Part shown: one piece after another, positions 1-64,000 of the stretch
Position numbering within the stretch: position 1 is the first letter of the stretch
Layout: the number at the start of each line of letters is the position of its first letter
From: Brooklawnia cerclae
Lineage (GTDB): Bacteria > Actinomycetota > Actinomycetes > Propionibacteriales > Propionibacteriaceae
Assembly: GCF_011758645.1 (NCBI RefSeq)
Contig: NZ_JAAMOZ010000001.1
Span: 248,001 to 312,000, forward strand
DNA length: 64,000 bases
Direction of reading: 5' to 3'
Program-made: the position numbers and the translations under genes
Notes under the pieces: generated by a model
The model's database searches: none
The model's input: only the letters and a program-made list of their open reading frames with translations
What the model was told of the DNA's origin: nothing

Positions 1-482
1 GCACCTTCGTCGCCGGCGTGCGGGAACTGGCCGCCGAGACCGGTGTGACCATCGCGGTCGAGAACATGTATCCGTGGCGTGGCCCCGGTGCGAGCCTGCA
101 GGCATATCTGCCCGGCTGGGATCCCACCGATCAGGATTTCGACGACCTCACCCTCGATCTGTCCCACGCGGCGACCGCGCGCGTCCGCGCCCTCGACTAC
201 GTCGACGCCTGGGGCCCGAGGTTGCGTCACGTGCACCTCACCGATGGGCTGGGGTCGGTCAAGGACGAGCACCTCTTCCCCGGTCAGGGCGCGCAGGACG
301 CCTGGGAGGTCGTCCGGACGCTGGCCGCGCACGGGTTCACCGGGCACGTCATCCATGAGATCAACACTCGACGGCTCACCCGGGACGAACGCGAGCTCCA
401 ACTCGGGGAGTGCCTGGCCGAGACCCGGCATCAGCTGGCGGCCGGCCGGCTCGAGGCCGCGAAGGCGGGGCGGAGGAGATGA
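1..482 (+). CDS. Sugar phosphate isomerase/epimerase family protein (5' truncated)
   Basis: The window opens inside this gene; the reading frame is open from base 3 and only the C-terminal ~159 residues are visible. The text ENMYPW, followed by an Asp-rich stretch, LDLSHAA and HVHLTDG, is the pattern of xylose-isomerase-like TIM barrels (AP endonuclease 2 fold), where Glu, Asp and His residues bind a divalent metal. The substrate cannot be told. The stop overlaps the next start (ATGA at 479), so it is translationally coupled to the proline dehydrogenase gene. A protein of this type lies near proC in mycobacteria as well. Confidence 0.8.
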   Translation, partial: TFVAGVRELAAETGVTIAVENMYPWRGPGASLQAYLPGWDPTDQDFDDLTLDLSHAATARVRALDYVDAWGPRLRHVHLTDGLGSVKDEHLFPGQGAQDAWEVVRTLAAHGFTGHVIHEINTRRLTRDERELQLGECLAETRHQLAAGRLEAAKAGRRR

Positions 483-1426
483 CCAGCCTCCTGGTGCACT
501 GGGCGGCCAGGGACGCCGTCCGCGAGGCGGCCATGTCGGCTCCCGCGGCGCGCGATCTGGTGAACCGGTACGTCGCCGGGCAGACGCTGGACGACCTCGT
601 GCCCGTGCTGCGCCTGCTGGCGAGCAGGGGCCTGCGCTTCAGCGTCGAGTACCTGGGCGTGCCCGTCGAGGTGCCCGCGGACGCCGCCCGGAACCTGCAG
701 GGCTATCTCGACCTGGTCCAGCGTCTGAGGGACGAGGGCATCGCCCCGGGAGCGGAGCTGTCGGTTCGGCTGGGCTGGCTCGGTCAGGAGTTGAGGGACG
801 AGGTGCTGGACGGCGGGCGCACCGGTGGTGAACTGGCGCTCGCCTACGCGCGGCTGGTGTGCCGGGCGAGCAGCAACGCCGGCGCCTTCGTCACGATCGA
901 CATGTCCCACCACGAGTTGGTGGACGGGACGCTGGCCATCTGGCGCGAACTGCATCAGGATCTGCCGGGCACCGGGATCACGCTGCAGGCCGCGCTGCGG
1001 CGCACCGAGGACGACGCGCGCGAGATCGCGATGCCGGGTGTCCGCGTCCGGTTGTGCAAGGGATCCTTCAGGGCGCCGAGGTCGGTGGCCCATCGTGGGA
1101 AGCACGATGTCGACCTGGCCTTCGTCCGCACCCTGAGGATGCTGATGTCGAGCCAGGCCGTGCCCCTGGTGGCCACCCATGATCCCCGGCTGGTGGCCAT
1201 ATCCGAGGAACTGATCAGACGCACCGGCCGCGCCGCCGACAGCTACGAGTTCCAGATGCTGTACGGCATCCGGCCGCTCGAGCAGCGCCGGCTGGTCGAC
1301 ATCGGCCACACCGCCCGGGTCTATGTGCCCTTCGGCCCCGGCTGGTACGACTACTACGTCCGCAACCTCGCGGAACGCCCGGCCAACACGGCGCTTTTCA
1401 TTCGCTCGATGCTGGGGAAGCGCTGA
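479..1426 (+). CDS. Proline dehydrogenase (single-domain, FAD)
   Basis: 315 residues. It should oxidise proline to pyrroline-5-carboxylate using FAD at the membrane. Family marks are a (beta/alpha)8 barrel with VRLCKGSF in the middle, YEFQMLYGIR, and a C-terminal block VYVPFGPGWYDYYVRNLAER in which the paired arginines of the family contact the substrate carboxylate. I chose the ATG at 479 because it overlaps the upstream stop as ATGA; a longer in-frame start at 410 would run deep into the previous gene. No P5C dehydrogenase is adjacent, but proC, which runs the opposite reaction, is 2 kb downstream. Confidence 0.88.
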   Translation: MTSLLVHWAARDAVREAAMSAPAARDLVNRYVAGQTLDDLVPVLRLLASRGLRFSVEYLGVPVEVPADAARNLQGYLDLVQRLRDEGIAPGAELSVRLGWLGQELRDEVLDGGRTGGELALAYARLVCRASSNAGAFVTIDMSHHELVDGTLAIWRELHQDLPGTGITLQAALRRTEDDAREIAMPGVRVRLCKGSFRAPRSVAHRGKHDVDLAFVRTLRMLMSSQAVPLVATHDPRLVAISEELIRRTGRAADSYEFQMLYGIRPLEQRRLVDIGHTARVYVPFGPGWYDYYVRNLAERPANTALFIRSMLGKR

Positions 1427-1427
1427 G

Positions 1428-2201
1428 GTGCCGGCCACCGCACGTGCCGACCGGCGCCGTCTGTTCGCCGAGACCATGATCGTCCTGGCCCTGTCCCTGG
1501 GGCGCTCGGCCGTGTACTCGGTGCTGAGCATCATCGAGCGGCTCACCCGCGAGACACGCCTGAGCGACCAGACGTCGACCATGAACAGTTCGGTGACCCC
1601 CGACCGGCCGTGGCTCGACTTCGCCTACCAGTTGGCCGAAAACCTGTTCCCCTTCGCCTACCCGATCCTGTGCCTCTACCTGGTGTGGCGCATCTGCCCG
1701 CCGAAGCCCTCGCCCTGGGCCTCGCTCGGCATCGACGGCAGCCGTCGCGGACGGGACGTCGCCTGGGGGGTTGGGCTGGCAGCCGCCATCGGTATCCCGG
1801 GGCTGGCGTTCTACCTGTTCGCCCGCTCGATCGGCATCAACACCAACGTCGTCCCGGCCAACCTCACCGAGGTGTGGTGGACGATCCCGATGTACTGCCT
1901 CGCGGCGTTCATGAACGGCGTGCTCGAAGAGGTGGTCATGATCGGCTACCTGTTCGCCCGCTGGAAGCAGTGCGGCTGGCGGATCGAGTCGATCATCGTC
2001 GTCAGCGCGCTGGTGCGCGGGAGCTACCACCTCTACCAGGGGTTCGGTGGGTTCATCGGCAACCTCGTGATGGGGCTTGCCATGGGGTGGTTCTACAAGA
2101 AGACCGGCCGACTGTGGCCGCTGATCATCGCTCACACACTGCTGGACGTGGCCGCTTTCGTCGGCTACTCGTTGCTCGCGGGAGTCGTGGGCTGGTTGTA
2201 G
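1428..2201 (+). CDS. CPBP family intramembrane metalloprotease
   Basis: 257 residues, GTG start one base after the proline dehydrogenase stop. There are several hydrophobic segments. The CPBP/Abi (CAAX protease-like) signature is visible in order: the EE pair in LEEVVMIGYLFAR, a central RGSYHLYQG with the His, and IIAHTLLD near the C terminus with the second conserved His and Asp. Such proteins cleave within the membrane or mature peptides. The substrate is unknown. It is likely co-transcribed with the proline dehydrogenase gene because of the tight spacing. Confidence 0.8.
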   Translation: MPATARADRRRLFAETMIVLALSLGRSAVYSVLSIIERLTRETRLSDQTSTMNSSVTPDRPWLDFAYQLAENLFPFAYPILCLYLVWRICPPKPSPWASLGIDGSRRGRDVAWGVGLAAAIGIPGLAFYLFARSIGINTNVVPANLTEVWWTIPMYCLAAFMNGVLEEVVMIGYLFARWKQCGWRIESIIVVSALVRGSYHLYQGFGGFIGNLVMGLAMGWFYKKTGRLWPLIIAHTLLDVAAFVGYSLLAGVVGWL

Positions 2202-2275
2202 GTCCTCGGTGCTGTCGCCCGGGGTGACAGGTCTGCCCGTGTGGGGACCACGACGAATACCACAAGAAAATCTGA

Positions 2276-3454
<1,179 letters not shown>

Positions 3455-3457
3455 GCC

Positions 3458-4273
3458 GTGGGCAACGAGACAGGTTCTGGGCAGGTGCTCGCCACGCCCG
3501 TCGCGATCGTCGGCGGTGGCGTGATGGGCTCGGCCATCGCCTCCGGCCTGGTCGCCCAGGGCTGGGTCGACGTAGCGGTGGTCGAGCGGATGGCGACTCG
3601 TCGGGAGCAGCTGGCGTCCGAGCCGGGGTTGCGGGTGACCGGTGAGGTCGCCGACGCGGTCCCGCGCGCCCGCGTGGTGGTGCTGGCCGTGAAGCCGAAG
3701 GACGCCGACGGCGCCCTGGACGGCCTGGCCCCCTTGCTGGCCGACGGGGCCCTGCTCATCTCGATATGCGCCGGCGTCACGCTCGCACGCCTGGCGTCCC
3801 ACCTTCCCGCCGGGATCCCGGCCATCCGGGTCATCCCGAACACGCCCGCCCAGATCGGGCAGGGCATGACCGCGGTCTCGCCGGGGCCGGATGTCTCGGA
3901 CGATCAGCTCGCCCTCGCGAACCGCCTGCTGGAGGCCGTGGGACGCACCGTCGTGCTGCCGGAGACCCTTCAGGACGCCGCGACCGCGGTCTCGGGATCG
4001 GGCCCGGCCTACGTCTTCTACCTGGCCGAGGCGATGATCGAGGCCGGGGTGCAGCTGGGGCTGACTCGCGCCGAGTCCACGGAGATGGTCGTGCAGACGA
4101 TCCTCGGGTCGGCGCAGTTGCTAGCGCTCGGCGAGCATCCGACGGTGCTCCGGGAACGAGTCACCTCGCCGGGAGGGACCACCGCGGCCGCGATCCGCCA
4201 GTTGGACGCCCACGCGACGCGTGCGGCGGTCGCCGATGCGATCCAGGCAGCCCACGACGTCAGTCGCGGATGA
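3458..4273 (+). CDS. proC: Pyrroline-5-carboxylate reductase
   Basis: 271 residues, GTG start. It catalyses the last step of proline synthesis, reducing P5C with NAD(P)H. The Rossmann motif VGGGVMGSAIASGL sits near the N terminus. The dimerisation domain carries the ProC signature around VSGSGPAYVFYLAEAMIEAG and the C-terminal TSPGGTTAAAI. Its start is 3 bp after the asd stop. The order proC then bS22 also occurs in mycobacteria. Confidence 0.95.
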   Translation: MGNETGSGQVLATPVAIVGGGVMGSAIASGLVAQGWVDVAVVERMATRREQLASEPGLRVTGEVADAVPRARVVVLAVKPKDADGALDGLAPLLADGALLISICAGVTLARLASHLPAGIPAIRVIPNTPAQIGQGMTAVSPGPDVSDDQLALANRLLEAVGRTVVLPETLQDAATAVSGSGPAYVFYLAEAMIEAGVQLGLTRAESTEMVVQTILGSAQLLALGEHPTVLRERVTSPGGTTAAAIRQLDAHATRAAVADAIQAAHDVSRG

Positions 4274-4437
4274 GTGCGGCCGAAGCACAGATCGATCGTC
4301 CGCGGGGCCGTATCCGCGTGTCATCGTCGGTTTCCCTATCAATCAGTCCGGCGCTAAACTAACCGAGTTGCGGTCATGCCGCACGTTCGTCGTCCCGTAT
4401 TCATCTGCGGGTTATCAAGAGTTCGAGAGGTTCACAG

Positions 4438-4539
4438 GTGGGATCGGTCATCAAGAAGCGCCGCAAGCGCATGGCGAAGAAGAAGCACCGCAAGCTTTTG
4501 AAGAAGACGCGTATTCAGCGTCGCCGCGCAGGGCGCTGA
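4438..4539 (+). CDS. Small ribosomal subunit protein bS22
   Basis: A 33-residue, extremely basic protein starting [19 protein letters not shown] and ending RRAGR. This is the actinobacterial 30S subunit protein bS22 (AURKAIP1/COX24 domain), which lies near the decoding region of the ribosome. The GTG start at 4438 follows a long leader after proC. Length and sequence fit the mycobacterial protein closely. The gene is easily missed because it is so short. Mycobacteria place a small helix-turn-helix gene between proC and this one; I see no clear equivalent here. Confidence 0.92.
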
Positions 4540-4650
4540 CCCTCCAGGGTTGATCCATTCCTCGCAAATGGATGAGAGCGGGTCGTGCCGTCCCATGTGC
4601 TGGTTCGGGGGGCCGTAGTCGTTCGTCGATGGTTGCCTGAAGGAGATGTC

Positions 4651-6255
4651 GTGAGCCACCACCAACCGGCCGTAGCGCTGGCCGAGTGTGATGAGTCCGC
4701 GTTGGACCCGCTGGACGGTGGCCCGAGGCGTCCGGCATCCGGCTACGTCGTCTTCGTCGGAGTCGGTATGGGTGGGCCGCTCCAGCTCACCTTGGCGGCG
4801 GTCAAGGTGATCGCCGAGGCCGACGTCCTGGTCTGCAATCCCGGCGTGGACGAGGGGCTCCTGTCCGAGCCCGAGGTCACGGTGCGTCCTCGCACCCTCG
4901 TGTTGACCGCCGACGAACGCCCCGACCTCGAGAAGGTGGCCGGCTTCGCCAAGAGCGGGAGCACGGTCGTCTGGCTCGTCACGGGTGACCCGCTGGTCGA
5001 TGGTGAGGCGGCCCCGCTGGCGGCGGCCCTGCGAGATCTCGGCTGCAGTATCGACATGGTGCCGGGCCTGGCTCGTGCGACGCTGGCGACGACGTTGGCC
5101 GGCGTCCAACTGGGACCGGAAAGCCTTCTCTCCTCGGCTCCGGGGGCGGTGCACGCCAATCAGTCGGTCGTCGCGCTCGTCACCACGGACCAGCTCGAGG
5201 AGCTTACCGATCGCGCCCTCGGCTCCGGTTGGTCACCCGAGGAACCGACCCTGCTGACCCTCGGCTACGCGTCGAGGGCGCAACGATCCATCGAGACGAC
5301 CCTCGCGCATCTTCCGGAAGCCGCCGCGGATGCGGACGACTCCAACGCGGCAGTCGTGATCGGGCCCGCCGCACACCGCGACCCGGCGCTCAACTGGTTC
5401 GAGTCGAAACCCCTGTTCGGATGGCGCGTCCTCGTCCCCCGGACGAAGGGCCTGTCGGGTGTGCTGGAGCGGCGGCTGGAACAGCACGGCGCCACACCGG
5501 TGCAGGTGCCGACCATCTCGGTCGAGCCGCCGCGCAACCCGCAGCCGATGGAACGGGCCATCCAAGGGCTGGTCGACGGCAGGTTCCAGTGGATCATCTT
5601 CAACTCCGCCAATGCCGTGCGCGCCGTCACGGAGCGGCTGGCCGCTTTCGGGCTGGACGCGCGGGCCTTCTCGGGTCTGCGCATCGCGTCGGTGGGCAGC
5701 CAGACCCGGTACGCGCTCAAGAGCTGGGGCATCATCCCCGATCTGGTGCCCGAGGGCGAACAGCGCAGTGAGGCGCTGGCTGCTGAGTTCCCCGCGTTCG
5801 ACGAGGTGCTCGACCCCATCAACCGCATCTTCCTCCCGAGGGCCGACATCGCCGTCGAGGCCCTGGCATCGAGTCTCAACGAACTCGGCTGGGAGGTCGA
5901 GGACGTGACCGCCTACCGCACCGTGCGCGCCGCGCCCCCTCCGGCCGACGTGCGCGAAGGCATCAAAGGTGGACGATTCGACGCCGTCGTCTTCAGCAGC
6001 GCGAGCACGGTGCGGAACATGGTCGGTATCGCGGGCAAGCCGCACCCCGACACGATCATCGCGGCCATCGGCCCGGCCACGGTCGCGGCATGCGAGGAGC
6101 ACGGCCTGCGAGTGGACGCGGTGAGCGAGCGTCCGGGCATGATCGATCTCGTCGATGCCCTCGCCGACTTCGCGGCCCACCGCCGCGATGATCTCGTCGC
6201 TCGTGGTGAGCCCGTTCGACGTCCCTCACAGCGTCGCGCGCGTCGGCACAAGTAG
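4651..6255 (+). CDS. hemD: Uroporphyrinogen-III synthase with N-terminal SUMT-like domain
   Basis: 534 residues. The C-terminal half (from about residue 255) is HemD, which closes hydroxymethylbilane to uroporphyrinogen III; GWRVLVPRTKG and WIIFNSANAVRA are typical. The N-terminal half resembles uroporphyrinogen-III C-methyltransferase, but key loops are changed: the usual VGAGPGD is VGVGMGG, and the usual GGDPF loop is TGDPL. Methyl transfer is therefore doubtful. Such altered SUMT domains are common in actinobacterial HemD. I chose the GTG at 4651 because AGGAG lies 6 bases upstream. Other haem genes are outside the window. Confidence 0.88.
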   Translation: MSHHQPAVALAECDESALDPLDGGPRRPASGYVVFVGVGMGGPLQLTLAAVKVIAEADVLVCNPGVDEGLLSEPEVTVRPRTLVLTADERPDLEKVAGFAKSGSTVVWLVTGDPLVDGEAAPLAAALRDLGCSIDMVPGLARATLATTLAGVQLGPESLLSSAPGAVHANQSVVALVTTDQLEELTDRALGSGWSPEEPTLLTLGYASRAQRSIETTLAHLPEAAADADDSNAAVVIGPAAHRDPALNWFESKPLFGWRVLVPRTKGLSGVLERRLEQHGATPVQVPTISVEPPRNPQPMERAIQGLVDGRFQWIIFNSANAVRAVTERLAAFGLDARAFSGLRIASVGSQTRYALKSWGIIPDLVPEGEQRSEALAAEFPAFDEVLDPINRIFLPRADIAVEALASSLNELGWEVEDVTAYRTVRAAPPPADVREGIKGGRFDAVVFSSASTVRNMVGIAGKPHPDTIIAAIGPATVAACEEHGLRVDAVSERPGMIDLVDALADFAAHRRDDLVARGEPVRRPSQRRARRHK

Positions 6256-6262
6256 TCCTCCC

Positions 6263-6303
6263 CGACCGAGGCCGGTATCCGTGGAGGTCTGCTGCCTCGG
6301 TCG
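6263..6303 (+). terminator. Stem-loop after hemD
   Basis: A perfect 10-bp inverted repeat (6263-6272 and 6294-6303) with a 21-base loop lies 7 bases after the hemD stop. No T-run follows, as is common in high-G+C actinobacteria. Terminator function is inferred. Confidence 0.45.
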
Positions 6304-6461
6304 TGACAGAACTTCCGCAAGCCTGGGGTGATCTTCCTCGTGATCTCAGTGCCGCTGTGGTCAGGACCGACTTCGGCGCGGTTCCGGGAAGGATGGTCAC
6401 GAGTCGGCATCGGGCCCCGTGTGCTTGGCGGGCTGCCGCGGGCTCTGGGTAAGCTGCCAGA

Positions 6462-7148
6462 GTGGAGCCCAACGAAACCGCCGCCCCCGCGAGTCCTCCC
6501 GTCAGCCAGGTGCATCTCGTCCGGCACGGAGAGGTGCGCAACCCCACCGGAATCCTCTACGGGCGCCTGCCCGGCTACCACCTGTCGGACAACGGGCGTG
6601 CCATGGCCACCCGGCTCGGCGAATGGTTCGCGAACATCCCCCTGGCCGAGCTGAGGACCAGCCCTCTCGAACGCGCCCAAGAGACGATGGAGCCGATCGC
6701 AGGCCTTCACCCCGAGACGCCCGTGACACTGGACGATCGGCTCATCGAGGCGGACAACCGCCTTGCCGGTCAGGTGTTCGGCAGGCACAGCCGTGCTCTG
6801 TTCGACCCGAGGAACCTTCGCTACTACGTGAACCCACTGCGGCCGTCGTGGGGCGAACCGTATGCCGACATCGCGAGCCGGATGGCCGAGGCGGTCACCG
6901 AGGTGGGCCGGCGCCTGGCCCCAGGTGAGCAGGCGGTGCTCGTCAGCCACCAACTGCCGATCTGGTCGCTGCGGCTCTACGCCGAAGGCCGCAGGCTCGC
7001 CCACGATCCCAGGAAACGCCAGTGCACGCTCGGCAGCGTCACCACGTTCCGGTTCGCCGGTGGCAGGCTGGTTGGTGTCACCTACGCGGAGCCCGCTCGG
7101 GACCTGCTCCGTGACAAGCCGCATCGGGCGTTCTCGTCCGGCACATGA
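6462..7148 (+). CDS. Histidine phosphatase family protein
   Basis: 228 residues, GTG start. HLVRHGEV near residue 20 is the RHG phospho-acceptor motif of the phosphoglycerate mutase-like superfamily; TSPLERAQET carries the second Arg, the acid is probably in the loop around residue 85, and SHQLPIW carries the second catalytic His. The substrate is not evident. The stop overlaps the longer possible start of the next reading frame. Confidence 0.82.
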   Translation: MEPNETAAPASPPVSQVHLVRHGEVRNPTGILYGRLPGYHLSDNGRAMATRLGEWFANIPLAELRTSPLERAQETMEPIAGLHPETPVTLDDRLIEADNRLAGQVFGRHSRALFDPRNLRYYVNPLRPSWGEPYADIASRMAEAVTEVGRRLAPGEQAVLVSHQLPIWSLRLYAEGRRLAHDPRKRQCTLGSVTTFRFAGGRLVGVTYAEPARDLLRDKPHRAFSSGT

Positions 7149-7195
7149 CGATGGGTCGTTCCAGCGGGACGAGCCCCAGGAGAAGGAGGACACCA

Positions 7196-8680
7196 GTGGG
7201 CACTTCGGCGCGGGAGGGCAACCGGGTCGGGCATGTCGATCTCGCCATCATCGGGTCCGGCTCGGGCCTCAGCCTCATCGACGACGACATCGACGGCTGG
7301 CGCATCGCGCTGATCGACAACGGCGTCGGGCCGACGGATGCGTTCGGCGGCACCTGCCTCAATGCCGGCTGTATCCCGACGAAAATGCTCGCGATGCCCG
7401 CTCGGTATGCCGTGGCCCCGGCTCAGGCCCGTGCGGTCGACGTGAACCTGAGCTTCCGGGGCGCCGACTTCGCCGCGCTGCAGGCCCGCGTCTTCGGTCG
7501 CACGGACGCCATCGCCGCCTCCGGGCTGGCTGGTCTCGTGGCACGCCCCAACGTGAGCGTCCTCCACGGCGCAGCCACCTTCATCGACGCGCACACCCTG
7601 CACGTCGCGGGCCAGACCTTCACGGCCGATCGCATCGTCCTGGCAGCCGGGTCGCGTCCCCGTCTGCTGGACGCGCCCGGCTTCGACGAGCCCTATCTGG
7701 GGGCCTTCGTCCACACGTCTGAGTCGATCATGCGTGTGCCGCAACTGCCCAAGCGGCTGATCATCATCGGCGGCGGCACCGAGGCGGTGGAGTTCGGGCA
7801 TATCTTCTCGGGGTTGGGAAGCCAGGTCGCGATCATCGCCCGCCGGGATTCGCTGCTGCGGGCCTTCGATCCCGATGTCGCCGCGGCCGTGACGGCCGCG
7901 CTGGGGGAGCGCGTCGTGCTGCGGCTCAACCAGCAGGCGACGGGCCTCGAACCCGACGACGACGGCGGCGTGGTGCTGACGACCCAGGACCCGGACGGCA
8001 TCGAGTACAGCTATGCGGCCGATGCCGTGCTGGTCTGCGCCGGTCGTATTCCCAACGGTGACCAACTGCATCTCGAGCGGGCCGGTGTGGAGGTGGACGA
8101 CGAAGGCTTCGTCCGCACCGACGAGCACTTGCGCACCACCGCCGCCCACATCTGGGCCCTCGGTGACATCTGCAACCGGCACATGCTGAAACACCTGGCC
8201 AACGCGCAGGCGAGGGTCGTCAAGCGCAACCTGCTCGCCGAGCGGGACGGCGGTGCCCTGGTCGCGAGCGACGAGCGTTTCGTCCCCCAGGGAGTCTTCG
8301 GCCTGCCGGAGGTGGCCACCGTCGGGGCGACCGCGGCAGAGCTGGAGCGCGCCGGCACACCGTTCGTCGCCTACACGCACAAGTACGGCTGGACCGCCTA
8401 CGGCTGGGCGATCGCCGACGAGAACCACTTCGTGAAACTCCTCGGCGACCCCGAGTCGGGCAGGCTGCTCGGCGCTCACATCGTCGGCCCGGAGGCCACC
8501 AGCCTGATCCAGCCGCTCATCCAGGGCATGAGTTTCGGGCAGGACGCGTCCACCATCGCCCGCGGCCAGTACTGGATTCATCCCGCCCCCACCGAGGTGG
8601 TCGAGAACGCATTGCTCGGCCTCGATCGGGCGATCGCCGAGCACCGTCGCGCCGGAGAGGCCCCCGGCACGGCGATATGA
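7196..8680 (+). CDS. mtr: Mycothione reductase
   Basis: 494 residues. It is a class I flavoprotein disulfide reductase with the redox pair in GGTCLNAGCIPTKM, an FAD-binding IGSGSG near the N terminus, a second nucleotide motif IIGGGTEAVEFG, and HPAPTEVVENA holding the catalytic His near the C terminus. The altered Gly motif and the context of other mycothiol genes in the window favour mycothione reductase, which keeps mycothiol reduced with NADPH, over glutathione or lipoamide reductases. I chose the GTG at 7196 because AAGGAGGA lies 5 bases upstream; an ATG at 7145 has no such site. Confidence 0.87.
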   Translation: MGTSAREGNRVGHVDLAIIGSGSGLSLIDDDIDGWRIALIDNGVGPTDAFGGTCLNAGCIPTKMLAMPARYAVAPAQARAVDVNLSFRGADFAALQARVFGRTDAIAASGLAGLVARPNVSVLHGAATFIDAHTLHVAGQTFTADRIVLAAGSRPRLLDAPGFDEPYLGAFVHTSESIMRVPQLPKRLIIIGGGTEAVEFGHIFSGLGSQVAIIARRDSLLRAFDPDVAAAVTAALGERVVLRLNQQATGLEPDDDGGVVLTTQDPDGIEYSYAADAVLVCAGRIPNGDQLHLERAGVEVDDEGFVRTDEHLRTTAAHIWALGDICNRHMLKHLANAQARVVKRNLLAERDGGALVASDERFVPQGVFGLPEVATVGATAAELERAGTPFVAYTHKYGWTAYGWAIADENHFVKLLGDPESGRLLGAHIVGPEATSLIQPLIQGMSFGQDASTIARGQYWIHPAPTEVVENALLGLDRAIAEHRRAGEAPGTAI

Positions 8681-9879
8681 CCCGCGGATCGGGCGCGCGG
8701 ATCGCGGCCGCCACGGCGGCTGCGAGTCTCGTGCTGGCCGGTTGCGCACAGCCCCCGGGCGGGACGCCGTCGACCGGCGTGCCGACGTCCCCCGGATCGG
8801 CGGTCACCCCGACCGTGTCGTCCCCGACTCCCAGCCCGACGCCACATGTCGCCTGCCTGACCGAGGCACAGCAGCTCAGCCAGGCCGACCAGGTCGGCCA
8901 GCTCTACATGGAGGGGGTCGCGGCGGGTGTGACGGTCGACCAGGCCGCAGAAGACCTCGCGGCCGGCAGTGCGGGCTCGGTGATCCTGGTGGGCGATCGC
9001 ACCGACGGCCTGGCCGCAACGGCTCAGTTCGTCGAACAGCTTCAGGCAGCCGTCCCCGGTGAGCCCCTGCTCATCGCCGTCGACCAGGAAGGCGGAGCCG
9101 TGCAGCGCCTCCGGGGCGAGGGGTTCAGCGACATCCCGGCCGCTGCTGAGCAGGGACAATGGGCGGACGCCGACCTGGGCTCAGCCTGGCGTACGTGGGG
9201 CTCCGAACTGGGCGAGGCGGGTGCGAACATCGACCTGGCACCGGTGGCCGACGTCGTGCCGGCCGACCAGGTGCCCTACAACGCGGCCATCGGGCAGCTG
9301 CAGCGGGGCTACGGGGACGACCCGGCGGTGGTCGCCGCGAAGGTCACCCAGGTCGTCGAGGGCCTCGGCGACGCCGGGGTGGCGAGCAGTGTCAAACACT
9401 TCCCCGGGCTCGGGCAGGTGCCGGAGAACACGGACGACGCGATCGGCCGGGACCAGGTGAGCACCCTGACCGACGACGAGCTGGTTTCCTTCGAGCAGGC
9501 GATCGAAGCCGGTGCGAACTCGGTGATGGTGTCGTCCGCGATCTACACACAGGTCGACCCCGACCACCCGGCGGTGTTCTCGCAGACGATCGTGACCGGC
9601 ATCCTGCGGCAGCGGATGGGCTTCGACGGTGTGGTGATCTCGGACGACCTGGGCGTCGCGGCCGCTGTGGCGGACTACCCGGCCGACCAGCGGGGGACGA
9701 TGTTCCTGCGTGCGGGTGGCGATCTCGTGGTGGCGGTGGATCCTGACGCGGTTCAGGCGATGATCGCCGGGACGCTGGCCGAGGCTCAGGCCGATCCCTC
9801 GTTCGCCGATGAACTCGCCGTGAAGGCCGCTCGCGTCCTCGCCCTGAAGCAGGAGATCGGGCTGCTCTCCTGCGCGTGA
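8677..9879 (+). CDS. Glycoside hydrolase family 3 lipoprotein (NagZ-like)
   Basis: 400 residues, start overlapping the upstream stop (ATGA). A lipoprotein signal ends in LVLAGC, followed by a Pro/Thr/Ser-rich linker to about residue 55, so the enzyme should be anchored outside the membrane. The GH3 barrel shows AVDQEGGAVQRL, KHFPGLG and the nucleophile region ISDDLG. The Asp/His dyad found in canonical NagZ after KHFPGHG is not obvious: the loop reads ENTDDAIG. Activity on beta-N-acetylglucosaminides of the wall is likely but unproven. Confidence 0.82.
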   Translation: MTRGSGARIAAATAAASLVLAGCAQPPGGTPSTGVPTSPGSAVTPTVSSPTPSPTPHVACLTEAQQLSQADQVGQLYMEGVAAGVTVDQAAEDLAAGSAGSVILVGDRTDGLAATAQFVEQLQAAVPGEPLLIAVDQEGGAVQRLRGEGFSDIPAAAEQGQWADADLGSAWRTWGSELGEAGANIDLAPVADVVPADQVPYNAAIGQLQRGYGDDPAVVAAKVTQVVEGLGDAGVASSVKHFPGLGQVPENTDDAIGRDQVSTLTDDELVSFEQAIEAGANSVMVSSAIYTQVDPDHPAVFSQTIVTGILRQRMGFDGVVISDDLGVAAAVADYPADQRGTMFLRAGGDLVVAVDPDAVQAMIAGTLAEAQADPSFADELAVKAARVLALKQEIGLLSCA

Positions 9880-9917
9880 TCCGGCGGGTCGCGGTTGCAG
9901 CGGCCGGGGTTACGTTG

Positions 9918-10005
9918 CGGTTCAACTCGGTTCAACTCAGCTCAGTTCGGTCTGGTTCGGTTCTCGGTCTGGTTCGGTTCGGTTCAGGTTGGTTCGGTCG
10001 GTCGG
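9918..10005. repeat. GGTTC-type simple sequence repeat
   Basis: About 88 bases made largely of GGTTC, GGTTCAACTC and GGTCTGGTTC units in imperfect array, starting 39 bases after the GH3 stop. This may be a slippage-prone tract; no function is evident. Confidence 0.75.
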
Positions 10006-10009
10006 GGGC

Positions 10010-10128
10010 GGGCTGGTGCTGGAGGGCTCGTCCCGGAGCCCTTGTGGTCGGCCGAGCAGGCGGGTTTCGTGGGGCGGGGGGCGGGTTCTCACAGATAGGC
10101 TCCGGGACGAGCCCTCCAGCACTAGCCC
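10010..10128. repeat. Inverted-repeat element A (REPIN/MITE-like)
   Basis: Arms of 31 bp, 10010-10040 and 10098-10128, are complementary with one mismatch; 25 bp of them (10016-10040 and 10098-10122) match perfectly. The spacer is 57 bases. The arm core GCTGGTGC-T-GGAGGG...CCCGGA is closely related to element B at 10555-10673, so these are two copies of one family. It could also act as a terminator for the GH3 gene. Confidence 0.8.
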
Positions 10129-10212
10129 TTGGCGGAGCCTCCAGCACTAGCCCTTGGCGGAGCCTCCAGCACTAGCCCTTGGCGGAGCCTCCAGCACCAG
10201 CCCTTGGCGGAG
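10113..10212. repeat. Four tandem 25-bp repeats
   Basis: Head-to-tail units of exactly 25 bp at 10113-10137, 10138-10162, 10163-10187 and 10188-10212. The first three are identical and the fourth differs at one base. The unit starts inside the right arm of element A, so the array looks like an amplification of that arm tip. There are no spacers, so it is not CRISPR. Confidence 0.9.
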
Positions 10213-10269
10213 CCCTCCCAGCGGCCGCCCAGTGGCTGCTCGGGCCCAGCTACGGCCCGAACCCGGTCT

Positions 10270-10365
10270 CGCGCGGGTGCTGTATCTTCCCGCGGGCGGT
10301 ATACGGCCCGCGGGAAGCACTTGGGTCCGCGTGAGCGCCACGCGAGCCGCGTGAAGGAGGGTGGT
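10270..10365. repeat. Dispersed hairpin repeat, copy 1
   Basis: The core is a 10-bp perfect inverted repeat, TTCCCGCGGG at 10287-10296 and its complement at 10307-10316, around a 10-base loop. The flanks (CGCGCGGGTGC upstream, then CCGCGTGAG and GCCGCGTGAAGG downstream) recur in the same order at 50821-50930, so this is a dispersed intergenic repeat. Confidence 0.75.
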
Positions 10366-10380
10366 AAGCCCAGGGTTCCG

Positions 10381-10419
10381 GGGGTGCGCCAGCCGGTTCT
10401 TGGGGGTGCGCCAGCCGGT
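10381..10419. repeat. 17-bp direct repeat
   Basis: The 17-base string GGGGTGCGCCAGCCGGT occurs at 10381-10397 and again at 10403-10419. It is part of the repeat-rich interval; no function is evident. Confidence 0.75.
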
Positions 10420-10554
10420 CCCTGGGCCCGTCGGGGGTGGAGCCGTCCGGGCAAGCGCGGTGAGCGAGCGCCTCACAGCACCCTGACGGCACGCGCCAAT
10501 AGCGTCGGGAACGCGTCCGACGACACAACTACGTGGTGCTCGGGTGACCTCGAA

Positions 10555-10673
10555 GCTGGTGCCGGAGGGACCTCCCCCGGAACCTATCCCTTCGAGACCC
10601 CCGTCAAAACCCACTGCCACCAGCGCACTCACCCGGCTGTGCGCGTTCCGGGGGAGGTCCCTCCGGCACCAGC
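10555..10673. repeat. Inverted-repeat element B (REPIN/MITE-like)
   Basis: A perfect 29-bp inverted repeat (10555-10583 and 10645-10673) flanks 61 bases. The arm begins GCTGGTGCCGGAGGG and is related to the arm of element A 0.5 kb away. No open frame lies inside, so if mobile it depends on a transposase elsewhere. Confidence 0.85.
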
Positions 10674-10791
10674 GGCAGCCAGCCCACCCCCCGAGACCGG
10701 AGATCAGCCACCGCGCCTTCACCCGCCGTCAGAACTGCGGCAGTAGGTCAGAAACTGCGGCAGCAGCCAACCCACCCCCGAGATCGAAGGA

Positions 10792-11571
10792 TCAGCCGAA
10801 CTGACCGGTGATGTAGCGCTCGGTGTCCTTCTGGGTGGGGTTGGTGAAGATCTTCTCGGTCTGGTCGAACTCCACGAGGTGCCCCGGCTTGCCCGTCCCC
10901 TCGATGTTGAAGAAGCCGGTCTTGTCCGACACCCGCGATGCCTGCTGCATGTTGTGGGTGACGATGACGACCGTGTAGTTCTCCTTGAGCTCCTGGATCA
11001 GGTCCTCGATCGCCAGCGTCGAGATCGGGTCGAGGGCCGAGCAGGGCTCGTCCATCAACAACACCTCGGGCTGGATGGCGATCGCGCGGGCGATGCACAG
11101 GCGCTGCTGCTGGCCGCCGGACAGCCCGTTGCCCGGGGCGTCGAGGCGATCCTTGACTTCCTTCCAGAGGTTGGCGCCCTGCAGCGAGCGCTCCACCACT
11201 TCGTCCTGCTGGGCCTTCGCCATGCGCCGGGCGTTCAGCTTGATGCCGGCGAGCACGTTGTCGCGGATGCTCATCGTCGGGAACGGGTTGGGCTGCTGGA
11301 ACACCATGCCCACCTGCTGGCGGACGCGCACCGGATCGACGTTGTTCGCGTAGATGTTCTGTTCGTCGAGCAGCACCTCACCGGAGACGTGCCCGCCCGG
11401 GGTGAGTTCGAGCATGCGGTCGAGTGTGCGCAGCACCGTCGACTTGCCGCAGCCCGACGGGCCGATGAACGCGGTCACCGCACGCGGCTCGATCACCATG
11501 TCGACACCCTCGACGGCGAGGAAGTCGCCGTAGTAGACGTTGAGGTTCTTCAACTCCATACGCTTGGCCAT
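10792..11571 (-). CDS. pstB: Phosphate ABC transporter, ATP-binding protein
   Basis: 259 residues. This is the ATPase of the high-affinity phosphate importer. Walker A is GPSGCGKST, the signature is [14 protein letters not shown], and Walker B is [21 protein letters not shown] is typical of PstB. It is the last gene of the pstSCAB run, 31 bp after pstA. phoU, often the next gene, is absent; the repeat-rich interval follows instead. Confidence 0.96.
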
Positions 11572-11602
11572 TGTTGTTGCTCTGCTTTCTGGTCGAGGGT
11601 GC

Positions 11603-12706
11603 TCAGCGGTTGATCTTGGGTGCGAAGCGCTTGGCGATGATGCGTCCGACGATGTTCAGGATCATGACGATCAGCACCAGGATGAGGGCACCGGTCCAGG
11701 CGCGGTCGAAGTAGGCGGATTGCGGTCTACCGGGGCGCGTGTATTCGTAGTACACGAACACGGGAAGCGAGGTCATGGGATTGACGGCGTTGCCGCCGGT
11801 CGGCAGCGGGTTGTAGTTCATCGAGTCGGTGAATCCCATGGTGACCAGCAGCGGGGCGGTCTCGCCGATGATGCGGGCGATCGCCAGGATAACACCCGAG
11901 ACGATGCCCGAGATCGACGTCGGGAGCACGACCCGGACGATGGTCCGCCACCTCTTGACGCCCAATGCGTAGGACGCTTCGCGAAGGCTGTTGGGCACCA
12001 ACCGGATGATCTCCTCCGAGTTGCGCACGACGTAGGGGATCATCAGCACCGACAGGGCGACCGCACCGGCCAGACCCGACTTCGAAGGCCCCAGGAGCGT
12101 GGAGAACAGGGCATAGGCGAACAGGCCCGCGACGATCGAGGGAATACCCGTCATGACGTCGACGAGGAACGTGATGGCCCGCTTGAGGAAGCCGTTGTTG
12201 CCGTACTCGACGAGGTAGATGGCCGTGAACAGGCCGATCGGCACGGAGAACAGGGTCGCCAGGCCCGTGACGATGAGCGTTCCCGCGATGGCGTGCGATG
12301 CGCCACCGCCCTCGCCGACGACGTTGCGCTTGCTCTGGGTGAAGTAGTCGAGGTCGAACCGGTTCCAGCCCTGCCCGATCACCTCGACGAGCAGGGAGAC
12401 CAGCGGGATGAGCGCGAGGATGAACGCGCCGAAGATCACATACCTGGCCAGCCGGTTGGATGCCCGGCGCTGCCCCTCCACGGCGAAGGCGAGCGCGTAG
12501 ACGCTCACCAGGAAGATCAGGACGCCGAGGATGAGCGAGGTGACGATGCCGAACGCCCCGAACAGGGCCAGCAGTGCGGCGGCGACGCAGACGGAGACGA
12601 CGAGCAGCGCCAGGTCGGTGTACTTGGGCAGCTGCCCGCCCGTCAGGCTCGTGTCGCGGATCCGGGCCTCAGGCTGGGCGCCGGTCGTTGTGGTGTCGAT
12701 ACTCAT
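11603..12706 (-). CDS. pstA: Phosphate ABC transporter permease PstA
   Basis: 367 residues, longer than the usual ~300 because of an N-terminal extension of about 70 residues with two extra hydrophobic segments. The core has the binding-protein-dependent permease (EAA) loop with [16 protein letters not shown], and further membrane helices on both sides. Its ATG overlaps the pstC stop by 4 bases. It forms the channel with PstC. Confidence 0.93.
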
Positions 12707-13698
12707 CGGTCGGCGTCCTCCTTGCCGGCGCGCCGGGCAACCGGGCGGGTTCTCCTGCCTCCGGTGATCATGCGGCCCAGCAGGTTGACCACGAAGGTGA
12801 TGACGAACAGGACGAGGCCGGTCGCGATCAACGTCGGGACGGTGGCGGTGTCAGCCTCGGGAAATGTGAGCGCGATGTTCGCCGCGATCGTGTTGGGGTT
12901 GTTGGAGCTGACCAGATTGACGCTCATGAACCGGCCGGGCGACAGCACCATGGCCACCGCCATGGTCTCACCGAGAGCGCGCCCGAGCCCGAGCATGGCC
13001 GCCGAGACGACCCCGGAGCGGCCGAACGGGAAGACCACCTGCCGGATCATCTCCCAGCGTGTGGCGCCGAGGGCCAGGGACGCCTCCTCCTGCAGGCCGG
13101 GGGTGCGCAGGAAGACCTCCCGCGACAGCGAGGTGACGATCGGCAGGACCATGATGGCGAGCACGAGCGCGGCGGTCAGCATCGTGCGTCCCGTGCCGGA
13201 CGCCGGCCCTGCGAAGAACGGGATGAAGCTCAGGTGATCGGCGAGCCAGGTGTAGAGCGGCTGGATCTGTGGCGCGAGCACGTTGATGCCCCACAGGCCG
13301 AAGACGACCGAGGGCACAGCGGCCAGCAGGTCGATGACGAAGGCCACCGGGGTCGCCAGGAACTTGGGGGCGTAGTGGGAGACGTACAAGGCGATGCCCA
13401 CGGCCACCGGGACGGCGAACAGCAGGGCGAGGAACGAGGCCCAGACCGTGCCGAACAGGTAGGGCAGGACGTAGCTCCAGACATTGGTGGTCTGGTTGGG
13501 GTAGTGGGCGTCGCCCAGGAACGCGGGCACCGATTGCCCGATCAGGAAGATCGCGACCGCCGCGAGAATGGCCATGATGAGCATCCCGGAACCGACCGAG
13601 AGACCCTTGAATACCGAGTCGCCCGCGTGACCGGACGATGTGAGGGGCAGGTCGGGGGTCGAGTCGCCCACGGCGACCTCCCCGCGTGTTGCGGACAT
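12703..13698 (-). CDS. pstC: Phosphate ABC transporter permease PstC
   Basis: 331 residues. Six or so membrane segments and the EAA loop (QEEASLALGATRWEMI) mark it as the second permease. I chose the ATG at 13698, which has GGAG about 10 bases upstream; a longer frame reaching 13755 lacks this. It sits between pstS and pstA and overlaps pstA by 4 bases. Confidence 0.93.
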   Translation of the reverse strand: MSATRGEVAVGDSTPDLPLTSSGHAGDSVFKGLSVGSGMLIMAILAAVAIFLIGQSVPAFLGDAHYPNQTTNVWSYVLPYLFGTVWASFLALLFAVPVAVGIALYVSHYAPKFLATPVAFVIDLLAAVPSVVFGLWGINVLAPQIQPLYTWLADHLSFIPFFAGPASGTGRTMLTAALVLAIMVLPIVTSLSREVFLRTPGLQEEASLALGATRWEMIRQVVFPFGRSGVVSAAMLGLGRALGETMAVAMVLSPGRFMSVNLVSSNNPNTIAANIALTFPEADTATVPTLIATGLVLFVITFVVNLLGRMITGGRRTRPVARRAGKEDADR

Positions 13699-13817
13699 GT
13701 GGTGTCTCCAGTAAGAGTCGGCTGACAAGGCTGTGCACACGCACCCGCCCCCCAAACTAGGCGTTTGGAGGGCGGGCGGTCAACGTATGACTTCGATCAC
13801 GTCGTGAACCGGTCGGA

Positions 13818-14918
13818 TCACTTGATGGACGCGGCGGCCTCCTGGACGCCAGTGGCGAGGTCACCGCTCAGCGGCGCGTTGCCGGCCTGGGGCTGCGCGG
13901 CCTCCTGACCCTCGTCCGAGGCGATGTAGGTGAGGTAGGCGTTCACGAGCTCACCCTTGGCCGAATCGGCGTACTCCTGGCAGGCGATCGCGTAGGAGAC
14001 CAGGACGAACGGGTAACCGGCCGCGGTGCGGTCGAGATCCAGCGCCCAGTCGTTGTCCTCGCGGCCCTCGACGCGGCTGGATGCCTCGACGATCTGCGCG
14101 GCATCGTCGGCGGTCGGGCCGACGTACTCGCCGGTGCCGTCCGGGCTGTAGGTCGCCACGGTCATGCCGTCCTCGACGCCGGACTCGTCCGCGTAGCCGA
14201 TCGTGCCCGCACCGTTCTGGACGGCGGCGATGACACCGCTGGTGCCCTGCGCGCCCTCGCCACCCAGCGTGGCCGGCCAGTCGCCGGACGAGGCGTCGGT
14301 CCACACCTCGGGGGCGATGCTGGCCAGGGTGGCGGTGAAGTTCTCGGTGGTGCCCGAGTTGTCGGAGCGGTGCACGGGAGTGATCGCCAGGTCGGGCAGG
14401 CTCGCGCCGGAGTTCAGCTCGGCGATCGCGGCGTCGTTCCAGTTGGTGATCTCGCCCTTGAAGATCTTGGCGACCACCTCGGCGTCGAGCTTGAGGTCGT
14501 CCACGCCCTCGACGTTGTAGACGATGGCGATCGGGGAGATGTAGATCGGCAGGTTGATCGGCGTGGTGCCGGTGGCGCACAGGGCGAAGGTGCCCGACAT
14601 CTCGTCGTCCTTCAGCGCCCGGTCGGAGCCGGCGAAGTCGGCGGCGCCGTCGGTGAAGGCGGTGCGGCCGGCGCCCGAGCCGTCCGGCGAGTAGTTGACG
14701 GTCACGGCCGAGTGGGCTTCCTGGAACGCGGCGCGCCACACTTCCTGGGCGGCCTTCGCCGAGCTGGCGCCGGTGCCCTGCAGGGTGCCGCTCAGGGTGT
14801 CCGCCGAGCTGGCCGAGTCGCTCGAAGTCGAGCCGGAGTCGCTCTCGTTGGTGGCACAGGCCGACAGTGTCAGCGCAACCGCAGCGGCAATGGCCGCGCC
14901 CGCACGCAAGGTCTTCAC
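13818..14918 (-). CDS. pstS: Phosphate-binding lipoprotein PstS
   Basis: 366 residues. The signal peptide ends in the lipobox LTLSAC, followed by a Ser/Thr/Asp-rich tether, so it is an extracellular lipoprotein that captures phosphate for PstCAB. GTGASSAK, SPDGSGAGRTAFTDGAADFAGSDR-type and HRSDNSGTTENF segments are the phosphate-contacting loops of the family. I chose the GTG at 14918 because GGAGGG lies 9 bases upstream; the longer ATG frame to 14954 has no such site. First gene of the pst operon and preceded by a PHO-box-like site. Confidence 0.93.
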   Translation of the reverse strand: MKTLRAGAAIAAAVALTLSACATNESDSGSTSSDSASSADTLSGTLQGTGASSAKAAQEVWRAAFQEAHSAVTVNYSPDGSGAGRTAFTDGAADFAGSDRALKDDEMSGTFALCATGTTPINLPIYISPIAIVYNVEGVDDLKLDAEVVAKIFKGEITNWNDAAIAELNSGASLPDLAITPVHRSDNSGTTENFTATLASIAPEVWTDASSGDWPATLGGEGAQGTSGVIAAVQNGAGTIGYADESGVEDGMTVATYSPDGTGEYVGPTADDAAQIVEASSRVEGREDNDWALDLDRTAAGYPFVLVSYAIACQEYADSAKGELVNAYLTYIASDEGQEAAQPQAGNAPLSGDLATGVQEAAASIK

Positions 14919-15013
14919 AGTCTTGTTCCCTCCAGGGACGATGGTTTCGAACACGGGCCCGCGAAAGGCCCTCGGCTTCGAAGTTACGAGCCGGTTATGA
15001 CGTGAACCGAGCC

Positions 15014-15035
15014 CTAGGGTGAACGGTTGGTGAAC
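15014..15035 (-). promoter_or_regulatory. PHO-box-like direct repeats upstream of pstS
   Basis: Read on the - strand, two adjacent 11-base units each begin GTTCACC (GTTCACC-AACC then GTTCACC-CTAG). This is the direct-repeat layout of PhoP boxes in Streptomyces. It lies about 100 bases upstream of the pstS start, as expected for phosphate-starvation control. The phoPR genes are not in the window. Confidence 0.7.
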
Positions 15036-15082
15036 GCCCGATGTACATCAGGGGGGTGATCGTCGTCCAATCTGGCCAAAGG

Positions 15083-15967
15083 TCACAGTTTGGGAGCAAT
15101 ATGGGCTGTTGCCCTGGCTTGTCCTCGTTCGGACATGCTAAATACGATCACTTCCGCGGGCTTGGGTGTCTTGTGCAGCGCGACACCGAGGAAATCCAGC
15201 ATCGCGGGCAGCACAGGCCGATGCCCGCACAGCGCCAGGGGCTCGCCGCTGGCCTGCGCGATCGCCCGCACCTGGCTCATCGCCCAGGTGACGCCATCGG
15301 GGTCGGCCGCCGCGGACTCCTCGCTGAGCTCGGTGAAGGTCTGCACGTCCAGGCCCGCGCGCTGGGCATACGGCGTCAGCGTCCGGACGCACCGCGTCGC
15401 CGACGAACTCACCAGGTGCCGGACGCCGAAGGCGGCGAACACGTCGGCCAGCGCTTTGGCCTGGCGTCGTCCCCGCTCGGTCAGCCGCCGATCGCAGTCG
15501 GGCCCCTTCCACTGCCGGCGGGCCATCGCCTTCGAATGCCGGACGATGATGAACGGGACGCCGGGTGGGACGCGCAGCGCCTCGGTGAGGACACGGACGT
15601 CGTCGGGATACGACAGCCGGGCGATGGCCTGGGCCACCGACCACCATTCGATCAGGTCGGCCTCGCCGTCGTGGTCGGCGACCGGGTCGTCCGTGGCCGC
15701 GGCGAGCCACCATTCGACGGTCTTGCGGCGGCCCGCGACCTCGTAACGGGAGTCCGGAAGCCGTGCCAGCAGCCGGGCCCGGTACCCGGTCTCCTCCAGG
15801 GTCTCCCGGACGGCGGCGACGGGGCCGTACTCGTCCGGGTTCAGCTTTCCCTTCGGCAGGCTCCAGTCGTCGTAGGCGGGACGATGCACGACCAGCACCT
15901 CGCAGTCACTGCCCTCGCCCCTCAGCACGACCGTGCCCGCTGCCAGGATCTCCCCCCGTTTGGCCAT
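15083..15967 (-). CDS. Nudix hydrolase fused to histidine phosphatase (MutT1-like)
   Basis: 294 residues, two domains. Residues ~1-135 are Nudix, with the box running from GKLNPDEYG to RETLEETGY. Residues ~140-294 are a histidine phosphatase with VRHSKA as the active-site motif and CGHRPVLP as the second His. Mycobacterial MutT1 has this architecture and hydrolyses 8-oxo-dGTP and diadenosine polyphosphates. It starts 1 base after the ppk1 stop, so the two are co-transcribed, which fits a role in nucleotide and phosphate metabolism. Confidence 0.88.
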   Translation of the reverse strand: MAKRGEILAAGTVVLRGEGSDCEVLVVHRPAYDDWSLPKGKLNPDEYGPVAAVRETLEETGYRARLLARLPDSRYEVAGRRKTVEWWLAAATDDPVADHDGEADLIEWWSVAQAIARLSYPDDVRVLTEALRVPPGVPFIIVRHSKAMARRQWKGPDCDRRLTERGRRQAKALADVFAAFGVRHLVSSSATRCVRTLTPYAQRAGLDVQTFTELSEESAAADPDGVTWAMSQVRAIAQASGEPLALCGHRPVLPAMLDFLGVALHKTPKPAEVIVFSMSERGQARATAHIAPKL

Positions 15968-15968
15968 G

Positions 15969-18068
15969 TCAGTGCCTGCGAGTCGCCGTGCGTTCGATGA
16001 GGCGCTCCTGTATGTCGCGCAGCGGTCTTCCGTCGGCGTTCGTCGTCACGGGCGTCCAGTTCTCGTCGGACAGGTGCCAGCTCACCGACGACTCGTCGAA
16101 CGCCATGTCGAACAACTCGCCGATCTCGGCGATGTGGCCGGGGTGCGTGATCGACACGATGGCCTCGACGCGCCGGTCGAGGTTGCGGTGCATGAGGTCG
16201 GAACTGCCGATGCCGACGGTCGGCCGTCCGGCGTTCTCGAACCAGAAGAGCCGCGAGTGCTCCAGGAAACGTCCGAGGATCGACCGGACGCGGATGTTCT
16301 CCGACAGGCCCGGTATGCCGGGGCGCAGCGCGCAGATGCCGCGCACCCACAGATCGACGGGCACACCTGCCTGGGACGCGCGGTAGAGCGCGTCGATCGT
16401 GGCCTCGTCGACGATCGAGTTGACCTTGATGCGGATCCGCGCGGGCAACCCGGCCCGCTTGTGGGCGATCTCGTGGTTGATCCGGGCGATCAGGCCGGTG
16501 CGGATGCCCTGGGGAGCCACCAGCAGCCGCCGGTAGTTCGTCTCCTGCGTCATGCCGGACAGGTGGTTGAACAGCCGTGCGACGTCGTCGGTGATGATGG
16601 GGTTGCAGGTGAGCAGCCCCATGTCCTCGTACTGGCGGGCGGTCTTGGGGTTGTAGTTGCCGGTGCCGATATGGGCGTAGCGCCGCAGGCCGTCGGGCTC
16701 GTCACGGACGACGAGCATCAGCTTGCAGTGGGTCTTGAGCCCGACCATCCCGTACACCACGTGGACGCCGTTCTTCTCGAGCTTGCGCGCCCACTTGATG
16801 TTGTTCTGCTCGTCGAAGCGTGCCTTCACCTCGACCAGGGTCAGCACCTGCTTGCCCGACATCGCGGCCTCGATGAGGGCGTCCACGATCGGTGAGTCGC
16901 CGCTGGTGCGGTACAGGGTCTGCTTGATGGCGAGCACCTGGGGATCCGCCGCGGCCTGCTCCACCAGCCGCTGGACGCTGGTGGCGAAGGAGTCGTACGG
17001 GTGGTGGAGCAGCACGTCCTTCTTGCGCAGCGCCTTGAAGATGTCGGCCGGGGCGCTGGTCTCGATTCCCCTGACCAGATCCGGGTGCGTCTTGGGCAGG
17101 AAGTTCGGGTAGCTGAGGTCCTCGCGGTCGACGCCGGCCAGCGCGAACAGGCCGGTCAGGTCGAGCGGGGCGGGCAGCTTGAAGACCTCGCGGGACGAGA
17201 CGTCGAGTTCGGTGCGCAGCAGCTCGAGCATCTCGCCGTCGATCGTGTCCTCGACCTCGAGGCGAACCGGCGGACGGCCGACCTTGCGGCTCAGCAGTTC
17301 CTTCTCGATGGCGACGAGGATGTTCTCGGCGTCGTCCTCCTCGACCTCGACGTCCTCGTTGCGGGTGACGCGGAAGGTCGTGTGCTGGAGCACCTGCATG
17401 CCGCTGAAGATCTCGTCCAGGTGCTGGATGATCAGGTCTTCCAGTGGGACGAAACGGCCCTCGCCCAGCGAGATGAACCGCGAGAGGATCGAGGGCACCT
17501 TGACGCGGGCGAACTGGCGCGTGCCGGTCGTCGGGTTGCGCAGCAGCACGGCCAGGTTGATCGACAGCCCCGAGATGTAGGGGAACGGGTGGCTGGGATC
17601 GACCGCCAGCGGCGTGAGCACCGGGAAGATGCGCTCGGTGAACAGCTCGTGCATCCGGTGCTGCTCGCCGGCGGTCAGATCGGCCCAGGTGAGGATCCGG
17701 ATGCCGTGGGCCTCCAGTTCGGGGCGCACCTGGGTGGCGAAGATACGGGACTGCTCGGTCATCAGCTGGGCGGTGCGCGCCAGGATCGCGTCGTGCAGGT
17801 CGCGGGGCAACATGCCCGCCGCCGACGAGACGGCCACACCCGCGTCGATGCGCCGCTTCAGGCCGGCGACCCGCACCATGTAGAACTCGTCCAGGTTCGA
17901 GCTGAAGATGGCGAGGAACTTGGCGCGCTCCAGCAGAGGGACGCGCTGTGCGTCCCTCGCCAGATCGAGCACGCGATTGTTGAAGGCGAGCCAGCTGAGC
18001 TCACGGTCGGAATACCGACCGGTGGGCAACTCGTCCAGCCCGCTCCTGTCGTGCGTCTGCTCGACCAT
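15969..18068 (-). CDS. ppk1: Polyphosphate kinase 1
   Basis: 699 residues, full length. It makes polyphosphate from ATP reversibly. [14 protein letters not shown] opens the N-terminal domain; [11 protein letters not shown] carries the phospho-accepting His, and [19 protein letters not shown] is the second PPK1 signature. It lies in the same orientation as the pst genes, upstream of the Nudix gene, consistent with a phosphate-storage neighbourhood. The gap to mshD is only 24 bp. Confidence 0.96.
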
Positions 18069-18092
18069 GTCCTCTCCCTGCCCGAACGTCCG

Positions 18093-19013
18093 TCAGCTCG
18101 GCTGCGCCGTCGTCGCCGAACCGTAGGCGACGTCGGCGCTCGCCACCTCGAAGCCCGCCCGCCGGTACAGGGCGAGGGCGTGATCATTGTCCGCCTCGAC
18201 GTAGAGCTCGATCGTCGACGCGCCACGAGCACGCATGTGCAGGATACCGGCTGCCAGCAGGGCGCTGCCAACGCCGTGGCCCGCGTGCGCAGGCGACACG
18301 CCCAGCACGTAGACCTCCCCGACGAACTCGCCCGCGCCGGCCGCGGAGTCGGTCTGAGGCGAGGTGAGCTTCGTCCAGTGGTAGCCGGCGATCCCACCGG
18401 TGGACGCGTCCCGCGCGATCAGCAGGTCGTCGTCGCGATACCAGTCCTCGTCCATGCGGGCCCGGAAGTCCGCCGCGGTCATGGCGCCCTGCTCGGGATG
18501 GTGGGCGAAGGCGGCCGCGTTGACACGGACGAACTCGTCCAGGTCGCCGGGCCGGAAGTGATCGAGGACCAGCCCGTCGGGCAGCGGCCGGGCAGCGGGC
18601 GCGACCACGTCGGGGCCCAGCGTCATGAAGTTCAGGCCCCGGACGACACTCAGCCCGAGCGCACCGGCGAGCCCCTGCGCGCCGGGCAGGTTACCGAAGG
18701 CCCACCAGGTGGCGACCGTGCCGGATGCCCGCATCGCATCGGCGAGGCGTCGTCCGTGACCGCGACGCCGGTGATCGGGGTGGACGACCAGCTGGGCGCT
18801 CGCGTCGCCGGGGTCGACCTGGCCGTAGCCCACCAGCGTCTCGCCGTCGGTCGCCAGCCAGTGATCGACCACATGGGTGCCCAGACCGCGCAGAGCGAAC
18901 CGGGCGGACTCGTTGAGCGGTGCGACTGCGTCGTGTGCGGTTGCCGCGTCGCTCAGCGCCTGGACGGCGGCGTGTTGATCGGGGGACAGAGAAACGAGCT
19001 TTTCGGCCACCAC
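18093..19013 (-). CDS. mshD: Mycothiol synthase
   Basis: 306 residues. It transfers acetyl from acetyl-CoA to Cys-GlcN-inositol, the last step of mycothiol synthesis. There are two GNAT domains; the N-terminal one has VVHPDHRRRGHGRRLA, and the C-terminal one VLGVSPAHAGHGVGSALL plus ELYVEADNDHALALYRRAGF. The order glnR-mshD-phosphate genes matches mycobacteria. Together with mtr it shows that the organism uses mycothiol. Confidence 0.92.
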   Translation of the reverse strand: MVAEKLVSLSPDQHAAVQALSDAATAHDAVAPLNESARFALRGLGTHVVDHWLATDGETLVGYGQVDPGDASAQLVVHPDHRRRGHGRRLADAMRASGTVATWWAFGNLPGAQGLAGALGLSVVRGLNFMTLGPDVVAPAARPLPDGLVLDHFRPGDLDEFVRVNAAAFAHHPEQGAMTAADFRARMDEDWYRDDDLLIARDASTGGIAGYHWTKLTSPQTDSAAGAGEFVGEVYVLGVSPAHAGHGVGSALLAAGILHMRARGASTIELYVEADNDHALALYRRAGFEVASADVAYGSATTAQPS

Positions 19014-19044
19014 CCGAACCTACGCCATCGAGCCGAGGCGAGGG

Positions 19045-19716
19045 TCAGCGCGACGCGGAGAACCGGTAGCCCACGTTGCGCACCGTGCCGATGCACTGGT
19101 CGTGCTCGGGACCCAGCTTGGCGCGCAGTCGGCGGATGTGCACATCGACCGTGCGGGTGCCGCCGAAGTAGTCGTAGCCCCATACCTCGCTCAGCAGAAG
19201 CTCACGCGTCAGGACGCGTCCGGGATGGGCGACCATGTACTTCAGCAGTTCGAACTCGGTGTAGGTGAGATCGAGGGGTTCACCGTCCATGGTCGCCAGG
19301 TAGGCGTCCTCGTCGATGGCGATGGGGCCGGCCACCAGGGTGTTGGACGACGTGGTGCCCTGCATGCAGCAGCGGATGCGGGCCTCGAACTCGGCGGGGG
19401 ATGCGTCGTCCAGGATGAAGTCGTCGATACGCCAGTCGGTGCCGACTGCCGACAACCCCGCCGCCGGGACGAGCAGCAGGATGGGCCACCGGTCGGTGGC
19501 CGTCGCGATGAGTTGGCAGGTGGCGCGCGCGGCACCGAGGTCGGACCGTGCGTCCACGATCCCGAGGTCGGTGCCGATCGCCTGCGCAGCGGCCTGATCG
19601 CCGCCGACGACCGAGCGCACGGTGTGATTCAGCAACAGCAGTGCGCTAGGAGGTTCGGTCGGCGATTGCGACGCGCTGGCCGGCGTGACGAAACAGATCT
19701 CTGCCACGCTATCCAC
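19045..19716 (-). CDS. glnR: GlnR-like OmpR-family response regulator
   Basis: 223 residues. The N-terminal receiver-like domain (to ~120) is atypical, as in actinobacterial GlnR, which is not phosphorylated by a partner kinase. The C-terminal winged helix (about 128-223) ends in [13 protein letters not shown] and GYRFSASR. No histidine kinase gene is adjacent. GlnR is the global nitrogen regulator; its place beside mshD and the phosphate genes is the mycobacterial arrangement. Its start overlaps the dtd stop by 8 bases. Confidence 0.85.
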
Positions 19717-20233
19717 TTCCTGTCTCCCGGTGGCCGTCGTGCGGAGCTTCGCTGTCCCAGCGATGTGGCGACGTGACGGCCGAGTCCAAGGATACCGGCG
19801 CCCAGTCGGCCGAGTCGAGGATGACCGTCATCGGACCATCATTCACCAGGTTCACCGACATGTGCGCGCCGAATCGCCCGGTACCCACCGTCGCGCCCAG
19901 GGAACGCAGATCGTCCACGTACGCGTCCACCAACGGCTCGCTGATCGGCCCCGGCGCCGCCGCGTTCCACGTGGGACGACGCCCCTTGCGGGTGTTCGCG
20001 TACAACGTGAACTGGCTGATCACCAGGATCGGCGCTCCGAGGTCCGCCGCCGAACGCTCGTCGGGCATGATACGGAGCGTCCAGGTCTTCTCGGCCATGC
20101 GGCGGACGACCGCCCGGTCGTCGGAATGGGTGATGCCGACGAGCGCCACCAGTCCTGGGGACGCCAGCCGTCCGGTCACCTCCCCGTCCACTTCGACGTG
20201 GGCGCGGGCCGCTCGCTGGAGCACGACGCGCAT
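19709..20233 (-). CDS. dtd: D-aminoacyl-tRNA deacylase
   Basis: 174 residues, about 25 longer than usual owing to a polar C-terminal tail. It removes D-amino acids from mischarged tRNA. The invariant SQFTL motif is present ([13 protein letters not shown]). The second family motif, usually GPVT, reads GPMT here, which keeps the Gly-Pro pair. Start at the ATG at 20233; longer upstream frames are not supported. It overlaps glnR by 8 bases. Confidence 0.92.
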
Positions 20234-20314
20234 GGAATCGCCTTTCGCCGATGTCACCTGGCTGGGGTCAGAGCTTACCGGTACCGGGTGGGGCCCGGCG
20301 GGTAGGCTTACCGG

Positions 20315-20446
20315 GTGGCCCAGTTCTCGGTGATCGTCCTCGTGGTTGCTGCCTTGGTGGTGGCTCTCGCCGGGATGGTCGTCCTGGTGGGTCTGCTGCG
20401 GAACGCCGCGCGACCGACGTCGCACTCCGAGCCCCGAAGGGGCTGA
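20315..20446 (+). CDS. Possible 43-residue single-span membrane protein
   Basis: A GTG-started frame encodes [10 protein letters not shown], a continuous hydrophobic helix to about residue 28, and a short basic tail ending EPRRG. It lies between the divergent dtd gene and the FABP-like gene, 55 bases before the latter. I do not recognise the family. There is no strong Shine-Dalgarno site, so it may not be real. Confidence 0.45.
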
Positions 20447-20501
20447 GCGGGTCGGCGCACCGCACGTCACCGTCGTCCCCGACCATTGCCTGGAGGAGCC
20501 C

Positions 20502-21014
20502 ATGGCCTTCGAGATTCCCGAGGATCTGAACCCCGCCCTGATGGGGCTCGCGTGGCTGATCGGCCGCTGGCAGGGCAACGGTCACCGCACCTGGCCGGCG
20601 AGCGGCGGGCAGGGGGCCGACGAGATCGAGTTCGGTCAGCAGATCGACTTCGCCACCAACGGCTCGGGCTATCTGCATTACCTCTCCCAGACCTGGACGC
20701 TGGATGCCGACGGGCAGCCCGCCGGCCCGCTGGACATGGAGACCGGGTTCTGGCGTCCGGGCGCCGACGGGAAGCTGGAGGTCGTGCTCGCCTCCCCCGA
20801 GGGCTGGTCGGAGATCTGGATCGGCTCGGTGACCGGCGCGAAGGTGGAGTTGGCCAGCGACGTCGTGGCCAGGACGCAGACCGCCCAGACGGCCTACACG
20901 GGAGGGCACCGGCTCTACGGCAACGTCGAGGGGCATCTGATGTGGGCCTTCGACCGCGCGACCACCGAGGTGGAGTTGCAGCCGTACATGTGGGCAAGGT
21001 TGCAGCGGGCATGA
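20502..21014 (+). CDS. FABP-like beta-barrel protein (nitrobindin/UPF0678 family)
   Basis: 170 residues. [10 protein letters not shown] near the N terminus and the overall length fit the FABP-like/nitrobindin family (mycobacterial Rv0813c and Rv2717c types). In haem-binding members a C-terminal His in a P-H-L context holds the iron; here the matching text is [10 protein letters not shown], with Tyr in place of His. Haem binding and peroxynitrite isomerase activity are therefore uncertain. I chose the ATG at 20502 because GGAGGAG lies 6 bases upstream. It is coupled to the next gene by an ATGA overlap. Confidence 0.82.
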
Positions 21015-21970
21015 GCGGCGACGGGGCGTACGAGAACGGCAGGGTCGAGGTCGCCGACGGCCCCGACCGGGGCATGGCGTGGCATTTCGGTGATCCCCTG
21101 GGCGAGCAGCGGGCGATGGAGGCGGGCGAGGCCCTCGTCGAACTGACCAGTCGTGAGGTGTTCACCGTGACCGGCGAGGAGCGGTTGAGTTGGCTGCACT
21201 CGCTCACCTCGCAGGCGATCGACGGGCCTCAGGCCGCGCTCGGCGTCGATGCGTTGGTGCTGTCGCCCACCGGGCAGATCGAGCACGGCTTCGTCCTCGT
21301 CGATGACGGGACGACCGCCTGGTGCTGGACGGAGCCCGGCGACCGGGAAGGCCTGGTGGCTTTCCTGGAGTCGATGAAGTTCTGGACGAAGGCCGAGGTC
21401 GTCGCGCGCGACGACCTGCACGTGGTCTGGGTGGGGGAGCAGGTGGACGAGCCCACGGTCGTTCTCGCCGGACGTACGTCGCTCGTGGGTGCCGGACGCG
21501 AACTCGTCGTCCCCGCCGACGGCGAGCTTCCGGTCGCCAGGCACACGGGGCAGTGGGCCTTCGAGGCGTTGCGCGTCGCCGCCGGGGTGCCCCGGATCGG
21601 CTCCGACACGGACGCCCGCACGGTGCCCAACGAGATCGGGCTCTTCGGAACTGCCTTGGACAAGGGATGTTACCGGGGTCAGGAGACTGTGGCGCGTGTG
21701 CACAATCTGGGACGCCCGCCGCGGCGGTTCGTCCGGTTGCTCCTGGACGGGGCCCTGCCCGAGGAAGGGGCGGCGATCGTCCTCGATGGTCGCGAGGTGG
21801 GCCACGTGGGGACGGCGGCTCAGCACCACGAACTCGGGCCGGTGGCGCTGGGGCTGGTGAAACGGTCGGTGCCCGCGGACGCGACCCTGGTCGCGGGTGG
21901 CATCGCGGCGTCGCAGGAGGTTCTCGTCGACCCCGAGGTGGGGCTGCACTTCCGGCCGCCTGCTCGTTGA
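21011..21970 (+). CDS. YgfZ/GcvT-like folate-binding protein
   Basis: 319 residues. The signature KGCYRGQE near residue 220 defines YgfZ, a tetrahydrofolate-binding protein of the GcvT fold that supports Fe-S enzyme maturation. The start overlaps the previous stop. The pairing with an FABP-like gene near glnR and mshD also occurs in mycobacteria (Rv0811c-Rv0813c). The final codons and stop lie in the first unit of the repeat that begins at 21963. Confidence 0.88.
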   Translation: MSGDGAYENGRVEVADGPDRGMAWHFGDPLGEQRAMEAGEALVELTSREVFTVTGEERLSWLHSLTSQAIDGPQAALGVDALVLSPTGQIEHGFVLVDDGTTAWCWTEPGDREGLVAFLESMKFWTKAEVVARDDLHVVWVGEQVDEPTVVLAGRTSLVGAGRELVVPADGELPVARHTGQWAFEALRVAAGVPRIGSDTDARTVPNEIGLFGTALDKGCYRGQETVARVHNLGRPPRRFVRLLLDGALPEEGAAIVLDGREVGHVGTAAQHHELGPVALGLVKRSVPADATLVAGGIAASQEVLVDPEVGLHFRPPAR

Positions 21971-22035
21971 GTCTCCCCGACTTCCGCTCGCTGTGTTTCC
22001 CCGGCTTCCGCTCGTTGAGCTTGTCGAAGCGAGTG
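21963..22035. repeat. REP-like GTTGAGC...TCGAAGC repeat, site 1
   Basis: Two 24-bp direct units (21963-21986, 21987-22010) are followed by CTCGTTGAGCTTGTCGAAGC at 22011-22030. The GTTGAGCTTGTCGAA core also appears at 38262-38384 and 49985-50016. The first unit provides the stop codon of the upstream gene. Confidence 0.75.
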
Positions 22036-22044
22036 CCCCGGAGG

Positions 22045-22155
22045 GCGTGACAGATTTCCTTCAATTTGGCGAACACGAGCTGGTTGGTGAGTGTCTCCGC
22101 TAGTCACAGTCCATCCTCGGTGTGTGCTGGCGAATTTGAAGGACTTTTGTCACGC
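22045..22155. repeat. Long imperfect inverted repeat
   Basis: About 33 bases at 22045-22077 pair imperfectly with 22123-22155, around a 45-base centre; GCGTGACA and TCCTTCAA match exactly in both arms. It lies between convergent genes and may be a terminator or a degraded small mobile repeat. A second short stem (22172-22179 with 22205-22212) precedes the permease stop. Confidence 0.6.
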
Positions 22156-22213
22156 AGGCGCCGGGGCGTACCGCTTCCGCACCTATGGCGTTGGGCAACG
22201 GGAGCGGAAGCGC

Positions 22214-23302
22214 TCACGGTGTGCGTAGCACGCGAACAGGATCGTTGTGCGAGGCAGCCACGGCCGGCGGCAACGCGGCGACCGCAGCGGCGAGCACCGC
22301 GAGCACGCCGGTGCCTGCGGCGAAGGTGGGGACGGGCGCGTGCCCGGCAGAGGCAAGGGCGATCGCTGTGGCCGTCGTGCCGAGGATCGCCCCCATCGCT
22401 CCGGCGATGGCTGCTCGCCCTGTGACCAGTGAGACGATCACCCAACGAGGAGCGCCGAGCGCGCGGCGTCGTCCGAGGTCGGTGCGGTGAAGCAGGACGT
22501 CGGCGAGCACGACGATGGCGGTCAGTAGCGCACCGGCGCCCAGGACCATGAGCATGAGCCCGCGTCCGTAAGCCGTGAGGTCGCCCATGACATCGCTCTG
22601 AAGCTGGGCCAGGTCTGCCGGGGAGTCGAGTTGGATGTTCTGCAGGGGTTGGTCGAGGGTCGTCAGGACTGCGGATTGCAGGCTGGGAACGGCGCTCGGC
22701 GTGGTGGCGATGACATGCAGGGTGCGGGCGGCCGTGCCGGTGGAAGCGTTGATGAGCACGCCTCCGGCGATGTTGGTGAAGGGATCACGCGCGGTGAACT
22801 GCCCAACGACGGGGTAAGTCACGCCAGTGGTGGAGGTGATTGCTCCGACGGGGGCGTCGAGGGCAAGGGCGCTCATGGCGGTAGCGGAGACGATGGCCTC
22901 TCCGGGCAGGGGCCATCGACCGCGGACGAGGATGGCGACGTCCGGGATGTCGCCGACGACCTGCCAGGACGCGACCCGCTCGCCGCCCCTGCCGACTGTG
23001 GCTGTCGTGACGTCGATGGCACTAGTCAGGCCGACCGCCCGCTCAGCGACGTCCAGGGTGCCGATCTGGGCGATGACGTCGCGCGTGAGGAATCCGGCTG
23101 ACGCGGAATCGGTGATCGCCAAAGTGCGTGAACCTGCCGCGTCGAGGCGGGCCTGTACCTGTTGCTCGGCGGCCGCCGCACGTCCGACGGTGAGGAGCGT
23201 CGTCGCGCACATGGCTGCTGCGAGCAGAGCGACCATGATGGTGGACACCTTCTGGGCGCGCGCCGAGGCTAGTATTTCGCGAACCAGTTCGGTGATTCTC
23301 AC
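22214..23302 (-). CDS. MacB-like ABC transporter permease (FtsX family)
   Basis: 362 residues. One N-terminal membrane helix (about 20-45), a large extracytoplasmic domain, then three helices near the C terminus (about 245-355) form the MacB/FtsX topology. It overlaps the ATPase gene by 4 bases and follows an adaptor gene, forming a tripartite-type exporter for a peptide, lipoprotein or drug. The ATPase-permease-adaptor order is known for bacteriocin (lactococcin 972 type) and antibiotic-peptide loci; the substrate here is unknown. Confidence 0.83.
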   Translation of the reverse strand: MRITELVREILASARAQKVSTIMVALLAAAMCATTLLTVGRAAAAEQQVQARLDAAGSRTLAITDSASAGFLTRDVIAQIGTLDVAERAVGLTSAIDVTTATVGRGGERVASWQVVGDIPDVAILVRGRWPLPGEAIVSATAMSALALDAPVGAITSTTGVTYPVVGQFTARDPFTNIAGGVLINASTGTAARTLHVIATTPSAVPSLQSAVLTTLDQPLQNIQLDSPADLAQLQSDVMGDLTAYGRGLMLMVLGAGALLTAIVVLADVLLHRTDLGRRRALGAPRWVIVSLVTGRAAIAGAMGAILGTTATAIALASAGHAPVPTFAAGTGVLAVLAAAVAALPPAVAASHNDPVRVLRTP

Positions 23303-23934
23303 AGCTCCACCCGCTGGTCGCAGTGCTGCAGAACGAAGTCGTCGTGGGTCGCGATAATGGTCGCCGCTCCGTCTCGGGCCGCGCCCCGGAGGGCTGCGAG
23401 AACGATGGCCGCATTGTCATGGTCGAGGTTGCCGGTGGGCTCGTCGGCGAGCACGACGGCAGGGCTGTTGATCAGCGCACGGGCGACAGCTACGCGCTGA
23501 GCCTGTCCGCCGGAGATCTCGCCGGGGCGATGGTCCGCCCGCTCTGCCACACCGAGCCTCTCGAGGAGGTCGCGTGCACGTCCTGTGACGTCGCGGCGGT
23601 GCGAGCCCGCATAGAGGGCGGGTTCGACGACGGAGTCCAGGATGGTGCGGGCGGGATCGAGGGCAGCGTCCTGGAAGACGAAGCCGAGGCGCTGAGCGCG
23701 CAACTCCGCGCGCCGGGCGTCGGGCAGGTGATCGACGCGGATATCGCCGAGAAGCACCGCGCCGCTGGTGGGGCGCAGCATGAGCCCGAGCAGATAGAGC
23801 AGCGTCGATTTGCCGCGCCCGGAAGCGCCGGTGATGGCTGTCACCGCACCTGTTGTGAAGGTGCAACTCAACCCGCCGAACAACTCCTCGGCGCCGTGCC
23901 GATACGCGAAGCGCACATCCTGGACGGCAAGCAC
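23299..23934 (-). CDS. ABC transporter ATP-binding protein (MacB/LolD type)
   Basis: 211 residues. Walker A GASGRGKST, signature ISGGQAQRVAVARAL and Walker B VVLADEPTGNLD are intact, and the length fits the LolD/MacB class of ATPases. I chose the GTG at 23934, one base after the adaptor stop; a longer frame to 24009 would lie wholly within the adaptor gene. It powers the permease downstream. Confidence 0.88.
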   Translation of the reverse strand: MLAVQDVRFAYRHGAEELFGGLSCTFTTGAVTAITGASGRGKSTLLYLLGLMLRPTSGAVLLGDIRVDHLPDARRAELRAQRLGFVFQDAALDPARTILDSVVEPALYAGSHRRDVTGRARDLLERLGVAERADHRPGEISGGQAQRVAVARALINSPAVVLADEPTGNLDHDNAAIVLAALRGAARDGAATIIATHDDFVLQHCDQRVEL

Positions 23935-23935
23935 G

Positions 23936-24985
23936 TCATTTCTCGCTGTCGGCCTGCAGGACAACGATCTGATCGCCCACGTCGAGTCCCTCGACGATGG
24001 CCAGTCCATCGCCGGAGGCCAGCACCGTCACCGGAGCCTTCGAGCCGTTTGGGAGCAGTACGTAGGAGGCGCCGGTCTCGTCGGTACGTACGGCCGCAGC
24101 AGGGACGGCCGGGCCGGACACCTCGGGGACGATCTGCACGCGCCCGGGCAGCATTGTGGTCTCGGCTGCCGGAAGTGACCCGCAGTCGCTTCCGCAGACG
24201 ACCGACCCGTCAGGGGCTGTCAGCACGAGGTCGGTCGTGCCGTCGTCCCGCTGCTGAGAGCCCGCGACCAGAGCAGACCATGTGCGGTCTTCGAAGGCAA
24301 CCGTGACCGGGGTATTCAGTGGCACGTTGCGGGCTTGGTCGGCGGTGAGCGAGATGACGAACTCCGGTGTGCCCATGTATGCCAGCAACCCCGGCTCGCC
24401 GCCGGAGACCTGGGCGCCGACGGTGATGGCCTCCCCGGGCGCGACACTCGCCGGGAGCTGGGAAACCGCTATCAGGGTTCCGAGCCGGATGATCCCGGTC
24501 TGTTCCTCGCCGAGATCGTCTTGCCAGGCCTTGACGTTGGCCGTCGTGATGCCGGCCCATTCCCCAGTGACGGGTTGGTCATAGCCGAGGTCGTCGAGCA
24601 TCTGCTGTACCTGCTCGACGTCGGTTCCTTCGGCGGCGGTGGTCAGATCACGGTAGAAGGGCATCGATCCGCGCGCGACCCGCACGGGCACATTCGCGAC
24701 CGAGTAGACGGTGTCTCCGGGGGCGACCTCGCCCCCGGAGACCGACGTGACGACACCCTGCAGCAGATTGGTGGCGATGATCGTGAGTTCTTGGCGAACC
24801 GAGACGTTGTAATTCAGGGTTTGGCCGACACTCGCTTGTGTCACAGTAGCGGTGACCTGCTGTGGGGCGTCGGTTGTTGGGGTCTCGGGGGACGCCAGCG
24901 TCGCTCGCCCCGCCCACCAGCCGCCGAGCAAGGCCAAGGCGATGGCGGCCGCCACGGTGGCCCACCGAGCAACCTTATTCCGCAT
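23936..24985 (-). CDS. HlyD/RND-like adaptor with peptidoglycan-binding domain
   Basis: 349 residues. One N-terminal membrane anchor (about 8-27), then a region with a peptidoglycan-binding-like segment (GTDVEQVQQMLDDLGYD and following, about 120-165), and a beta-rich adaptor part to the end. Such adaptors link MacB-like pumps to the cell envelope in actinobacteria. The ATG at 24985 has GAGGAAG at a good distance. It is the first gene of the exporter operon, and the AT-rich lipoprotein island lies on its upstream side. Confidence 0.82.
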   Translation of the reverse strand: MRNKVARWATVAAAIALALLGGWWAGRATLASPETPTTDAPQQVTATVTQASVGQTLNYNVSVRQELTIIATNLLQGVVTSVSGGEVAPGDTVYSVANVPVRVARGSMPFYRDLTTAAEGTDVEQVQQMLDDLGYDQPVTGEWAGITTANVKAWQDDLGEEQTGIIRLGTLIAVSQLPASVAPGEAITVGAQVSGGEPGLLAYMGTPEFVISLTADQARNVPLNTPVTVAFEDRTWSALVAGSQQRDDGTTDLVLTAPDGSVVCGSDCGSLPAAETTMLPGRVQIVPEVSGPAVPAAAVRTDETGASYVLLPNGSKAPVTVLASGDGLAIVEGLDVGDQIVVLQADSEK

Positions 24986-25463
24986 GTCACTTCCTCAGTC
25001 GTCGATGAAGCCCTCCGGGAGGACGCTGAGACTACCGCAGTCTAGCCCACCGTCGATTCGTGCCGCCCGCAGTCGGGCTTGAACCAAGTATTCCCACGAA
25101 TGAACAGGCTAGGCTCCCCTCGCTCAAAAGTGACTCACAGGTTTTTCACAAGAACGAGCGTGTCCCGAGGTGTTCGGGGCTAACGTTGGTATCACGGAGA
25201 TGATGACGAAGGAGCATCATGAAAACCCACCCCCTTCCAGCCAACTGTTGCGTATCCGGAACCCGTGCGACCCAGCTTGCTGTCGTCCTGACCCCGGTCG
25301 TAGAGCTGAGCTTTGCATCGACGAGCGAACCTCAGAGGGCACGGCCGCGCTGGCAGCCATTTCAGTGATCGAAATCACGGCTCGCGACGACTGGCCGATT
25401 GGCAATCGGCTTTGAACCGTGTAATGCGCGACAAGACTGCGAACGATATCGAAAGAGGAAAGT
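24986..25463. other. Intergenic region between divergent exporter and lipoprotein genes
   Basis: 478 bases with no convincing gene apart from one possible 49-codon frame (25219-25368). The base composition drops in G+C here. It should hold the promoters of the exporter operon (-) and of the lipoprotein gene (+). A small hairpin, CCCGAGGTGTTCGGG, lies near 25166-25180. I could not assign -10 or -35 boxes with confidence. Confidence 0.5.
25219..25368 (+). CDS. Possible 49-residue peptide
   Basis: ATG at 25219 follows GAAGGAG at a normal distance. The peptide starts MKTHPLPANCC, has a mildly hydrophobic centre (TQLAVVLTPVVELS) and ends in a Pro/Arg/Gln tail. I do not recognise it. It could be a leader peptide, a small secreted or modified peptide for the adjacent exporter, or a chance frame. 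The good ribosome site is the only positive evidence. Confidence 0.3.
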   Translation: MKTHPLPANCCVSGTRATQLAVVLTPVVELSFASTSEPQRARPRWQPFQ

Positions 25464-26123
25464 ATGTTCTTGACTACAGTCTTCCGGGCTACTCTTGCAA
25501 GTGTCGTCAGCACCTGCTACTTCTTGACGGCCTGCTCATCTACTGAGCAGCCCGATCTTGAACCGCTGCCACCGATAAGCGACTATGTGCCCTCAGACTG
25601 GGATATAGCTAAGTATGAGTCGAACCTAGAAAGTCTTGCGACAGAATACAAACTACAAGATCTTCCAGACGTTGCCATCGTACGGTGGGTTGATCCGGAG
25701 GATTCCATACCGTTGATGGTTGAGTGTCTTCAGGCTGCTGGTGTCGATGTCGTGCAGACGGATACTAGTAGCTACACTGTGGAGGCAGCGCCGGGCCAAG
25801 AGGACTCTGTCCATCTTGCTACCTATGTGTGCACGGCTCAGTATCCGACAAGAATGGATATTGATCGCCCGCTAAGTGATCTAGAGATGAAAGCTGTTTA
25901 TGACCACCTCGTTGATGAGTGGTTGCCATGCGCATCTGATCAAGGATACGAGGGGCTCTCGAAGCCATCATTTGAAGTTTATGCCCGGTCGCTGAGCGGT
26001 GAAACTGTGGATCCAGTCTACGAGGAGCTCAGCCGCAAGTATCAACCCAGTGATGAGGAGCTCCAAGCATTGATGGAAGCTTGTCCTCTGCGGCCGTCCG
26101 GGTTTAGGTCCTACCAGAGGTAG
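25464..26123 (+). CDS. Lipoprotein of an unrecognised Cys-containing family (intact member)
   Basis: 219 residues. A signal peptide ends in a lipobox, FLTAC (Cys near residue 24). The mature part has DYVPS near the start, IVRWVDP near residue 73, YVCTAQYP near 115, DRPLS, LPC near 154 and EAC near the end. The four mature Cys could form disulfides outside the cell. Two broken relatives lie at 27454-28185 and 28412-29076, sharing DYVPS (in one), IVRW[VI][DN]P, C-x-AQYP and the C-terminal Cys. Sampled G+C here is about 50 percent, below neighbouring genes, which suggests transfer. No function is known to me. Confidence 0.75.
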   Translation: MFLTTVFRATLASVVSTCYFLTACSSTEQPDLEPLPPISDYVPSDWDIAKYESNLESLATEYKLQDLPDVAIVRWVDPEDSIPLMVECLQAAGVDVVQTDTSSYTVEAAPGQEDSVHLATYVCTAQYPTRMDIDRPLSDLEMKAVYDHLVDEWLPCASDQGYEGLSKPSFEVYARSLSGETVDPVYEELSRKYQPSDEELQALMEACPLRPSGFRSYQR

Positions 26124-26128
26124 GAAAA

Positions 26129-26533
26129 GTGAAGGTATGCGGTAACGTTCAGCGGAAGGAGAAAGAATATGAAAAGGCAATCGCATCGCTTGCCATTGCT
26201 GTCATGGCGGTAATGGCCGGAGGATATGTTTCGGAGAGCCATGCGGATCCGATCTACCCGCAACAGTTGACGTGCTCGTCGGATCGAGTCGTCGCTAGCC
26301 AGGTCACGGCCATGGGGATGTCACCCTGGGTGCAGCACCAGCTGTGGTCTACCAACGGGACGCTTCGCGAGCAGCGATTCGATCGTCCTGCTCCGCTTCA
26401 GTGGTGGACCTCGCGCATGCTGTCACCCTTCAGTGCGATTCGCAACTCGAACGTTCTGACGAATGGCGACAGGCTCTCGTCGGACCAGACGTACACCTAC
26501 TGTGCGTACGTGGCTGGCCGAGTTGCTTCCTGA
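26129..26533 (+). CDS. Small secreted protein; start uncertain, possible frameshift
   Basis: 134 residues in the open frame from a GTG at 26129. A signal peptide with core AIASLAIAVMAVMAGG ends near SHA, followed by a mature part of about 95 residues with two Cys. A strong ribosome site (GGAAGGAG) precedes the ATG at 26169, but that ATG is in another frame and stops after 14 codons. One extra A in the AAAA run after it would give MKKAIASLAIAVM, a textbook signal peptide. Either the gene uses the weaker GTG or it carries a one-base deletion. It may be a bacteriocin-like or effector protein; this is a guess from size and neighbours. Confidence 0.55.
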   Translation: MKVCGNVQRKEKEYEKAIASLAIAVMAVMAGGYVSESHADPIYPQQLTCSSDRVVASQVTAMGMSPWVQHQLWSTNGTLREQRFDRPAPLQWWTSRMLSPFSAIRNSNVLTNGDRLSSDQTYTYCAYVAGRVAS

Positions 26534-26592
26534 ATCTCGTGATCTGATCTGAAGGTCCCTGACGATGAAGCAGCGATCTTCGGATATCGACA

Positions 26593-26637
26593 GCTGCGTC
26601 CGGGGTGAATCGTCTATCGACACACCCCGGGCGCAGC
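26593..26637 (+). terminator. Stem-loop after the small secreted protein gene
   Basis: A 15-bp stem (26593-26607 with 26623-26637), with one G-T type mismatch and a 15-base loop, lies 60 bases after the stop at 26533. No T-run follows. A terminator role is inferred. Confidence 0.45.
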
Positions 26638-26724
26638 ACTCGACCGATATTCTTGGCGTTCTGAAAACGCTTGGACTCACGAGTTGTACGCACGTCATTA
26701 TTCAGAATCTTGGAGAGACCCTAA

Positions 26725-27261
26725 ATGAGATGGTGGACAGGTGCAGTAGTCTCGATATCGGTGACTCTGATATGCCTTGGTTGTGGAACTTCATCTGAGC
26801 AATCTGAGTCGACATCGTCCGCGACCGTGGGCTTGGTCCCCGAAGGAGCCAAAGAAGCGTATGTCGGTTTCTTGACCACAGTATTCGAACTGGGTCATTC
26901 GACCGATATTAACGACTTCGCACAATTGAAGGAGTATTACAACGGTAATCAGTCTGAGTTCACAAATCCCGTTGTTCCTCTTCAAACGTTCTATGGGATA
27001 CGAACCGTCGTAGACAAGGACAATCTTGTACAGCTAAGGCCACATCCGGACTTTGCTGCCGCCGAGGACTCGATGTTCGTTCAAGCCTGTCTCAGCTCGA
27101 AGGCGGCGCCTCGCGAGGATATTGCTGGAGGTGGTCCGTATGCGGGCGCACCATATATGGTGAATCTAGTCTCGATCAGTCGAGGTGAAGATGGCGTGTG
27201 GAGGGTAACTGCCAGCATGCCCGAGGATGTGAATCCTTCTATATGCCCGTTCACTCGTTGA
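26725..27261 (+). CDS. Lipoprotein of unknown function
   Basis: 178 residues. The signal peptide ends in the lipobox LICLGCG (Cys near residue 20) and a Ser/Thr/Glu-rich tether follows. The mature domain (about 40-178) has two Cys, near 112 and 174. It does not share the IVRW or AQYP motifs of its neighbours and I do not recognise it. It is in the same AT-richer island and reads in the same direction as the first lipoprotein gene. Confidence 0.65.
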   Translation: MRWWTGAVVSISVTLICLGCGTSSEQSESTSSATVGLVPEGAKEAYVGFLTTVFELGHSTDINDFAQLKEYYNGNQSEFTNPVVPLQTFYGIRTVVDKDNLVQLRPHPDFAAAEDSMFVQACLSSKAAPREDIAGGGPYAGAPYMVNLVSISRGEDGVWRVTASMPEDVNPSICPFTR

Positions 27262-27453
27262 AACTCGGACGACGAGCTGAATTCTGTCTGCGACCTGTTC
27301 ACCATGCTTCTATTCGGTGCAGCGGCGGCAACGGGCGATTGATGCCTGCTGGTCATCTAGGCGCGACGACGGTCCACCGGGCACGGTTGCCCCGCAGTCG
27401 AATCCATAGTCGCTACGACATTCGGGAGCAATTACATTGGAAGAAGTCATGAG

Positions 27454-28185
27454 CTAGCGCCACAACTCCTCGAAGATGTCGTCCGACTCGCAGGTTTCCT
27501 CAACAGCATCCAACTCTTCTTGAGTCAGTGTCGTCCCCACTTCTCGGCTGAGCTGCATGGTGGGTGACCAAATCTGCGGGGAATTGAATGTCTCAATGAA
27601 CACATCTTCAGACGGCACATCGACCTCGTAGCCATGGTCTTCCACACAAGGAACTGATTCAGTCACATAATACCCGTAGAGCTCGCGCAGTTGCTCATTG
27701 CTGAGCGGGCGCATCCCGATATTGAACACCGGGTACTGCGCTTCGCAGATGTATTGCGCCAAATGGTATCCTCCGGCTGGATTGTCGATAGTTATACCTG
27801 TTCCTCCTCAGCTTTCGTCAACTTGGGCGGGGTACCCCGCTTCGTTTAGGCAGTCGACGATAACTGGAACATGCTCGGAAGGGTCAATCCACCGAACAAT
27901 CTCGACGTCAGGCACGTCAGTGAGATCAAATGCTTCGGCGAACTGGGCAAGAGCTTCTTCTCGAGCATCCAGGTCCGCCTGGAGTATCGTCGTCGCACCT
28001 GCAGATACTGGTGCCGAGAGGCCCGAATCCTGTGAGCTATTCGCCGCGCACCCGGCAAGCAGGATCAGGCAGGCGGCAACTGCGGTCAGCCTACCCATAC
28101 GCAGTACGAACTTGCGCTCATGTCGACTCCTCCTTGCGTAGTCAGCCAGACCTCGGTCACTGCGCCGCAACATTTTTCGCAACAA
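27454..28185 (-). pseudogene. Lipoprotein-family paralog interrupted by an in-frame TGA
   Basis: Two open segments in the same frame (28185-27808 and 27762-27454) are separated by a TGA at 27808-27810. Together they match the intact lipoprotein at 25464: IVRWIDP and DCLNEAGYP before the stop, then YICEAQYP, RPLS, a Val-Pro-Cys and a C-terminal Cys after it. The lipobox is LLAGC. The ATG with the best ribosome site (AAGGAGGAG before 28121) is out of frame with the lipoprotein frame, whose nearest ATG is at 28098, so a second lesion near the start is possible. Confidence 0.7.
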
Positions 28186-28411
28186 TCCCGCCCGATAGTG
28201 TTAACACGGCGAACAGGACCCCGGCGGCCATCCTTGATAGCTAACATCAGAATCTCCTCTGGGGTGAAACAACGTCAATGTCGCGTTCTTAACGCAATCA
28301 CCATCGGTTGGATCCGTCAAGAGCATAGGAAAAGGTTGCGCTATCTGGACTGGCGGGTCGGAGGGGGTCTTCGAGTGCTCTTGGAGATCGCGCGGTGTTC
28401 CGAAGCTGTCG

Positions 28412-29076
28412 CTACCGCTGGTAGTCGCGGAAACCCTCGGGGAGCAGCGAGCACTCGTCCTCGAGCCGGAGGCTGTAGGGCAGATCGGGGAACAGTACGT
28501 CCGTCATCCGCTCGCGGTCGATCGCTACCACCCCGTCGTAGTCGATCGACCGCCGGTAGGTGGTGTACGAGGGCTCCTCGATGCTCTGGATCCCGAGCAG
28601 ATTTTCCGCGCAAGGGATGAAGCCGTGCAGGATGTGGCGGTAGATCATCGTGATCTCCTCGCCCTGTATGGGGCGGTCTATGTCCGCACGAACAGGGTAT
28701 TGCGCCGAGCACTCGTATGCGGCCTTGTGGTAGGCATCCGCCTGCTCGTCGGAGAGGGTGATCGAGTGCGACCACCCGTCTGCGCTCAAGTGTGCGGCGA
28801 ACCCGAGCTCGCGAAGACAGCTGACCTGCACCGTGCTTGCCTCGTCCGGGTTCACCATCGGACGATCTCGTATTCCGGCATCCCCTGCAGCCCCTGGTCC
28901 GTCGCCTGCTCGTCGAGTCGGCTGTGATAAAGCTCCAGGTCTGCCGCGGACGGCACGTAGTCCTCGATGGCGGGCAGCGGCTCCACACTCGTGGGCGGCG
29001 CACTGCACGCTCCCAGCAGGCCGACTCCCAACAGACCAACCATCAGGGTCGCAGGTACCGCTCGCCGGAATCGCAT
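28412..29076 (-). pseudogene. Lipoprotein-family paralog with a one-base frameshift
   Basis: Start ATG at 29076, lipobox LLGAC, then IEDYVPSAADLELY and EIVRW, where a TGA follows at 28852-28854. Adding one G gives RWVNPDEA, and the frame then continues through YECSAQYP, DIDRPI, IPC, DEC and FRDYQR to 28412. The C terminus closely resembles that of the intact protein (FRSYQR). So it is a recently broken or misread copy. G+C is higher here than in the other two copies, so the copies have different histories. Confidence 0.72.
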
Positions 29077-29284
29077 GGTCGTACCGCTTTCGCTCGGTCC
29101 CGATCGACGACGGCGGGCACTCGCGTCCATGTGAGGCTTTAGGGATCGCCGTCGATCCGGGGTAGGGCTCGTGCTGACGTCCGTCACTCTATTGGTGCCC
29201 CACCCCGCCGTGTTCGAAGACGCGGACGAAATCTGCTCTTGCGGGTGAGATCTCGTCCGCAGATACGGAAATCATCCGCGTAAT

Positions 29285-29494
29285 TCAGCTGCCAAGGGGC
29301 CGCGACAATTGCTTGCGCCGTTCGTTCACGAGATAGCCGAACCACACGATGGCACCGATGATGTTGAGCACAATTACGACCAGCACCCACAGCAACCGTT
29401 CCTGGAGCGCCATCCCCCTGCGCAACAGGACAGTCACGAGCGCTGCGAGCACAATCACCTGCGGCAACAGTATCCATGCCTCTGCGAAGCTCAT
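29285..29494 (-). CDS. PLDc_N-type small membrane protein
   Basis: 69 residues. Two membrane helices (about 8-26 and 34-55) with a WVLVVIVLNIIGAIVWF core match the phospholipase D nuclease N-terminal domain seen alone in many small actinobacterial proteins. Function unknown. It stands apart at the edge of the lipoprotein island. Confidence 0.78.
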   Translation of the reverse strand: MSFAEAWILLPQVIVLAALVTVLLRRGMALQERLLWVLVVIVLNIIGAIVWFGYLVNERRKQLSRPLGS

Positions 29495-29670
29495 GTGGAT
29501 CCCTTCGAGGCGTCCCGACCGCCTTGGCAGGACGCGTGACTTGTCGATCGGCCGATGCCAGGGAGCCTAGCGGCGGCGCGGTGCGCGAGCGGGCGATTGG
29601 GCACAGCGTCGGTTCGTCGGGTTCGATCGGTCACCGCTCCGGCAGACCGGGCGGTGTCGGGGAGCATTCG

Positions 29671-31017
29671 TCAGAAGACGGACTGCGAGCCACCCACCTC
29701 GTCGGCCGGCCGGGCGCCACGGGTCGCCAGTGTCGCGGTCAGGCAGCCCAGGGCGAGGACGCCACCCAGGACGAGCCAGCCCGGCAGGCCGAACCGCAGG
29801 GCGGTGTTGGTGATCACCAACGGCGCGGCCATCGACCCGACGGACACGGCGAACGACTGGAACCCCTGATAGGCGCCCGCCCGGTCGCGCGGGGTGAGGC
29901 CGAAGCTGAGCGCCCAGGTGGCCGAGGACGACACCACCTCGCCCAGTGCGTGAACGGTCGCCGCCAGCACCATGCAGACGACGGCGCCCGTGACGGAGAA
30001 CTTCGCTGCCGCCCATGCCAGCACACCCGCCACGAGGAAGCCGAGCCCGGACCACAGCATCATGCGTCCGGCGCTCGGGATGTCCCTGGTCAGGCGTGAA
30101 CTCGGCACCTGCAGGGCGACGACGACGCCGGTGTTGATGAGCAGCAACGCCGACACCAGCGCGGGCGGGGCCGCGGTGTGGGCCGACACCCACTGCGGGT
30201 GGGCGACGTCGGTGACGGCGAAGTTCATCACCATCATGGCCGACCCGAGCCCCAGCACGATGAACCGCGGGTTGCGCCACGGCGAGACGCTCGGTTGCGG
30301 GGTGCCGGTCGTCCCGGCCCGGACGGTCTCGGCCGGATCGGCCTCGGGATCGTCCCCGGCGATTCCGGCGTCCGCCGAGCGGGGCAGCCGTAGCCCGATG
30401 ACCCCGGCGACGAGGTAGGCGGCAGCCGCGACCACCAGTGACACGCGGTAGGCCAGTTGGGTGTCGAGGGCCAGCGGGATCGCGGCCAGGCCGCTGCCGG
30501 CGGCGATGCCCGCGTTCGCCACCGTGCGCCACAGTGCCTGGGCCCGCACGCGTGCGGCCCCGGAGAAGCCCCGCGCCACGGCGGCCTGCGTGGCCGTGCC
30601 ACCGAACCAGGCCGCACCCTCGGCGAGGGCTGCGAGCGCGGTGAGCCAGATCAGCGAGCGGGGCGTCGCGTCCGGGACGAAGGCATACCCGCCCAACCCG
30701 ACCGCCTGGACGAAGAACGCCCCGCCGATCAGCAGACGTGCGGAAGCCCTGTCGGCGAAGTGCCCGCCCAGGTAGGACGAGGCCGCGCCCGCGATACTCG
30801 CGACGAACAGCACGGTGCCCACCGTCTGGATGGGCACACCCAGCATGCGGGTGAAGTACAGCGTGGTCAGCCCGAGGAACAACCCCCGGCCCAGGGAGCG
30901 CGCGGCCGAGGTCGCCAACAGGATCCACAGCAGTCGGTCGGAGCGGATCTCCTTGTAGAGCGTGAACAGTCGGCTGGGCACAGGCACGCGGGCCATCCAA
31001 CACCAAGCCCCTGACAT
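29671..31017 (-). CDS. MFS transporter
   Basis: 448 residues with about 12 hydrophobic segments split by a polar loop near residues 200-230, as in major facilitator transporters. The early loop carries Gly/Arg residues typical of drug-efflux members (YLGGHFADRAS). The substrate is unknown. An internal ATG at 30996 (MARVPVPS) is an equally plausible start. It is separated from typA by a short gap and may be co-transcribed with it. Confidence 0.85.
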   Translation of the reverse strand: MSGAWCWMARVPVPSRLFTLYKEIRSDRLLWILLATSAARSLGRGLFLGLTTLYFTRMLGVPIQTVGTVLFVASIAGAASSYLGGHFADRASARLLIGGAFFVQAVGLGGYAFVPDATPRSLIWLTALAALAEGAAWFGGTATQAAVARGFSGAARVRAQALWRTVANAGIAAGSGLAAIPLALDTQLAYRVSLVVAAAAYLVAGVIGLRLPRSADAGIAGDDPEADPAETVRAGTTGTPQPSVSPWRNPRFIVLGLGSAMMVMNFAVTDVAHPQWVSAHTAAPPALVSALLLINTGVVVALQVPSSRLTRDIPSAGRMMLWSGLGFLVAGVLAWAAAKFSVTGAVVCMVLAATVHALGEVVSSSATWALSFGLTPRDRAGAYQGFQSFAVSVGSMAAPLVITNTALRFGLPGWLVLGGVLALGCLTATLATRGARPADEVGGSQSVF

Positions 31018-31047
31018 TGGCCAGTCCTGGGCGCGCCGGACGCTCGG

Positions 31048-31062
31048 GACCGGCAGCCGGTC
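31048..31062 (-). terminator. Short stem-loop after typA
   Basis: GACCGGC, one A, then GCCGGTC: a perfect 7-bp inverted repeat directly after the typA stop. No T-run. It may attenuate read-through into the MFS gene. Confidence 0.35.
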
Positions 31063-31063
31063 G

Positions 31064-32932
31064 TCAGACCCGGGGGTTCTTGGCCCGCGTCCTGGCCTTC
31101 GCCCGGTCGTGGGCGCTGAGAGCCACCTTGCGCACCCGGACGATCGAGGGAGTGACCTCCAGGCACTCGTCCGGGGCGCAGTACTCCAGCGACTGCTCCA
31201 GGCTCATCTTGCGCGGCGGGATCAGGCGTTCGAGCTCGTCGCCGGTGGACGACCGCACGTTGGTGAGGTGCTTCTCCTTGGTGGGGTTGACGTCCATGTC
31301 GTCGGGCCGGGCGTTCTCGCCCACGACCATGCCCTCGTAGGTCTCGTCGCCGGGCGAGATGAACAGCACCCCGCGCTCCTGGAGGTTGAACAAGGCGTAG
31401 GCGGAGACGATCCCGCTGCGGTCGGCGACCAGCGACCCGGTGTTCCGGGTGCGCATCTCGCCCACCCAGGGGGTGTATCCCTCGAAGACGTGGTTCATGA
31501 TGCCGGTGCCGCGCGTCGCGGTGAGGAACTCGGTGCGGAACCCGATCATGCCGCGCGAGGGCACCACGTACTCCATGCGCACCCAGCCGCTGCCGTGATT
31601 GGTCATCTGCTCGAGCATGCCCTTGCGGGTGCCGAGCAGTTCGGTGACCGTGCCCAGATGCTCTTCGGGCACGTCGATCGTCAGGCGTTCGGTGGGCTCG
31701 TTGACCTTGCCGTCGATGATCTGGGTGACGACCTCGGGCTTGCCGACGGTCAACTCGAAGCTCTCGCGGCGCATCATCTCGACCAGGATCGCCAGCTGCA
31801 GCTCGCCGCGTCCCTGCACCTCCCAGGTGTCGGGACGATCGGTCTGCAGCACCTTGATCGAGACGTTGCCGATCAACTCCTGGTCGAGCCGGTTCTTCAG
31901 CAGCCGGGCCGTGAGGTTCTTGCCCGAGCGTCCGGCCAGCGGTGAGGTGTTGATGCCGATCGTCATCGAGATCGAGGGCTCGTCCACATGGATGAGAGGC
32001 AACGGCCGCGGGTCGTCGGGGTCGGACAGCGTCTCGCCGATCGTGATCTCGGGAATGCCGGCCACCGCGATGATGTCGCCGGGACCGGCCTGCTCGACCG
32101 GGACGCGCTCCAGCGCGCGGGTGATCAGCAACTCGGACAGCTTCACGGTGGTGATCGAGCCGTCGCGGCGGCACCAGGCCACCTGCTGGCCGCGCTTGAT
32201 GGTGCCCTCGACGATGCGGCACAGCGCCAGCCGGCCGAGGTAGGGCGACGAGTCCAGGTTCGTGACGTGGGCCTGCAACGGGGCGCCCTCGGTGTAGGTG
32301 GGGGCGGGGATCGAGGTGCGGATCACCTCGAAGAGCGGCTCCAGGTCGTCCGAGTCGGGCATGCCCCCGTCGGCGGGCTGGGCGAGCGAGGCGCGACCGG
32401 CCTTGGCGGACGCGTAGACGACCGGGAAGTCGAGCCCGTGGTCGTCGTCGTCCTCCAGCAGGTCGAGGAACAGGTCGTAGGTCTCCTCGATGACCTCGGC
32501 GATGCGGGCGTCCGGGCGGTCGACCTTGTTGATCACGAGGATGATCGGCAGCTTCTTGGCCAATGCCTTACGCAGGACGAAGCGCGTCTGCGGCAGCGGG
32601 CCCTCGGACGCGTCCACCAGCAGCAGTACCCCGTCGACCATCTCGAGGCCACGCTCGACCTCGCCGCCGAAGTCGGCGTGGCCAGGGGTGTCGATGATGT
32701 TGATGAGGATGTCGGAGCCGTCGTCCATCGTGTGGTGGACGGCGGTGTTCTTCGCGAGGATGGTGATGCCCTTCTCGCGTTCCAGATCCATCGAGTCCAT
32801 GACCCGGTTGTCGACGTCGGCACCCTCGCGGAAGGCGCCGGATTGCCACAGCATGGCGTCGACCAGGGTGGTCTTGCCGTGGTCGACATGGGCGACGATC
32901 GCGACGTTGCGCAGGTCAGAGCGGATGGGCAT
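31064..32932 (-). CDS. typA: Ribosome-associated GTPase TypA/BipA
   Basis: 622 residues. It is a translational GTPase of the EF-G family involved in ribosome assembly and stress growth. G1 is AHVDHGKTT, G3 DTPGHADFGGEVER and G4 NKVDRPDA. The C-terminal half includes the BipA-specific SRGMIGFRTEFLTATRGTG. I chose the ATG at 32932 (MPIRSDLRN), which has GGGAGA upstream; a longer frame to 33232 is unsupported. Confidence 0.95.
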   Translation of the reverse strand: MPIRSDLRNVAIVAHVDHGKTTLVDAMLWQSGAFREGADVDNRVMDSMDLEREKGITILAKNTAVHHTMDDGSDILINIIDTPGHADFGGEVERGLEMVDGVLLLVDASEGPLPQTRFVLRKALAKKLPIILVINKVDRPDARIAEVIEETYDLFLDLLEDDDDHGLDFPVVYASAKAGRASLAQPADGGMPDSDDLEPLFEVIRTSIPAPTYTEGAPLQAHVTNLDSSPYLGRLALCRIVEGTIKRGQQVAWCRRDGSITTVKLSELLITRALERVPVEQAGPGDIIAVAGIPEITIGETLSDPDDPRPLPLIHVDEPSISMTIGINTSPLAGRSGKNLTARLLKNRLDQELIGNVSIKVLQTDRPDTWEVQGRGELQLAILVEMMRRESFELTVGKPEVVTQIIDGKVNEPTERLTIDVPEEHLGTVTELLGTRKGMLEQMTNHGSGWVRMEYVVPSRGMIGFRTEFLTATRGTGIMNHVFEGYTPWVGEMRTRNTGSLVADRSGIVSAYALFNLQERGVLFISPGDETYEGMVVGENARPDDMDVNPTKEKHLTNVRSSTGDELERLIPPRKMSLEQSLEYCAPDECLEVTPSIVRVRKVALSAHDRAKARTRAKNPRV

Positions 32933-33102
32933 GGATCTCCCGACGGGTGTGGGGCCGGGCCCGGACGATTCGCCGGGGCCCGGGATGGGCGTGGTGTGCA
33001 CATGAAAACGCCGAACCCGAGGGGGCCCGGCGAGCAACACGGCATCAATTCTACGCCGCCGTGGTGGCTCGGCCCAACCGTCGCCCCTGCCCACCCCGCT
33101 CG

Positions 33103-33288
33103 TCAGCGGCCGAAGAACCTCGTGAAGGGGTTGCCGGACGACGCCTTCGCGCTCTCGGTGGCGCTGTGGCTGCCGTCGCACCACTGACCCGCGGGCACGG
33201 TGGCTCTCACCGCGTCGATGTGCTGGCCGCAACCGGCCCAGGTGGTCTTACCGCAGACCTTGCACGTGACTGCTCGGCACATGTTCAT
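33103..33288 (-). CDS. Small Cys-rich (probable zinc-binding) protein
   Basis: 61 residues starting MNMCRAVTCKVCGKTTW with AAGGAG 5 bases before the ATG at 33288. Cys at 4, 9, 12, 20 and 37 plus a His in GCGQH suggest a zinc knuckle. Conserved short proteins of this kind occur widely in actinobacteria, without a known role. It is divergent from the CoA-disulfide reductase gene and its promoter may overlap the operator at 33369. Confidence 0.75.
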   Translation of the reverse strand: MNMCRAVTCKVCGKTTWAGCGQHIDAVRATVPAGQWCDGSHSATESAKASSGNPFTRFFGR

Positions 33289-33368
33289 CGCTCCTTCGGT
33301 TTCGCTGCCCCTGGGCCTCCGGATGGTTCGAGGCCACGAGGAGCAGTGTAGGTTTCTTGCAGGAGCAT

Positions 33369-33384
33369 ATACCCCCGGGGGTAT
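33369..33384 (+). promoter_or_regulatory. CsoR/CstR-type operator before the CoA-disulfide reductase gene
   Basis: A perfect 16-bp palindrome, ATACCCCCGGGGGTAT, ends 10 bases before the ATG at 33395. CsoR-family repressors bind G/C tracts flanked by AT steps like this one. A similar site precedes the CstR-like gene at 35576. Repression at this position would block transcription or ribosome access. Confidence 0.8.
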
Positions 33385-33394
33385 TGTGTCGATC

Positions 33395-35053
33395 ATGAAT
33401 CGACGAATCGTGATTGTTGGAGGGGTCGCGGGCGGCATGTCGGCCGCCACGCGGCTGCGGCGCCTCGACGAGGACGCCGACATCGTCGTCCTGGAACGGA
33501 GCGGCAACGTCTCCTTCGCGAACTGCGGATTGCCCTACCACGTGGGCGGGGTGATCGAGCGGAGGTCGTCCCTGCTGCTTCAGACCCCCGAGTCGCTCAG
33601 GACGCGTTTCGGGTTGGACGTGCGCGTCCGCCACGAGGTGGTCGGCATCGACGCCGCGGCCAGGACGGTCGAGGTGCGGGATCTGGACGACGACACCACC
33701 TACGTGCTCGGCTACGACGAACTGGTGCTGTCGCCCGGGGCGCGACCCGTCCGTCCGCCGCTGCCCGGCATCGAACGGGCACTGTCGCTGCGTGACGTCG
33801 AGGACGCCGACGCGCTGGTCGCGGCCGTTGCGGGGGCACACACGGCCGTCGTCGTCGGGGGCGGGTTCATCGGCATCGAACTGGCCGAGAACCTCGTCCA
33901 CCGCGGGATCCGGGTGGCGCTGGTGGAGGCTACGCCGCAGGTCATGGCGCCCCTCGACCCCGAGTTGGCGTCCCTCGTGCACGACCGCCTCAAGGCGAGC
34001 GGTGTCGACCTGCGCCTGGGGAGCGCGGTGGCCTCGATCGGCTCGGACGACGTCACCCTGGCGGACGGCAGCGTGCTCCCCGCCGACCTGGTGGTGGCTG
34101 CCATCGGCGTCCGGCCCGAGAGCGGCCTGGCGAAGGCTGCCGGGCTGCGGATCGGCGAACGGGGCGGCATCCTCGTGGACGACCGCTTCGCCACCTCGGA
34201 TCCCCATATCCACGCGGTCGGGGACGCGGTCGAGAAGTCCGACGCGCTGGACGGGCAGCCTGCCCTCGTCCCGCTGGCGCAGACCGCCAACCTGCAGGGA
34301 CGCCTGGTCGCCGACGCCATCATGGGGCGTCCGGTGCGCGGACGTGGGGTGCTCGGAACGGCCGTCGTCGGCGTTTTCGGGCTGCAGGTGGCTGCCACCG
34401 GATGGAACGAGAAACGACTGCGCGGGGCGGGCCGGTCCTACAGGGTCATCCACACCCATCCGGCCGACCATGCGGGTTACTACCCGGGAGCAGTGCAGAT
34501 GGCCCTGAAGCTGCTGGTCGACCCCGCCACCGATCGGATCCTCGGTGCCCAGGGCGTCGGCGAGGCAGGTGTCGACAAGCGCATCGACGTGATCGCGACA
34601 GCCATGGCCAACGACGTTCCCGCCAGCGGGCTGGCCGAACTGGAACTCGCCTACGCGCCGCAGTTCGCCTCCGCGAAGGACCCGGTCAACATGCTCGGCT
34701 GGGTGGCCTCCGACATGCGCGACGGGCTGGTCGAGACCATCCAGTGGCACGAGGTCGCCGACGCGGTCGCCGCCGGGGCGACGGTGCTGGACGTCCGCAC
34801 GGAAAAAGAGCACCGCGACGAGTCGATCCCGGGCTCGGTGCTCATTCCCCTGGACGAGCTGCGCGGTCGCCTCGGCGAGGTGCCGTCGGGTGAGGTCGTC
34901 GTCCACTGTGCTGTGGGACTGCGGGGTTACCTGGCCACTCGCATACTCGAGCAGCGCCGGGGCGAGGGCTCGTGGACGCGGGTGCGCAACCTGGACGGCG
35001 GCATGAAGACCTGGCTCGCGGGTCAGTACGCGGAGTCGCCGTCGAGGCCGTAG
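33395..35053 (+). CDS. CoA-disulfide reductase with C-terminal rhodanese domain
   Basis: 552 residues. FAD-binding IVGGVAGGMSAA opens the protein, with the single catalytic Cys in SFANCGLPYH (Cys44). A second nucleotide motif VVGGGFIGIELAE is near residue 155, and the C-terminal rhodanese domain (about 455-552) has its own active Cys in HCAVGLRG. Such fusions reduce CoA-persulfides and polysulfides and remove sulfane sulfur. The divergent CstR-like gene and shared operators make this a sulfide/persulfide response unit. The start at 33395 directly follows the operator. Confidence 0.9.
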   Translation: MNRRIVIVGGVAGGMSAATRLRRLDEDADIVVLERSGNVSFANCGLPYHVGGVIERRSSLLLQTPESLRTRFGLDVRVRHEVVGIDAAARTVEVRDLDDDTTYVLGYDELVLSPGARPVRPPLPGIERALSLRDVEDADALVAAVAGAHTAVVVGGGFIGIELAENLVHRGIRVALVEATPQVMAPLDPELASLVHDRLKASGVDLRLGSAVASIGSDDVTLADGSVLPADLVVAAIGVRPESGLAKAAGLRIGERGGILVDDRFATSDPHIHAVGDAVEKSDALDGQPALVPLAQTANLQGRLVADAIMGRPVRGRGVLGTAVVGVFGLQVAATGWNEKRLRGAGRSYRVIHTHPADHAGYYPGAVQMALKLLVDPATDRILGAQGVGEAGVDKRIDVIATAMANDVPASGLAELELAYAPQFASAKDPVNMLGWVASDMRDGLVETIQWHEVADAVAAGATVLDVRTEKEHRDESIPGSVLIPLDELRGRLGEVPSGEVVVHCAVGLRGYLATRILEQRRGEGSWTRVRNLDGGMKTWLAGQYAESPSRP

Positions 35054-35242
35054 AACGGAAGCGGATCGGGGCTGAGCCCTGGCCCGCAAGGCGTGCAACC
35101 GTGACCCGGCGAGGCGATGCCGCCCTCGTGGACGCATGCTGTCGTGCCGCTAGAGGCCGGGGCCATTGATCCTGTCAACCGTTCCCGGCTGGTGGCAGGT
35201 CTCTTCGAGTGTAGGGCAGGGACCGCGGCCCTGATGAACTAA

Positions 35243-35284
35243 TGCGGAAGATTGGGGGGCATAGTCGACCCTCAACCTTCCGCA
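35243..35284 (-). terminator. Stem-loop after the CstR-like gene
   Basis: 15-base arms (35243-35257 and 35270-35284) pair with two mismatches, just downstream of the regulator gene on the - strand. An AT-richer stretch follows. It probably ends the regulator transcript and may also protect the end of the oncoming reductase transcript. Confidence 0.5.
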
Positions 35285-35301
35285 ATGATCGCGGAGGACT
35301 G

Positions 35302-35574
<273 letters not shown>

Positions 35575-35575
35575 T

Positions 35576-35589
35576 TACCCCCCTGGGTA
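35576..35589 (-). promoter_or_regulatory. CstR-type operator before the regulator gene
   Basis: TACCCCCCTGGGTA, with matching TACCC/GGGTA ends, lies 16 bases upstream of the regulator start. It resembles the stronger palindrome at 33369-33384 and suggests autoregulation. Confidence 0.65.
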
Positions 35590-35767
35590 TTGGCTCGATG
35601 ATACAGCCCGTTCCCACAGCGCCACTCCGCGAGGCTACGCGGACATGCCGGGGGTACTCAGGGCGGGCTCGGGGGAATCCCCGCCACCGGCGCCTGCCGT
35701 GTGAGCAGGACGACGGGTAGGCTCGGCCGCAGATGTCACTGCCCGCTCGATTCATGGAGGACGAGAC

Positions 35768-37054
35768 ATGAGCGACACCCCGGGAGCCGCCTTCCAGCCC
35801 CAGCCCTATCCGGCCGGTGCGGCGGCACAGCCCGCGCCCACGCAGCGGCTGGCTCCTCCGGCCGGTGCCGGGATCCTCGCGTTGGAGGCCCCCGCCCCGC
35901 CGCCCGTGGTGCAGGCCACCCAGGCCCCCGAGATGGCTCCGCCCGTCACCGCCGAGCAGCAGCCGGTGCTGGACGCCAAGGTCGCCCAGTTCATGGGCGC
36001 GATCATGAACGAGCAGGCCGGCAGCCCCGAGTTCGCGTCCCAGGCCGACGCGGTGCGCGCCATGGGCGACGCCGACATCCGGCGGGCCGCCGAGACCAGC
36101 AACCGGCTGTTGGAAACGCCGTTGCGCGAGATGAAGACCGGCGGTCTCACCGACGTCTCGAAGATCAGCAACACCCTGGTCGAACTGCGGCGTACGGTCG
36201 AGGGCCTCGACCCCAACCAGGGCACGGCGCAGAAGAAGTTCCTCGGCATCTTCCCGTTCGGCGACAAGATCCAGGACTACTTCCGCAAGTATCAGTCGAG
36301 CCAGCAGCACCTCAACGGCATCCTCCATGCCCTGCGCTCCGGGCAGGACGAACTGACGAAGGACAACGTCAGCCTCAACATGGAGAAGCAGCAGCTGTGG
36401 GACACGATGCAGCGCCTCAATCAGTACGTGTACCTGGCCGAGCAGCTGGACGCCCGGTTGTCCGCGGCGATCGCGGAACTGCAGGTGACCGATCCTGCCA
36501 AGGCCGACACCCTCAGCAAGGACGTGTTGTTCTACGTGCGCCAGAAGCACCAGGACCTGCTGACCCAGCTGGCGGTCTCGATCCAGGGCTATCTCGCGAT
36601 CGACGTCATCATCAAGAACAACGTCGAACTGATCAAGGGCGTCGACCGGGCCTCGACCACCACGGTCTCCGCCCTGCGCACGGCCGTGATCACGGCACAG
36701 GCGCTCGGCAACCAGAAGCTCGTCCTCGACCAGATCACGGCCCTCAACGAGACCACCTCGGGCCTGATCGAACGCACGAGTGAGATGCTGAAGACCAACT
36801 CGGTCACGATCCAGCAGCAGGCCGCGAACTCGACGATCGGCATCGAGAGTCTGCAGAAGGCGTTCGCAAACATCTACGAGACGATGGATTCCATCGACCG
36901 GTTCAAGCTCGACGCCCTGGCGAACATGAGTCAGACGATCGGCACGCTCGAGAACGAGGTGGCCAAGTCGCGCGCCTATCTGGAACGGGCCCAGCAGTCG
37001 GACGAGCGCATGGCACAGGCGCAGATCGTGCCGAACTACGACCTGGGTATGTGA
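35768..37054 (+). CDS. TelA-like 'toxic anion resistance' protein
   Basis: 428 residues. A Pro/Ala-rich N-terminal 60 residues lead into the long helical TelA/KlaA domain (about 70-428), with LDPNQ, FPFGDKIQDYFRKYQSSQ and NETTSGLIERTSEMLK typical of the family. TelA proteins are named for tellurite resistance but are widespread and linked to Ter-type stress systems; the biochemical role is not settled. It is the first gene of the signalling island and is followed 12 bp later by a protein of unknown function. No tellurite-specific gene is near. Confidence 0.88.
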   Translation: MSDTPGAAFQPQPYPAGAAAQPAPTQRLAPPAGAGILALEAPAPPPVVQATQAPEMAPPVTAEQQPVLDAKVAQFMGAIMNEQAGSPEFASQADAVRAMGDADIRRAAETSNRLLETPLREMKTGGLTDVSKISNTLVELRRTVEGLDPNQGTAQKKFLGIFPFGDKIQDYFRKYQSSQQHLNGILHALRSGQDELTKDNVSLNMEKQQLWDTMQRLNQYVYLAEQLDARLSAAIAELQVTDPAKADTLSKDVLFYVRQKHQDLLTQLAVSIQGYLAIDVIIKNNVELIKGVDRASTTTVSALRTAVITAQALGNQKLVLDQITALNETTSGLIERTSEMLKTNSVTIQQQAANSTIGIESLQKAFANIYETMDSIDRFKLDALANMSQTIGTLENEVAKSRAYLERAQQSDERMAQAQIVPNYDLGM

Positions 37055-37066
37055 TTCGAGGACGTC

Positions 37067-37606
37067 ATGGGGCTGTTCGACTGGCTCAGCAAGGACAAGG
37101 AACCCGAGCCCTCGGAGCTCGCCGCTCCGCCGCCCACCCCGGTGGACATCGAGCGGGCGCTGGTTCGGGCCGAGCGCATGGTGATGGAGGGCAACGCCCC
37201 GTCGCCCGTGCTGGCGCGCGTCCTGCGGATCACGACCGTCGTGAAGGCCATCGTGCCCCGTCTGTCCTCGCTCGGCCTCGACAGTCAGGACGCCTACACG
37301 GTCGTCGCGACGGCCACCGACTACCTGCCCGAGTCGCTGGCGAGCTATCTGGCCTTGCCACGTGACTGGGCCGATACCCGTCCGGTGGCCAACGGCAAGT
37401 CGTCGCTGCTGCTGCTCGTCGACCAGCTCGACCTGCTGTCGCTGACGATCGGGCGCATGTACGACGCCATCAATCGGCGGGACGCCGCGGCCCTGGTCGC
37501 CCAGGGTGCGTTCCTGGACGCGAAGTTCGGGGGACGCATGCGTCCGGTCGTCCTCGATCAGACCACCAGGAGCAGCAACAATCCGCTCGACCTCGGCCCG
37601 GCCTGA
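37067..37606 (+). CDS. Protein of unknown function in the TelA/PknG island
   Basis: 179 residues, starting MGLFDWLSKDKEPEPSE with a charged, Pro-rich linker to residue 25 and a mainly helical body after it. It has no Cys, signal peptide or membrane helix. I do not recognise the family. The MGLFDWL start is a possible membrane-associating amphipathic segment. It follows the TelA gene after 12 bp and is probably translated with it. A 228-bp gap then precedes the AAA+ gene. Confidence 0.68.
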   Translation: MGLFDWLSKDKEPEPSELAAPPPTPVDIERALVRAERMVMEGNAPSPVLARVLRITTVVKAIVPRLSSLGLDSQDAYTVVATATDYLPESLASYLALPRDWADTRPVANGKSSLLLLVDQLDLLSLTIGRMYDAINRRDAAALVAQGAFLDAKFGGRMRPVVLDQTTRSSNNPLDLGPA

Positions 37607-37833
37607 CCTGCGATCGGCGGTGATCGTCCCGGTCTCGCCGCGGCGTCCGGCACCACTGAGCCGACCCTGAACGCACCCTTGACGGGCGCTGTTGCTGTGG
37701 ATCGCTCTGCTAGGTTGGATGAACCGATATGCCTCGTGCGGCGACCCGGATCACTGCGAGCGGACGACGACTTCCGTTTCCGCCTCCACAGGGGAGGATG
37801 CCGACGAACAGCCGCCGGACCAAGGGAGTTGCC

Positions 37834-39624
37834 ATGACGAGCCTCACGCTGCGCACCGCCCTCGACCGGCTCGCGGACTCCGCACGGAGCGCCGGCCTGG
37901 ATCCCGATCAGGCGCGGCAGGAGGGCACCCAGTTGGCGGCGGCGGTTGCCGAGCCCGCGGTGGGTGCCTACCTCGCGTGGGCCGAGCAGCTGGGACGCGA
38001 GGCCGATGCCCAGGAGTTCGTCGAGGCGGCCGCGCGGGGACGCCGCTGGCGAGTCAGCCCGACCCCGCTCATGACGCAACTCGGGAACACCCGGCCCAAG
38101 CAGGCGGAGGAGTACGCCGACGCTCTCGGGCAGATCGCGATCGCCGCTTGCACCCTCGGTGAGCCCACGGCACAGGTGGCGGGGATGGCCGCCACCGCAG
38201 CGGCCGCGCAACTGGAGGCCGTGCGCCGGCCCGGGACGCGAGGGCCGGGGCCGCTCTCCTCGCTCGTTTCGACAGGCTCAACGGGCGTTTCGACAGGCTC
38301 GGCGGGCTCGACGGGCGTTTCGACGGGCTCAACGGGCGTTTCGACGGGCTCGGTGGAGGGCTCGTTGAGCCTGTCGAAACGAGCGAACCCGACCGACGGC
38401 GACACCACCGTCCCGAACTCGGGAATCCTCGACCGGCTGCAGGCGTCGCAGGACAGGCTCAAGGCCATGGAGGACTTCACCCGGGTGGGAGACGCGGCGT
38501 TCCAGTCCGTGCTCGACCAACTGCAGGTGAATCAGCAGCGCATCCGGGAACTGCGGGAGACCGGGCTTGTCGGCCCGGTCGCTTCGCCCCGGCCGCCCGC
38601 ACCTCAGGAGGCCCCGCCCACGGGTGGGGCGCAGGCCCCGGTCGGGGCCGCGCAGCAGGCTCCCGGGACGCAGGAGGCCAGTGCCGCCGAGGACGCCGCT
38701 GGGGCCCAGCCCGAGCGCAGCGTCGACGAGCTGCTCGCCGAGTTGGACGAGTTGATCGGCCTGGCCGGGGTGAAGGCCGAGATCAAGCGGCAGGCCGCCG
38801 TGCTCCGCGTCCAGGCGCTGCGCCGCGAGGCCGGTCTCAAGGTGCCGACCATCACGCGTCACCTCGTCTTCGTCGGCAATCCGGGCACGGGCAAGACGAC
38901 CGTCGCCCGGCTGGTCTCGGGTATCTACAAGGCGCTCGGCCTGCTGAGCAAGGGGCAACTGGTCGAGGTCGACCGCTCCGAACTGGTCGCCGGTTACCTG
39001 GGTCAGACCGCTCTCAAGACTTCCGAGGTGTGCGCGTCCGCGATCGGTGGCGTCCTGTTCATCGACGAGGCCTACAGCCTGTCGGGCGACCAGTACGGCG
39101 AGGAGGCGATCAACACCCTGGTCAAGGAGATGGAGGACAACCGGGACGACCTCGTCGTGATCGTCGCCGGGTATCCGGGCCCGATGACCACGTTCATTGC
39201 CGAGAATCCCGGGCTCGCCAGCCGGTTCCGTACGACGATCCAGTTCGGGGACTACTCAGACGCCGAACTGGTCGAGATCTTCCGGTCGCAGGTGGTGGGC
39301 GCCGACTACGAGCTCGCCCCCGGCGCGCTCGAGGCCTTCGAGTTCGACCTGTCGCACCAGGTGCGGGACGAGACGTTCGGCAACGGTCGCTATTGCCGCA
39401 ACGTGCTGGAGGCGGCCATCGGCCACCAGGCCTGGCGGCTGCGTGACGAGCCCGCACCGACGATCGAGCAGTTGCGCACCCTGCTGTCGTCCGACGTCCT
39501 GGCAGGCGACGAGGTGGAGCCCGGGGATGCGCTCGTCGAGGCGGCGGGGGCCGGGCGCGAGCCCTCCGCGGGCGGGGAACAGGTGATGGACGGCCCAGCG
39601 CCGGACGACGGGGAGGCCCGCTGA
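37834..39624 (+). CDS. CbbX/SpoVK-like AAA+ ATPase
   Basis: 596 residues. An N-terminal helical domain (1-~140), then a Gly/Ser/Thr linker made by the repeat at 38262-38384 (VSTGSTG units, residues ~143-184), a helical part, a Pro/Ala-rich linker, and the AAA+ module from about 300. Walker A is GNPGTGKT (about 348-355), Walker B VLFIDEAYSL, sensor and Arg finger lie around NPGLASRFRTTI. CbbX-type ATPases remodel protein complexes. I chose the ATG at 37834 (AGGGAG upstream); a longer frame from 37729 is unlikely. Its stop overlaps the next ATG. Confidence 0.87.
   Translation: MTSLTLRTALDRLADSARSAGLDPDQARQEGTQLAAAVAEPAVGAYLAWAEQLGREADAQEFVEAAARGRRWRVSPTPLMTQLGNTRPKQAEEYADALGQIAIAACTLGEPTAQVAGMAATAAAAQLEAVRRPGTRGPGPLSSLVSTGSTGVSTGSAGSTGVSTGSTGVSTGSVEGSLSLSKRANPTDGDTTVPNSGILDRLQASQDRLKAMEDFTRVGDAAFQSVLDQLQVNQQRIRELRETGLVGPVASPRPPAPQEAPPTGGAQAPVGAAQQAPGTQEASAAEDAAGAQPERSVDELLAELDELIGLAGVKAEIKRQAAVLRVQALRREAGLKVPTITRHLVFVGNPGTGKTTVARLVSGIYKALGLLSKGQLVEVDRSELVAGYLGQTALKTSEVCASAIGGVLFIDEAYSLSGDQYGEEAINTLVKEMEDNRDDLVVIVAGYPGPMTTFIAENPGLASRFRTTIQFGDYSDAELVEIFRSQVVGADYELAPGALEAFEFDLSHQVRDETFGNGRYCRNVLEAAIGHQAWRLRDEPAPTIEQLRTLLSSDVLAGDEVEPGDALVEAAGAGREPSAGGEQVMDGPAPDDGEAR
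38262..38384. repeat. REP-like repeat inside the AAA+ gene (site 2)
   Basis: A perfect 22-bp inverted repeat (38262-38283 and 38363-38384) flanks imperfect 21-base tandem units of the type GTTTCGACRGGCTCAACGG. Total length 123 bases, divisible by 3, so the reading frame stays open. The same GTTGAGC...GTCGAAAC core lies at 22011 and 49985 in intergenic DNA. This is a rare case of such a repeat serving as a protein linker. Confidence 0.85.
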
Positions 39625-40901
39625 TGCAGTCGTTCCAGGTCGCCCGTCCGGGGACGGCTTCGCCGGGAGCCGATGCGAAGGCACGGCAGGCTCCGGGCAC
39701 GGCGATGACACCGGCGGGCGGGCAGGCGGCCGAACTGGCGACAGTGCGTCCGGAGGCCCCGACGCCGCGCGTCCTCAGCCTGTGGCGTGCGGCCTCCGTG
39801 CTGGTCTGCCTGGCGGTCGCGGTCGTCACCCCGCTGGCGCTGAACCAGAACCGGGCATCGCTCACCGAGGTCAATGACGCCGCCCAGCAGCTGATGCGCC
39901 TGCAACTCGTCCGCGGCGATGTGCTGGCCGCCGACGCGGACGCGGCCGGCGAACTGGTCGCTGCGCAGACCGGAGCCGAACCGACGGACTCCTATCTGAC
40001 CGGGCTGCAGGACGCTGCCTCGATGCTGTCGCTGGCGAGCGCCGCCTCGGTGCCGGATCAGGACGCGCTGTCGCAGGCGAACGAGGAACTCACCGGCTAT
40101 GCCGTCTCGGTGGCACGGGCGGTCGAGGCCCAGGATCCCGAGCTGATGACAACCGCGTCCGCGCAGCTGCGCGACGAGTTCCTCCCCGGGCTGGACGCAC
40201 AGATCGAGCTCAACCAGGCCCGGCTGTCCGGGTCCATCGCCGACCAGCGCTGGCTGGGTCTGCTCGCCGTGGCCCCGGTGCTCGTGCTGCTCCTGGCCAG
40301 CGTCGCCGTGGCGCGCCGCACCCGGCGCGTGCTCAACCTGGGGCTCGTCCTCGCCCTGGGTCTGTCAGCGGCCATGGGCGTCGTGACGACCCAGGTCGTC
40401 ACCCGCAGCGCCGACAGCGTCGGGGCGGCGCGGCAGGGCGAGGTGGTGCAGGCCACCTCCGCGGTGCAGGCCTACGCGTCGGTCACCGAGGCCAAGGCGT
40501 GGGAGGCCCGGACGCTGCTGGGCACTGCATCAGCGGCGGAGGGCGAGGAGCAGTACACCGCGGCGATGGACGCCGCCCGCAGCGCGCTGGCGAATGTGCC
40601 TGGTGCCGACGGTGCCGGCATGGTGGCCCACCTGGACGCGATGGCTGGCGCGCACGCACAGATGGTGGACGCCGACGACCCCGGTCAGGCGGCGGCCGCG
40701 TCCACGGCCCAGACTTCGTACGAGGCCCTCGTCGACTGGCTGCCCGATCAGGCGTCGACCATCGGGACGGGCGTCTACCTGCAGCTCACGAGCCATGCGC
40801 AGATCATCAGGGCCGCCACCGGTGGCACCGCCGCCGCCATGCTGCTGGCGGCGGTCGCGGCGGGAGTCGGTATCAGTCAGCCCCTGCGGAGGTATCGATG
40901 A
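39624..40901 (+). CDS. GlnX-like four-span membrane sensor
   Basis: 425 residues. A cytoplasmic N-terminal tail of ~50 residues, then membrane helices near 51-73, 209-228, 236-258 and 398-418, with two outer helical domains (about 74-208 and 259-397). This matches GlnX, the membrane protein that works with the lipoprotein GlnH to signal amino-acid availability to PknG. No GlnH gene is present here, so the ligand path may differ. Start and stop overlap both neighbours (ATG at 39624, ATGA at 40898), so it is tightly coupled. Confidence 0.72.
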   Translation: MQSFQVARPGTASPGADAKARQAPGTAMTPAGGQAAELATVRPEAPTPRVLSLWRAASVLVCLAVAVVTPLALNQNRASLTEVNDAAQQLMRLQLVRGDVLAADADAAGELVAAQTGAEPTDSYLTGLQDAASMLSLASAASVPDQDALSQANEELTGYAVSVARAVEAQDPELMTTASAQLRDEFLPGLDAQIELNQARLSGSIADQRWLGLLAVAPVLVLLLASVAVARRTRRVLNLGLVLALGLSAAMGVVTTQVVTRSADSVGAARQGEVVQATSAVQAYASVTEAKAWEARTLLGTASAAEGEEQYTAAMDAARSALANVPGADGAGMVAHLDAMAGAHAQMVDADDPGQAAAASTAQTSYEALVDWLPDQASTIGTGVYLQLTSHAQIIRAATGGTAAAMLLAAVAAGVGISQPLRRYR

Positions 40902-42061
40902 GCACACAATCCGCACCAGTCGCTCCCGGCAGGCTCGGCCAACCGGTCGACCCGCTCGAGCTGCGGACCTACCTCATCGCGCTCGACGGATGGCTCGACG
41001 CCCGCCGCGCCGAGATCGAGACGCTCGACGAAGCGGTGCGGGCCAGCGAGCACTCCGACGACCTGACCCCCGACATCGCCCTGGGCCTTCAGCTGTGGCA
41101 GTCCATCCAGAGCCGGTACCGGCGGCTGCTCCAGGTGTGGGACCGCGGACGGGTGGGTCCGAAGGAGCGCGAGCAGCTGTCGTCCCTGGTATGGGGGCGT
41201 CTGGACGACGAGGCGTGGGGCGGGCTCGCCGGAGCGCCGTCCGGGATGTCTTTGCCCGAGGCATGCCGCATGTCGGACGCGCTCACCGGCCAGCTACGCA
41301 ACCGGCTGCAGCTCGATCCGGCGGGCACCGAGGCGGTGGGACGCCTGCGCGACCTGCGTGCGACCATGGAGCGGCTCCGCGACCAGGTCGCCCTTGAGCC
41401 ACCCCAGTCGGCAGCCGAGGCCCGCACCAAGCTGGCAGGCCTGACCGAACGCCTCGAACAGCTGTCCGAAAAGGCAGGACGAGGCGGCGACATCGGGGGG
41501 CTGCTGGGGCCTCTGGAGGCCGAGTCGGCCACGTTCGAGCGCGACCTCATCGTGGGCGGGGCGATGCGCAGGCAGCACGCCCCGGTCGCGGCGTCGGAGC
41601 CGACCGCCCCCGGACGATCCGAGACGGCCAGCCGACTGCGGGCCGACCTGATCGCTCGCGGACAGCATCTTGAGGGCCTGGTGGCCACGGTCGCGGGCGT
41701 CGTCCCGAATCCACCGAAGTACGCGGTGCCGGACGTGACCGCACTCGGGCCGGTGCCGGAAGATCCTGCGGGCCTCGACGCCTACGTGTCCCGGCTCGAA
41801 CGGGTGTCGGCGGCGATGGATCTGGTCGAGCAGGCCAACTCCGAGGCGTTGCGCGAGCACGGGGTCGTGGCGAACGAGATCATCATGGTGCGCAGTGAGG
41901 CCCAAGAACAGGGGATCGTCGACGACCGGCTCTCCCGGCTGCTCGATCTCGCTGACGAACTCGCGGCTCTCGACCCCCGGCCGGCCGAGGCACTGGCGGG
42001 TCTCGTGGCGTCCTGCCGGGCCCTGGTGACATGGTTGGCCTCCGGGGAAGGTGACCGCTGA
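40898..42061 (+). CDS. Coiled-coil protein of unknown function in the PknG island
   Basis: 387 residues, start overlapping the previous stop as ATGA, stop overlapping the pknG ATG. It is helical, with heptad-rich stretches around 145-190 (LRDLRATMERLRDQVAL) and 280-350. No Cys-rich motif, signal or membrane helix. I do not recognise it. Its position between the GlnX-like sensor and the kinase suggests an adaptor or kinase substrate. Confidence 0.7.
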   Translation: MSTQSAPVAPGRLGQPVDPLELRTYLIALDGWLDARRAEIETLDEAVRASEHSDDLTPDIALGLQLWQSIQSRYRRLLQVWDRGRVGPKEREQLSSLVWGRLDDEAWGGLAGAPSGMSLPEACRMSDALTGQLRNRLQLDPAGTEAVGRLRDLRATMERLRDQVALEPPQSAAEARTKLAGLTERLEQLSEKAGRGGDIGGLLGPLEAESATFERDLIVGGAMRRQHAPVAASEPTAPGRSETASRLRADLIARGQHLEGLVATVAGVVPNPPKYAVPDVTALGPVPEDPAGLDAYVSRLERVSAAMDLVEQANSEALREHGVVANEIIMVRSEAQEQGIVDDRLSRLLDLADELAALDPRPAEALAGLVASCRALVTWLASGEGDR

Positions 42062-44553
42062 TGAAGTGCCAGCAGCCCGGCTGTCCCGGCACGATCGTGG
42101 ACGGCTACTGCGACTACTGCGGGATGCCGCCCACTGCCACACCCACCCCGGTGGTGGCTCCCGCGGCCGGTCCGGGACCGGCACCACGATCGCGGGCGGG
42201 CCGTTCGGCAGCCGCGGCTCCCACCTCCGCGCCCCGGCCGAGCCGGGCATCCGCCTCGGCGTCCGCTGGTGTCTCAGCCTCTCCCGGTGTCTCGGCGTCA
42301 CCGCGGCCCTCCGCAGCGTCCCGGAACTCCGCGTCCGGCACCGGGCTGGGCAAACGCGGCGGCCCGTGCCCGCAGCCCGGCTGCTCCGGCACGATCGTCG
42401 ACGGCTACTGCAACTACTGCGGTAACCCGCCGGACGCGAAGCCCCGTGCGGCGGCTCCCGAACTGCTGGGGACGCCCCTGTCGACCACGGCCACGGCCTC
42501 GGAGCTGGGCACCGTTCTCATGGGATCGTCGCTGGTGGGCCCCGATTCCGGGCTCACGCCGGTGCGGTCGGACGCGCATCGTCCTCGCACCCGCATCGGC
42601 GCCGGCATCACGAGCGTGCCCCCGGCCCCGTCCGTCGACCCGGCGTCGGCAGTGATGAGCAACCCCGTGGTTCCTGAGGAGCGGCGATTCTGCCCGTCGT
42701 GCGGCGAGCCCGTGGGCCGTGGGCGGGCCGGCGAGCCGGGGGAGGTGGAGGGTGCGTGTGCCACCTGCGGCAAGCCGTTCGACTTCCGCCCGGCGATCAA
42801 GCCCGGCGAACTCGTCTCGAAGCAGTACGAGGTGGCGGGGGCTCTGGCCTACGGCGGCATGGGGTGGATCTACCTTGCTCGCGACCGCAACGTGTCCGAC
42901 CGGTGGGTGGTGCTGAAAGGCCTGCTCAATTCCGGGGACGAGGACGCGGCGACCTCGGCCAAACAGGAGCGGGAGTTCCTCGCCGCGGTCGAGCACCCGT
43001 TGATCGTCGAGATCTACAACTTCGTCCAGCACGGGGACGCGCGCTACATCGTCATGGAGTACGTGCCCGGCCGTTCGATCACCCAGTTGCTCAAGCAGCG
43101 GCGCCAGGCCAACAACGGCACCTACGACCCGCTGCCGGTGGACTGGACGCTCGCCTACGCGATCGAGATACTGCCGGCCTTCACCTACCTTCACGACAGC
43201 GGCCTGCTGTACTGCGACTTCAAACCGGACAACCTCATGCAGGTGGGCGATTCGGTGAAGCTGATCGATCTGGGTGCCGTGCGGCGCCAGGACGACGCGG
43301 ACTCGCCCATTTTCGGGACGAACGGCTATCAGGCCCCCGAGGTGGCCGAGCTGGGGCCGTCGGTGGCCGGCGACATCTACACGATCGGGCGTGCGATGGT
43401 GGTGATGGCCGCCGAGTTCCGCGGCTATCAGGGCGAATACGTCGACTCGCTCCCGCCGATCAGCAAGATGCCGATCTTCGACCAGCACGACTCGTTCTAC
43501 CGTCTCGTGCAGCGCGCGTGCGCGCCCGTGCGGGAGGACCGGTTCCAGAGCGCGGAGGACCTGCGGGTGCAGGCGACCGGCGTGCTGCGCGAGGTGGTCG
43601 GCCGCGAGTCGGGCGGGGCGGCGACGGGCTCGCAGCTCTCGACGCTGTTCAGCCCGCCGATGACCGCCGGGCATGCCGACGAGTGGCGGCAGCTTCCCCA
43701 CCTGCTGGCCGACCCGTCCGATCCGATGACGAACTGGCTCGCCTCGATCACACTGGACGATCCCCGGCAGAAGATGGCTGCGCTCAACCGGGCGCCGGAG
43801 CGCACGGCCGCGGTGATGCTGGAGCAGATCGAGTTGGCGTTGGCCATGTCTGACCGGCGCACAGCGTCCCAGGTGATCCGCGAACTTCTCAAGGCCGACC
43901 CGTGGGACTGGCGTGCCGTGTGGATGCAGGGACTGGTCGCGGTGCAGGGGCGTGCCTGGCACGAGGCGCAGGCCCCGTTCAACACCGTCTACGGCCAGGT
44001 GCCCGGGGAACTGGCCCCGAAGTTCGCGCTGGCGGTGGCCTGCGAGCGCGGGGAGCTGCCCACCCTCGCCGAGGAGCTCTACGCGATCTGTGCCAGCACG
44101 GACGCCGGCTACGTCACACCGTCGGCGTTCGCCCTCGCCAGGCTGCGCCAGGCACGTGGCGACTTCGAGGGGACGCTGGCCGCCCTGGCCCTGGTACCGC
44201 CGACGAGCCGGGGATACTCGGACGCCCGTACCGCGCACGCCCAGCTCCTGCTGGGCAGGGGCGGCGACCTCGCCGACCTGGCGTCCGCCATGGAAGCCGT
44301 GCACGCCGCGCGCCTCGACCAGGTGACCACGGCCCGGCTGGAGGTGGAGATCCTCGAGGCGGCGCTCCCGCAGGTCCTGGCCCAACGCGGTGCGCCGAAG
44401 GTGATGCTGGACGGGCTGCCCGCCACCGCCCGCAACCTGCGTCCCAAGCTGGAGAAGGCATATCGCGACCTCGCCAAGTGGGCGCGGGACGACGACGAAC
44501 GCAATCGGCTGCTCTCCAGGGCCGACTCGACTCGCAGATGGAGCCTGCTGTGA
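42061..44553 (+). CDS. pknG: PknG-like serine/threonine protein kinase
   Basis: 830 residues. Order: two near-identical zinc knuckles (C-x4-C-x8-C-x2-C near residues 3-20 and 103-120, each with GTIVDGYC), a rubredoxin-like pair CPSCG/CATCG (about 211-240), kinase domain (about 257-520) and a TPR-rich tail. The Gly loop is YGGMGWIY, Lys is in VVLKGL, the catalytic loop is YCDFKPDN, and DLG replaces DFG. The HRD Arg is missing (non-RD), as in mycobacterial PknG. PknG phosphorylates the FHA protein GarA/OdhI to control 2-oxoglutarate use; no garA gene is here, but an FHA protein is encoded downstream. Confidence 0.92.
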   Translation: MKCQQPGCPGTIVDGYCDYCGMPPTATPTPVVAPAAGPGPAPRSRAGRSAAAAPTSAPRPSRASASASAGVSASPGVSASPRPSAASRNSASGTGLGKRGGPCPQPGCSGTIVDGYCNYCGNPPDAKPRAAAPELLGTPLSTTATASELGTVLMGSSLVGPDSGLTPVRSDAHRPRTRIGAGITSVPPAPSVDPASAVMSNPVVPEERRFCPSCGEPVGRGRAGEPGEVEGACATCGKPFDFRPAIKPGELVSKQYEVAGALAYGGMGWIYLARDRNVSDRWVVLKGLLNSGDEDAATSAKQEREFLAAVEHPLIVEIYNFVQHGDARYIVMEYVPGRSITQLLKQRRQANNGTYDPLPVDWTLAYAIEILPAFTYLHDSGLLYCDFKPDNLMQVGDSVKLIDLGAVRRQDDADSPIFGTNGYQAPEVAELGPSVAGDIYTIGRAMVVMAAEFRGYQGEYVDSLPPISKMPIFDQHDSFYRLVQRACAPVREDRFQSAEDLRVQATGVLREVVGRESGGAATGSQLSTLFSPPMTAGHADEWRQLPHLLADPSDPMTNWLASITLDDPRQKMAALNRAPERTAAVMLEQIELALAMSDRRTASQVIRELLKADPWDWRAVWMQGLVAVQGRAWHEAQAPFNTVYGQVPGELAPKFALAVACERGELPTLAEELYAICASTDAGYVTPSAFALARLRQARGDFEGTLAALALVPPTSRGYSDARTAHAQLLLGRGGDLADLASAMEAVHAARLDQVTTARLEVEILEAALPQVLAQRGAPKVMLDGLPATARNLRPKLEKAYRDLAKWARDDDERNRLLSRADSTRRWSLL

Positions 44554-45878
44554 CCGACCCCCTGACCTCGCGGCCCACCGAAGAGTCGCACGAGCTCGAC
44601 GAGCCGACCGGCAGCACACCCGCGGGCCCGGCGGAGCCTCAGGACGAGCCGGACGATTCGGAGGCCATCGGCGGTTGGGCGCAGCCTCCGGCCCCGTCCG
44701 ACGGGACGGTCGCGGCTGCCGGTTGGGCGCAGCCTCCTGGCCCCGCTCCGAGGCTCCTCCTCGGGGCGACCGACGCCCGGGAGTGGCGGCACGACCCCGA
44801 GCTGGCGGCGATCGCCGCCGATGAGACGGAGTCATTGCCTGTCACCGCCGTGGCGCCGCCCGATGTCGTGGCGCCCGTACGCACGTTCGTGCCGACCGTG
44901 GAGCGCTGCCCCCGCTGTGGCGGGACCATCGACTTCGATGGCTACTGCGAGCAGTGCGGGGCCAAGGCGCCCAGCGTCCGGGATCACTTCGAGGCCCAGC
45001 CCGCGCCGTGGGTGGCGGGGGTGTGCGATCGGGGCGTGCGGCACCTGCACAACGAGGACGCCATGGCGCTGGACGCCGCAGCCGATCCCGTCGGGCACGC
45101 GGTGATGGTGGTGTGCGACGGTGTATCGACGTCGACCGACTCCGACCAGGCATCGCTGGCGGCGGCGAGGGCCGCCCTGGCACATCTGACGGCGAACGTC
45201 GACTGGGTGCTGGGAGCCGACGACGCGTCCCGGATCTCCGACACGGTGGTCGGGGCGGCGCAGGCGGCCAATCAGGCCGTGCTCGACAACTCGGATCTCA
45301 CCAGCCCGAGCCCCGCATCGTGCACCCTGGCCATCGCACTGCTGTCGGGACGTCAGCTGCTGTCGGCCAACTTGGGCGACTCGCGTGTCTACTTCGTGCC
45401 GGACGTCAGGCCCGCTGTGCTGCTCAGCACCGACGACTCCATGGCACAGGAGGAGATCGAGCAGGGGGTCGACCGGCTGACCGCGGAGGCGGGCGCCAAC
45501 AGCCACGTGATCACCCGTTGGCTCGGCCGTGACGCCCCCGACACGACCCCGTCGATCGCCGTCCTGACCGTGGAGCCGGAACTGAGCGGATGGGTGGTCG
45601 CCTGCAGCGACGGGCTGTGGAACTACGCCTCGGAACCGGACGCGATCGCCCTTCTCGTCCGGCATTTCGCGGAGTCGGCGGCGTCGGACCCGGCGAGCGT
45701 CGCACGTGAGCTCGTCCAGTGGGCCAACAGCCAGGGCGGGCACGACAACATCACGGTGGCCCTGGCACGGGTGGAGGCGGAGCCGACCCCGGAATCGGAA
45801 CAGCAGACCATCCGCACCCGCCCGGTCGGCTCGGCCGCGCCTGCCATGCGCGCTTCCGGTGTCGAGTCCACCGGCTAG
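44550..45878 (+). CDS. PP2C-type protein phosphatase with zinc ribbon
   Basis: 442 residues; GTG start overlapping the kinase stop (GTGA). An in-frame ATG at 44538 is the alternative. Acidic, Pro-rich N-terminal ~115 residues, then a zinc ribbon CPRCGGTIDFDGYCEQCG (about 118-136), then PP2C (about 150-420) with its metal-binding motifs VVCDGVS, NLGDSRVY, ACSDGLW and GHDNITV. It should reverse phosphorylation by the neighbouring kinase. The ribbon repeats the DGYC-x2-CG pattern of the kinase knuckles. Confidence 0.9.
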   Translation: MTDPLTSRPTEESHELDEPTGSTPAGPAEPQDEPDDSEAIGGWAQPPAPSDGTVAAAGWAQPPGPAPRLLLGATDAREWRHDPELAAIAADETESLPVTAVAPPDVVAPVRTFVPTVERCPRCGGTIDFDGYCEQCGAKAPSVRDHFEAQPAPWVAGVCDRGVRHLHNEDAMALDAAADPVGHAVMVVCDGVSTSTDSDQASLAAARAALAHLTANVDWVLGADDASRISDTVVGAAQAANQAVLDNSDLTSPSPASCTLAIALLSGRQLLSANLGDSRVYFVPDVRPAVLLSTDDSMAQEEIEQGVDRLTAEAGANSHVITRWLGRDAPDTTPSIAVLTVEPELSGWVVACSDGLWNYASEPDAIALLVRHFAESAASDPASVARELVQWANSQGGHDNITVALARVEAEPTPESEQQTIRTRPVGSAAPAMRASGVESTG

Positions 45879-45925
45879 TCTGGCTGCGTCGGCGGCTGCA
45901 TCATCGCGACGAAAGGACAAACCCG

Positions 45926-47233
45926 GTGGCCCTGTTCTCCTCCACCGTCTACCAGAACGAATACCTGCCGGACGGCGGCACGGACGTCAACGCGATCGTC
46001 CGTATCGGCGTCAACGACGCGGGTAGCGCGGGTTCGGACGGCGCCGCCGGCGAGATCATCATCATCGACTGCTCGGGCTCGATGGGGCAGCGCAGCATGA
46101 TGGCGGCCCGTCAGGCTGCGATGGTCGCGCTCGACAACATCCTCGACGGCACCTACTTCGCTGTGGTGTCCGGGACGCACGAGGCCTACCTGGCCTATCC
46201 GGTCGTCCAATCGGGGCCCGGCATGGTGCAGATGTCTGCCCGGACGCGCCGCGAGGCGAAGAACGCGATCAGTCGGCTGATCGCCGACGGGGGAACCGCG
46301 ATCGGCCGCTGGCTGTCGCTGACCCTCGCGCTGTTCGGCTCGATGGGAGGCATCCTCGCCCAGAAGCACGCACTGCTGCTGACCGACGGGGCGGACGAGC
46401 ACGAGACCCCCGAGCAGCTGGAGGCCGCCATCCGGTCGTGCCAGGGACAGTTCCAGTGCGACTGCCGGGGCGTGGGCACCTACTGGGTGGTCAGCGAGGT
46501 ACGTAAGATCTCGCGGGCGCTGATGGGCACGCTCGACATCATTCCCGATCCCGCCATGATGGGCGCGGAGTTCGCCCGCATCATGCAGACCTCGATGAGC
46601 CGCGGGGTCTCCACCGCTGACCTGCGCGTATGGGTGCCCCAAGGCGCGCAGCTGCTGTTCGTCCGCCAGGTCTCCCCGACGGTGGAGGACCTCACCCGCC
46701 AGGGGCATCCGGTCAACCCGCTGACGATGGACTTCCCGACCGGTGCGTGGGGCGACGAGGAACGCGATTACCACGTGGCCGTGCGGCTGCCCGCGAAGGC
46801 GATCGGGCAGGAGCAACTGGCCGCGCGGGTGCAACTCGTGGTGGCCGAGCAACCGCGCACGCAGGGCATGGTGAAGGCCGTGTGGTCGAGCGACGACAAC
46901 CTGACCGCGCAGATCAACGACGAGGTGGCCCACTACACCGGGCAGACCGAACTCGCGAACGCCATTCAGGAGGGGCTCGCGGCCAAACAGGCGGGCGACC
47001 TGTCCACCGCCACCAGCAAGCTCGGACGCGCCGTGCAGCTCGCTGCCGAGACCGGCAACCACGAGGCGACGACGAAGCTGCGGAAGGTCGTCGACGTCGT
47101 CGATCCCGGCACCGGGACCGTGCGGCTCAGACGCAACGTGGCGCGGGCCGACGAGATGGCACTCGACACGGCGTCCACCAAGACGACCCGCACGCGGCAG
47201 GCCGGGGTCGATGCGGCCGGGGCGACGGAGTAG
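45926..47233 (+). CDS. VWA-domain protein (TerY-like)
   Basis: 435 residues. GTG start at 45926, with AAAGGA 8 bases upstream. The MIDAS motif DCSGS is at about residue 48, in IIIIDCSGSMGQR; a Thr (GGTAIGRW) and an Asp (LTDGADEH) complete the metal site. The C-terminal third (about 270-435) is a beta then helical region. VWA protein next to kinase and PP2C is the TerY-P triad described for Ter-linked systems. Cytoplasmic; no signal peptide. Confidence 0.87.
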   Translation: MALFSSTVYQNEYLPDGGTDVNAIVRIGVNDAGSAGSDGAAGEIIIIDCSGSMGQRSMMAARQAAMVALDNILDGTYFAVVSGTHEAYLAYPVVQSGPGMVQMSARTRREAKNAISRLIADGGTAIGRWLSLTLALFGSMGGILAQKHALLLTDGADEHETPEQLEAAIRSCQGQFQCDCRGVGTYWVVSEVRKISRALMGTLDIIPDPAMMGAEFARIMQTSMSRGVSTADLRVWVPQGAQLLFVRQVSPTVEDLTRQGHPVNPLTMDFPTGAWGDEERDYHVAVRLPAKAIGQEQLAARVQLVVAEQPRTQGMVKAVWSSDDNLTAQINDEVAHYTGQTELANAIQEGLAAKQAGDLSTATSKLGRAVQLAAETGNHEATTKLRKVVDVVDPGTGTVRLRRNVARADEMALDTASTKTTRTRQAGVDAAGATE

Positions 47234-47235
47234 CC

Positions 47236-49140
47236 ATGGCTCCCGAATCTCCCGGCACCGACGAGCAGATCTGCCCGATCTGCCAGACACCCGCACCCCT
47301 GGACGCGTACTTCTGCGAGACCTGCGGCTACGACTTCCTGACGGGTTCGCGTCCCCGGTTGATCGACCCGGAGCCCGACGACGATCTCCAGGCCCTCCCC
47401 GACGAGCCCACAGGTCCCGGGCCTGTGATCCCTGACCTCGTCGCGATGGGCTCAGCCGATTCCGTTCCCATGGAGCCGGTTCCGGCCGAGTCCGTCGCCG
47501 CCGAACCCCTTCCAGCCGAATCTGTTCCGGCAGAGCCTGTCCCTGCCGAACCTGTTTCCGCAAAGACCGCGGCCGGCGGGCCGGCGCCGCAGCCGACGGC
47601 GACTCCCGAGCCCACAATTCCTCCGCCTGCGGCTCCTGAGCCCACGGGTCTCCCATCCACGCAAACCCCCCAGCCGGAGCCCATCTGGTCGCCTCCCGCC
47701 GCGGAACGCGTGCCTCCCGAGCCCTACGTGGCCGACGAGCCGCCCGCCGCATCGGCGGTCGTGCCTCCTGAGCCGACCCAGCCGTCGTTCCGGCCGGCTC
47801 AGGTGCCGGTGCCGCCGCCGGCCCAGACACGCGAGCCCGAGCCTCTGCCGCAGTCACCCCTGCCGGAGCCGGAACCGCAGGCTCCCGCCTCCGATGAGCC
47901 GGAACCCCCGCGCCCGGTGCCCGCCCCACCCGTGGCTCCGCCCGTGACCACGCTGATCGTGGACGACGTCCCCACGCACGCGCCACGGAAGAACCCGCTG
48001 GTGGCCGAGTACTCACCAGCGCCCTTCACCCCGCCGTCCGAAGCAGCCGCGAAGGCAGCCGAGGCGCTCTCGCTCGGTGATGCGGGACGAGACGTCCCGG
48101 ACCCCGACTCGCTCCGCGACATCTCGGTCCCCCGGTTGCAGCAGCCGCGTCTCCAACAGCCTGCGTCGCAGTGGCGCCCTGCCCAACAGCCCGCTCTCCA
48201 ACAGCCCGCGCCTCAGCAACCCGCTCCCCAGCCGCCTGCGCCTCATCAGCAGCCTGCTCCTCAGCAGTCCACAGGCCCTTGGGGCTCCGCACAGCAGCCC
48301 TCGTTCCCGCGCCCGGTGACCGGGCAGGCATCCCCCCAGCAACCGATCTGGTCGGAAGCGCCGCAGGACGACCGGGGGAACCCGGGGGATCGTCCCCAGG
48401 ATCCGTTCGGTGCCGTGCCGCAGGAGGCGCCGCGTCCTCGCCCCCTTCCGCCGCAGCCCGCGGCCTCCCGGAGTGCGCACCCGGCAACCGGGCAGGGGAA
48501 CTCGCCCCAGGTGTACGGCGGCGCGTACCGGGCTCCCGGCCCGACACGCCCGGTCGCGGAGCCGTTCCCCGGTGCCTCGGCCCGGGAGACGGCGCCTGAA
48601 CAAGTTCCGGTCCAGCGCTTCACGTCTCCGTCGTCGCCGCAGACGCCGCCCCCGCCGCAGACCCCGCCTCCGGGGCAGATGCCACCCGTCCGGCAGCCCG
48701 CCGAGCCGGTGCGGCCTCGGCCCGCTCAACCGACGGCCGGCGCCGTCCGCTGGGTGGCGGAGATATGGATCGACCCGGAGTGGTATCGCGTCCAACAGGC
48801 GCCTGACCAGCTCCCGTCCCCTGGCCAGCCGGTCATCCGCGGGCTGCGGAGCGCCACCGTCGTGGTCGGGCGCAGTTCGGGCGGGCAGCATCCGGACATC
48901 GACTGCCTGACCGATTCCGGGGTCAGCCGTCGACAGGCCACACTCACCACCGACGGGAGCCGGTGGTTCCTGGAGGACATGGGCTCGGCCAACGGCACCT
49001 ATGTCGGCCAGGTCGACAAGCCCCTGCCGACCCAGCCGATCTCGGGACGCGTCGAGTTGCGTCCGCTCGACCGCATCTATGTCGGCTCGTGGACGCGGAT
49101 CGTCGTCCGCCCGGCCCTGGTGCAGGAGGCCGACCTGTAG
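47236..49140 (+). CDS. FHA-domain protein with N-terminal zinc ribbon
   Basis: 634 residues. A zinc ribbon CPICQTPAPLDAYFCETCG (about 13-31) is followed by a very long low-complexity stretch (about 45-500) with Pro-Val-Pro-Ala-Glu repeats and then Gln/Pro-rich repeats. The C-terminal FHA domain (about 535-630) shows the phosphothreonine-binding loop pattern VVGRSSG, SRRQATL and SANGTYVG. It is the likely reader of the PknG-type kinase's output. Start ATG 2 bases after the VWA stop. The linker and its expected variability make it a disordered scaffold. Confidence 0.85.
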   Translation: MAPESPGTDEQICPICQTPAPLDAYFCETCGYDFLTGSRPRLIDPEPDDDLQALPDEPTGPGPVIPDLVAMGSADSVPMEPVPAESVAAEPLPAESVPAEPVPAEPVSAKTAAGGPAPQPTATPEPTIPPPAAPEPTGLPSTQTPQPEPIWSPPAAERVPPEPYVADEPPAASAVVPPEPTQPSFRPAQVPVPPPAQTREPEPLPQSPLPEPEPQAPASDEPEPPRPVPAPPVAPPVTTLIVDDVPTHAPRKNPLVAEYSPAPFTPPSEAAAKAAEALSLGDAGRDVPDPDSLRDISVPRLQQPRLQQPASQWRPAQQPALQQPAPQQPAPQPPAPHQQPAPQQSTGPWGSAQQPSFPRPVTGQASPQQPIWSEAPQDDRGNPGDRPQDPFGAVPQEAPRPRPLPPQPAASRSAHPATGQGNSPQVYGGAYRAPGPTRPVAEPFPGASARETAPEQVPVQRFTSPSSPQTPPPPQTPPPGQMPPVRQPAEPVRPRPAQPTAGAVRWVAEIWIDPEWYRVQQAPDQLPSPGQPVIRGLRSATVVVGRSSGGQHPDIDCLTDSGVSRRQATLTTDGSRWFLEDMGSANGTYVGQVDKPLPTQPISGRVELRPLDRIYVGSWTRIVVRPALVQEADL

Positions 49141-49193
49141 CGCACGGCAGACACATGCCGTGGCCGGCCCGCCAGACCCTAGACTGACCAACC

Positions 49194-49880
49194 GTGACTG
49201 TTGACGAACAACCGCGTCATGCGAGCATCGGCTCCGGCAACTACGCACTCATGCTGTCCGCGATGGTGCTCGTCGTCGTCCTGTCGGGCATCGGCGGCTC
49301 CAAGGGGGTAGTGTTCGGGCCGGTCATCACCGACGCGGCGTTCTTCATGTTCCCGGTCGCCTACATCCTCGGCGACATGATCACCGAGATCTACGGGCCT
49401 CTCGCCGCCCGCCGGGCGATCGTCACCGGCTTCTGCGCCAACGGGCTCTCGGTGCTCGTGTATGCGCTGATCATCGTGCTGCCCGGCTTCACCGACGACT
49501 ACGGCGTCGCGAAGCAGGGGGCGCTCGAGGTCGCCCTCGGCCCGGTTTGGCTGGTCGTGCTCGCCAGCATGCTCGGGTACGCGACCGGGCAGAGTGTCAA
49601 CTCGCTGATCATGTGGACGGGCAAGCGCCGTCACCTCGAGTCGAGGCTCTACCGGCGGCTCTTCTCGTCCAGCGGGGTGGGAGAGGCCGTCGACACCGTC
49701 ATCTTCTGCACGGTCGCATCCCCGGCCCTCGGCATCGACGGGCTCGGGCAGTGGGCGAACTACACGTTCTTCGGCTTCGTCTGGAAGGTCCTCGTCCAGT
49801 ACGCGCTGATACCCGTGACCGGACGCGTGATCGGCTGGGTCAAGCGGCACGAACCCACGTACGGGTTGGCGGCCGACTGA
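49194..49880 (+). CDS. yhhQ: Queuosine precursor transporter (YhhQ/VUT family)
   Basis: 228 residues, GTG start. About six membrane helices. VFGPVITDAAFFMFPVAYILGDMITEIYG is reduced here to its key parts: FPVAYILGDMITEIYG is the family signature. It imports a queuine precursor. It follows the signalling island by 53 bases and is probably separate from it. Confidence 0.87.
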   Translation: MTVDEQPRHASIGSGNYALMLSAMVLVVVLSGIGGSKGVVFGPVITDAAFFMFPVAYILGDMITEIYGPLAARRAIVTGFCANGLSVLVYALIIVLPGFTDDYGVAKQGALEVALGPVWLVVLASMLGYATGQSVNSLIMWTGKRRHLESRLYRRLFSSSGVGEAVDTVIFCTVASPALGIDGLGQWANYTFFGFVWKVLVQYALIPVTGRVIGWVKRHEPTYGLAAD

Positions 49881-49895
49881 GTCGTCGCCCGGATA

Positions 49896-49979
49896 CTCGC
49901 CAAGCCTGCGGGGATGGTCGCCAAGCCTGCGGGGATGCTCGTTGAGCTTGCGGGGATGGTCGCCAAGCCTGCGGGGATG
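49896..49979. repeat. Four tandem 21-bp repeats
   Basis: Units at 49896-49916, 49917-49937, 49938-49958 and 49959-49979, each ending GCGGGGATG. Three begin with the text TCGCCAAGCCT; the third begins CTCGTTGAGCTT, like the REP-like repeat that follows. They lie just after the yhhQ stop. Confidence 0.88.
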
Positions 49980-49984
49980 ATCGT

Positions 49985-50016
49985 TGAGCTTGTCGAAACG
50001 CCCTTCGACAAGCTCA
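49985..50016. repeat. REP-like palindrome, site 3
   Basis: Perfect 13-bp arms TGAGCTTGTCGAA (49985-49997) and its complement (50004-50016) with a 6-base loop. It lies between the convergent yhhQ and FrnE-like genes and could serve as a shared terminator. The same core occurs at 22011 and in 38262-38384. Confidence 0.85.
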
Positions 50017-50039
50017 GGGATCGTCCGTTGGGTTCAGGC

Positions 50040-50765
50040 TCAGTGTGCCCCGCACCCGCAACTGCCACCGCCGCATCCGCAGCCGCCCCCGGCGTTGTCG
50101 AACTCGGCCCCCAGCGTGATGAAGCGGGGCTTGTGGGTCTCGCTCCACACCTGGTCGAGCGCCTGCCCCAGCATGTCCGCGGGCTGCGCGCCGGTGACGG
50201 CCCACTGACCGTCGAAGAGGAAGAAGGGGACGGCGGTGGCGCCGTACGCGGCAGCCTCCTGCTCGTCGGTGTGGACGTCCTCGGCGAACTCGATGCCGTC
50301 CAGCACCTGACGGACGCGGGCTTCGTCCAGACCGGCATCGGTCGCGATGCGGACGAGGACCTCGTGGTCGCTGACCAGCTCGCCCTCGGCGAAGTACGCC
50401 TTCATGAGGGCGTCGACAACCTCGGTGGACTTGTTTTCGGTCTCGGCGAGCTTGACGATCCGGTGGGCGTCGAAGGTGTTCGTCGGCTTCGAGGCCGCCC
50501 AGTCGAAGGCCAGGCCGACGCTCCCGGCGCGAGCCGCCACCTGGTCGTTGTTGGCCGCCACTTGTTCGCGGCTCATGCCGTACTTGTCGGCGAGCGAGGC
50601 GACCGGGTCCTGCCCGGTACGCGGGGCCTGGGGATCGAGTTCGAACGAGCGATAGACCACGTCGACCTCGTCGGCGTGAGCGAAGGTAGCCAGAGCCTTC
50701 GTGAGCTCGGCTTTGCCGATGTAGCAGAAGGGGCAGATGACGTCCGACCAGACCTCGATGCGCAT
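50040..50765 (-). CDS. FrnE-like DsbA-family oxidoreductase with Cys-rich tail
   Basis: 241 residues, no signal peptide, so cytoplasmic. The active-site pair is C11-P-F-C14 in DVICPFCYIGK, with the helical insertion and ATAVPFF cis-Pro loop of the DsbA/FrnE fold. The last ~16 residues form a Gly/Cys tail with five Cys and a final His (GGGCGCGGGSCGCGAH), probably a metal site. FrnE proteins act in disulfide and metal stress. Start at 50765 (ATG); longer frames pass through the repeat-rich upstream region. Confidence 0.87.
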   Translation of the reverse strand: MRIEVWSDVICPFCYIGKAELTKALATFAHADEVDVVYRSFELDPQAPRTGQDPVASLADKYGMSREQVAANNDQVAARAGSVGLAFDWAASKPTNTFDAHRIVKLAETENKSTEVVDALMKAYFAEGELVSDHEVLVRIATDAGLDEARVRQVLDGIEFAEDVHTDEQEAAAYGATAVPFFLFDGQWAVTGAQPADMLGQALDQVWSETHKPRFITLGAEFDNAGGGCGCGGGSCGCGAH

Positions 50766-52475
<1,710 letters not shown>

Positions 52476-52529
52476 GGCCGCTCGTCGTCATCGGCGGGTG
52501 CCCGCGCCCTCGGGGCCTACGATGATCTC

Positions 52530-52856
52530 ATGATCACGGTCGCCGAGCAGTTGGACGCGCTGGACGGATCGGCCGCGTCCGGAGCCCTTGCGCGCCTGTG
52601 CCGCCGCCATCGCGTGGATGTGCTCGTGCTCTTCGGCAGCGCCGTCGACTCACAGACCCCGGGTGACATCGATCTCGCGGTGGCATTCGAGCACGGGGCG
52701 GTGTCCGATCTGCTCGGTTTTGTGGACGCGCTGGCGACCCTCGTCCCGGGAAACCACGTGGACGTGATGGACCTCGATCGTGCCGGGCCGGTGGCCCAGC
52801 ATCGTGCCCTCACGCGCTGCCGCGTGCTGTACATGAGAACCCCCGCGGCGTTCTAG
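52530..52856 (+). CDS. MntA-like nucleotidyltransferase antitoxin, cut short by an in-frame TAG
   Basis: 108 residues to the TAG at 52854-52856. LFGSAVDSQTPGDIDLAV holds the GS and D-x-D (Asp46, Asp48) of minimal nucleotidyltransferases, which adenylylate the partner HepT to silence it. After the TAG the same frame continues for 26 codons (ERQIFAINHYIETRPL and on) to a TGA at 52935-52937 that overlaps the HepT start as ATGA. The continued text reads like the family's normal C terminus, so the stop is probably a nonsense mutation or sequencing error. The catalytic part is intact. Confidence 0.75.
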   Translation: MITVAEQLDALDGSAASGALARLCRRHRVDVLVLFGSAVDSQTPGDIDLAVAFEHGAVSDLLGFVDALATLVPGNHVDVMDLDRAGPVAQHRALTRCRVLYMRTPAAF

Positions 52857-52933
52857 GAGCGGCAGATCTTCGCCATCAACCACTACATCGAGACCCGGCC
52901 GTTGAGGGACGCCCTGCTGAGGAGCCTGGCCTC

Positions 52934-53362
52934 ATGAGCATCGACCCGGACGTCGTTGCGCGTCGCCTCGCTGTGATGCGGCGGCTGTTGGCGCATCTCG
53001 AAGGCCTGCGCGTCTCGTCGGCTGCGGAACTTGCCGATCTGGGCGTCCGGTTGCAGGTGGAGCGTGTCCTCACCCAGCTCGTCAACCTGGCTGCCGAGAT
53101 CAACGCCCATGTCGCCGCGGCGACCGGGCTGCCTCCCGAGGACTATCGGCAGGGCTTCGATCGGATGGCAGAGGAGGGATTCCTGACCGAGGAACTGGCC
53201 GACCGGCTGAAACCGTCGGTTGGGCTCCGCGACGTATTGACCCACGAGTACGTCGAGATTGATCTCACCAGGCTGGCTTCATCCATCCCGATGGCGCTAG
53301 AGGGGTACGACCAGTACGTCCGGCAGGTCGCCGGAGCGCTGCTGAGAGGCGGGACCGACTAG
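52934..53362 (+). CDS. HepT-like toxin (HEPN RNase)
   Basis: 142 residues, helical. The HEPN catalytic motif R-x4-H-x-Y is present as RDVLTHEY (Arg99, His104, Tyr106). HepT proteins are RNases held in check by MntA-type nucleotidyltransferases, which modify the Tyr. The gene starts inside the former stop of the MntA frame. The pair sits between purA and purD, a common place for small accessory insertions. Confidence 0.82.
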   Translation: MSIDPDVVARRLAVMRRLLAHLEGLRVSSAAELADLGVRLQVERVLTQLVNLAAEINAHVAAATGLPPEDYRQGFDRMAEEGFLTEELADRLKPSVGLRDVLTHEYVEIDLTRLASSIPMALEGYDQYVRQVAGALLRGGTD

Positions 53363-53372
53363 ACTGTCGCCG

Positions 53373-54629
53373 GTGAGCGCTGCGAATGTCGGACAATCAT
53401 CGTTGACGGTGCTCGTGGTCGGCGGTGGTGGACGGGAGCACGCGCTGGCACTGGCGATCAGCCGTGACCCCGGGACCGTCGTCCACGTGGCTCCCGGCAA
53501 CCCGGGCACCGCACGGTTCGCGCAGAACCATCCCGTCGACATTCTGGACGGTGCCGCCGTGGCCGCGCTGGCTCGCGAGATCGGCGCCGACCTGGTCGTC
53601 ATCGGCCCAGAGGCGCCCCTGGTCGCTGGTGTCGCCGATGCGGTGCGGGCCGTGGGCATCGCCTGCTTCGGCCCGAGTGCGGCGGCCGCCCAACTGGAGG
53701 GCTCGAAGTCGTTCGCCAAGAAGGTCATGCACGACGCGGGAGTTCCCACCGCGGCTTCGCGCACGTGTACCACTCCGGCCGAGATCGCCGAGGCCCTGGA
53801 CGAGTTCGGTGCCCCCTACGTGGTCAAGCACGACGGGCTCGCCGCGGGCAAGGGCGTCCTGGTCACCACCGATCGTCAGGCCGCGCTCGATCACGGGGTG
53901 CTGGCCGAGCAGGTGGTCGTGGAGGAGTATCTCGACGGGCCCGAACTCAGTCTTTTCGTCATCACCGACGGGACGCACGCCGTGGCGCTGCAGCCCGCCC
54001 AGGACTTCAAGCGGGTCGGGGACGCCGACACCGGCCCGAACACCGGCGGCATGGGCGCCTACAGCCCGCTGCCGTGGCTGCCGGAGGGCACCGTCGAGGC
54101 GGTCATGGACCGCGTGGTCGACCCGACGCTGGCCCACATGCGCGAGATCGGCATGCCCTTCCAGGGGCTGCTGTACGTGGGGCTCGCCCTCACCACGAAG
54201 GGGCCGCGCGTCGTCGAGTTCAACGCGCGCTTCGGTGACCCGGAGACCGAGGTCGTGCTGCCGCTGCTGGACGAGCCGCTCACACCGGTGCTCCTGGCGG
54301 CCGCCACGGGTACGCTCGGCGATCGCGAACCACTGGGCTTCGGGAACCGGGCGGCCGTGTGCGTCGTCCTGGCCTCGAAAGGCTACCCAGTCGCGCCCCG
54401 CAAGGGAGGACGCATCACACTTCCCGCCGATACCGCGGTGGTGCACACGATCCACGCGGGCACCGCGCTCGGCCCCGACGGGGGTTTGACGGCCGGCGGG
54501 GGACGCGTACTGGTCGTCGTCGCTCAGGGTGTCGACGTGCCGTCGGCACGTCGGCTGGCCTATGAACATGTCGCGGCCGTCGACTTCCCGGACGGGTTCT
54601 TCCGCACCGACATCGCCGCCCGCATCTGA
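53373..54629 (+). CDS. purD: Phosphoribosylamine-glycine ligase
   Basis: 418 residues, GTG start at 53373; a TTG at 53400 nearer the first motif is an alternative. GGGGREHALA at the N terminus, KHDGLAAGKGV in the ATP-grasp domain and FNARFGDPET mark PurD (GAR synthetase), second step of purine synthesis. 11 bp separate it from purB, so the two form an operon. Confidence 0.96.
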   Translation: MSAANVGQSSLTVLVVGGGGREHALALAISRDPGTVVHVAPGNPGTARFAQNHPVDILDGAAVAALAREIGADLVVIGPEAPLVAGVADAVRAVGIACFGPSAAAAQLEGSKSFAKKVMHDAGVPTAASRTCTTPAEIAEALDEFGAPYVVKHDGLAAGKGVLVTTDRQAALDHGVLAEQVVVEEYLDGPELSLFVITDGTHAVALQPAQDFKRVGDADTGPNTGGMGAYSPLPWLPEGTVEAVMDRVVDPTLAHMREIGMPFQGLLYVGLALTTKGPRVVEFNARFGDPETEVVLPLLDEPLTPVLLAAATGTLGDREPLGFGNRAAVCVVLASKGYPVAPRKGGRITLPADTAVVHTIHAGTALGPDGGLTAGGGRVLVVVAQGVDVPSARRLAYEHVAAVDFPDGFFRTDIAARI

Positions 54630-54640
54630 AGGAGTCACGT

Positions 54641-56074
54641 ATGAGCGTTCCGAACGTCCTTGCCACGCGCTACGCGTCCGAGCAGATGCGCGCCATCTGG
54701 AGCCCCGAGAACAAGATCCGCGCCGAGCGGCGGCTGTGGATCGCGGTGCTGGAGGCCCAGCGCGACCTCGGCGTCGAGTTCGGTGGGGACGACCCCGACG
54801 CCGTCATCGCTGCTTATCGCGGGGTGCTCGACCGGATCGACCTCGATTCCATCGCCGCCCGTGAGCGGGTCACCCGGCACGACGTGAAGGCGCGCATCGA
54901 GGAGTTCAACGCGCTGGCCGGCTACGAGCACGTGCACAAGGGCATGACCAGCCGTGACCTCACCGAGAACGTCGAGCAGCTGCAGGTGCTGGACTCGCTG
55001 CGGCTCGTCCGCTCACGGGTGGTCACGACGCTGGCCCGTCTGGCCGAACTCGCCGTCCGCTATGCCGACCAGCCGATCGTCGGACGCAGCCACAACGTCG
55101 CTGCTCAGGTCACCACGCTCGGGAAGCGGTTCGCCACGGTGGCCGACGAGCTGCTGGTCGCCCACGCCCGGCTCGACGACCTGATCGGGCGGTACCCCGC
55201 CCGCGGCATCAAGGGGCCGATGGGAACCAGCCAGGACATGCTCGACCTGCTCGGCGGCGACCTCGCGAAGCTCGACGAACTCGAGCGCCGCATCGCGTCC
55301 GGCCTGGGCTTCGAGCACGTGCTCGACTCGACGGGTCAGGTATACCCGCGCTCCCTCGACTTCGACGTGGTCACGGCGTTCGCCCAGACCGCGGCGGCGC
55401 CGTCCAACCTGGCGACGAGCATCCGGCTCATGGCCGGCAACGAACTGGTGACCGAGGGGTTCAAACCCGGTCAGGTGGGCAGCTCGGCGATGCCGCACAA
55501 GATGAACACCCGTAGCTGTGAGCGCGTCAACGGGCTGTCGGTGGTGCTGCGCGGCTACGTGTCGATGGTCGGCGAACTCGCGGGCGACCAGTGGAACGAG
55601 GGGGACGTCAGCTGCTCGGTCGTCCGCCGGGTGGCCCTGCCGGACGCCGCGTTCGCCCTCGACGGGCTGTTCGAGACCTTCCTCACCGTCCTGGCCGACT
55701 TCGGGGCGTTCCCGGCCGTCATCGCCGCCGAACTCGACCGCTACCTGCCGTTCCTCACCACGACCAAGGTGCTGATGGCGGCCGTGCGCAGGGGTGTGGG
55801 CCGCGAGGACGCACACGAGGCGATCAAGCAGAACGCCGTGGCGGTGGCGCTCGGCATGCGCGAGAGCGGGGCTCGCGTCAACGACCTGTTCGATCGGCTG
55901 GCCGCGGACCCCAGGCTGGGGCTCGGCCGCGACGAACTGGACGCGCTGGCGTCCGCGCCCATCGAGCTCACGGGAGCCGCCGCGCGGCAGGTCGAGCGTG
56001 TGGTCGCTCGCGTCCAGCCGCTGGTGGACGCCGACCCTCAGGCAGCGGCCTATCGTCCGGGGCAGGTGCTGTAA
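54641..56074 (+). CDS. purB: Adenylosuccinate lyase
   Basis: 477 residues. It acts twice in purine synthesis, releasing fumarate from SAICAR and adenylosuccinate. The fumarase/aspartase signature SSAMPHKMNTRSCER is near residue 280, and TSRDLTENVEQ and GRSHNVAAQVTTLGKR carry the other active-site residues. Start ATG with AAGGAG upstream. It is convergent with the ArsR gene 13 bases further on. Confidence 0.96.
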   Translation: MSVPNVLATRYASEQMRAIWSPENKIRAERRLWIAVLEAQRDLGVEFGGDDPDAVIAAYRGVLDRIDLDSIAARERVTRHDVKARIEEFNALAGYEHVHKGMTSRDLTENVEQLQVLDSLRLVRSRVVTTLARLAELAVRYADQPIVGRSHNVAAQVTTLGKRFATVADELLVAHARLDDLIGRYPARGIKGPMGTSQDMLDLLGGDLAKLDELERRIASGLGFEHVLDSTGQVYPRSLDFDVVTAFAQTAAAPSNLATSIRLMAGNELVTEGFKPGQVGSSAMPHKMNTRSCERVNGLSVVLRGYVSMVGELAGDQWNEGDVSCSVVRRVALPDAAFALDGLFETFLTVLADFGAFPAVIAAELDRYLPFLTTTKVLMAAVRRGVGREDAHEAIKQNAVAVALGMRESGARVNDLFDRLAADPRLGLGRDELDALASAPIELTGAAARQVERVVARVQPLVDADPQAAAYRPGQVL

Positions 56075-56087
56075 GGGAGACGCACTG

Positions 56088-56534
56088 CTAGACGCAGGTC
56101 TCCTCGAAGGGGCAGGTGGAGCAGTCGAACGAGTTCACGCAGGGCGTGAGCGCGTGCGCGAATGCCAGGTCGAGCAGTCGGCGGTATTCGTCGACGGTGT
56201 CGAGGTTGAGCGTGTAATGCACTCGCGGGCCCACCTGCTCGCGATTCACCCAACCCGCGCGGTAGAGGATGCCCAGGTGCTTGGTGGTGGTCGGCTGGCT
56301 GATGCGCAGCGTCTGGGCGACCTCGGTCACCGACAGGGGGGCCTGCCCGTGGGAGCCCAGCACCTTGATCATCTTCATCCGGACCGGGTAGCCCAGCGCC
56401 GCCTGGAGCTCGCAGGCCCTGTCGACCAGGCCCCTCGCGCGAGTGGGTGTGCTCGTCGCGCGAGGGGCCATCGGTTTGCTCGTCCCCGCGCGAACCGGTA
56501 GTTGCCCTGCGGGTCTGAGGTCGGATGAGGTCAC
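56088..56534 (-). CDS. ArsR-family regulator with C-terminal Cys cluster
   Basis: 148 residues. The winged helix (about 48-120) reads SVTEVAQTLRISQPTTTKHLGIL for its recognition part. The C terminus has four Cys (C-x5-C-x2-C-x5-C: CVNSFDCSTCPFEETC), a possible metal or Fe-S site. It lies 62 bases beyond the SRPBCC gene in the same direction and may control the flavoprotein operon or the HypA cluster. The effector is unknown. Cys clusters of this kind differ from the ELCVC-type arsenic site. Confidence 0.8.
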   Translation of the reverse strand: MTSSDLRPAGQLPVRAGTSKPMAPRATSTPTRARGLVDRACELQAALGYPVRMKMIKVLGSHGQAPLSVTEVAQTLRISQPTTTKHLGILYRAGWVNREQVGPRVHYTLNLDTVDEYRRLLDLAFAHALTPCVNSFDCSTCPFEETCV

Positions 56535-56596
56535 GGGGCGACTCTATCCAGCCCCGGGCCGTGCGGCACCGGTCTGGTCACGCTCCGTTGGTGCCG

Positions 56597-57394
56597 TCAG
56601 GCATGCCGCGCGCCGAGCGGCCGCGGCCTCGCGTCGTCCGACCAGACCCCCATCCGGCGGACGACCGAGTCGACCAGCGACGCGGGCTGGCGTCCCTCGG
56701 CGAGCTGCTTGACCTTCTCCAGCATCTTGCGGACCATGAACACCGACGGGCTTCCGAGGATGATCACCACGAGTGCCTTGGGAATCAGCTTGTTGAAGGG
56801 CCGCATGGTGGTGTCGCAGCGGTTCACGAAGCGGGTTCGGCCGTTCGGCAGTTCCTGGAGGACGAAGTTCCACGTCCAGGCGAACTGCTTCAGGCCGAAC
56901 GGCGGTAGCAGCGCCATGCCGCCCTGGGCCGTGGGCGGCCGGCGGGTGTCGGACAACGACGTGAAGTACTCGCCCGGCTTGACGTCCATGATCTGGGAGC
57001 CGACACCGGCCTGGTGGTAGAAGAGGAAGTCGCCCACCTCCACGTCCTGCCAGTCCTCGACGTAGTCGAAGGTGTTGTAGATGTGGAAGGTGAACAGCCG
57101 CTCCAGCCAGGCCAACGCGTACCAGCCGCCCTTGCGGGTGCCGAGTTGCGACAGCACCTCCCAGACGACCTCTCGCGGCGCGTCGATCTCGATCTCCTCC
57201 TGAAGGCGCAGGAAGGGGTCGTCCTTGAACAACAGGTCGTCGCCCGGCAGGGGCTCGGTGAGCTTGTCCTTCGGGCTCCAGGCCTTGCGGCCGTGCACCC
57301 AGAAGTAGCTGAAGATCGCGGTCGGGACGCCCACCGCGCACAACGCGGCGAGCTTGGCCAGTTGGGCGGGGCGGGGTCTTGTCGGATGGAACAC
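56597..57394 (-). CDS. Membrane-anchored SRPBCC-family protein
   Basis: 265 residues, GTG start at 57394 with GGAGG upstream. One N-terminal membrane helix (about 11-30) precedes a SRPBCC/polyketide-cyclase-like barrel (IEIDAPREVVWEVLSQ opens it, ~residue 65 on). SRPBCC proteins bind hydrophobic ligands. A second hydrophobic helix (about 213-230) lies near the end. It is 10 bases after the flavoprotein gene, so the pair acts together, possibly handing a ligand to the flavoenzyme. Confidence 0.75.
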   Translation of the reverse strand: MFHPTRPRPAQLAKLAALCAVGVPTAIFSYFWVHGRKAWSPKDKLTEPLPGDDLLFKDDPFLRLQEEIEIDAPREVVWEVLSQLGTRKGGWYALAWLERLFTFHIYNTFDYVEDWQDVEVGDFLFYHQAGVGSQIMDVKPGEYFTSLSDTRRPPTAQGGMALLPPFGLKQFAWTWNFVLQELPNGRTRFVNRCDTTMRPFNKLIPKALVVIILGSPSVFMVRKMLEKVKQLAEGRQPASLVDSVVRRMGVWSDDARPRPLGARHA

Positions 57395-57404
57395 GGTCGG
57401 CCTC

Positions 57405-58547
57405 CTACCGGGCGAGCTTGTTGAGGACCTGGTGGGCGGCGTACACACCCGTGATGGCGGTGGGCTCCAGGCCGAGCCCGTTGTGGTCGCCGGCGACGTA
57501 GGTGCTGTCGCCGTACTGCTGCTCGATGTACGCGCGTCCTTGCACATACATGGCCTTCGTCCAGCCCTTGCGGCTGATCACCTCGTGCTCGATGAAGTAC
57601 TCGCTGAGGTCGATCTCCGGCAGTCGGCTGTAGATCAGGAAGGAGCCGTCGTCCTGGCGGGCCGTGAAGATGACGGGCGAGGTGAACGGGAACAGGTTCA
57701 TCTCCTGGTCGGCGAACACCGGGCGCAACCGGCCCCACGCATGCACGACGTACAGCTGGCAGGTCTGCCGGACCTCACCCAGGCCGAGGAACTCGGCGGT
57801 GACCACCGGCGGGGTGGCGAAGACGACGTTGGCGGCCTGCACGGTGCTGCCGTCCGCAAGCTCCACGGTGTGGAGGCCGTCGTCGGTCACGGAATGGCCC
57901 GTGACGACGCCGCGGACGAAATGGTCGCCGAGGCGCCCCAGCTCGGCCTTCTCGTCGAAGGAGAACCGGTGGATCGGCAGCACCAGCCCCTGGCAGACGT
58001 TGAGGAAGTCGAGCGCGGTGATCGTCCCCATGTCGACCCCGGTGCAGGCGTAGGAGAACTTCGAGACGTAGTCCTCGGCCACCTTCCCGAGCCGATAGTG
58101 GGCGATCAGCCGTTCCGCCGGCTGGTGGAACAGACGCGCGATGTAGGGGTCGCGTTCCATCGCCTCGCGCTGCGACATGTACTCGCAGTCCTTCTTGAAC
58201 CGCTCGTAGTGGCGAATGAAGTTCGCCATCACCGCACCGAAGACGGCGAACCCGGGCGCCCGTCGCAGGGTGTTGAGGCTCAGCGTCGGGAACGACTTGC
58301 CCCGCCCGTCGTGGAAACGGCACGAGAGCGGATCGATGCGAGTGCGCCGGGTGATCAGCTTCTCGGCGTTGTGGTAATTGGCCATCACGAAGTAGGCGCC
58401 GAAGTTCACCCCCTCGTCGGCCGAATAGCAGATGCGCCCGCCCAGCGTGTCGGAGACGAGGACGAAGTCCGCGCCCCCGTCCTGCAGGGTGTGCGCACAA
58501 CTCAGACCGGCACTACCAGCACCAACGACGACGGCGTCGTGGATCAT
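57405..58547 (-). CDS. FAD-dependent oxidoreductase (amine-oxidase/desaturase-like)
   Basis: 380 residues. The N terminus VVVGAGSAGLSCAHTL is the FAD-binding Rossmann motif, and GDHNGLGLEPTAITGVYAAHQV near the end is reduced to its key GDHNG...AITGVYAA, the usual C-terminal FAD contact. There is no Fe-S motif. TAGGAGG lies 6 bases before the ATG at 58547. The substrate is unknown. It is divergent from hypA, with a shared 200-bp promoter region containing palindromes. Confidence 0.8.
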   Translation of the reverse strand: MIHDAVVVGAGSAGLSCAHTLQDGGADFVLVSDTLGGRICYSADEGVNFGAYFVMANYHNAEKLITRRTRIDPLSCRFHDGRGKSFPTLSLNTLRRAPGFAVFGAVMANFIRHYERFKKDCEYMSQREAMERDPYIARLFHQPAERLIAHYRLGKVAEDYVSKFSYACTGVDMGTITALDFLNVCQGLVLPIHRFSFDEKAELGRLGDHFVRGVVTGHSVTDDGLHTVELADGSTVQAANVVFATPPVVTAEFLGLGEVRQTCQLYVVHAWGRLRPVFADQEMNLFPFTSPVIFTARQDDGSFLIYSRLPEIDLSEYFIEHEVISRKGWTKAMYVQGRAYIEQQYGDSTYVAGDHNGLGLEPTAITGVYAAHQVLNKLAR

Positions 58548-58571
58548 GGTGACCTCCTATAGCAGTTCTGG

Positions 58572-58684
58572 TATGGGCACCATAGCAAGCGTTGCCAGGG
58601 CCCGTCGCGGCACCCCCCAAGGTTTCCGGGCCACGCGTTCGGAGACGCGGTAACCGGATTGACGAGTCATAGCGGAATGGCTAT
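58572..58684. promoter_or_regulatory. Divergent promoter region with two small palindromes
   Basis: TATGGGCACCATA (58572-58584) is a 13-base palindrome and ATAGC-N6-GCTAT (58669-58684) is a second inverted repeat. ATAGC also occurs at the edge of the flavoprotein ribosome site. They are candidate binding sites for the ArsR-family protein or for another regulator of hypA and the flavoprotein gene. Function is inferred from position only. Confidence 0.45.
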
Positions 58685-58747
58685 ATTCGCAAGTGAGAGC
58701 AGTTGGGAGTGCGATGATGCACGACATACTCGTCGTGGTGCCGGGCC

Positions 58748-59098
58748 ATGCATGAACTCGGGGTGACTCGGGCGGTGCTGAAGGTGGTGCTCGCCGAGGC
58801 GAACGAACGCGGCCTGACCTCGGTGGTCGGGATCACGCTGACGGTGGGGGAGATGCACGGTTTCGAGCAGGAGTGGATCCAGCGCTATTTCAGCGCCGCG
58901 GCCCGGGGAACCGCAGCGGAAGGTGCCCGCATCACGATGGTGCCGGTGCCGCCGCGGTTTCGTTGCAGGTTGTGCGAGGCGGACTTCGCCATCGACGTGC
59001 GCCGGGATCGCGTCCCCCGATGCCCTCGCTGCCACGCGCGCGACTACGAACTGCTCGCGGGCAAGGAACTGATGGTCACCGGTATGCAGGCTTTCTGA
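58748..59098 (+). CDS. hypA: Nickel-insertion protein HypA
   Basis: 116 residues. The N-terminal MHEL supplies the nickel ligands of HypA (His2, Glu3), and the zinc domain has CRLC and CPRC (Cys73, 76, 92, 95). HypA delivers nickel to a target with the GTPase HypB. In this window there is no hydrogenase or urease gene. An Fe-S protein gene follows at 12 bp. Confidence 0.9.
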   Translation: MHELGVTRAVLKVVLAEANERGLTSVVGITLTVGEMHGFEQEWIQRYFSAAARGTAAEGARITMVPVPPRFRCRLCEADFAIDVRRDRVPRCPRCHARDYELLAGKELMVTGMQAF

Positions 59099-59109
59099 TC
59101 GGAGCGGTC

Positions 59110-60141
59110 GTGGACAACCCTGAGATCATCGAATCCCCGATGGGACGCATGAACGTCGACCGGAACGGGAACGTGCTCTTCCTCGACGAGGAGCGGCTGA
59201 ACCGCAAGGAGCAGCCCGACAAGCCTGTCCGGCGGAACCGCCCGCGTGGCCTGGGAGTCAAGGATCTCCTCGTGTCCTGCGTGGGCGCAAAGCCGGTGAA
59301 CTACGGGCTCTTCACCGCGGCGTTCCGGCTCCTGGTCAGGTGCATGAAGAGATTCCTGAGGCGTCCGGGGATCGGCCGGAACCTGTTCCGCCGGGTCATG
59401 ATGGTGGGCCCGGTCGACGAGCCGTCCGGATACACCAAAGGTGTCTGGCTGCCGCTCGACGTCGATCTGTCCGACCACTCGGGGAGCGAACGTGTGCCCT
59501 GGGACCTACTCGAACAGGCGATCCGCTCGTCCACCTACATCGGGGGCCTGAACCGGTGCATCTGCCGGGAGACCTTCGGGTGCAGCGACTTCCCGCACGA
59601 CATGGCCTGCATGTTCTTCGGCCGGAGCGGCGAGGTCGTCGTCAAGAACGGGATCGCCGAGCGGCTCACACCGGAGCAGGCGCTGGAACGCGTGGCACGC
59701 GCCAAGGGCCTCGGCCTGAACGCCGAGGCGGTGCACGTCGAGTTGGAACAGTATGTCTGGGGTCTCAAGAACCAGGACATGGAACAGTTCCTCGAGGTGT
59801 GCTTCTGTTGCCCCTGCTGCTGCGTGGCGATGAAGTTCTGCCGCGAGGGGACCCGCGACATCAAGGACCGGTGGACTCCGAGCGGCTGGACCGCGACCAT
59901 CGACCAGGACGCCTGCATCGCGTGCGGTTCCTGCGCACCCGCCTGTCCCCAGGAGTGCATCGGCTTCGACGAGGACGGCGTTGCCAGCATCGACCAGGAG
60001 CACTGCATGGGCTGCGGCTACTGCGTGGCGGCCTGCCCGGCGTCCGACTGCATCAGGATCCGCCAGACGATGCCCATGCGCGACTCCATCCACGACTACT
60101 TCCTCGCCGAGGACGGCTTCGATCTGAAGGCCGGATACTGA
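59110..60141 (+). CDS. Multi-cluster Fe-S protein
   Basis: 343 residues, GTG start with GGAG 5 bases upstream. It has three Cys zones. First, C150-x-C152-x5-C158 and C167 (CICRETFGC and following). Second, C-x-C-C-P-C-C-C at 231-238. Third, two ferredoxin C-x2-C-x2-C-x3-C motifs at about 269-279 and 299-309, each followed by Pro, for two [4Fe-4S] clusters. The first two zones recall the Cys-rich domain of ferredoxin-like proteins in anaerobes. No signal peptide; a cytoplasmic electron carrier or scaffold. It lies between hypA and hypB, so an unusual nickel/iron assembly is possible. Confidence 0.82.
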   Translation: MDNPEIIESPMGRMNVDRNGNVLFLDEERLNRKEQPDKPVRRNRPRGLGVKDLLVSCVGAKPVNYGLFTAAFRLLVRCMKRFLRRPGIGRNLFRRVMMVGPVDEPSGYTKGVWLPLDVDLSDHSGSERVPWDLLEQAIRSSTYIGGLNRCICRETFGCSDFPHDMACMFFGRSGEVVVKNGIAERLTPEQALERVARAKGLGLNAEAVHVELEQYVWGLKNQDMEQFLEVCFCCPCCCVAMKFCREGTRDIKDRWTPSGWTATIDQDACIACGSCAPACPQECIGFDEDGVASIDQEHCMGCGYCVAACPASDCIRIRQTMPMRDSIHDYFLAEDGFDLKAGY

Positions 60142-60200
60142 CCCCCTGCCGGCCCGGCCATGAGGCCACCCGCCGCGCGTGAACCGAAGGGAAGCGGATT

Positions 60201-60875
60201 GTGAGTGAGATCACCCTGATCGACATCAAGGAGAACATCCTCGCCGACAACGACGAGGCGGCCGCCAGAGTCCGTGCCGCTGCCGACGCGGCCCGGACAT
60301 GCCTGATCAACGTGATGGCCTCGCCCGGGGCCGGGAAGACGAGCCTGATCCTGGCCACATTGGATCGCCTTGCCGGAGTGCGGGCCGGGGTGATCGAGGG
60401 AGACATCGACTCCCTCGTCGACTCGGAGATCTTCGCGTCGCGGGCCGTGCCCGTCGTCCAGATACGCACCGGCGGCGCCTGCCATCTGGACGCCCCCATG
60501 GTCGAACCGGCCCTCGCGCGACTCGACATGGGAGGCATGGACGCCGTGTTCGTCGAGAACGTCGGCAACCTGGTCTGCCCGGCGGAGTTCGACATCGGCG
60601 CCGACGCGCGGGTCATGCTGCTGTCGGTGCCCGAGGGGGACGACAAGGTGCTCAAGTACCCGCTGATGTTCAGCGTGAGCGATGCCCTGGTCGTCACGAA
60701 GACCGACTATCTCGACGGCCCCGGCTCGGACTTCGACGTCGCGCGGCTCACCGAGCGCGTGCGGGCGCTGAATCCGCGGATCGCGGTGTTCCCCGTCTCG
60801 GTACGAACCGGGGAGGGCATGGCCGACTGGGTGAACTGGGTCGACCGCCTCATCGGCTCGAAGACCGGCCTGTGA
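60201..60875 (+). CDS. hypB: Nickel-chaperone GTPase HypB
   Basis: 224 residues, GTG start. P-loop ASPGAGKT (40-47), GDIDSLVDSE, the metal-binding GGACHLD (Cys94, His95) and NLVC (Cys126), and KTDYLD (guanine recognition) are the HypB landmarks. The N-terminal CxxCGC high-affinity nickel site seen in some HypB is absent. GTP hydrolysis should drive metal release to HypA or its target. It follows the Fe-S gene by 59 bases and precedes the radical SAM gene by 1 base. Confidence 0.9.
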   Translation: MSEITLIDIKENILADNDEAAARVRAAADAARTCLINVMASPGAGKTSLILATLDRLAGVRAGVIEGDIDSLVDSEIFASRAVPVVQIRTGGACHLDAPMVEPALARLDMGGMDAVFVENVGNLVCPAEFDIGADARVMLLSVPEGDDKVLKYPLMFSVSDALVVTKTDYLDGPGSDFDVARLTERVRALNPRIAVFPVSVRTGEGMADWVNWVDRLIGSKTGL

Positions 60876-60876
60876 C

Positions 60877-61968
60877 ATGCGGCGCCCGGTTGTCGATCAG
60901 GATCAACTGGCCGACAGGGAGCGTGCCCTCTCCGGGCTCCGCCGCCTTGAGATCGAGTTGACCCAGATCTGCAATCTGCAGTGTGACTACTGCTTCGTCA
61001 CGCGGAACCTCCAGCAGCCGACTACGCGACCGATGGCCGAGGAACTCCTTGAGGCCATCGCGGCCACGGTCTCGACGCTCAGTTCCCCCGAGGGGGTCGA
61101 GGTGGTGCTCACCGGGGGTGAGCCCCTCAGCTGCTGGCCCTCCGTCGTGCGCGCCGTGGAGATCTTCGCCGGAGCGCTCGGCCCTCGGCTCGTGGGGGCG
61201 AGTGTGCTGACCAACGGCACACTTCTGCGTCCCGACCGGGCGGCATGGCTCGCCGAGAACCGCGTCCGGGTGACGGTCGGGTTGGACGGCACCCAGGAGG
61301 TCCACGACGCGCATCGCCGCAACAGCGTCGGCATCGGATCATGGCGACGAGCCTTCCGGGGAGCGTCCTCGCTGGTGGACGAGGGCATCGTGCCGGATGT
61401 CTCGATGGTCGTCGCAGACGGCGACTGCGCGAGCCTTTCCCAGGGGATCGAGTGGGTGTGCGACGCCCTCGGCCCGGCGACGCTGTCGGTGGTGCCGGCG
61501 GCGCCTCCCACGCTGGGCGGGTCGGTCCCGCGGCCGGGGCCGGAGGAATGGGCGGAACTGATCGTGGCGCTGCACGACCGGGCCCGGACGACGGGCACTC
61601 GTGTCGCGCCCGTCGCGGACGTGGTCGACGCGATGACCGATGGCGTGCCGATGCTGCATTCCGACGACGGCGCGTGGGGCGGATCCATGGCGGTGGACGT
61701 GCACGGCAACGCCGGGCCCAGTCTCGAACTGCTCAGTGCGGGTGTCGGTGCCGTCGCGCTCGGCTCGCTCGACCTGGCATCCGGGCCCTTCCAGCGGTGG
61801 CGGGACCGATCGCCCGCTCGCAACGCGGAATGCCGTGAGTGCTCAGCCCTGGGGCTCTGCGGCAACGCGTCCATGTACGCCAGCACGGCTGCGGGGGGAT
61901 CGCCGGCGGCCCGTGACCCGTGGCACTGCCGCATGCAGCGGCATCTCGTGAACGCCCTGGAGGGATGA
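60877..61968 (+). CDS. Radical SAM protein with SPASM-like C terminus
   Basis: 363 residues. CNLQCDYC (Cys32, 36, 39) is the [4Fe-4S] C-x3-C-x2-C that cleaves S-adenosylmethionine; LTGGEPL follows. The C-terminal region has C319-x2-C322-x5-C328 and C351, the SPASM/twitch pattern that binds a second cluster, with a Gly-Asn after C328 in place of a further Cys. SPASM enzymes often modify peptides or make cofactors; no precursor peptide is evident nearby. It starts one base after the hypB stop, so it is likely part of the hyp operon. Confidence 0.86.
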   Translation: MRRPVVDQDQLADRERALSGLRRLEIELTQICNLQCDYCFVTRNLQQPTTRPMAEELLEAIAATVSTLSSPEGVEVVLTGGEPLSCWPSVVRAVEIFAGALGPRLVGASVLTNGTLLRPDRAAWLAENRVRVTVGLDGTQEVHDAHRRNSVGIGSWRRAFRGASSLVDEGIVPDVSMVVADGDCASLSQGIEWVCDALGPATLSVVPAAPPTLGGSVPRPGPEEWAELIVALHDRARTTGTRVAPVADVVDAMTDGVPMLHSDDGAWGGSMAVDVHGNAGPSLELLSAGVGAVALGSLDLASGPFQRWRDRSPARNAECRECSALGLCGNASMYASTAAGGSPAARDPWHCRMQRHLVNALEG

Positions 61969-61975
61969 GCCCGGC

Positions 61976-62557
61976 CTATCGCGGAGCGCGCTCGTCCGGC
62001 GTCCAACCCACGAGGCGAAGGCTGCCACTCACGTGTTCCCGTACGCGATCGGCGGGGCTCGTCGTCACCACGCCGTAGACCATGCGCAGCGTCAGCAGTA
62101 CCTCGTCGACGGTCAGTGAAGCGGGGACGAGGCCCGCCTCGTGTGCCGCGCCCAGCGGTTCGGTGAGCAGTTCGCGCAGACGTTGCGTCCCGTCGTAGGC
62201 GGCGAGTCTGCCACGTGCGTCCACGGCCATCTCGATGAAGGCCGACACCTCGATCGTCAGATCCACCAGGCGGCGCCACAGGTGCTCGAAGGTCGCGGAG
62301 TCGCCGGACGCGGCGATCGCCTCGAGCTCGTTGAAGTTCTCGTCGAAGACGGTCAGGGCCAGATCGAGCCGTGTGGGGAAGTGCCGGTACAGCACCCCCT
62401 GGCCCACCCCGGCCCTCCGGGCGATGGCGTTGAGGGGGACGTGATATCCGCGCTCGGCGAACAACGACCGGGCCGCCGCGAGGATCGCCCTGCGGTTGGC
62501 GGCCGCGGCCGCAGGACCTCGGTTGATTCCGTTGCCTCGCTGCGTCGGGTCAGGCAT
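61976..62557 (-). CDS. TetR-family transcriptional regulator
   Basis: 193 residues. The HTH (about 23-70) is AILAAARSLFAERGY to GVLYRHFPTRLDLA. The C-terminal part is a ligand-binding helical domain. It is divergent from the flavoprotein gene at 62612, with a palindrome between them, so it probably represses that gene. It is convergent with the radical SAM gene, 7 bases away. Ligand unknown. Confidence 0.88.
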   Translation of the reverse strand: MPDPTQRGNGINRGPAAAAANRRAILAAARSLFAERGYHVPLNAIARRAGVGQGVLYRHFPTRLDLALTVFDENFNELEAIAASGDSATFEHLWRRLVDLTIEVSAFIEMAVDARGRLAAYDGTQRLRELLTEPLGAAHEAGLVPASLTVDEVLLTLRMVYGVVTTSPADRVREHVSGSLRLVGWTPDERAPR

Positions 62558-62574
62558 TCTGGGAGTGTATCAAT

Positions 62575-62592
62575 CCGGACAGTGGTGTCCGG
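62575..62592. promoter_or_regulatory. Candidate TetR operator
   Basis: CCGGACA-GTGG-TGTCCGG: perfect 7-bp arms with a 4-base centre, between the divergent TetR and flavoprotein starts and 20 bases before the latter ATG. The position fits a repressor site for both genes. Confidence 0.65.
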
Positions 62593-62611
62593 TACGAGCA
62601 AAGGAGCAGCC

Positions 62612-64000
62612 ATGTCCGAGTCCTTCGACCACACCTTCGATGTCGTCGTCGTGGGGACCGGGGGTGCGGGGTTCGCGACCGCGCTCGGTGCGGTCGACTC
62701 CGGCCTCAGCGTCCTCATGCTGGAGAGCACGGACAAATGGGGCGGCAGTACCGCGATGTCGGGCGGCGGACTGTGGCTGCCCAACAACCCACTGATGCAG
62801 CGCGCGGGCGTGGCCGACTCCCGTGAGGAGGCGCTCGCCTACATGGAGGCCACCATCGGGGACGTCGGCCGAGCGACGTCGCGTGAGCGCAAGGAGGCCT
62901 TCGTCGACGGTGTGGCCGATCTCGTCACGACCGCGCAGAAGCACGGCATGGTCTTCTCGCGCGCAGCGGACTACCCGGACTACTACCCGGAACTGCCGGG
63001 CGGGAAGATCGGCCGAGCCATCGAGACCCGTCCGATCAACACGAAGGTCATCGGGGAGTGGTGGGACACCCTGCGTGGCGCCATGCCGATGCCCGCCAAG
63101 ACCGACGACGTCTGGCTCATCCAGCGCGCCTGGTCGACCCCGGCCGGCTTCCGGCGGGGCGCACAACTGGTGTTCCGAACCCTGGGATCGGTGGTGCGCG
63201 GTCAGCGCCTGGCCGGCATCGGGGTCGCGCTGGCGTCCTCGTTCCTGCAGGCCGTGGTGCTGCGCAACCGGGTGCCGCTGTGGCTCGACAGCCCTCTGGA
63301 GTCGCTGGTCGTCGAAGACGATCGGGTCGTCGGCGTCCGCGTCCAACATGAGGGACGATCTGTGGCCATCAGGGCCAAGCGGGGCGTCATGCTCGCAGGT
63401 GGCGGCTTCGACCACAACGTCGCCTGGCGTGAGAAATACCAGGGGATCCACGGCGATCCCTCGGGTAACCCGGGCAACCTCGGGGGGCCCATCGCGGCCG
63501 CCCAGGACGTGGGCGCCGCCCTGGAACTGATGGACGATGCCTGGTGGGGCGCCTCGGTGGCCCCCGCGCCGGGCGGCCAGCCGTCGTTCATCGTCGGAGA
63601 GCGCGCGCTGCCGTACACGATCATCGTCGACGGCTCGGGCGAACGCTTCGCCAACGAGGCCGAGTCGTACGTCGATCTCGGGCACCACATGCTCGCCCAT
63701 GACAAGGACGGCGACTACTGGATGATCTGCGAGGTGCGGCACGCCATCCGCTACCTGCGCACGTTCGCCCTCGACCCGAGGAACAACAAGGCATCGGCGG
63801 ACGCCGGCCTGCGGTTCACGGCGCGCTCGATCCCCGAACTGGCCCGCAAGCTCGGCATCGACCCCGCACGGCTCGAATCGACGGTACGGCGGTTCAACGG
63901 GTTCGCCCGCGCCGGCGTCGACGGTGACTTCGGCCGGGGCAACTCCGCCTACGACCGCTACTACGGTGATCCCACCGTGCACCCGAACCCCTGCCTCGGC
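62612..64000 (+). CDS. FAD-dependent dehydrogenase, 3-ketosteroid dehydrogenase/fumarate reductase type (3' truncated)
   Basis: 463 codons are visible and open to the window end; the gene continues. GTGGAGFATALGAV is the FAD-binding site, WGGSTAMSGGGLWLPNN is the KstD/flavocytochrome-c signature, and LAGGGFDHN follows near residue 265. The family oxidises ring systems or reduces fumarate-like acids; steroid substrates are one option, but no other steroid genes are in view. AAGGAG lies 5 bases before the ATG. Confidence 0.83.
   Translation, partial: MSESFDHTFDVVVVGTGGAGFATALGAVDSGLSVLMLESTDKWGGSTAMSGGGLWLPNNPLMQRAGVADSREEALAYMEATIGDVGRATSRERKEAFVDGVADLVTTAQKHGMVFSRAADYPDYYPELPGGKIGRAIETRPINTKVIGEWWDTLRGAMPMPAKTDDVWLIQRAWSTPAGFRRGAQLVFRTLGSVVRGQRLAGIGVALASSFLQAVVLRNRVPLWLDSPLESLVVEDDRVVGVRVQHEGRSVAIRAKRGVMLAGGGFDHNVAWREKYQGIHGDPSGNPGNLGGPIAAAQDVGAALELMDDAWWGASVAPAPGGQPSFIVGERALPYTIIVDGSGERFANEAESYVDLGHHMLAHDKDGDYWMICEVRHAIRYLRTFALDPRNNKASADAGLRFTARSIPELARKLGIDPARLESTVRRFNGFARAGVDGDFGRGNSAYDRYYGDPTVHPNPCLG

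Follow-up and report, generated by a model that had tools for sequence, protein, structure and literature searches.

A conserved unit of hypA, an Fe-S protein gene and hypB in Brooklawnia cerclae and its candidate product, a HypAB-matured Ni-Fe-S reductase

Within the window, the 64,000-nucleotide stretch of the Brooklawnia cerclae contig NZ_JAAMOZ010000001.1 analysed here, four genes follow one another on the forward strand. These are hypA (58748..59098), encoding a nickel metallochaperone, a gene for an Fe-S protein of 343 amino acids and proposed Ni-Fe-S client (59110..60141, GTG start), hypB (60201..60875), encoding a GTPase nickel chaperone, and a radical SAM gene (60877..61968) separated from the hypB stop by a one-base gap. 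This anatomy and its tight spacing were already proposed in the initial annotation and are borne out by profile matches and coordinates. Divergent from hypA, the reverse strand carries genes for an FAD-dependent oxidoreductase of the flavin amine oxidase superfamily (57405..58547; alignment of 15 sequences and PDB profile matches), an SRPBCC-like protein with an N-terminal hydrophobic segment (56597..57394, with a presumed GTG start at 57394), and an ArsR-family regulator with a Cys-rich tail (56088..56534; HTH_20 36.5 bits, cut-off 27). The divergent intergenic region (58548..58747, no strand) is presumed from the gene layout to hold the promoter/operator of both halves, and a dyad search upstream of hypA returned short or imperfect dyads only and no convincing operator.

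HypA and HypB are nickel carriers that normally serve hydrogen-handling enzymes. The HypA of the window, the sole HypA in the genome, passes PF01155 with 92.4 bits (cut-off 28.9), displays both an N-terminal MHE nickel motif and a zinc ribbon (CxxC...CxxC), and fails TIGR00100, the HypA equivalog of the hydrogenase maturation type (73.6 vs 88.1 bits). HypB passes TIGR00073 with 228 bits (cut-off 121), and its G domain retains TGGACHL and NLVC, which hold the CH and C metal residues; the His-rich and CxxCGC N-terminal extensions that are motifs of HypB are absent from it. The window and nearly all collected sequences retain the MHE motif in HypA as well as CH and C in HypB. An unexpected observation was the absence of the zinc ribbon from 31 of 48 collected HypA sequences (rows L064 and L088, in a wrong reading frame, were scored neither mini nor full), so that in those genomes the HypAB pair no longer conforms to the hydrogenase type. 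The open-access PMC literature, covered mostly as titles and abstract openings, holds no description of a ribbon-less HypA, which would be useful for probing the role of the zinc ribbon.

The protein encoded between hypA and hypB consists of a helical N-terminal part, a Cys-rich core and a C-terminal 2[4Fe-4S] ferredoxin, the last being the only part matched by Fer4 models. The three Cys-rich zones originally claimed were recovered at C150-C167, C231-C244 and C269-C314 (the ferredoxin), and the core comprises C150-x-C152-R, C158, C167, C231-F-C-C-P-C-C-C238 and C244. CFCCPCC is invariant in an alignment (A2) of 54 rows, a selection among the window, L034 and 80 loci (best 80 of 144 relatives), an invariance that is partly circular because CFCCPCC served as the search pattern. 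The tree includes 76 of 81 possible rows, leaving out L085, L091, L096 and L111 as partial or fragmentary and L099, for which no start codon was found. AlphaFold2 modelled the full protein with a pLDDT of 91.9, and the structural matches of this model, among the matches listed, were ferredoxin domains of unrelated enzymes. Modelled alone, the core reached a pLDDT of 76.4 with a best Foldseek match at E 2.9; it gave no VIA row with Z of 2 or more and no PDB match, an absence that does not by itself mean a new fold. Plasmid searches with the Fe-S protein gave partial matches only, and a viral_contigs scan gave none.

Related loci were examined for the best 80 of 144 relatives of the Fe-S protein, with the surrounding ORFs picked mechanically and in places in the wrong frame. 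Among these 80 loci, 40, spread over four phyla, place both hypA and hypB no more than 3 kb from the Fe-S gene and on its strand, and the strict order hypA-FeS-hypB occurs at 32, all in Bacillota. Over the same distance and strand, 35 loci lack any hyp gene and five have hypA only, some of these loci being cut by contig ends. HypA, HypB and the Fe-S gene are a conserved unit, and chance adjacency is very unlikely because the arrangement recurs at those 32 of 80 loci. Titles and abstract openings, for the most part, of the open-access PMC literature describe no HypA-FeS-HypB unit outside the isr operon.

As for the four-gene set first proposed, co-occurrence held for hypA, hypB and the Fe-S gene (40 of these 80 loci) but not for the radical SAM gene, which is an operon member here and a local addition. 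In the available flanks of the 40 loci that carry both hyp genes, some on contigs ending soon after hypB, no radical SAM relative was found apart from a weak, opposite-strand match at L055 (E 0.049). The radical SAM protein passes PF04055 (59.9 bits, cut-off 29.5), has CxxxCxxC at 32/36/39 and C-x2-C-x5-C at 319/322/328, and probably carries one auxiliary cluster of the SPASM/twitch type. At E 0.01 none of the SPASM models in Pfam gave a match, so the SPASM designation is drawn from the Cys motif and sub-cut-off NCBIfam alignments. The protein matched no named maturase family, with PapB best at 79.7 vs 340 bits among the best 25 of 69 NCBIfam models. Better conserved as further partners than the radical SAM gene, and overlooked in the initial annotation, are the divergent FAD oxidoreductase, SRPBCC-like and ArsR genes: FAD oxidoreductase relatives occur at 16 and SRPBCC-like relatives at 17 of the 80 loci (best 80 of 144 relatives), and five Chloroflexota loci combine FAD oxidoreductase, SRPBCC-like, Fe-S, HypA and HypB genes, four of them with ArsR too. 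The ArsR tail C-x5-C-x2-C-x5-C (C132, C138, C141, C147) is invariant in 9/9 rows, window included, and the SRPBCC-like protein matched Polyketide_cyc2 below the Pfam cut-off only (E 0.077). For the FAD oxidoreductase, a match to PDB 2b9w (E 0.00088), named 'putative aminooxidase' in the PDB profile listing and presumably the Propionibacterium isomerase of polyunsaturated fatty acids, is only a lead, because 44 other listed amine-oxidase or related FAD-fold sequences rank ahead; an identity as such an isomerase was not adopted. No ArsR-FAD-SRPBCC-FeS-HypAB cluster is described in the open-access PMC literature, as represented mostly by titles and abstract openings.

The initial annotation saw no hydrogenase, urease, CODH or hypC-F genes, which is right for the window itself but not beyond its right edge, where a separate urease operon (UreD, UreG, UreF, UreC and a UreAB fusion, adjoining ABC transporter genes) occupies roughly 67.9-72.4 kb in window coordinates. 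UreE was not recognised among the 8 ORFs scanned there, and hypAB sit outside this operon. Across the window's genome, there were 0 matches each to PF00374 ([NiFe]-hydrogenase large subunit), PF03063 (Ni-CODH/prismane catalytic subunit) and PF01924 (HypD). Scans for HypD, prismane/CODH, HypB, urease and IsrA covered this genome and those of 50 of the 80 loci, 51 genomes in which absences rest largely on MAGs. HypB is above cut-off in 50/51, the exception being carrier G777 (L067), and HypD is found in 22/51. The urease model matched 9/51 genomes at E 0.001, 6/51 above cut-off and 3/51 at E < 1e-45; urease was counted only at E below 1e-45, and weaker partial-model matches were taken as other amidohydrolases. 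Only 4 of 27 strict-order genomes have HypD, which bears out the non-hydrogenase tie first claimed for HypA and HypB, and 16/27 have no HypD, prismane/CODH or convincing urease, falling to 14/27 if all weak urease matches are counted (L046, L064). HypD-positive genomes account for 11/15 loci without both hyp genes vs 11/35 with both (Fisher p 0.012, uncorrected for kinship), and in HypD-positive carriers HypAB may also serve hydrogenase.

According to the available part of PMC10134865, the isoprene-induced isr operon of Acetobacterium wieringae ISORED-2 comprises isrA, hypB, two copies of hypA and a gene for a ferredoxin, and the genome lacks hypCDEF. There, IsrA is a putative isoprene reductase, and a Cys6 site that includes two CxC motifs is suggested to bind its nickel; the same part favours IsrA over the ferredoxin as nickel client and reports no HypA/HypB association of the ferredoxin. 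When the Fe-S protein was aligned with IsrA N-termini (comparison row L157_6 being a spurious frame), C150, C152, R153, C167, C231 and C233 were common to both, and the window places an Fe-S protein with a CxCR...C...CxC core beside HypA and HypB, one of the features by which an isr operon is recognised. By this alignment, the core represents a stand-alone version of the IsrA N-terminal 'cluster V' domain. IsrA itself (about 900 aa) was not found in the window's genome, the best matches covering only residues 350-851 of the IsrA-like query, in its GltD-like part. Among the best 18 or fewer candidates per genome, full-length IsrA relatives were present in 10/51 genomes, plus one split copy, and none was intact in the 27 strict-order genomes, one of which has two pieces. 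At loci L042 and L043 an IsrA-like gene adjoins hypA and the Fe-S gene.

HypD, prismane/CODH and convincing urease are all missing from 16 of the 27 strict-order genomes, and intact IsrA from every one of the 27, which leaves the Fe-S protein as the most likely client of HypAB. HypA and HypB would load the protein encoded between them with a metal, most likely nickel; the insertion is probable, and nickel is somewhat favoured as the metal inserted. A Ni-Fe-S centre would form in the Cys-rich core (CxCR...C...CFCCPCCC) and may receive electrons through the 2[4Fe-4S] ferredoxin domain at the C-terminus of the same protein. Given the apparent correspondence of the core to 'cluster V', the protein would most likely be a low-potential reductase, possibly acting on conjugated C=C bonds of a hydrophobic substrate, although such C=C reduction is itself doubtful. 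The FAD oxidoreductase and SRPBCC-like protein could prepare or bind the substrate or supply electrons, and the Cys-tailed ArsR could control the locus. Overall, we lean towards an IsrA-like but compact Ni-Fe-S reductase that is matured by HypAB and may act on conjugated C=C bonds. The nickel- or Fe-S-containing cofactor or enzyme other than hydrogenase suggested at the outset agrees with the co-occurrence of HypA, HypB and the Fe-S gene, but not in its radical SAM part.

In Helicobacter pylori, HypAB take part in urease nickel delivery, and it could be speculated that they feed urease here too, their placement around the Fe-S gene being incidental. The urease operon just right of the window and its lack of a recognised UreE among 8 ORFs fit this idea, as does the requirement of HypB-type GTPases for urease as well, stated in the available part of PMC12134894. 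Yet it is improbable, as UreG, UreF and UreD are encoded together with the urease itself, hypAB share an operon with the Fe-S gene and not with urease, and hypA-FeS-hypB recurs in urease-free genomes, strong urease matches being confined to 3/51 and those above the Pfam cut-off to 6/51. It is likewise unlikely that the Fe-S protein is a mere electron carrier and HypAB mature another nickel enzyme, for example an IsrA-like oxidoreductase encoded elsewhere. A ferredoxin does accompany IsrA in the isr operon (available part of PMC10134865), and L042 and L043 have IsrA-like genes beside hypA and the Fe-S gene, but the scarcity of IsrA (full-length in 10/51 genomes plus one split, intact neither in the 27 strict-order genomes nor in the window's, among the best 18 or fewer candidates per genome) argues against this, and so does the CxCR...C...CxC core retained by the stand-alone protein, needless for a plain ferredoxin.

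The one-base spacing between hypB and the radical SAM gene, together with peptide maturases as the best NCBIfam neighbours of its product, may suggest that the four genes form a RiPP-like or cofactor-modification pathway, with the Fe-S protein or a peptide being modified by the radical SAM enzyme and then metallated by HypAB. This is highly improbable, as the available flanks of other hypA-FeS-hypB loci lack a radical SAM neighbour bar the weak, opposite-strand L055, and the 25 best of 69 NCBIfam models all score well short of their cut-offs (PapB 79.7 vs 340 bits). HypA and HypB could instead deliver a non-nickel metal, or act as a GTP-driven folding or Fe-S assembly pair, as the 31/48 HypA without zinc ribbon might indicate; retention of the HypA MHE and the HypB CH and C residues in the window and nearly all collected sequences makes this quite unlikely.

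To our knowledge, few nickel enzyme classes are known. With the Fe-S protein as HypAB client preferred, its tie to HypAB in genomes without HypD, prismane/CODH and urease makes it a candidate new class, testable as a three-gene system. More tentatively, such a class might comprise compact HypAB-matured Ni-Fe-S reductases that act on unactivated or conjugated C=C bonds, for instance in isoprenoid, terpenoid, unsaturated fatty acid or steroid-like substrates. They would be common among anaerobes of gut and sediment, would not depend on hydrogenase, CODH, urease or IsrA, and in Clostridia would be served by a zinc-free mini-HypA. Should the activity prove to be C=C reduction, it would have a bearing on what becomes of isoprene and, speculatively, on rumen and gut biohydrogenation. 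The unit also bears on which isr protein gets nickel, a question left by PMC10134865 in its available part.

Compared with known systems, the window's HypA and HypB resemble those of [NiFe]-hydrogenase maturation in matching the Pfam/NCBIfam families and retaining the metal residues, whereas the genome has neither a hydrogenase large subunit nor HypD. Urease nickel delivery (UreDFG; HypAB in Helicobacter pylori) is paralleled by the presence of urease in the genome, but this urease is encoded, along with UreG, UreF and UreD of its own, in a separate operon. PapB and other SPASM radical SAM peptide maturases share the radical SAM core and C-terminal Cys motif, yet the window protein falls far below the equivalog cut-offs (among the best 25 of 69 models). 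The isr operon, as far as the available part of PMC10134865 describes it, differs in having IsrA and two HypA rather than one, and the window locus is instead linked to FAD oxidoreductase, SRPBCC-like, ArsR and radical SAM genes. Its ferredoxin (VUZ27135.1) is likened to the window protein by description only, from the length, domain order and gene order in that part, where a single cluster is predicted for it, in contrast to the two Cys4 motifs here. Common to both systems are hypA/hypB beside a 4Fe-4S protein gene (~350 aa), which by locus tag lies between hypB and hypA in the isr operon, a genome without HypD here and without hypCDEF in Acetobacterium wieringae ISORED-2, and a Cys core with CxC motifs shared by the Fe-S protein and IsrA.

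The genes for HypA, the Fe-S protein, HypB and a radical SAM enzyme form one operon on the forward strand (58748-61968, from gene calls), as the initial annotation had proposed. The Fe-S gene starts with GTG at 59110 and encodes a 343-aa protein between hypA and hypB. Family profiles (Pfam and NCBIfam) confirm the identities of HypA, HypB and the radical SAM protein; in the Fe-S protein, the region they recognise is the C-terminal ferredoxin domain only. Genes for an FAD oxidoreductase of the amine-oxidase superfamily, an SRPBCC-like protein and an ArsR regulator are found upstream of hypA and divergent from it (56088-58547, minus strand). The ArsR regulators of this cluster (56088-56534 in the window) share a C-x5-C-x2-C-x5-C tail, invariant in 9/9 aligned rows, which may serve to sense a metal or an Fe-S cluster. 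Directly 3' of the radical SAM gene (61976-64000) are a TetR gene on the minus strand and a gene for an FAD enzyme, presumably resembling 3-ketosteroid dehydrogenase. GC and GC3 at the locus are close to those of neighbouring genes, the genes for the FAD oxidoreductase and the Fe-S protein having slightly lower GC; within the window, GC is 0.62 at 24001-32000 and 0.68-0.71 over the remainder.

A scan of species genomes, from which the best 80 of 144 Fe-S relatives were kept, yielded mostly gut Clostridia, Eggerthellaceae, Anaerolineae and sulfate reducers, judging by record titles. No more than 3 kb from the Fe-S gene and in its orientation, both hypA and hypB occur at 40 of the 80 loci (Bacillota, Actinomycetota, Chloroflexota and Campylobacterota), hypA alone at 5 and neither at 35. 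The strict order hypA-FeS-hypB recurs at 32/80 loci, all Bacillota, and just ahead of nine of these 32 is an opposite-strand TetR gene of one family. The initial annotation suggested comparing the four-gene order across genomes. Relatives of the radical SAM gene were absent from the examined flanks of the other hypA-FeS-hypB loci, save a weak opposite-strand match at L055, and the gene is treated as a local addition. Relatives of the divergent genes also occur among the 80 loci (FAD oxidoreductase 16, SRPBCC-like 17, ArsR 8), and five Chloroflexota loci (L073, L076, L081, L082, L088) combine FAD oxidoreductase, SRPBCC, Fe-S protein, HypA and HypB, four of them with ArsR; L073 ends at a contig end. 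In a tree of 76 Fe-S rows, hyp linkage is clustered (10 changes vs 25.6 when shuffled), yet not confined to one clade. Two loci (L115, L117) carry six or seven Fe-S family paralogs in tandem arrays.

Many of the associated HypA proteins are shortened. Among 48 sequences (47 from the loci plus that of the window; 2 mis-framed), 31 are ~80 aa long and keep the HE nickel motif but miss both CxxC motifs, as in clostridial L053:9712-9951, whereas 15, including the window's, have both. In an alignment of four full and four short HypA proteins, the short ones lack the zinc ribbon and retain the strand that flanks it. The distance from short hypA to the Fe-S start is 1-206 bp in 30 measured cases (≤87 bp in 29/30), which is too small to leave room for the ribbon.

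The Fe-S protein was modelled by AlphaFold2 (pLDDT 91.9, pTM 0.90). When solved structures were searched by sequence and by fold, the matches listed fell in the ferredoxin part; the Cys-rich core ahead of it, modelled alone (pLDDT 76.4), gave no match in structure searches. Residues C150, C152, R153, C158, C167 and C231-C238 (an eight-residue stretch with six Cys) are invariant in a 54-row alignment, as are seven of the eight ferredoxin Cys, with C309 nearly so; since CFCCPCC served as a search pattern, independent evidence of conservation comes from other positions only. Among 13 N-termini of proteins resembling IsrA, the putative isoprene reductase of Acetobacterium wieringae, 12 share C150, C152, C167, C231 and C233 (the remaining row is a spurious frame) and all 13 share R153, several rows being near-copies.

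Which protein receives the nickel was approached through other possible clients. The initial annotation saw no hydrogenase, urease or CODH in view, and profile searches of the whole genome (3.79 Mb, 98.5% complete; one HypA, one HypB over the cut-off) found no [NiFe]-hydrogenase large subunit, HypD or prismane/CODH. However, a urease operon (UreD, UreG, UreF, UreC and a UreAB fusion; G000:C1:315929-320411, i.e., L151:4930-9412, ~67.9-72.4 kb in window coordinates) lies just beyond the right edge, with no UreE recognised in the 8 ORFs scanned. ABC transporter genes come after it, among them one for an SBP_bac_5 binding protein, and an ORF of near-identical short repeats (L151:4643-4879, ~67.6-67.9 kb) is probably an intergenic repeat array. 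Another G3E-type GTPase with Cys motifs (L152:3546-5304, G000:C1 ~2585.5-2587.3 kb) adjoins a gene for a probable substrate-binding protein, as judged by eye.

Across 51 genomes (this one and the hosts of 50 among the 80 loci), HypB exceeded the cut-off in 50, HypD was present in 22, prismane/CODH in 20 and strong urease in 3 (6 with the model over cut-off). The 27 strict-order genomes include four with HypD, seven with prismane and one with strong urease; 16 have none of these (14 if all weak urease matches count), and intact IsrA was found in 0/27, G799 having it as two pieces on two contigs. Gaps in MAGs can fake single absences, less easily 16 genomes' worth. HypD-positive genomes are commoner for loci without both hyp genes than with them (11/15 vs 11/35; p 0.012, uncorrected for kinship), as if a hydrogenase set can stand in. 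G777 is a counter-example: its genome carries both the Fe-S gene and an IsrA-like one, and no HypB scores over the cut-off.

HypA occurs in 39/197 genomes of the family sample and 0/7 others of the genus, and the Fe-S protein is matched in 2/197: this genome and a broken gene in G969 (L120:5759-6062, ~72-76% identical), with no hyp match within the 16 kb examined around it. The lack of HypA in the other genomes of the genus and the two Fe-S matches in the family would fit gain by transfer. Within the class, 3/394 genomes match (E 1e-10), two over part of the protein only; within the phylum 89/396 match (E 1e-8), and G613 (49% identity) is the sole near full-length close relative beyond this genome among the matches listed.

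In the general model given in PMC12134894, HypB binds both nucleotide and HypA; hydrolysis is triggered when nickel binds, and HypA loaded with nickel hands the metal over. Here, the core of the Fe-S protein would be the recipient, with electrons relayed via its ferredoxin domain, and by analogy to IsrA only, the protein may reduce C=C bonds. According to PMC10134865, the isr operon is induced by isoprene and encodes IsrA (901 aa), HypB, two HypA proteins and a 4Fe-4S ferredoxin of 350 aa; its host genome has neither hypCDEF nor [NiFe]-hydrogenase, and the paper reports the full arrangement only from two A. wieringae strains. IsrA and the ferredoxin are alignable over the first ~270 aa, and the proposed nickel site is a Cys6 site that includes two CxC motifs. 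At L042 and L043, IsrA-like genes adjoin hypA and the Fe-S gene, with no hypB within 3 kb. Locus tags place the isr ferredoxin gene with hypB on one side and a hypA on the other; the window's Fe-S gene likewise has hyp genes on both sides. The authors of PMC10134865 gave the nickel to IsrA because no HypA/HypB association was seen for the ferredoxin. The present loci display such an association for ferredoxins of this build, likened to the isr ferredoxin VUZ27135.1 by length, domain order and gene order.
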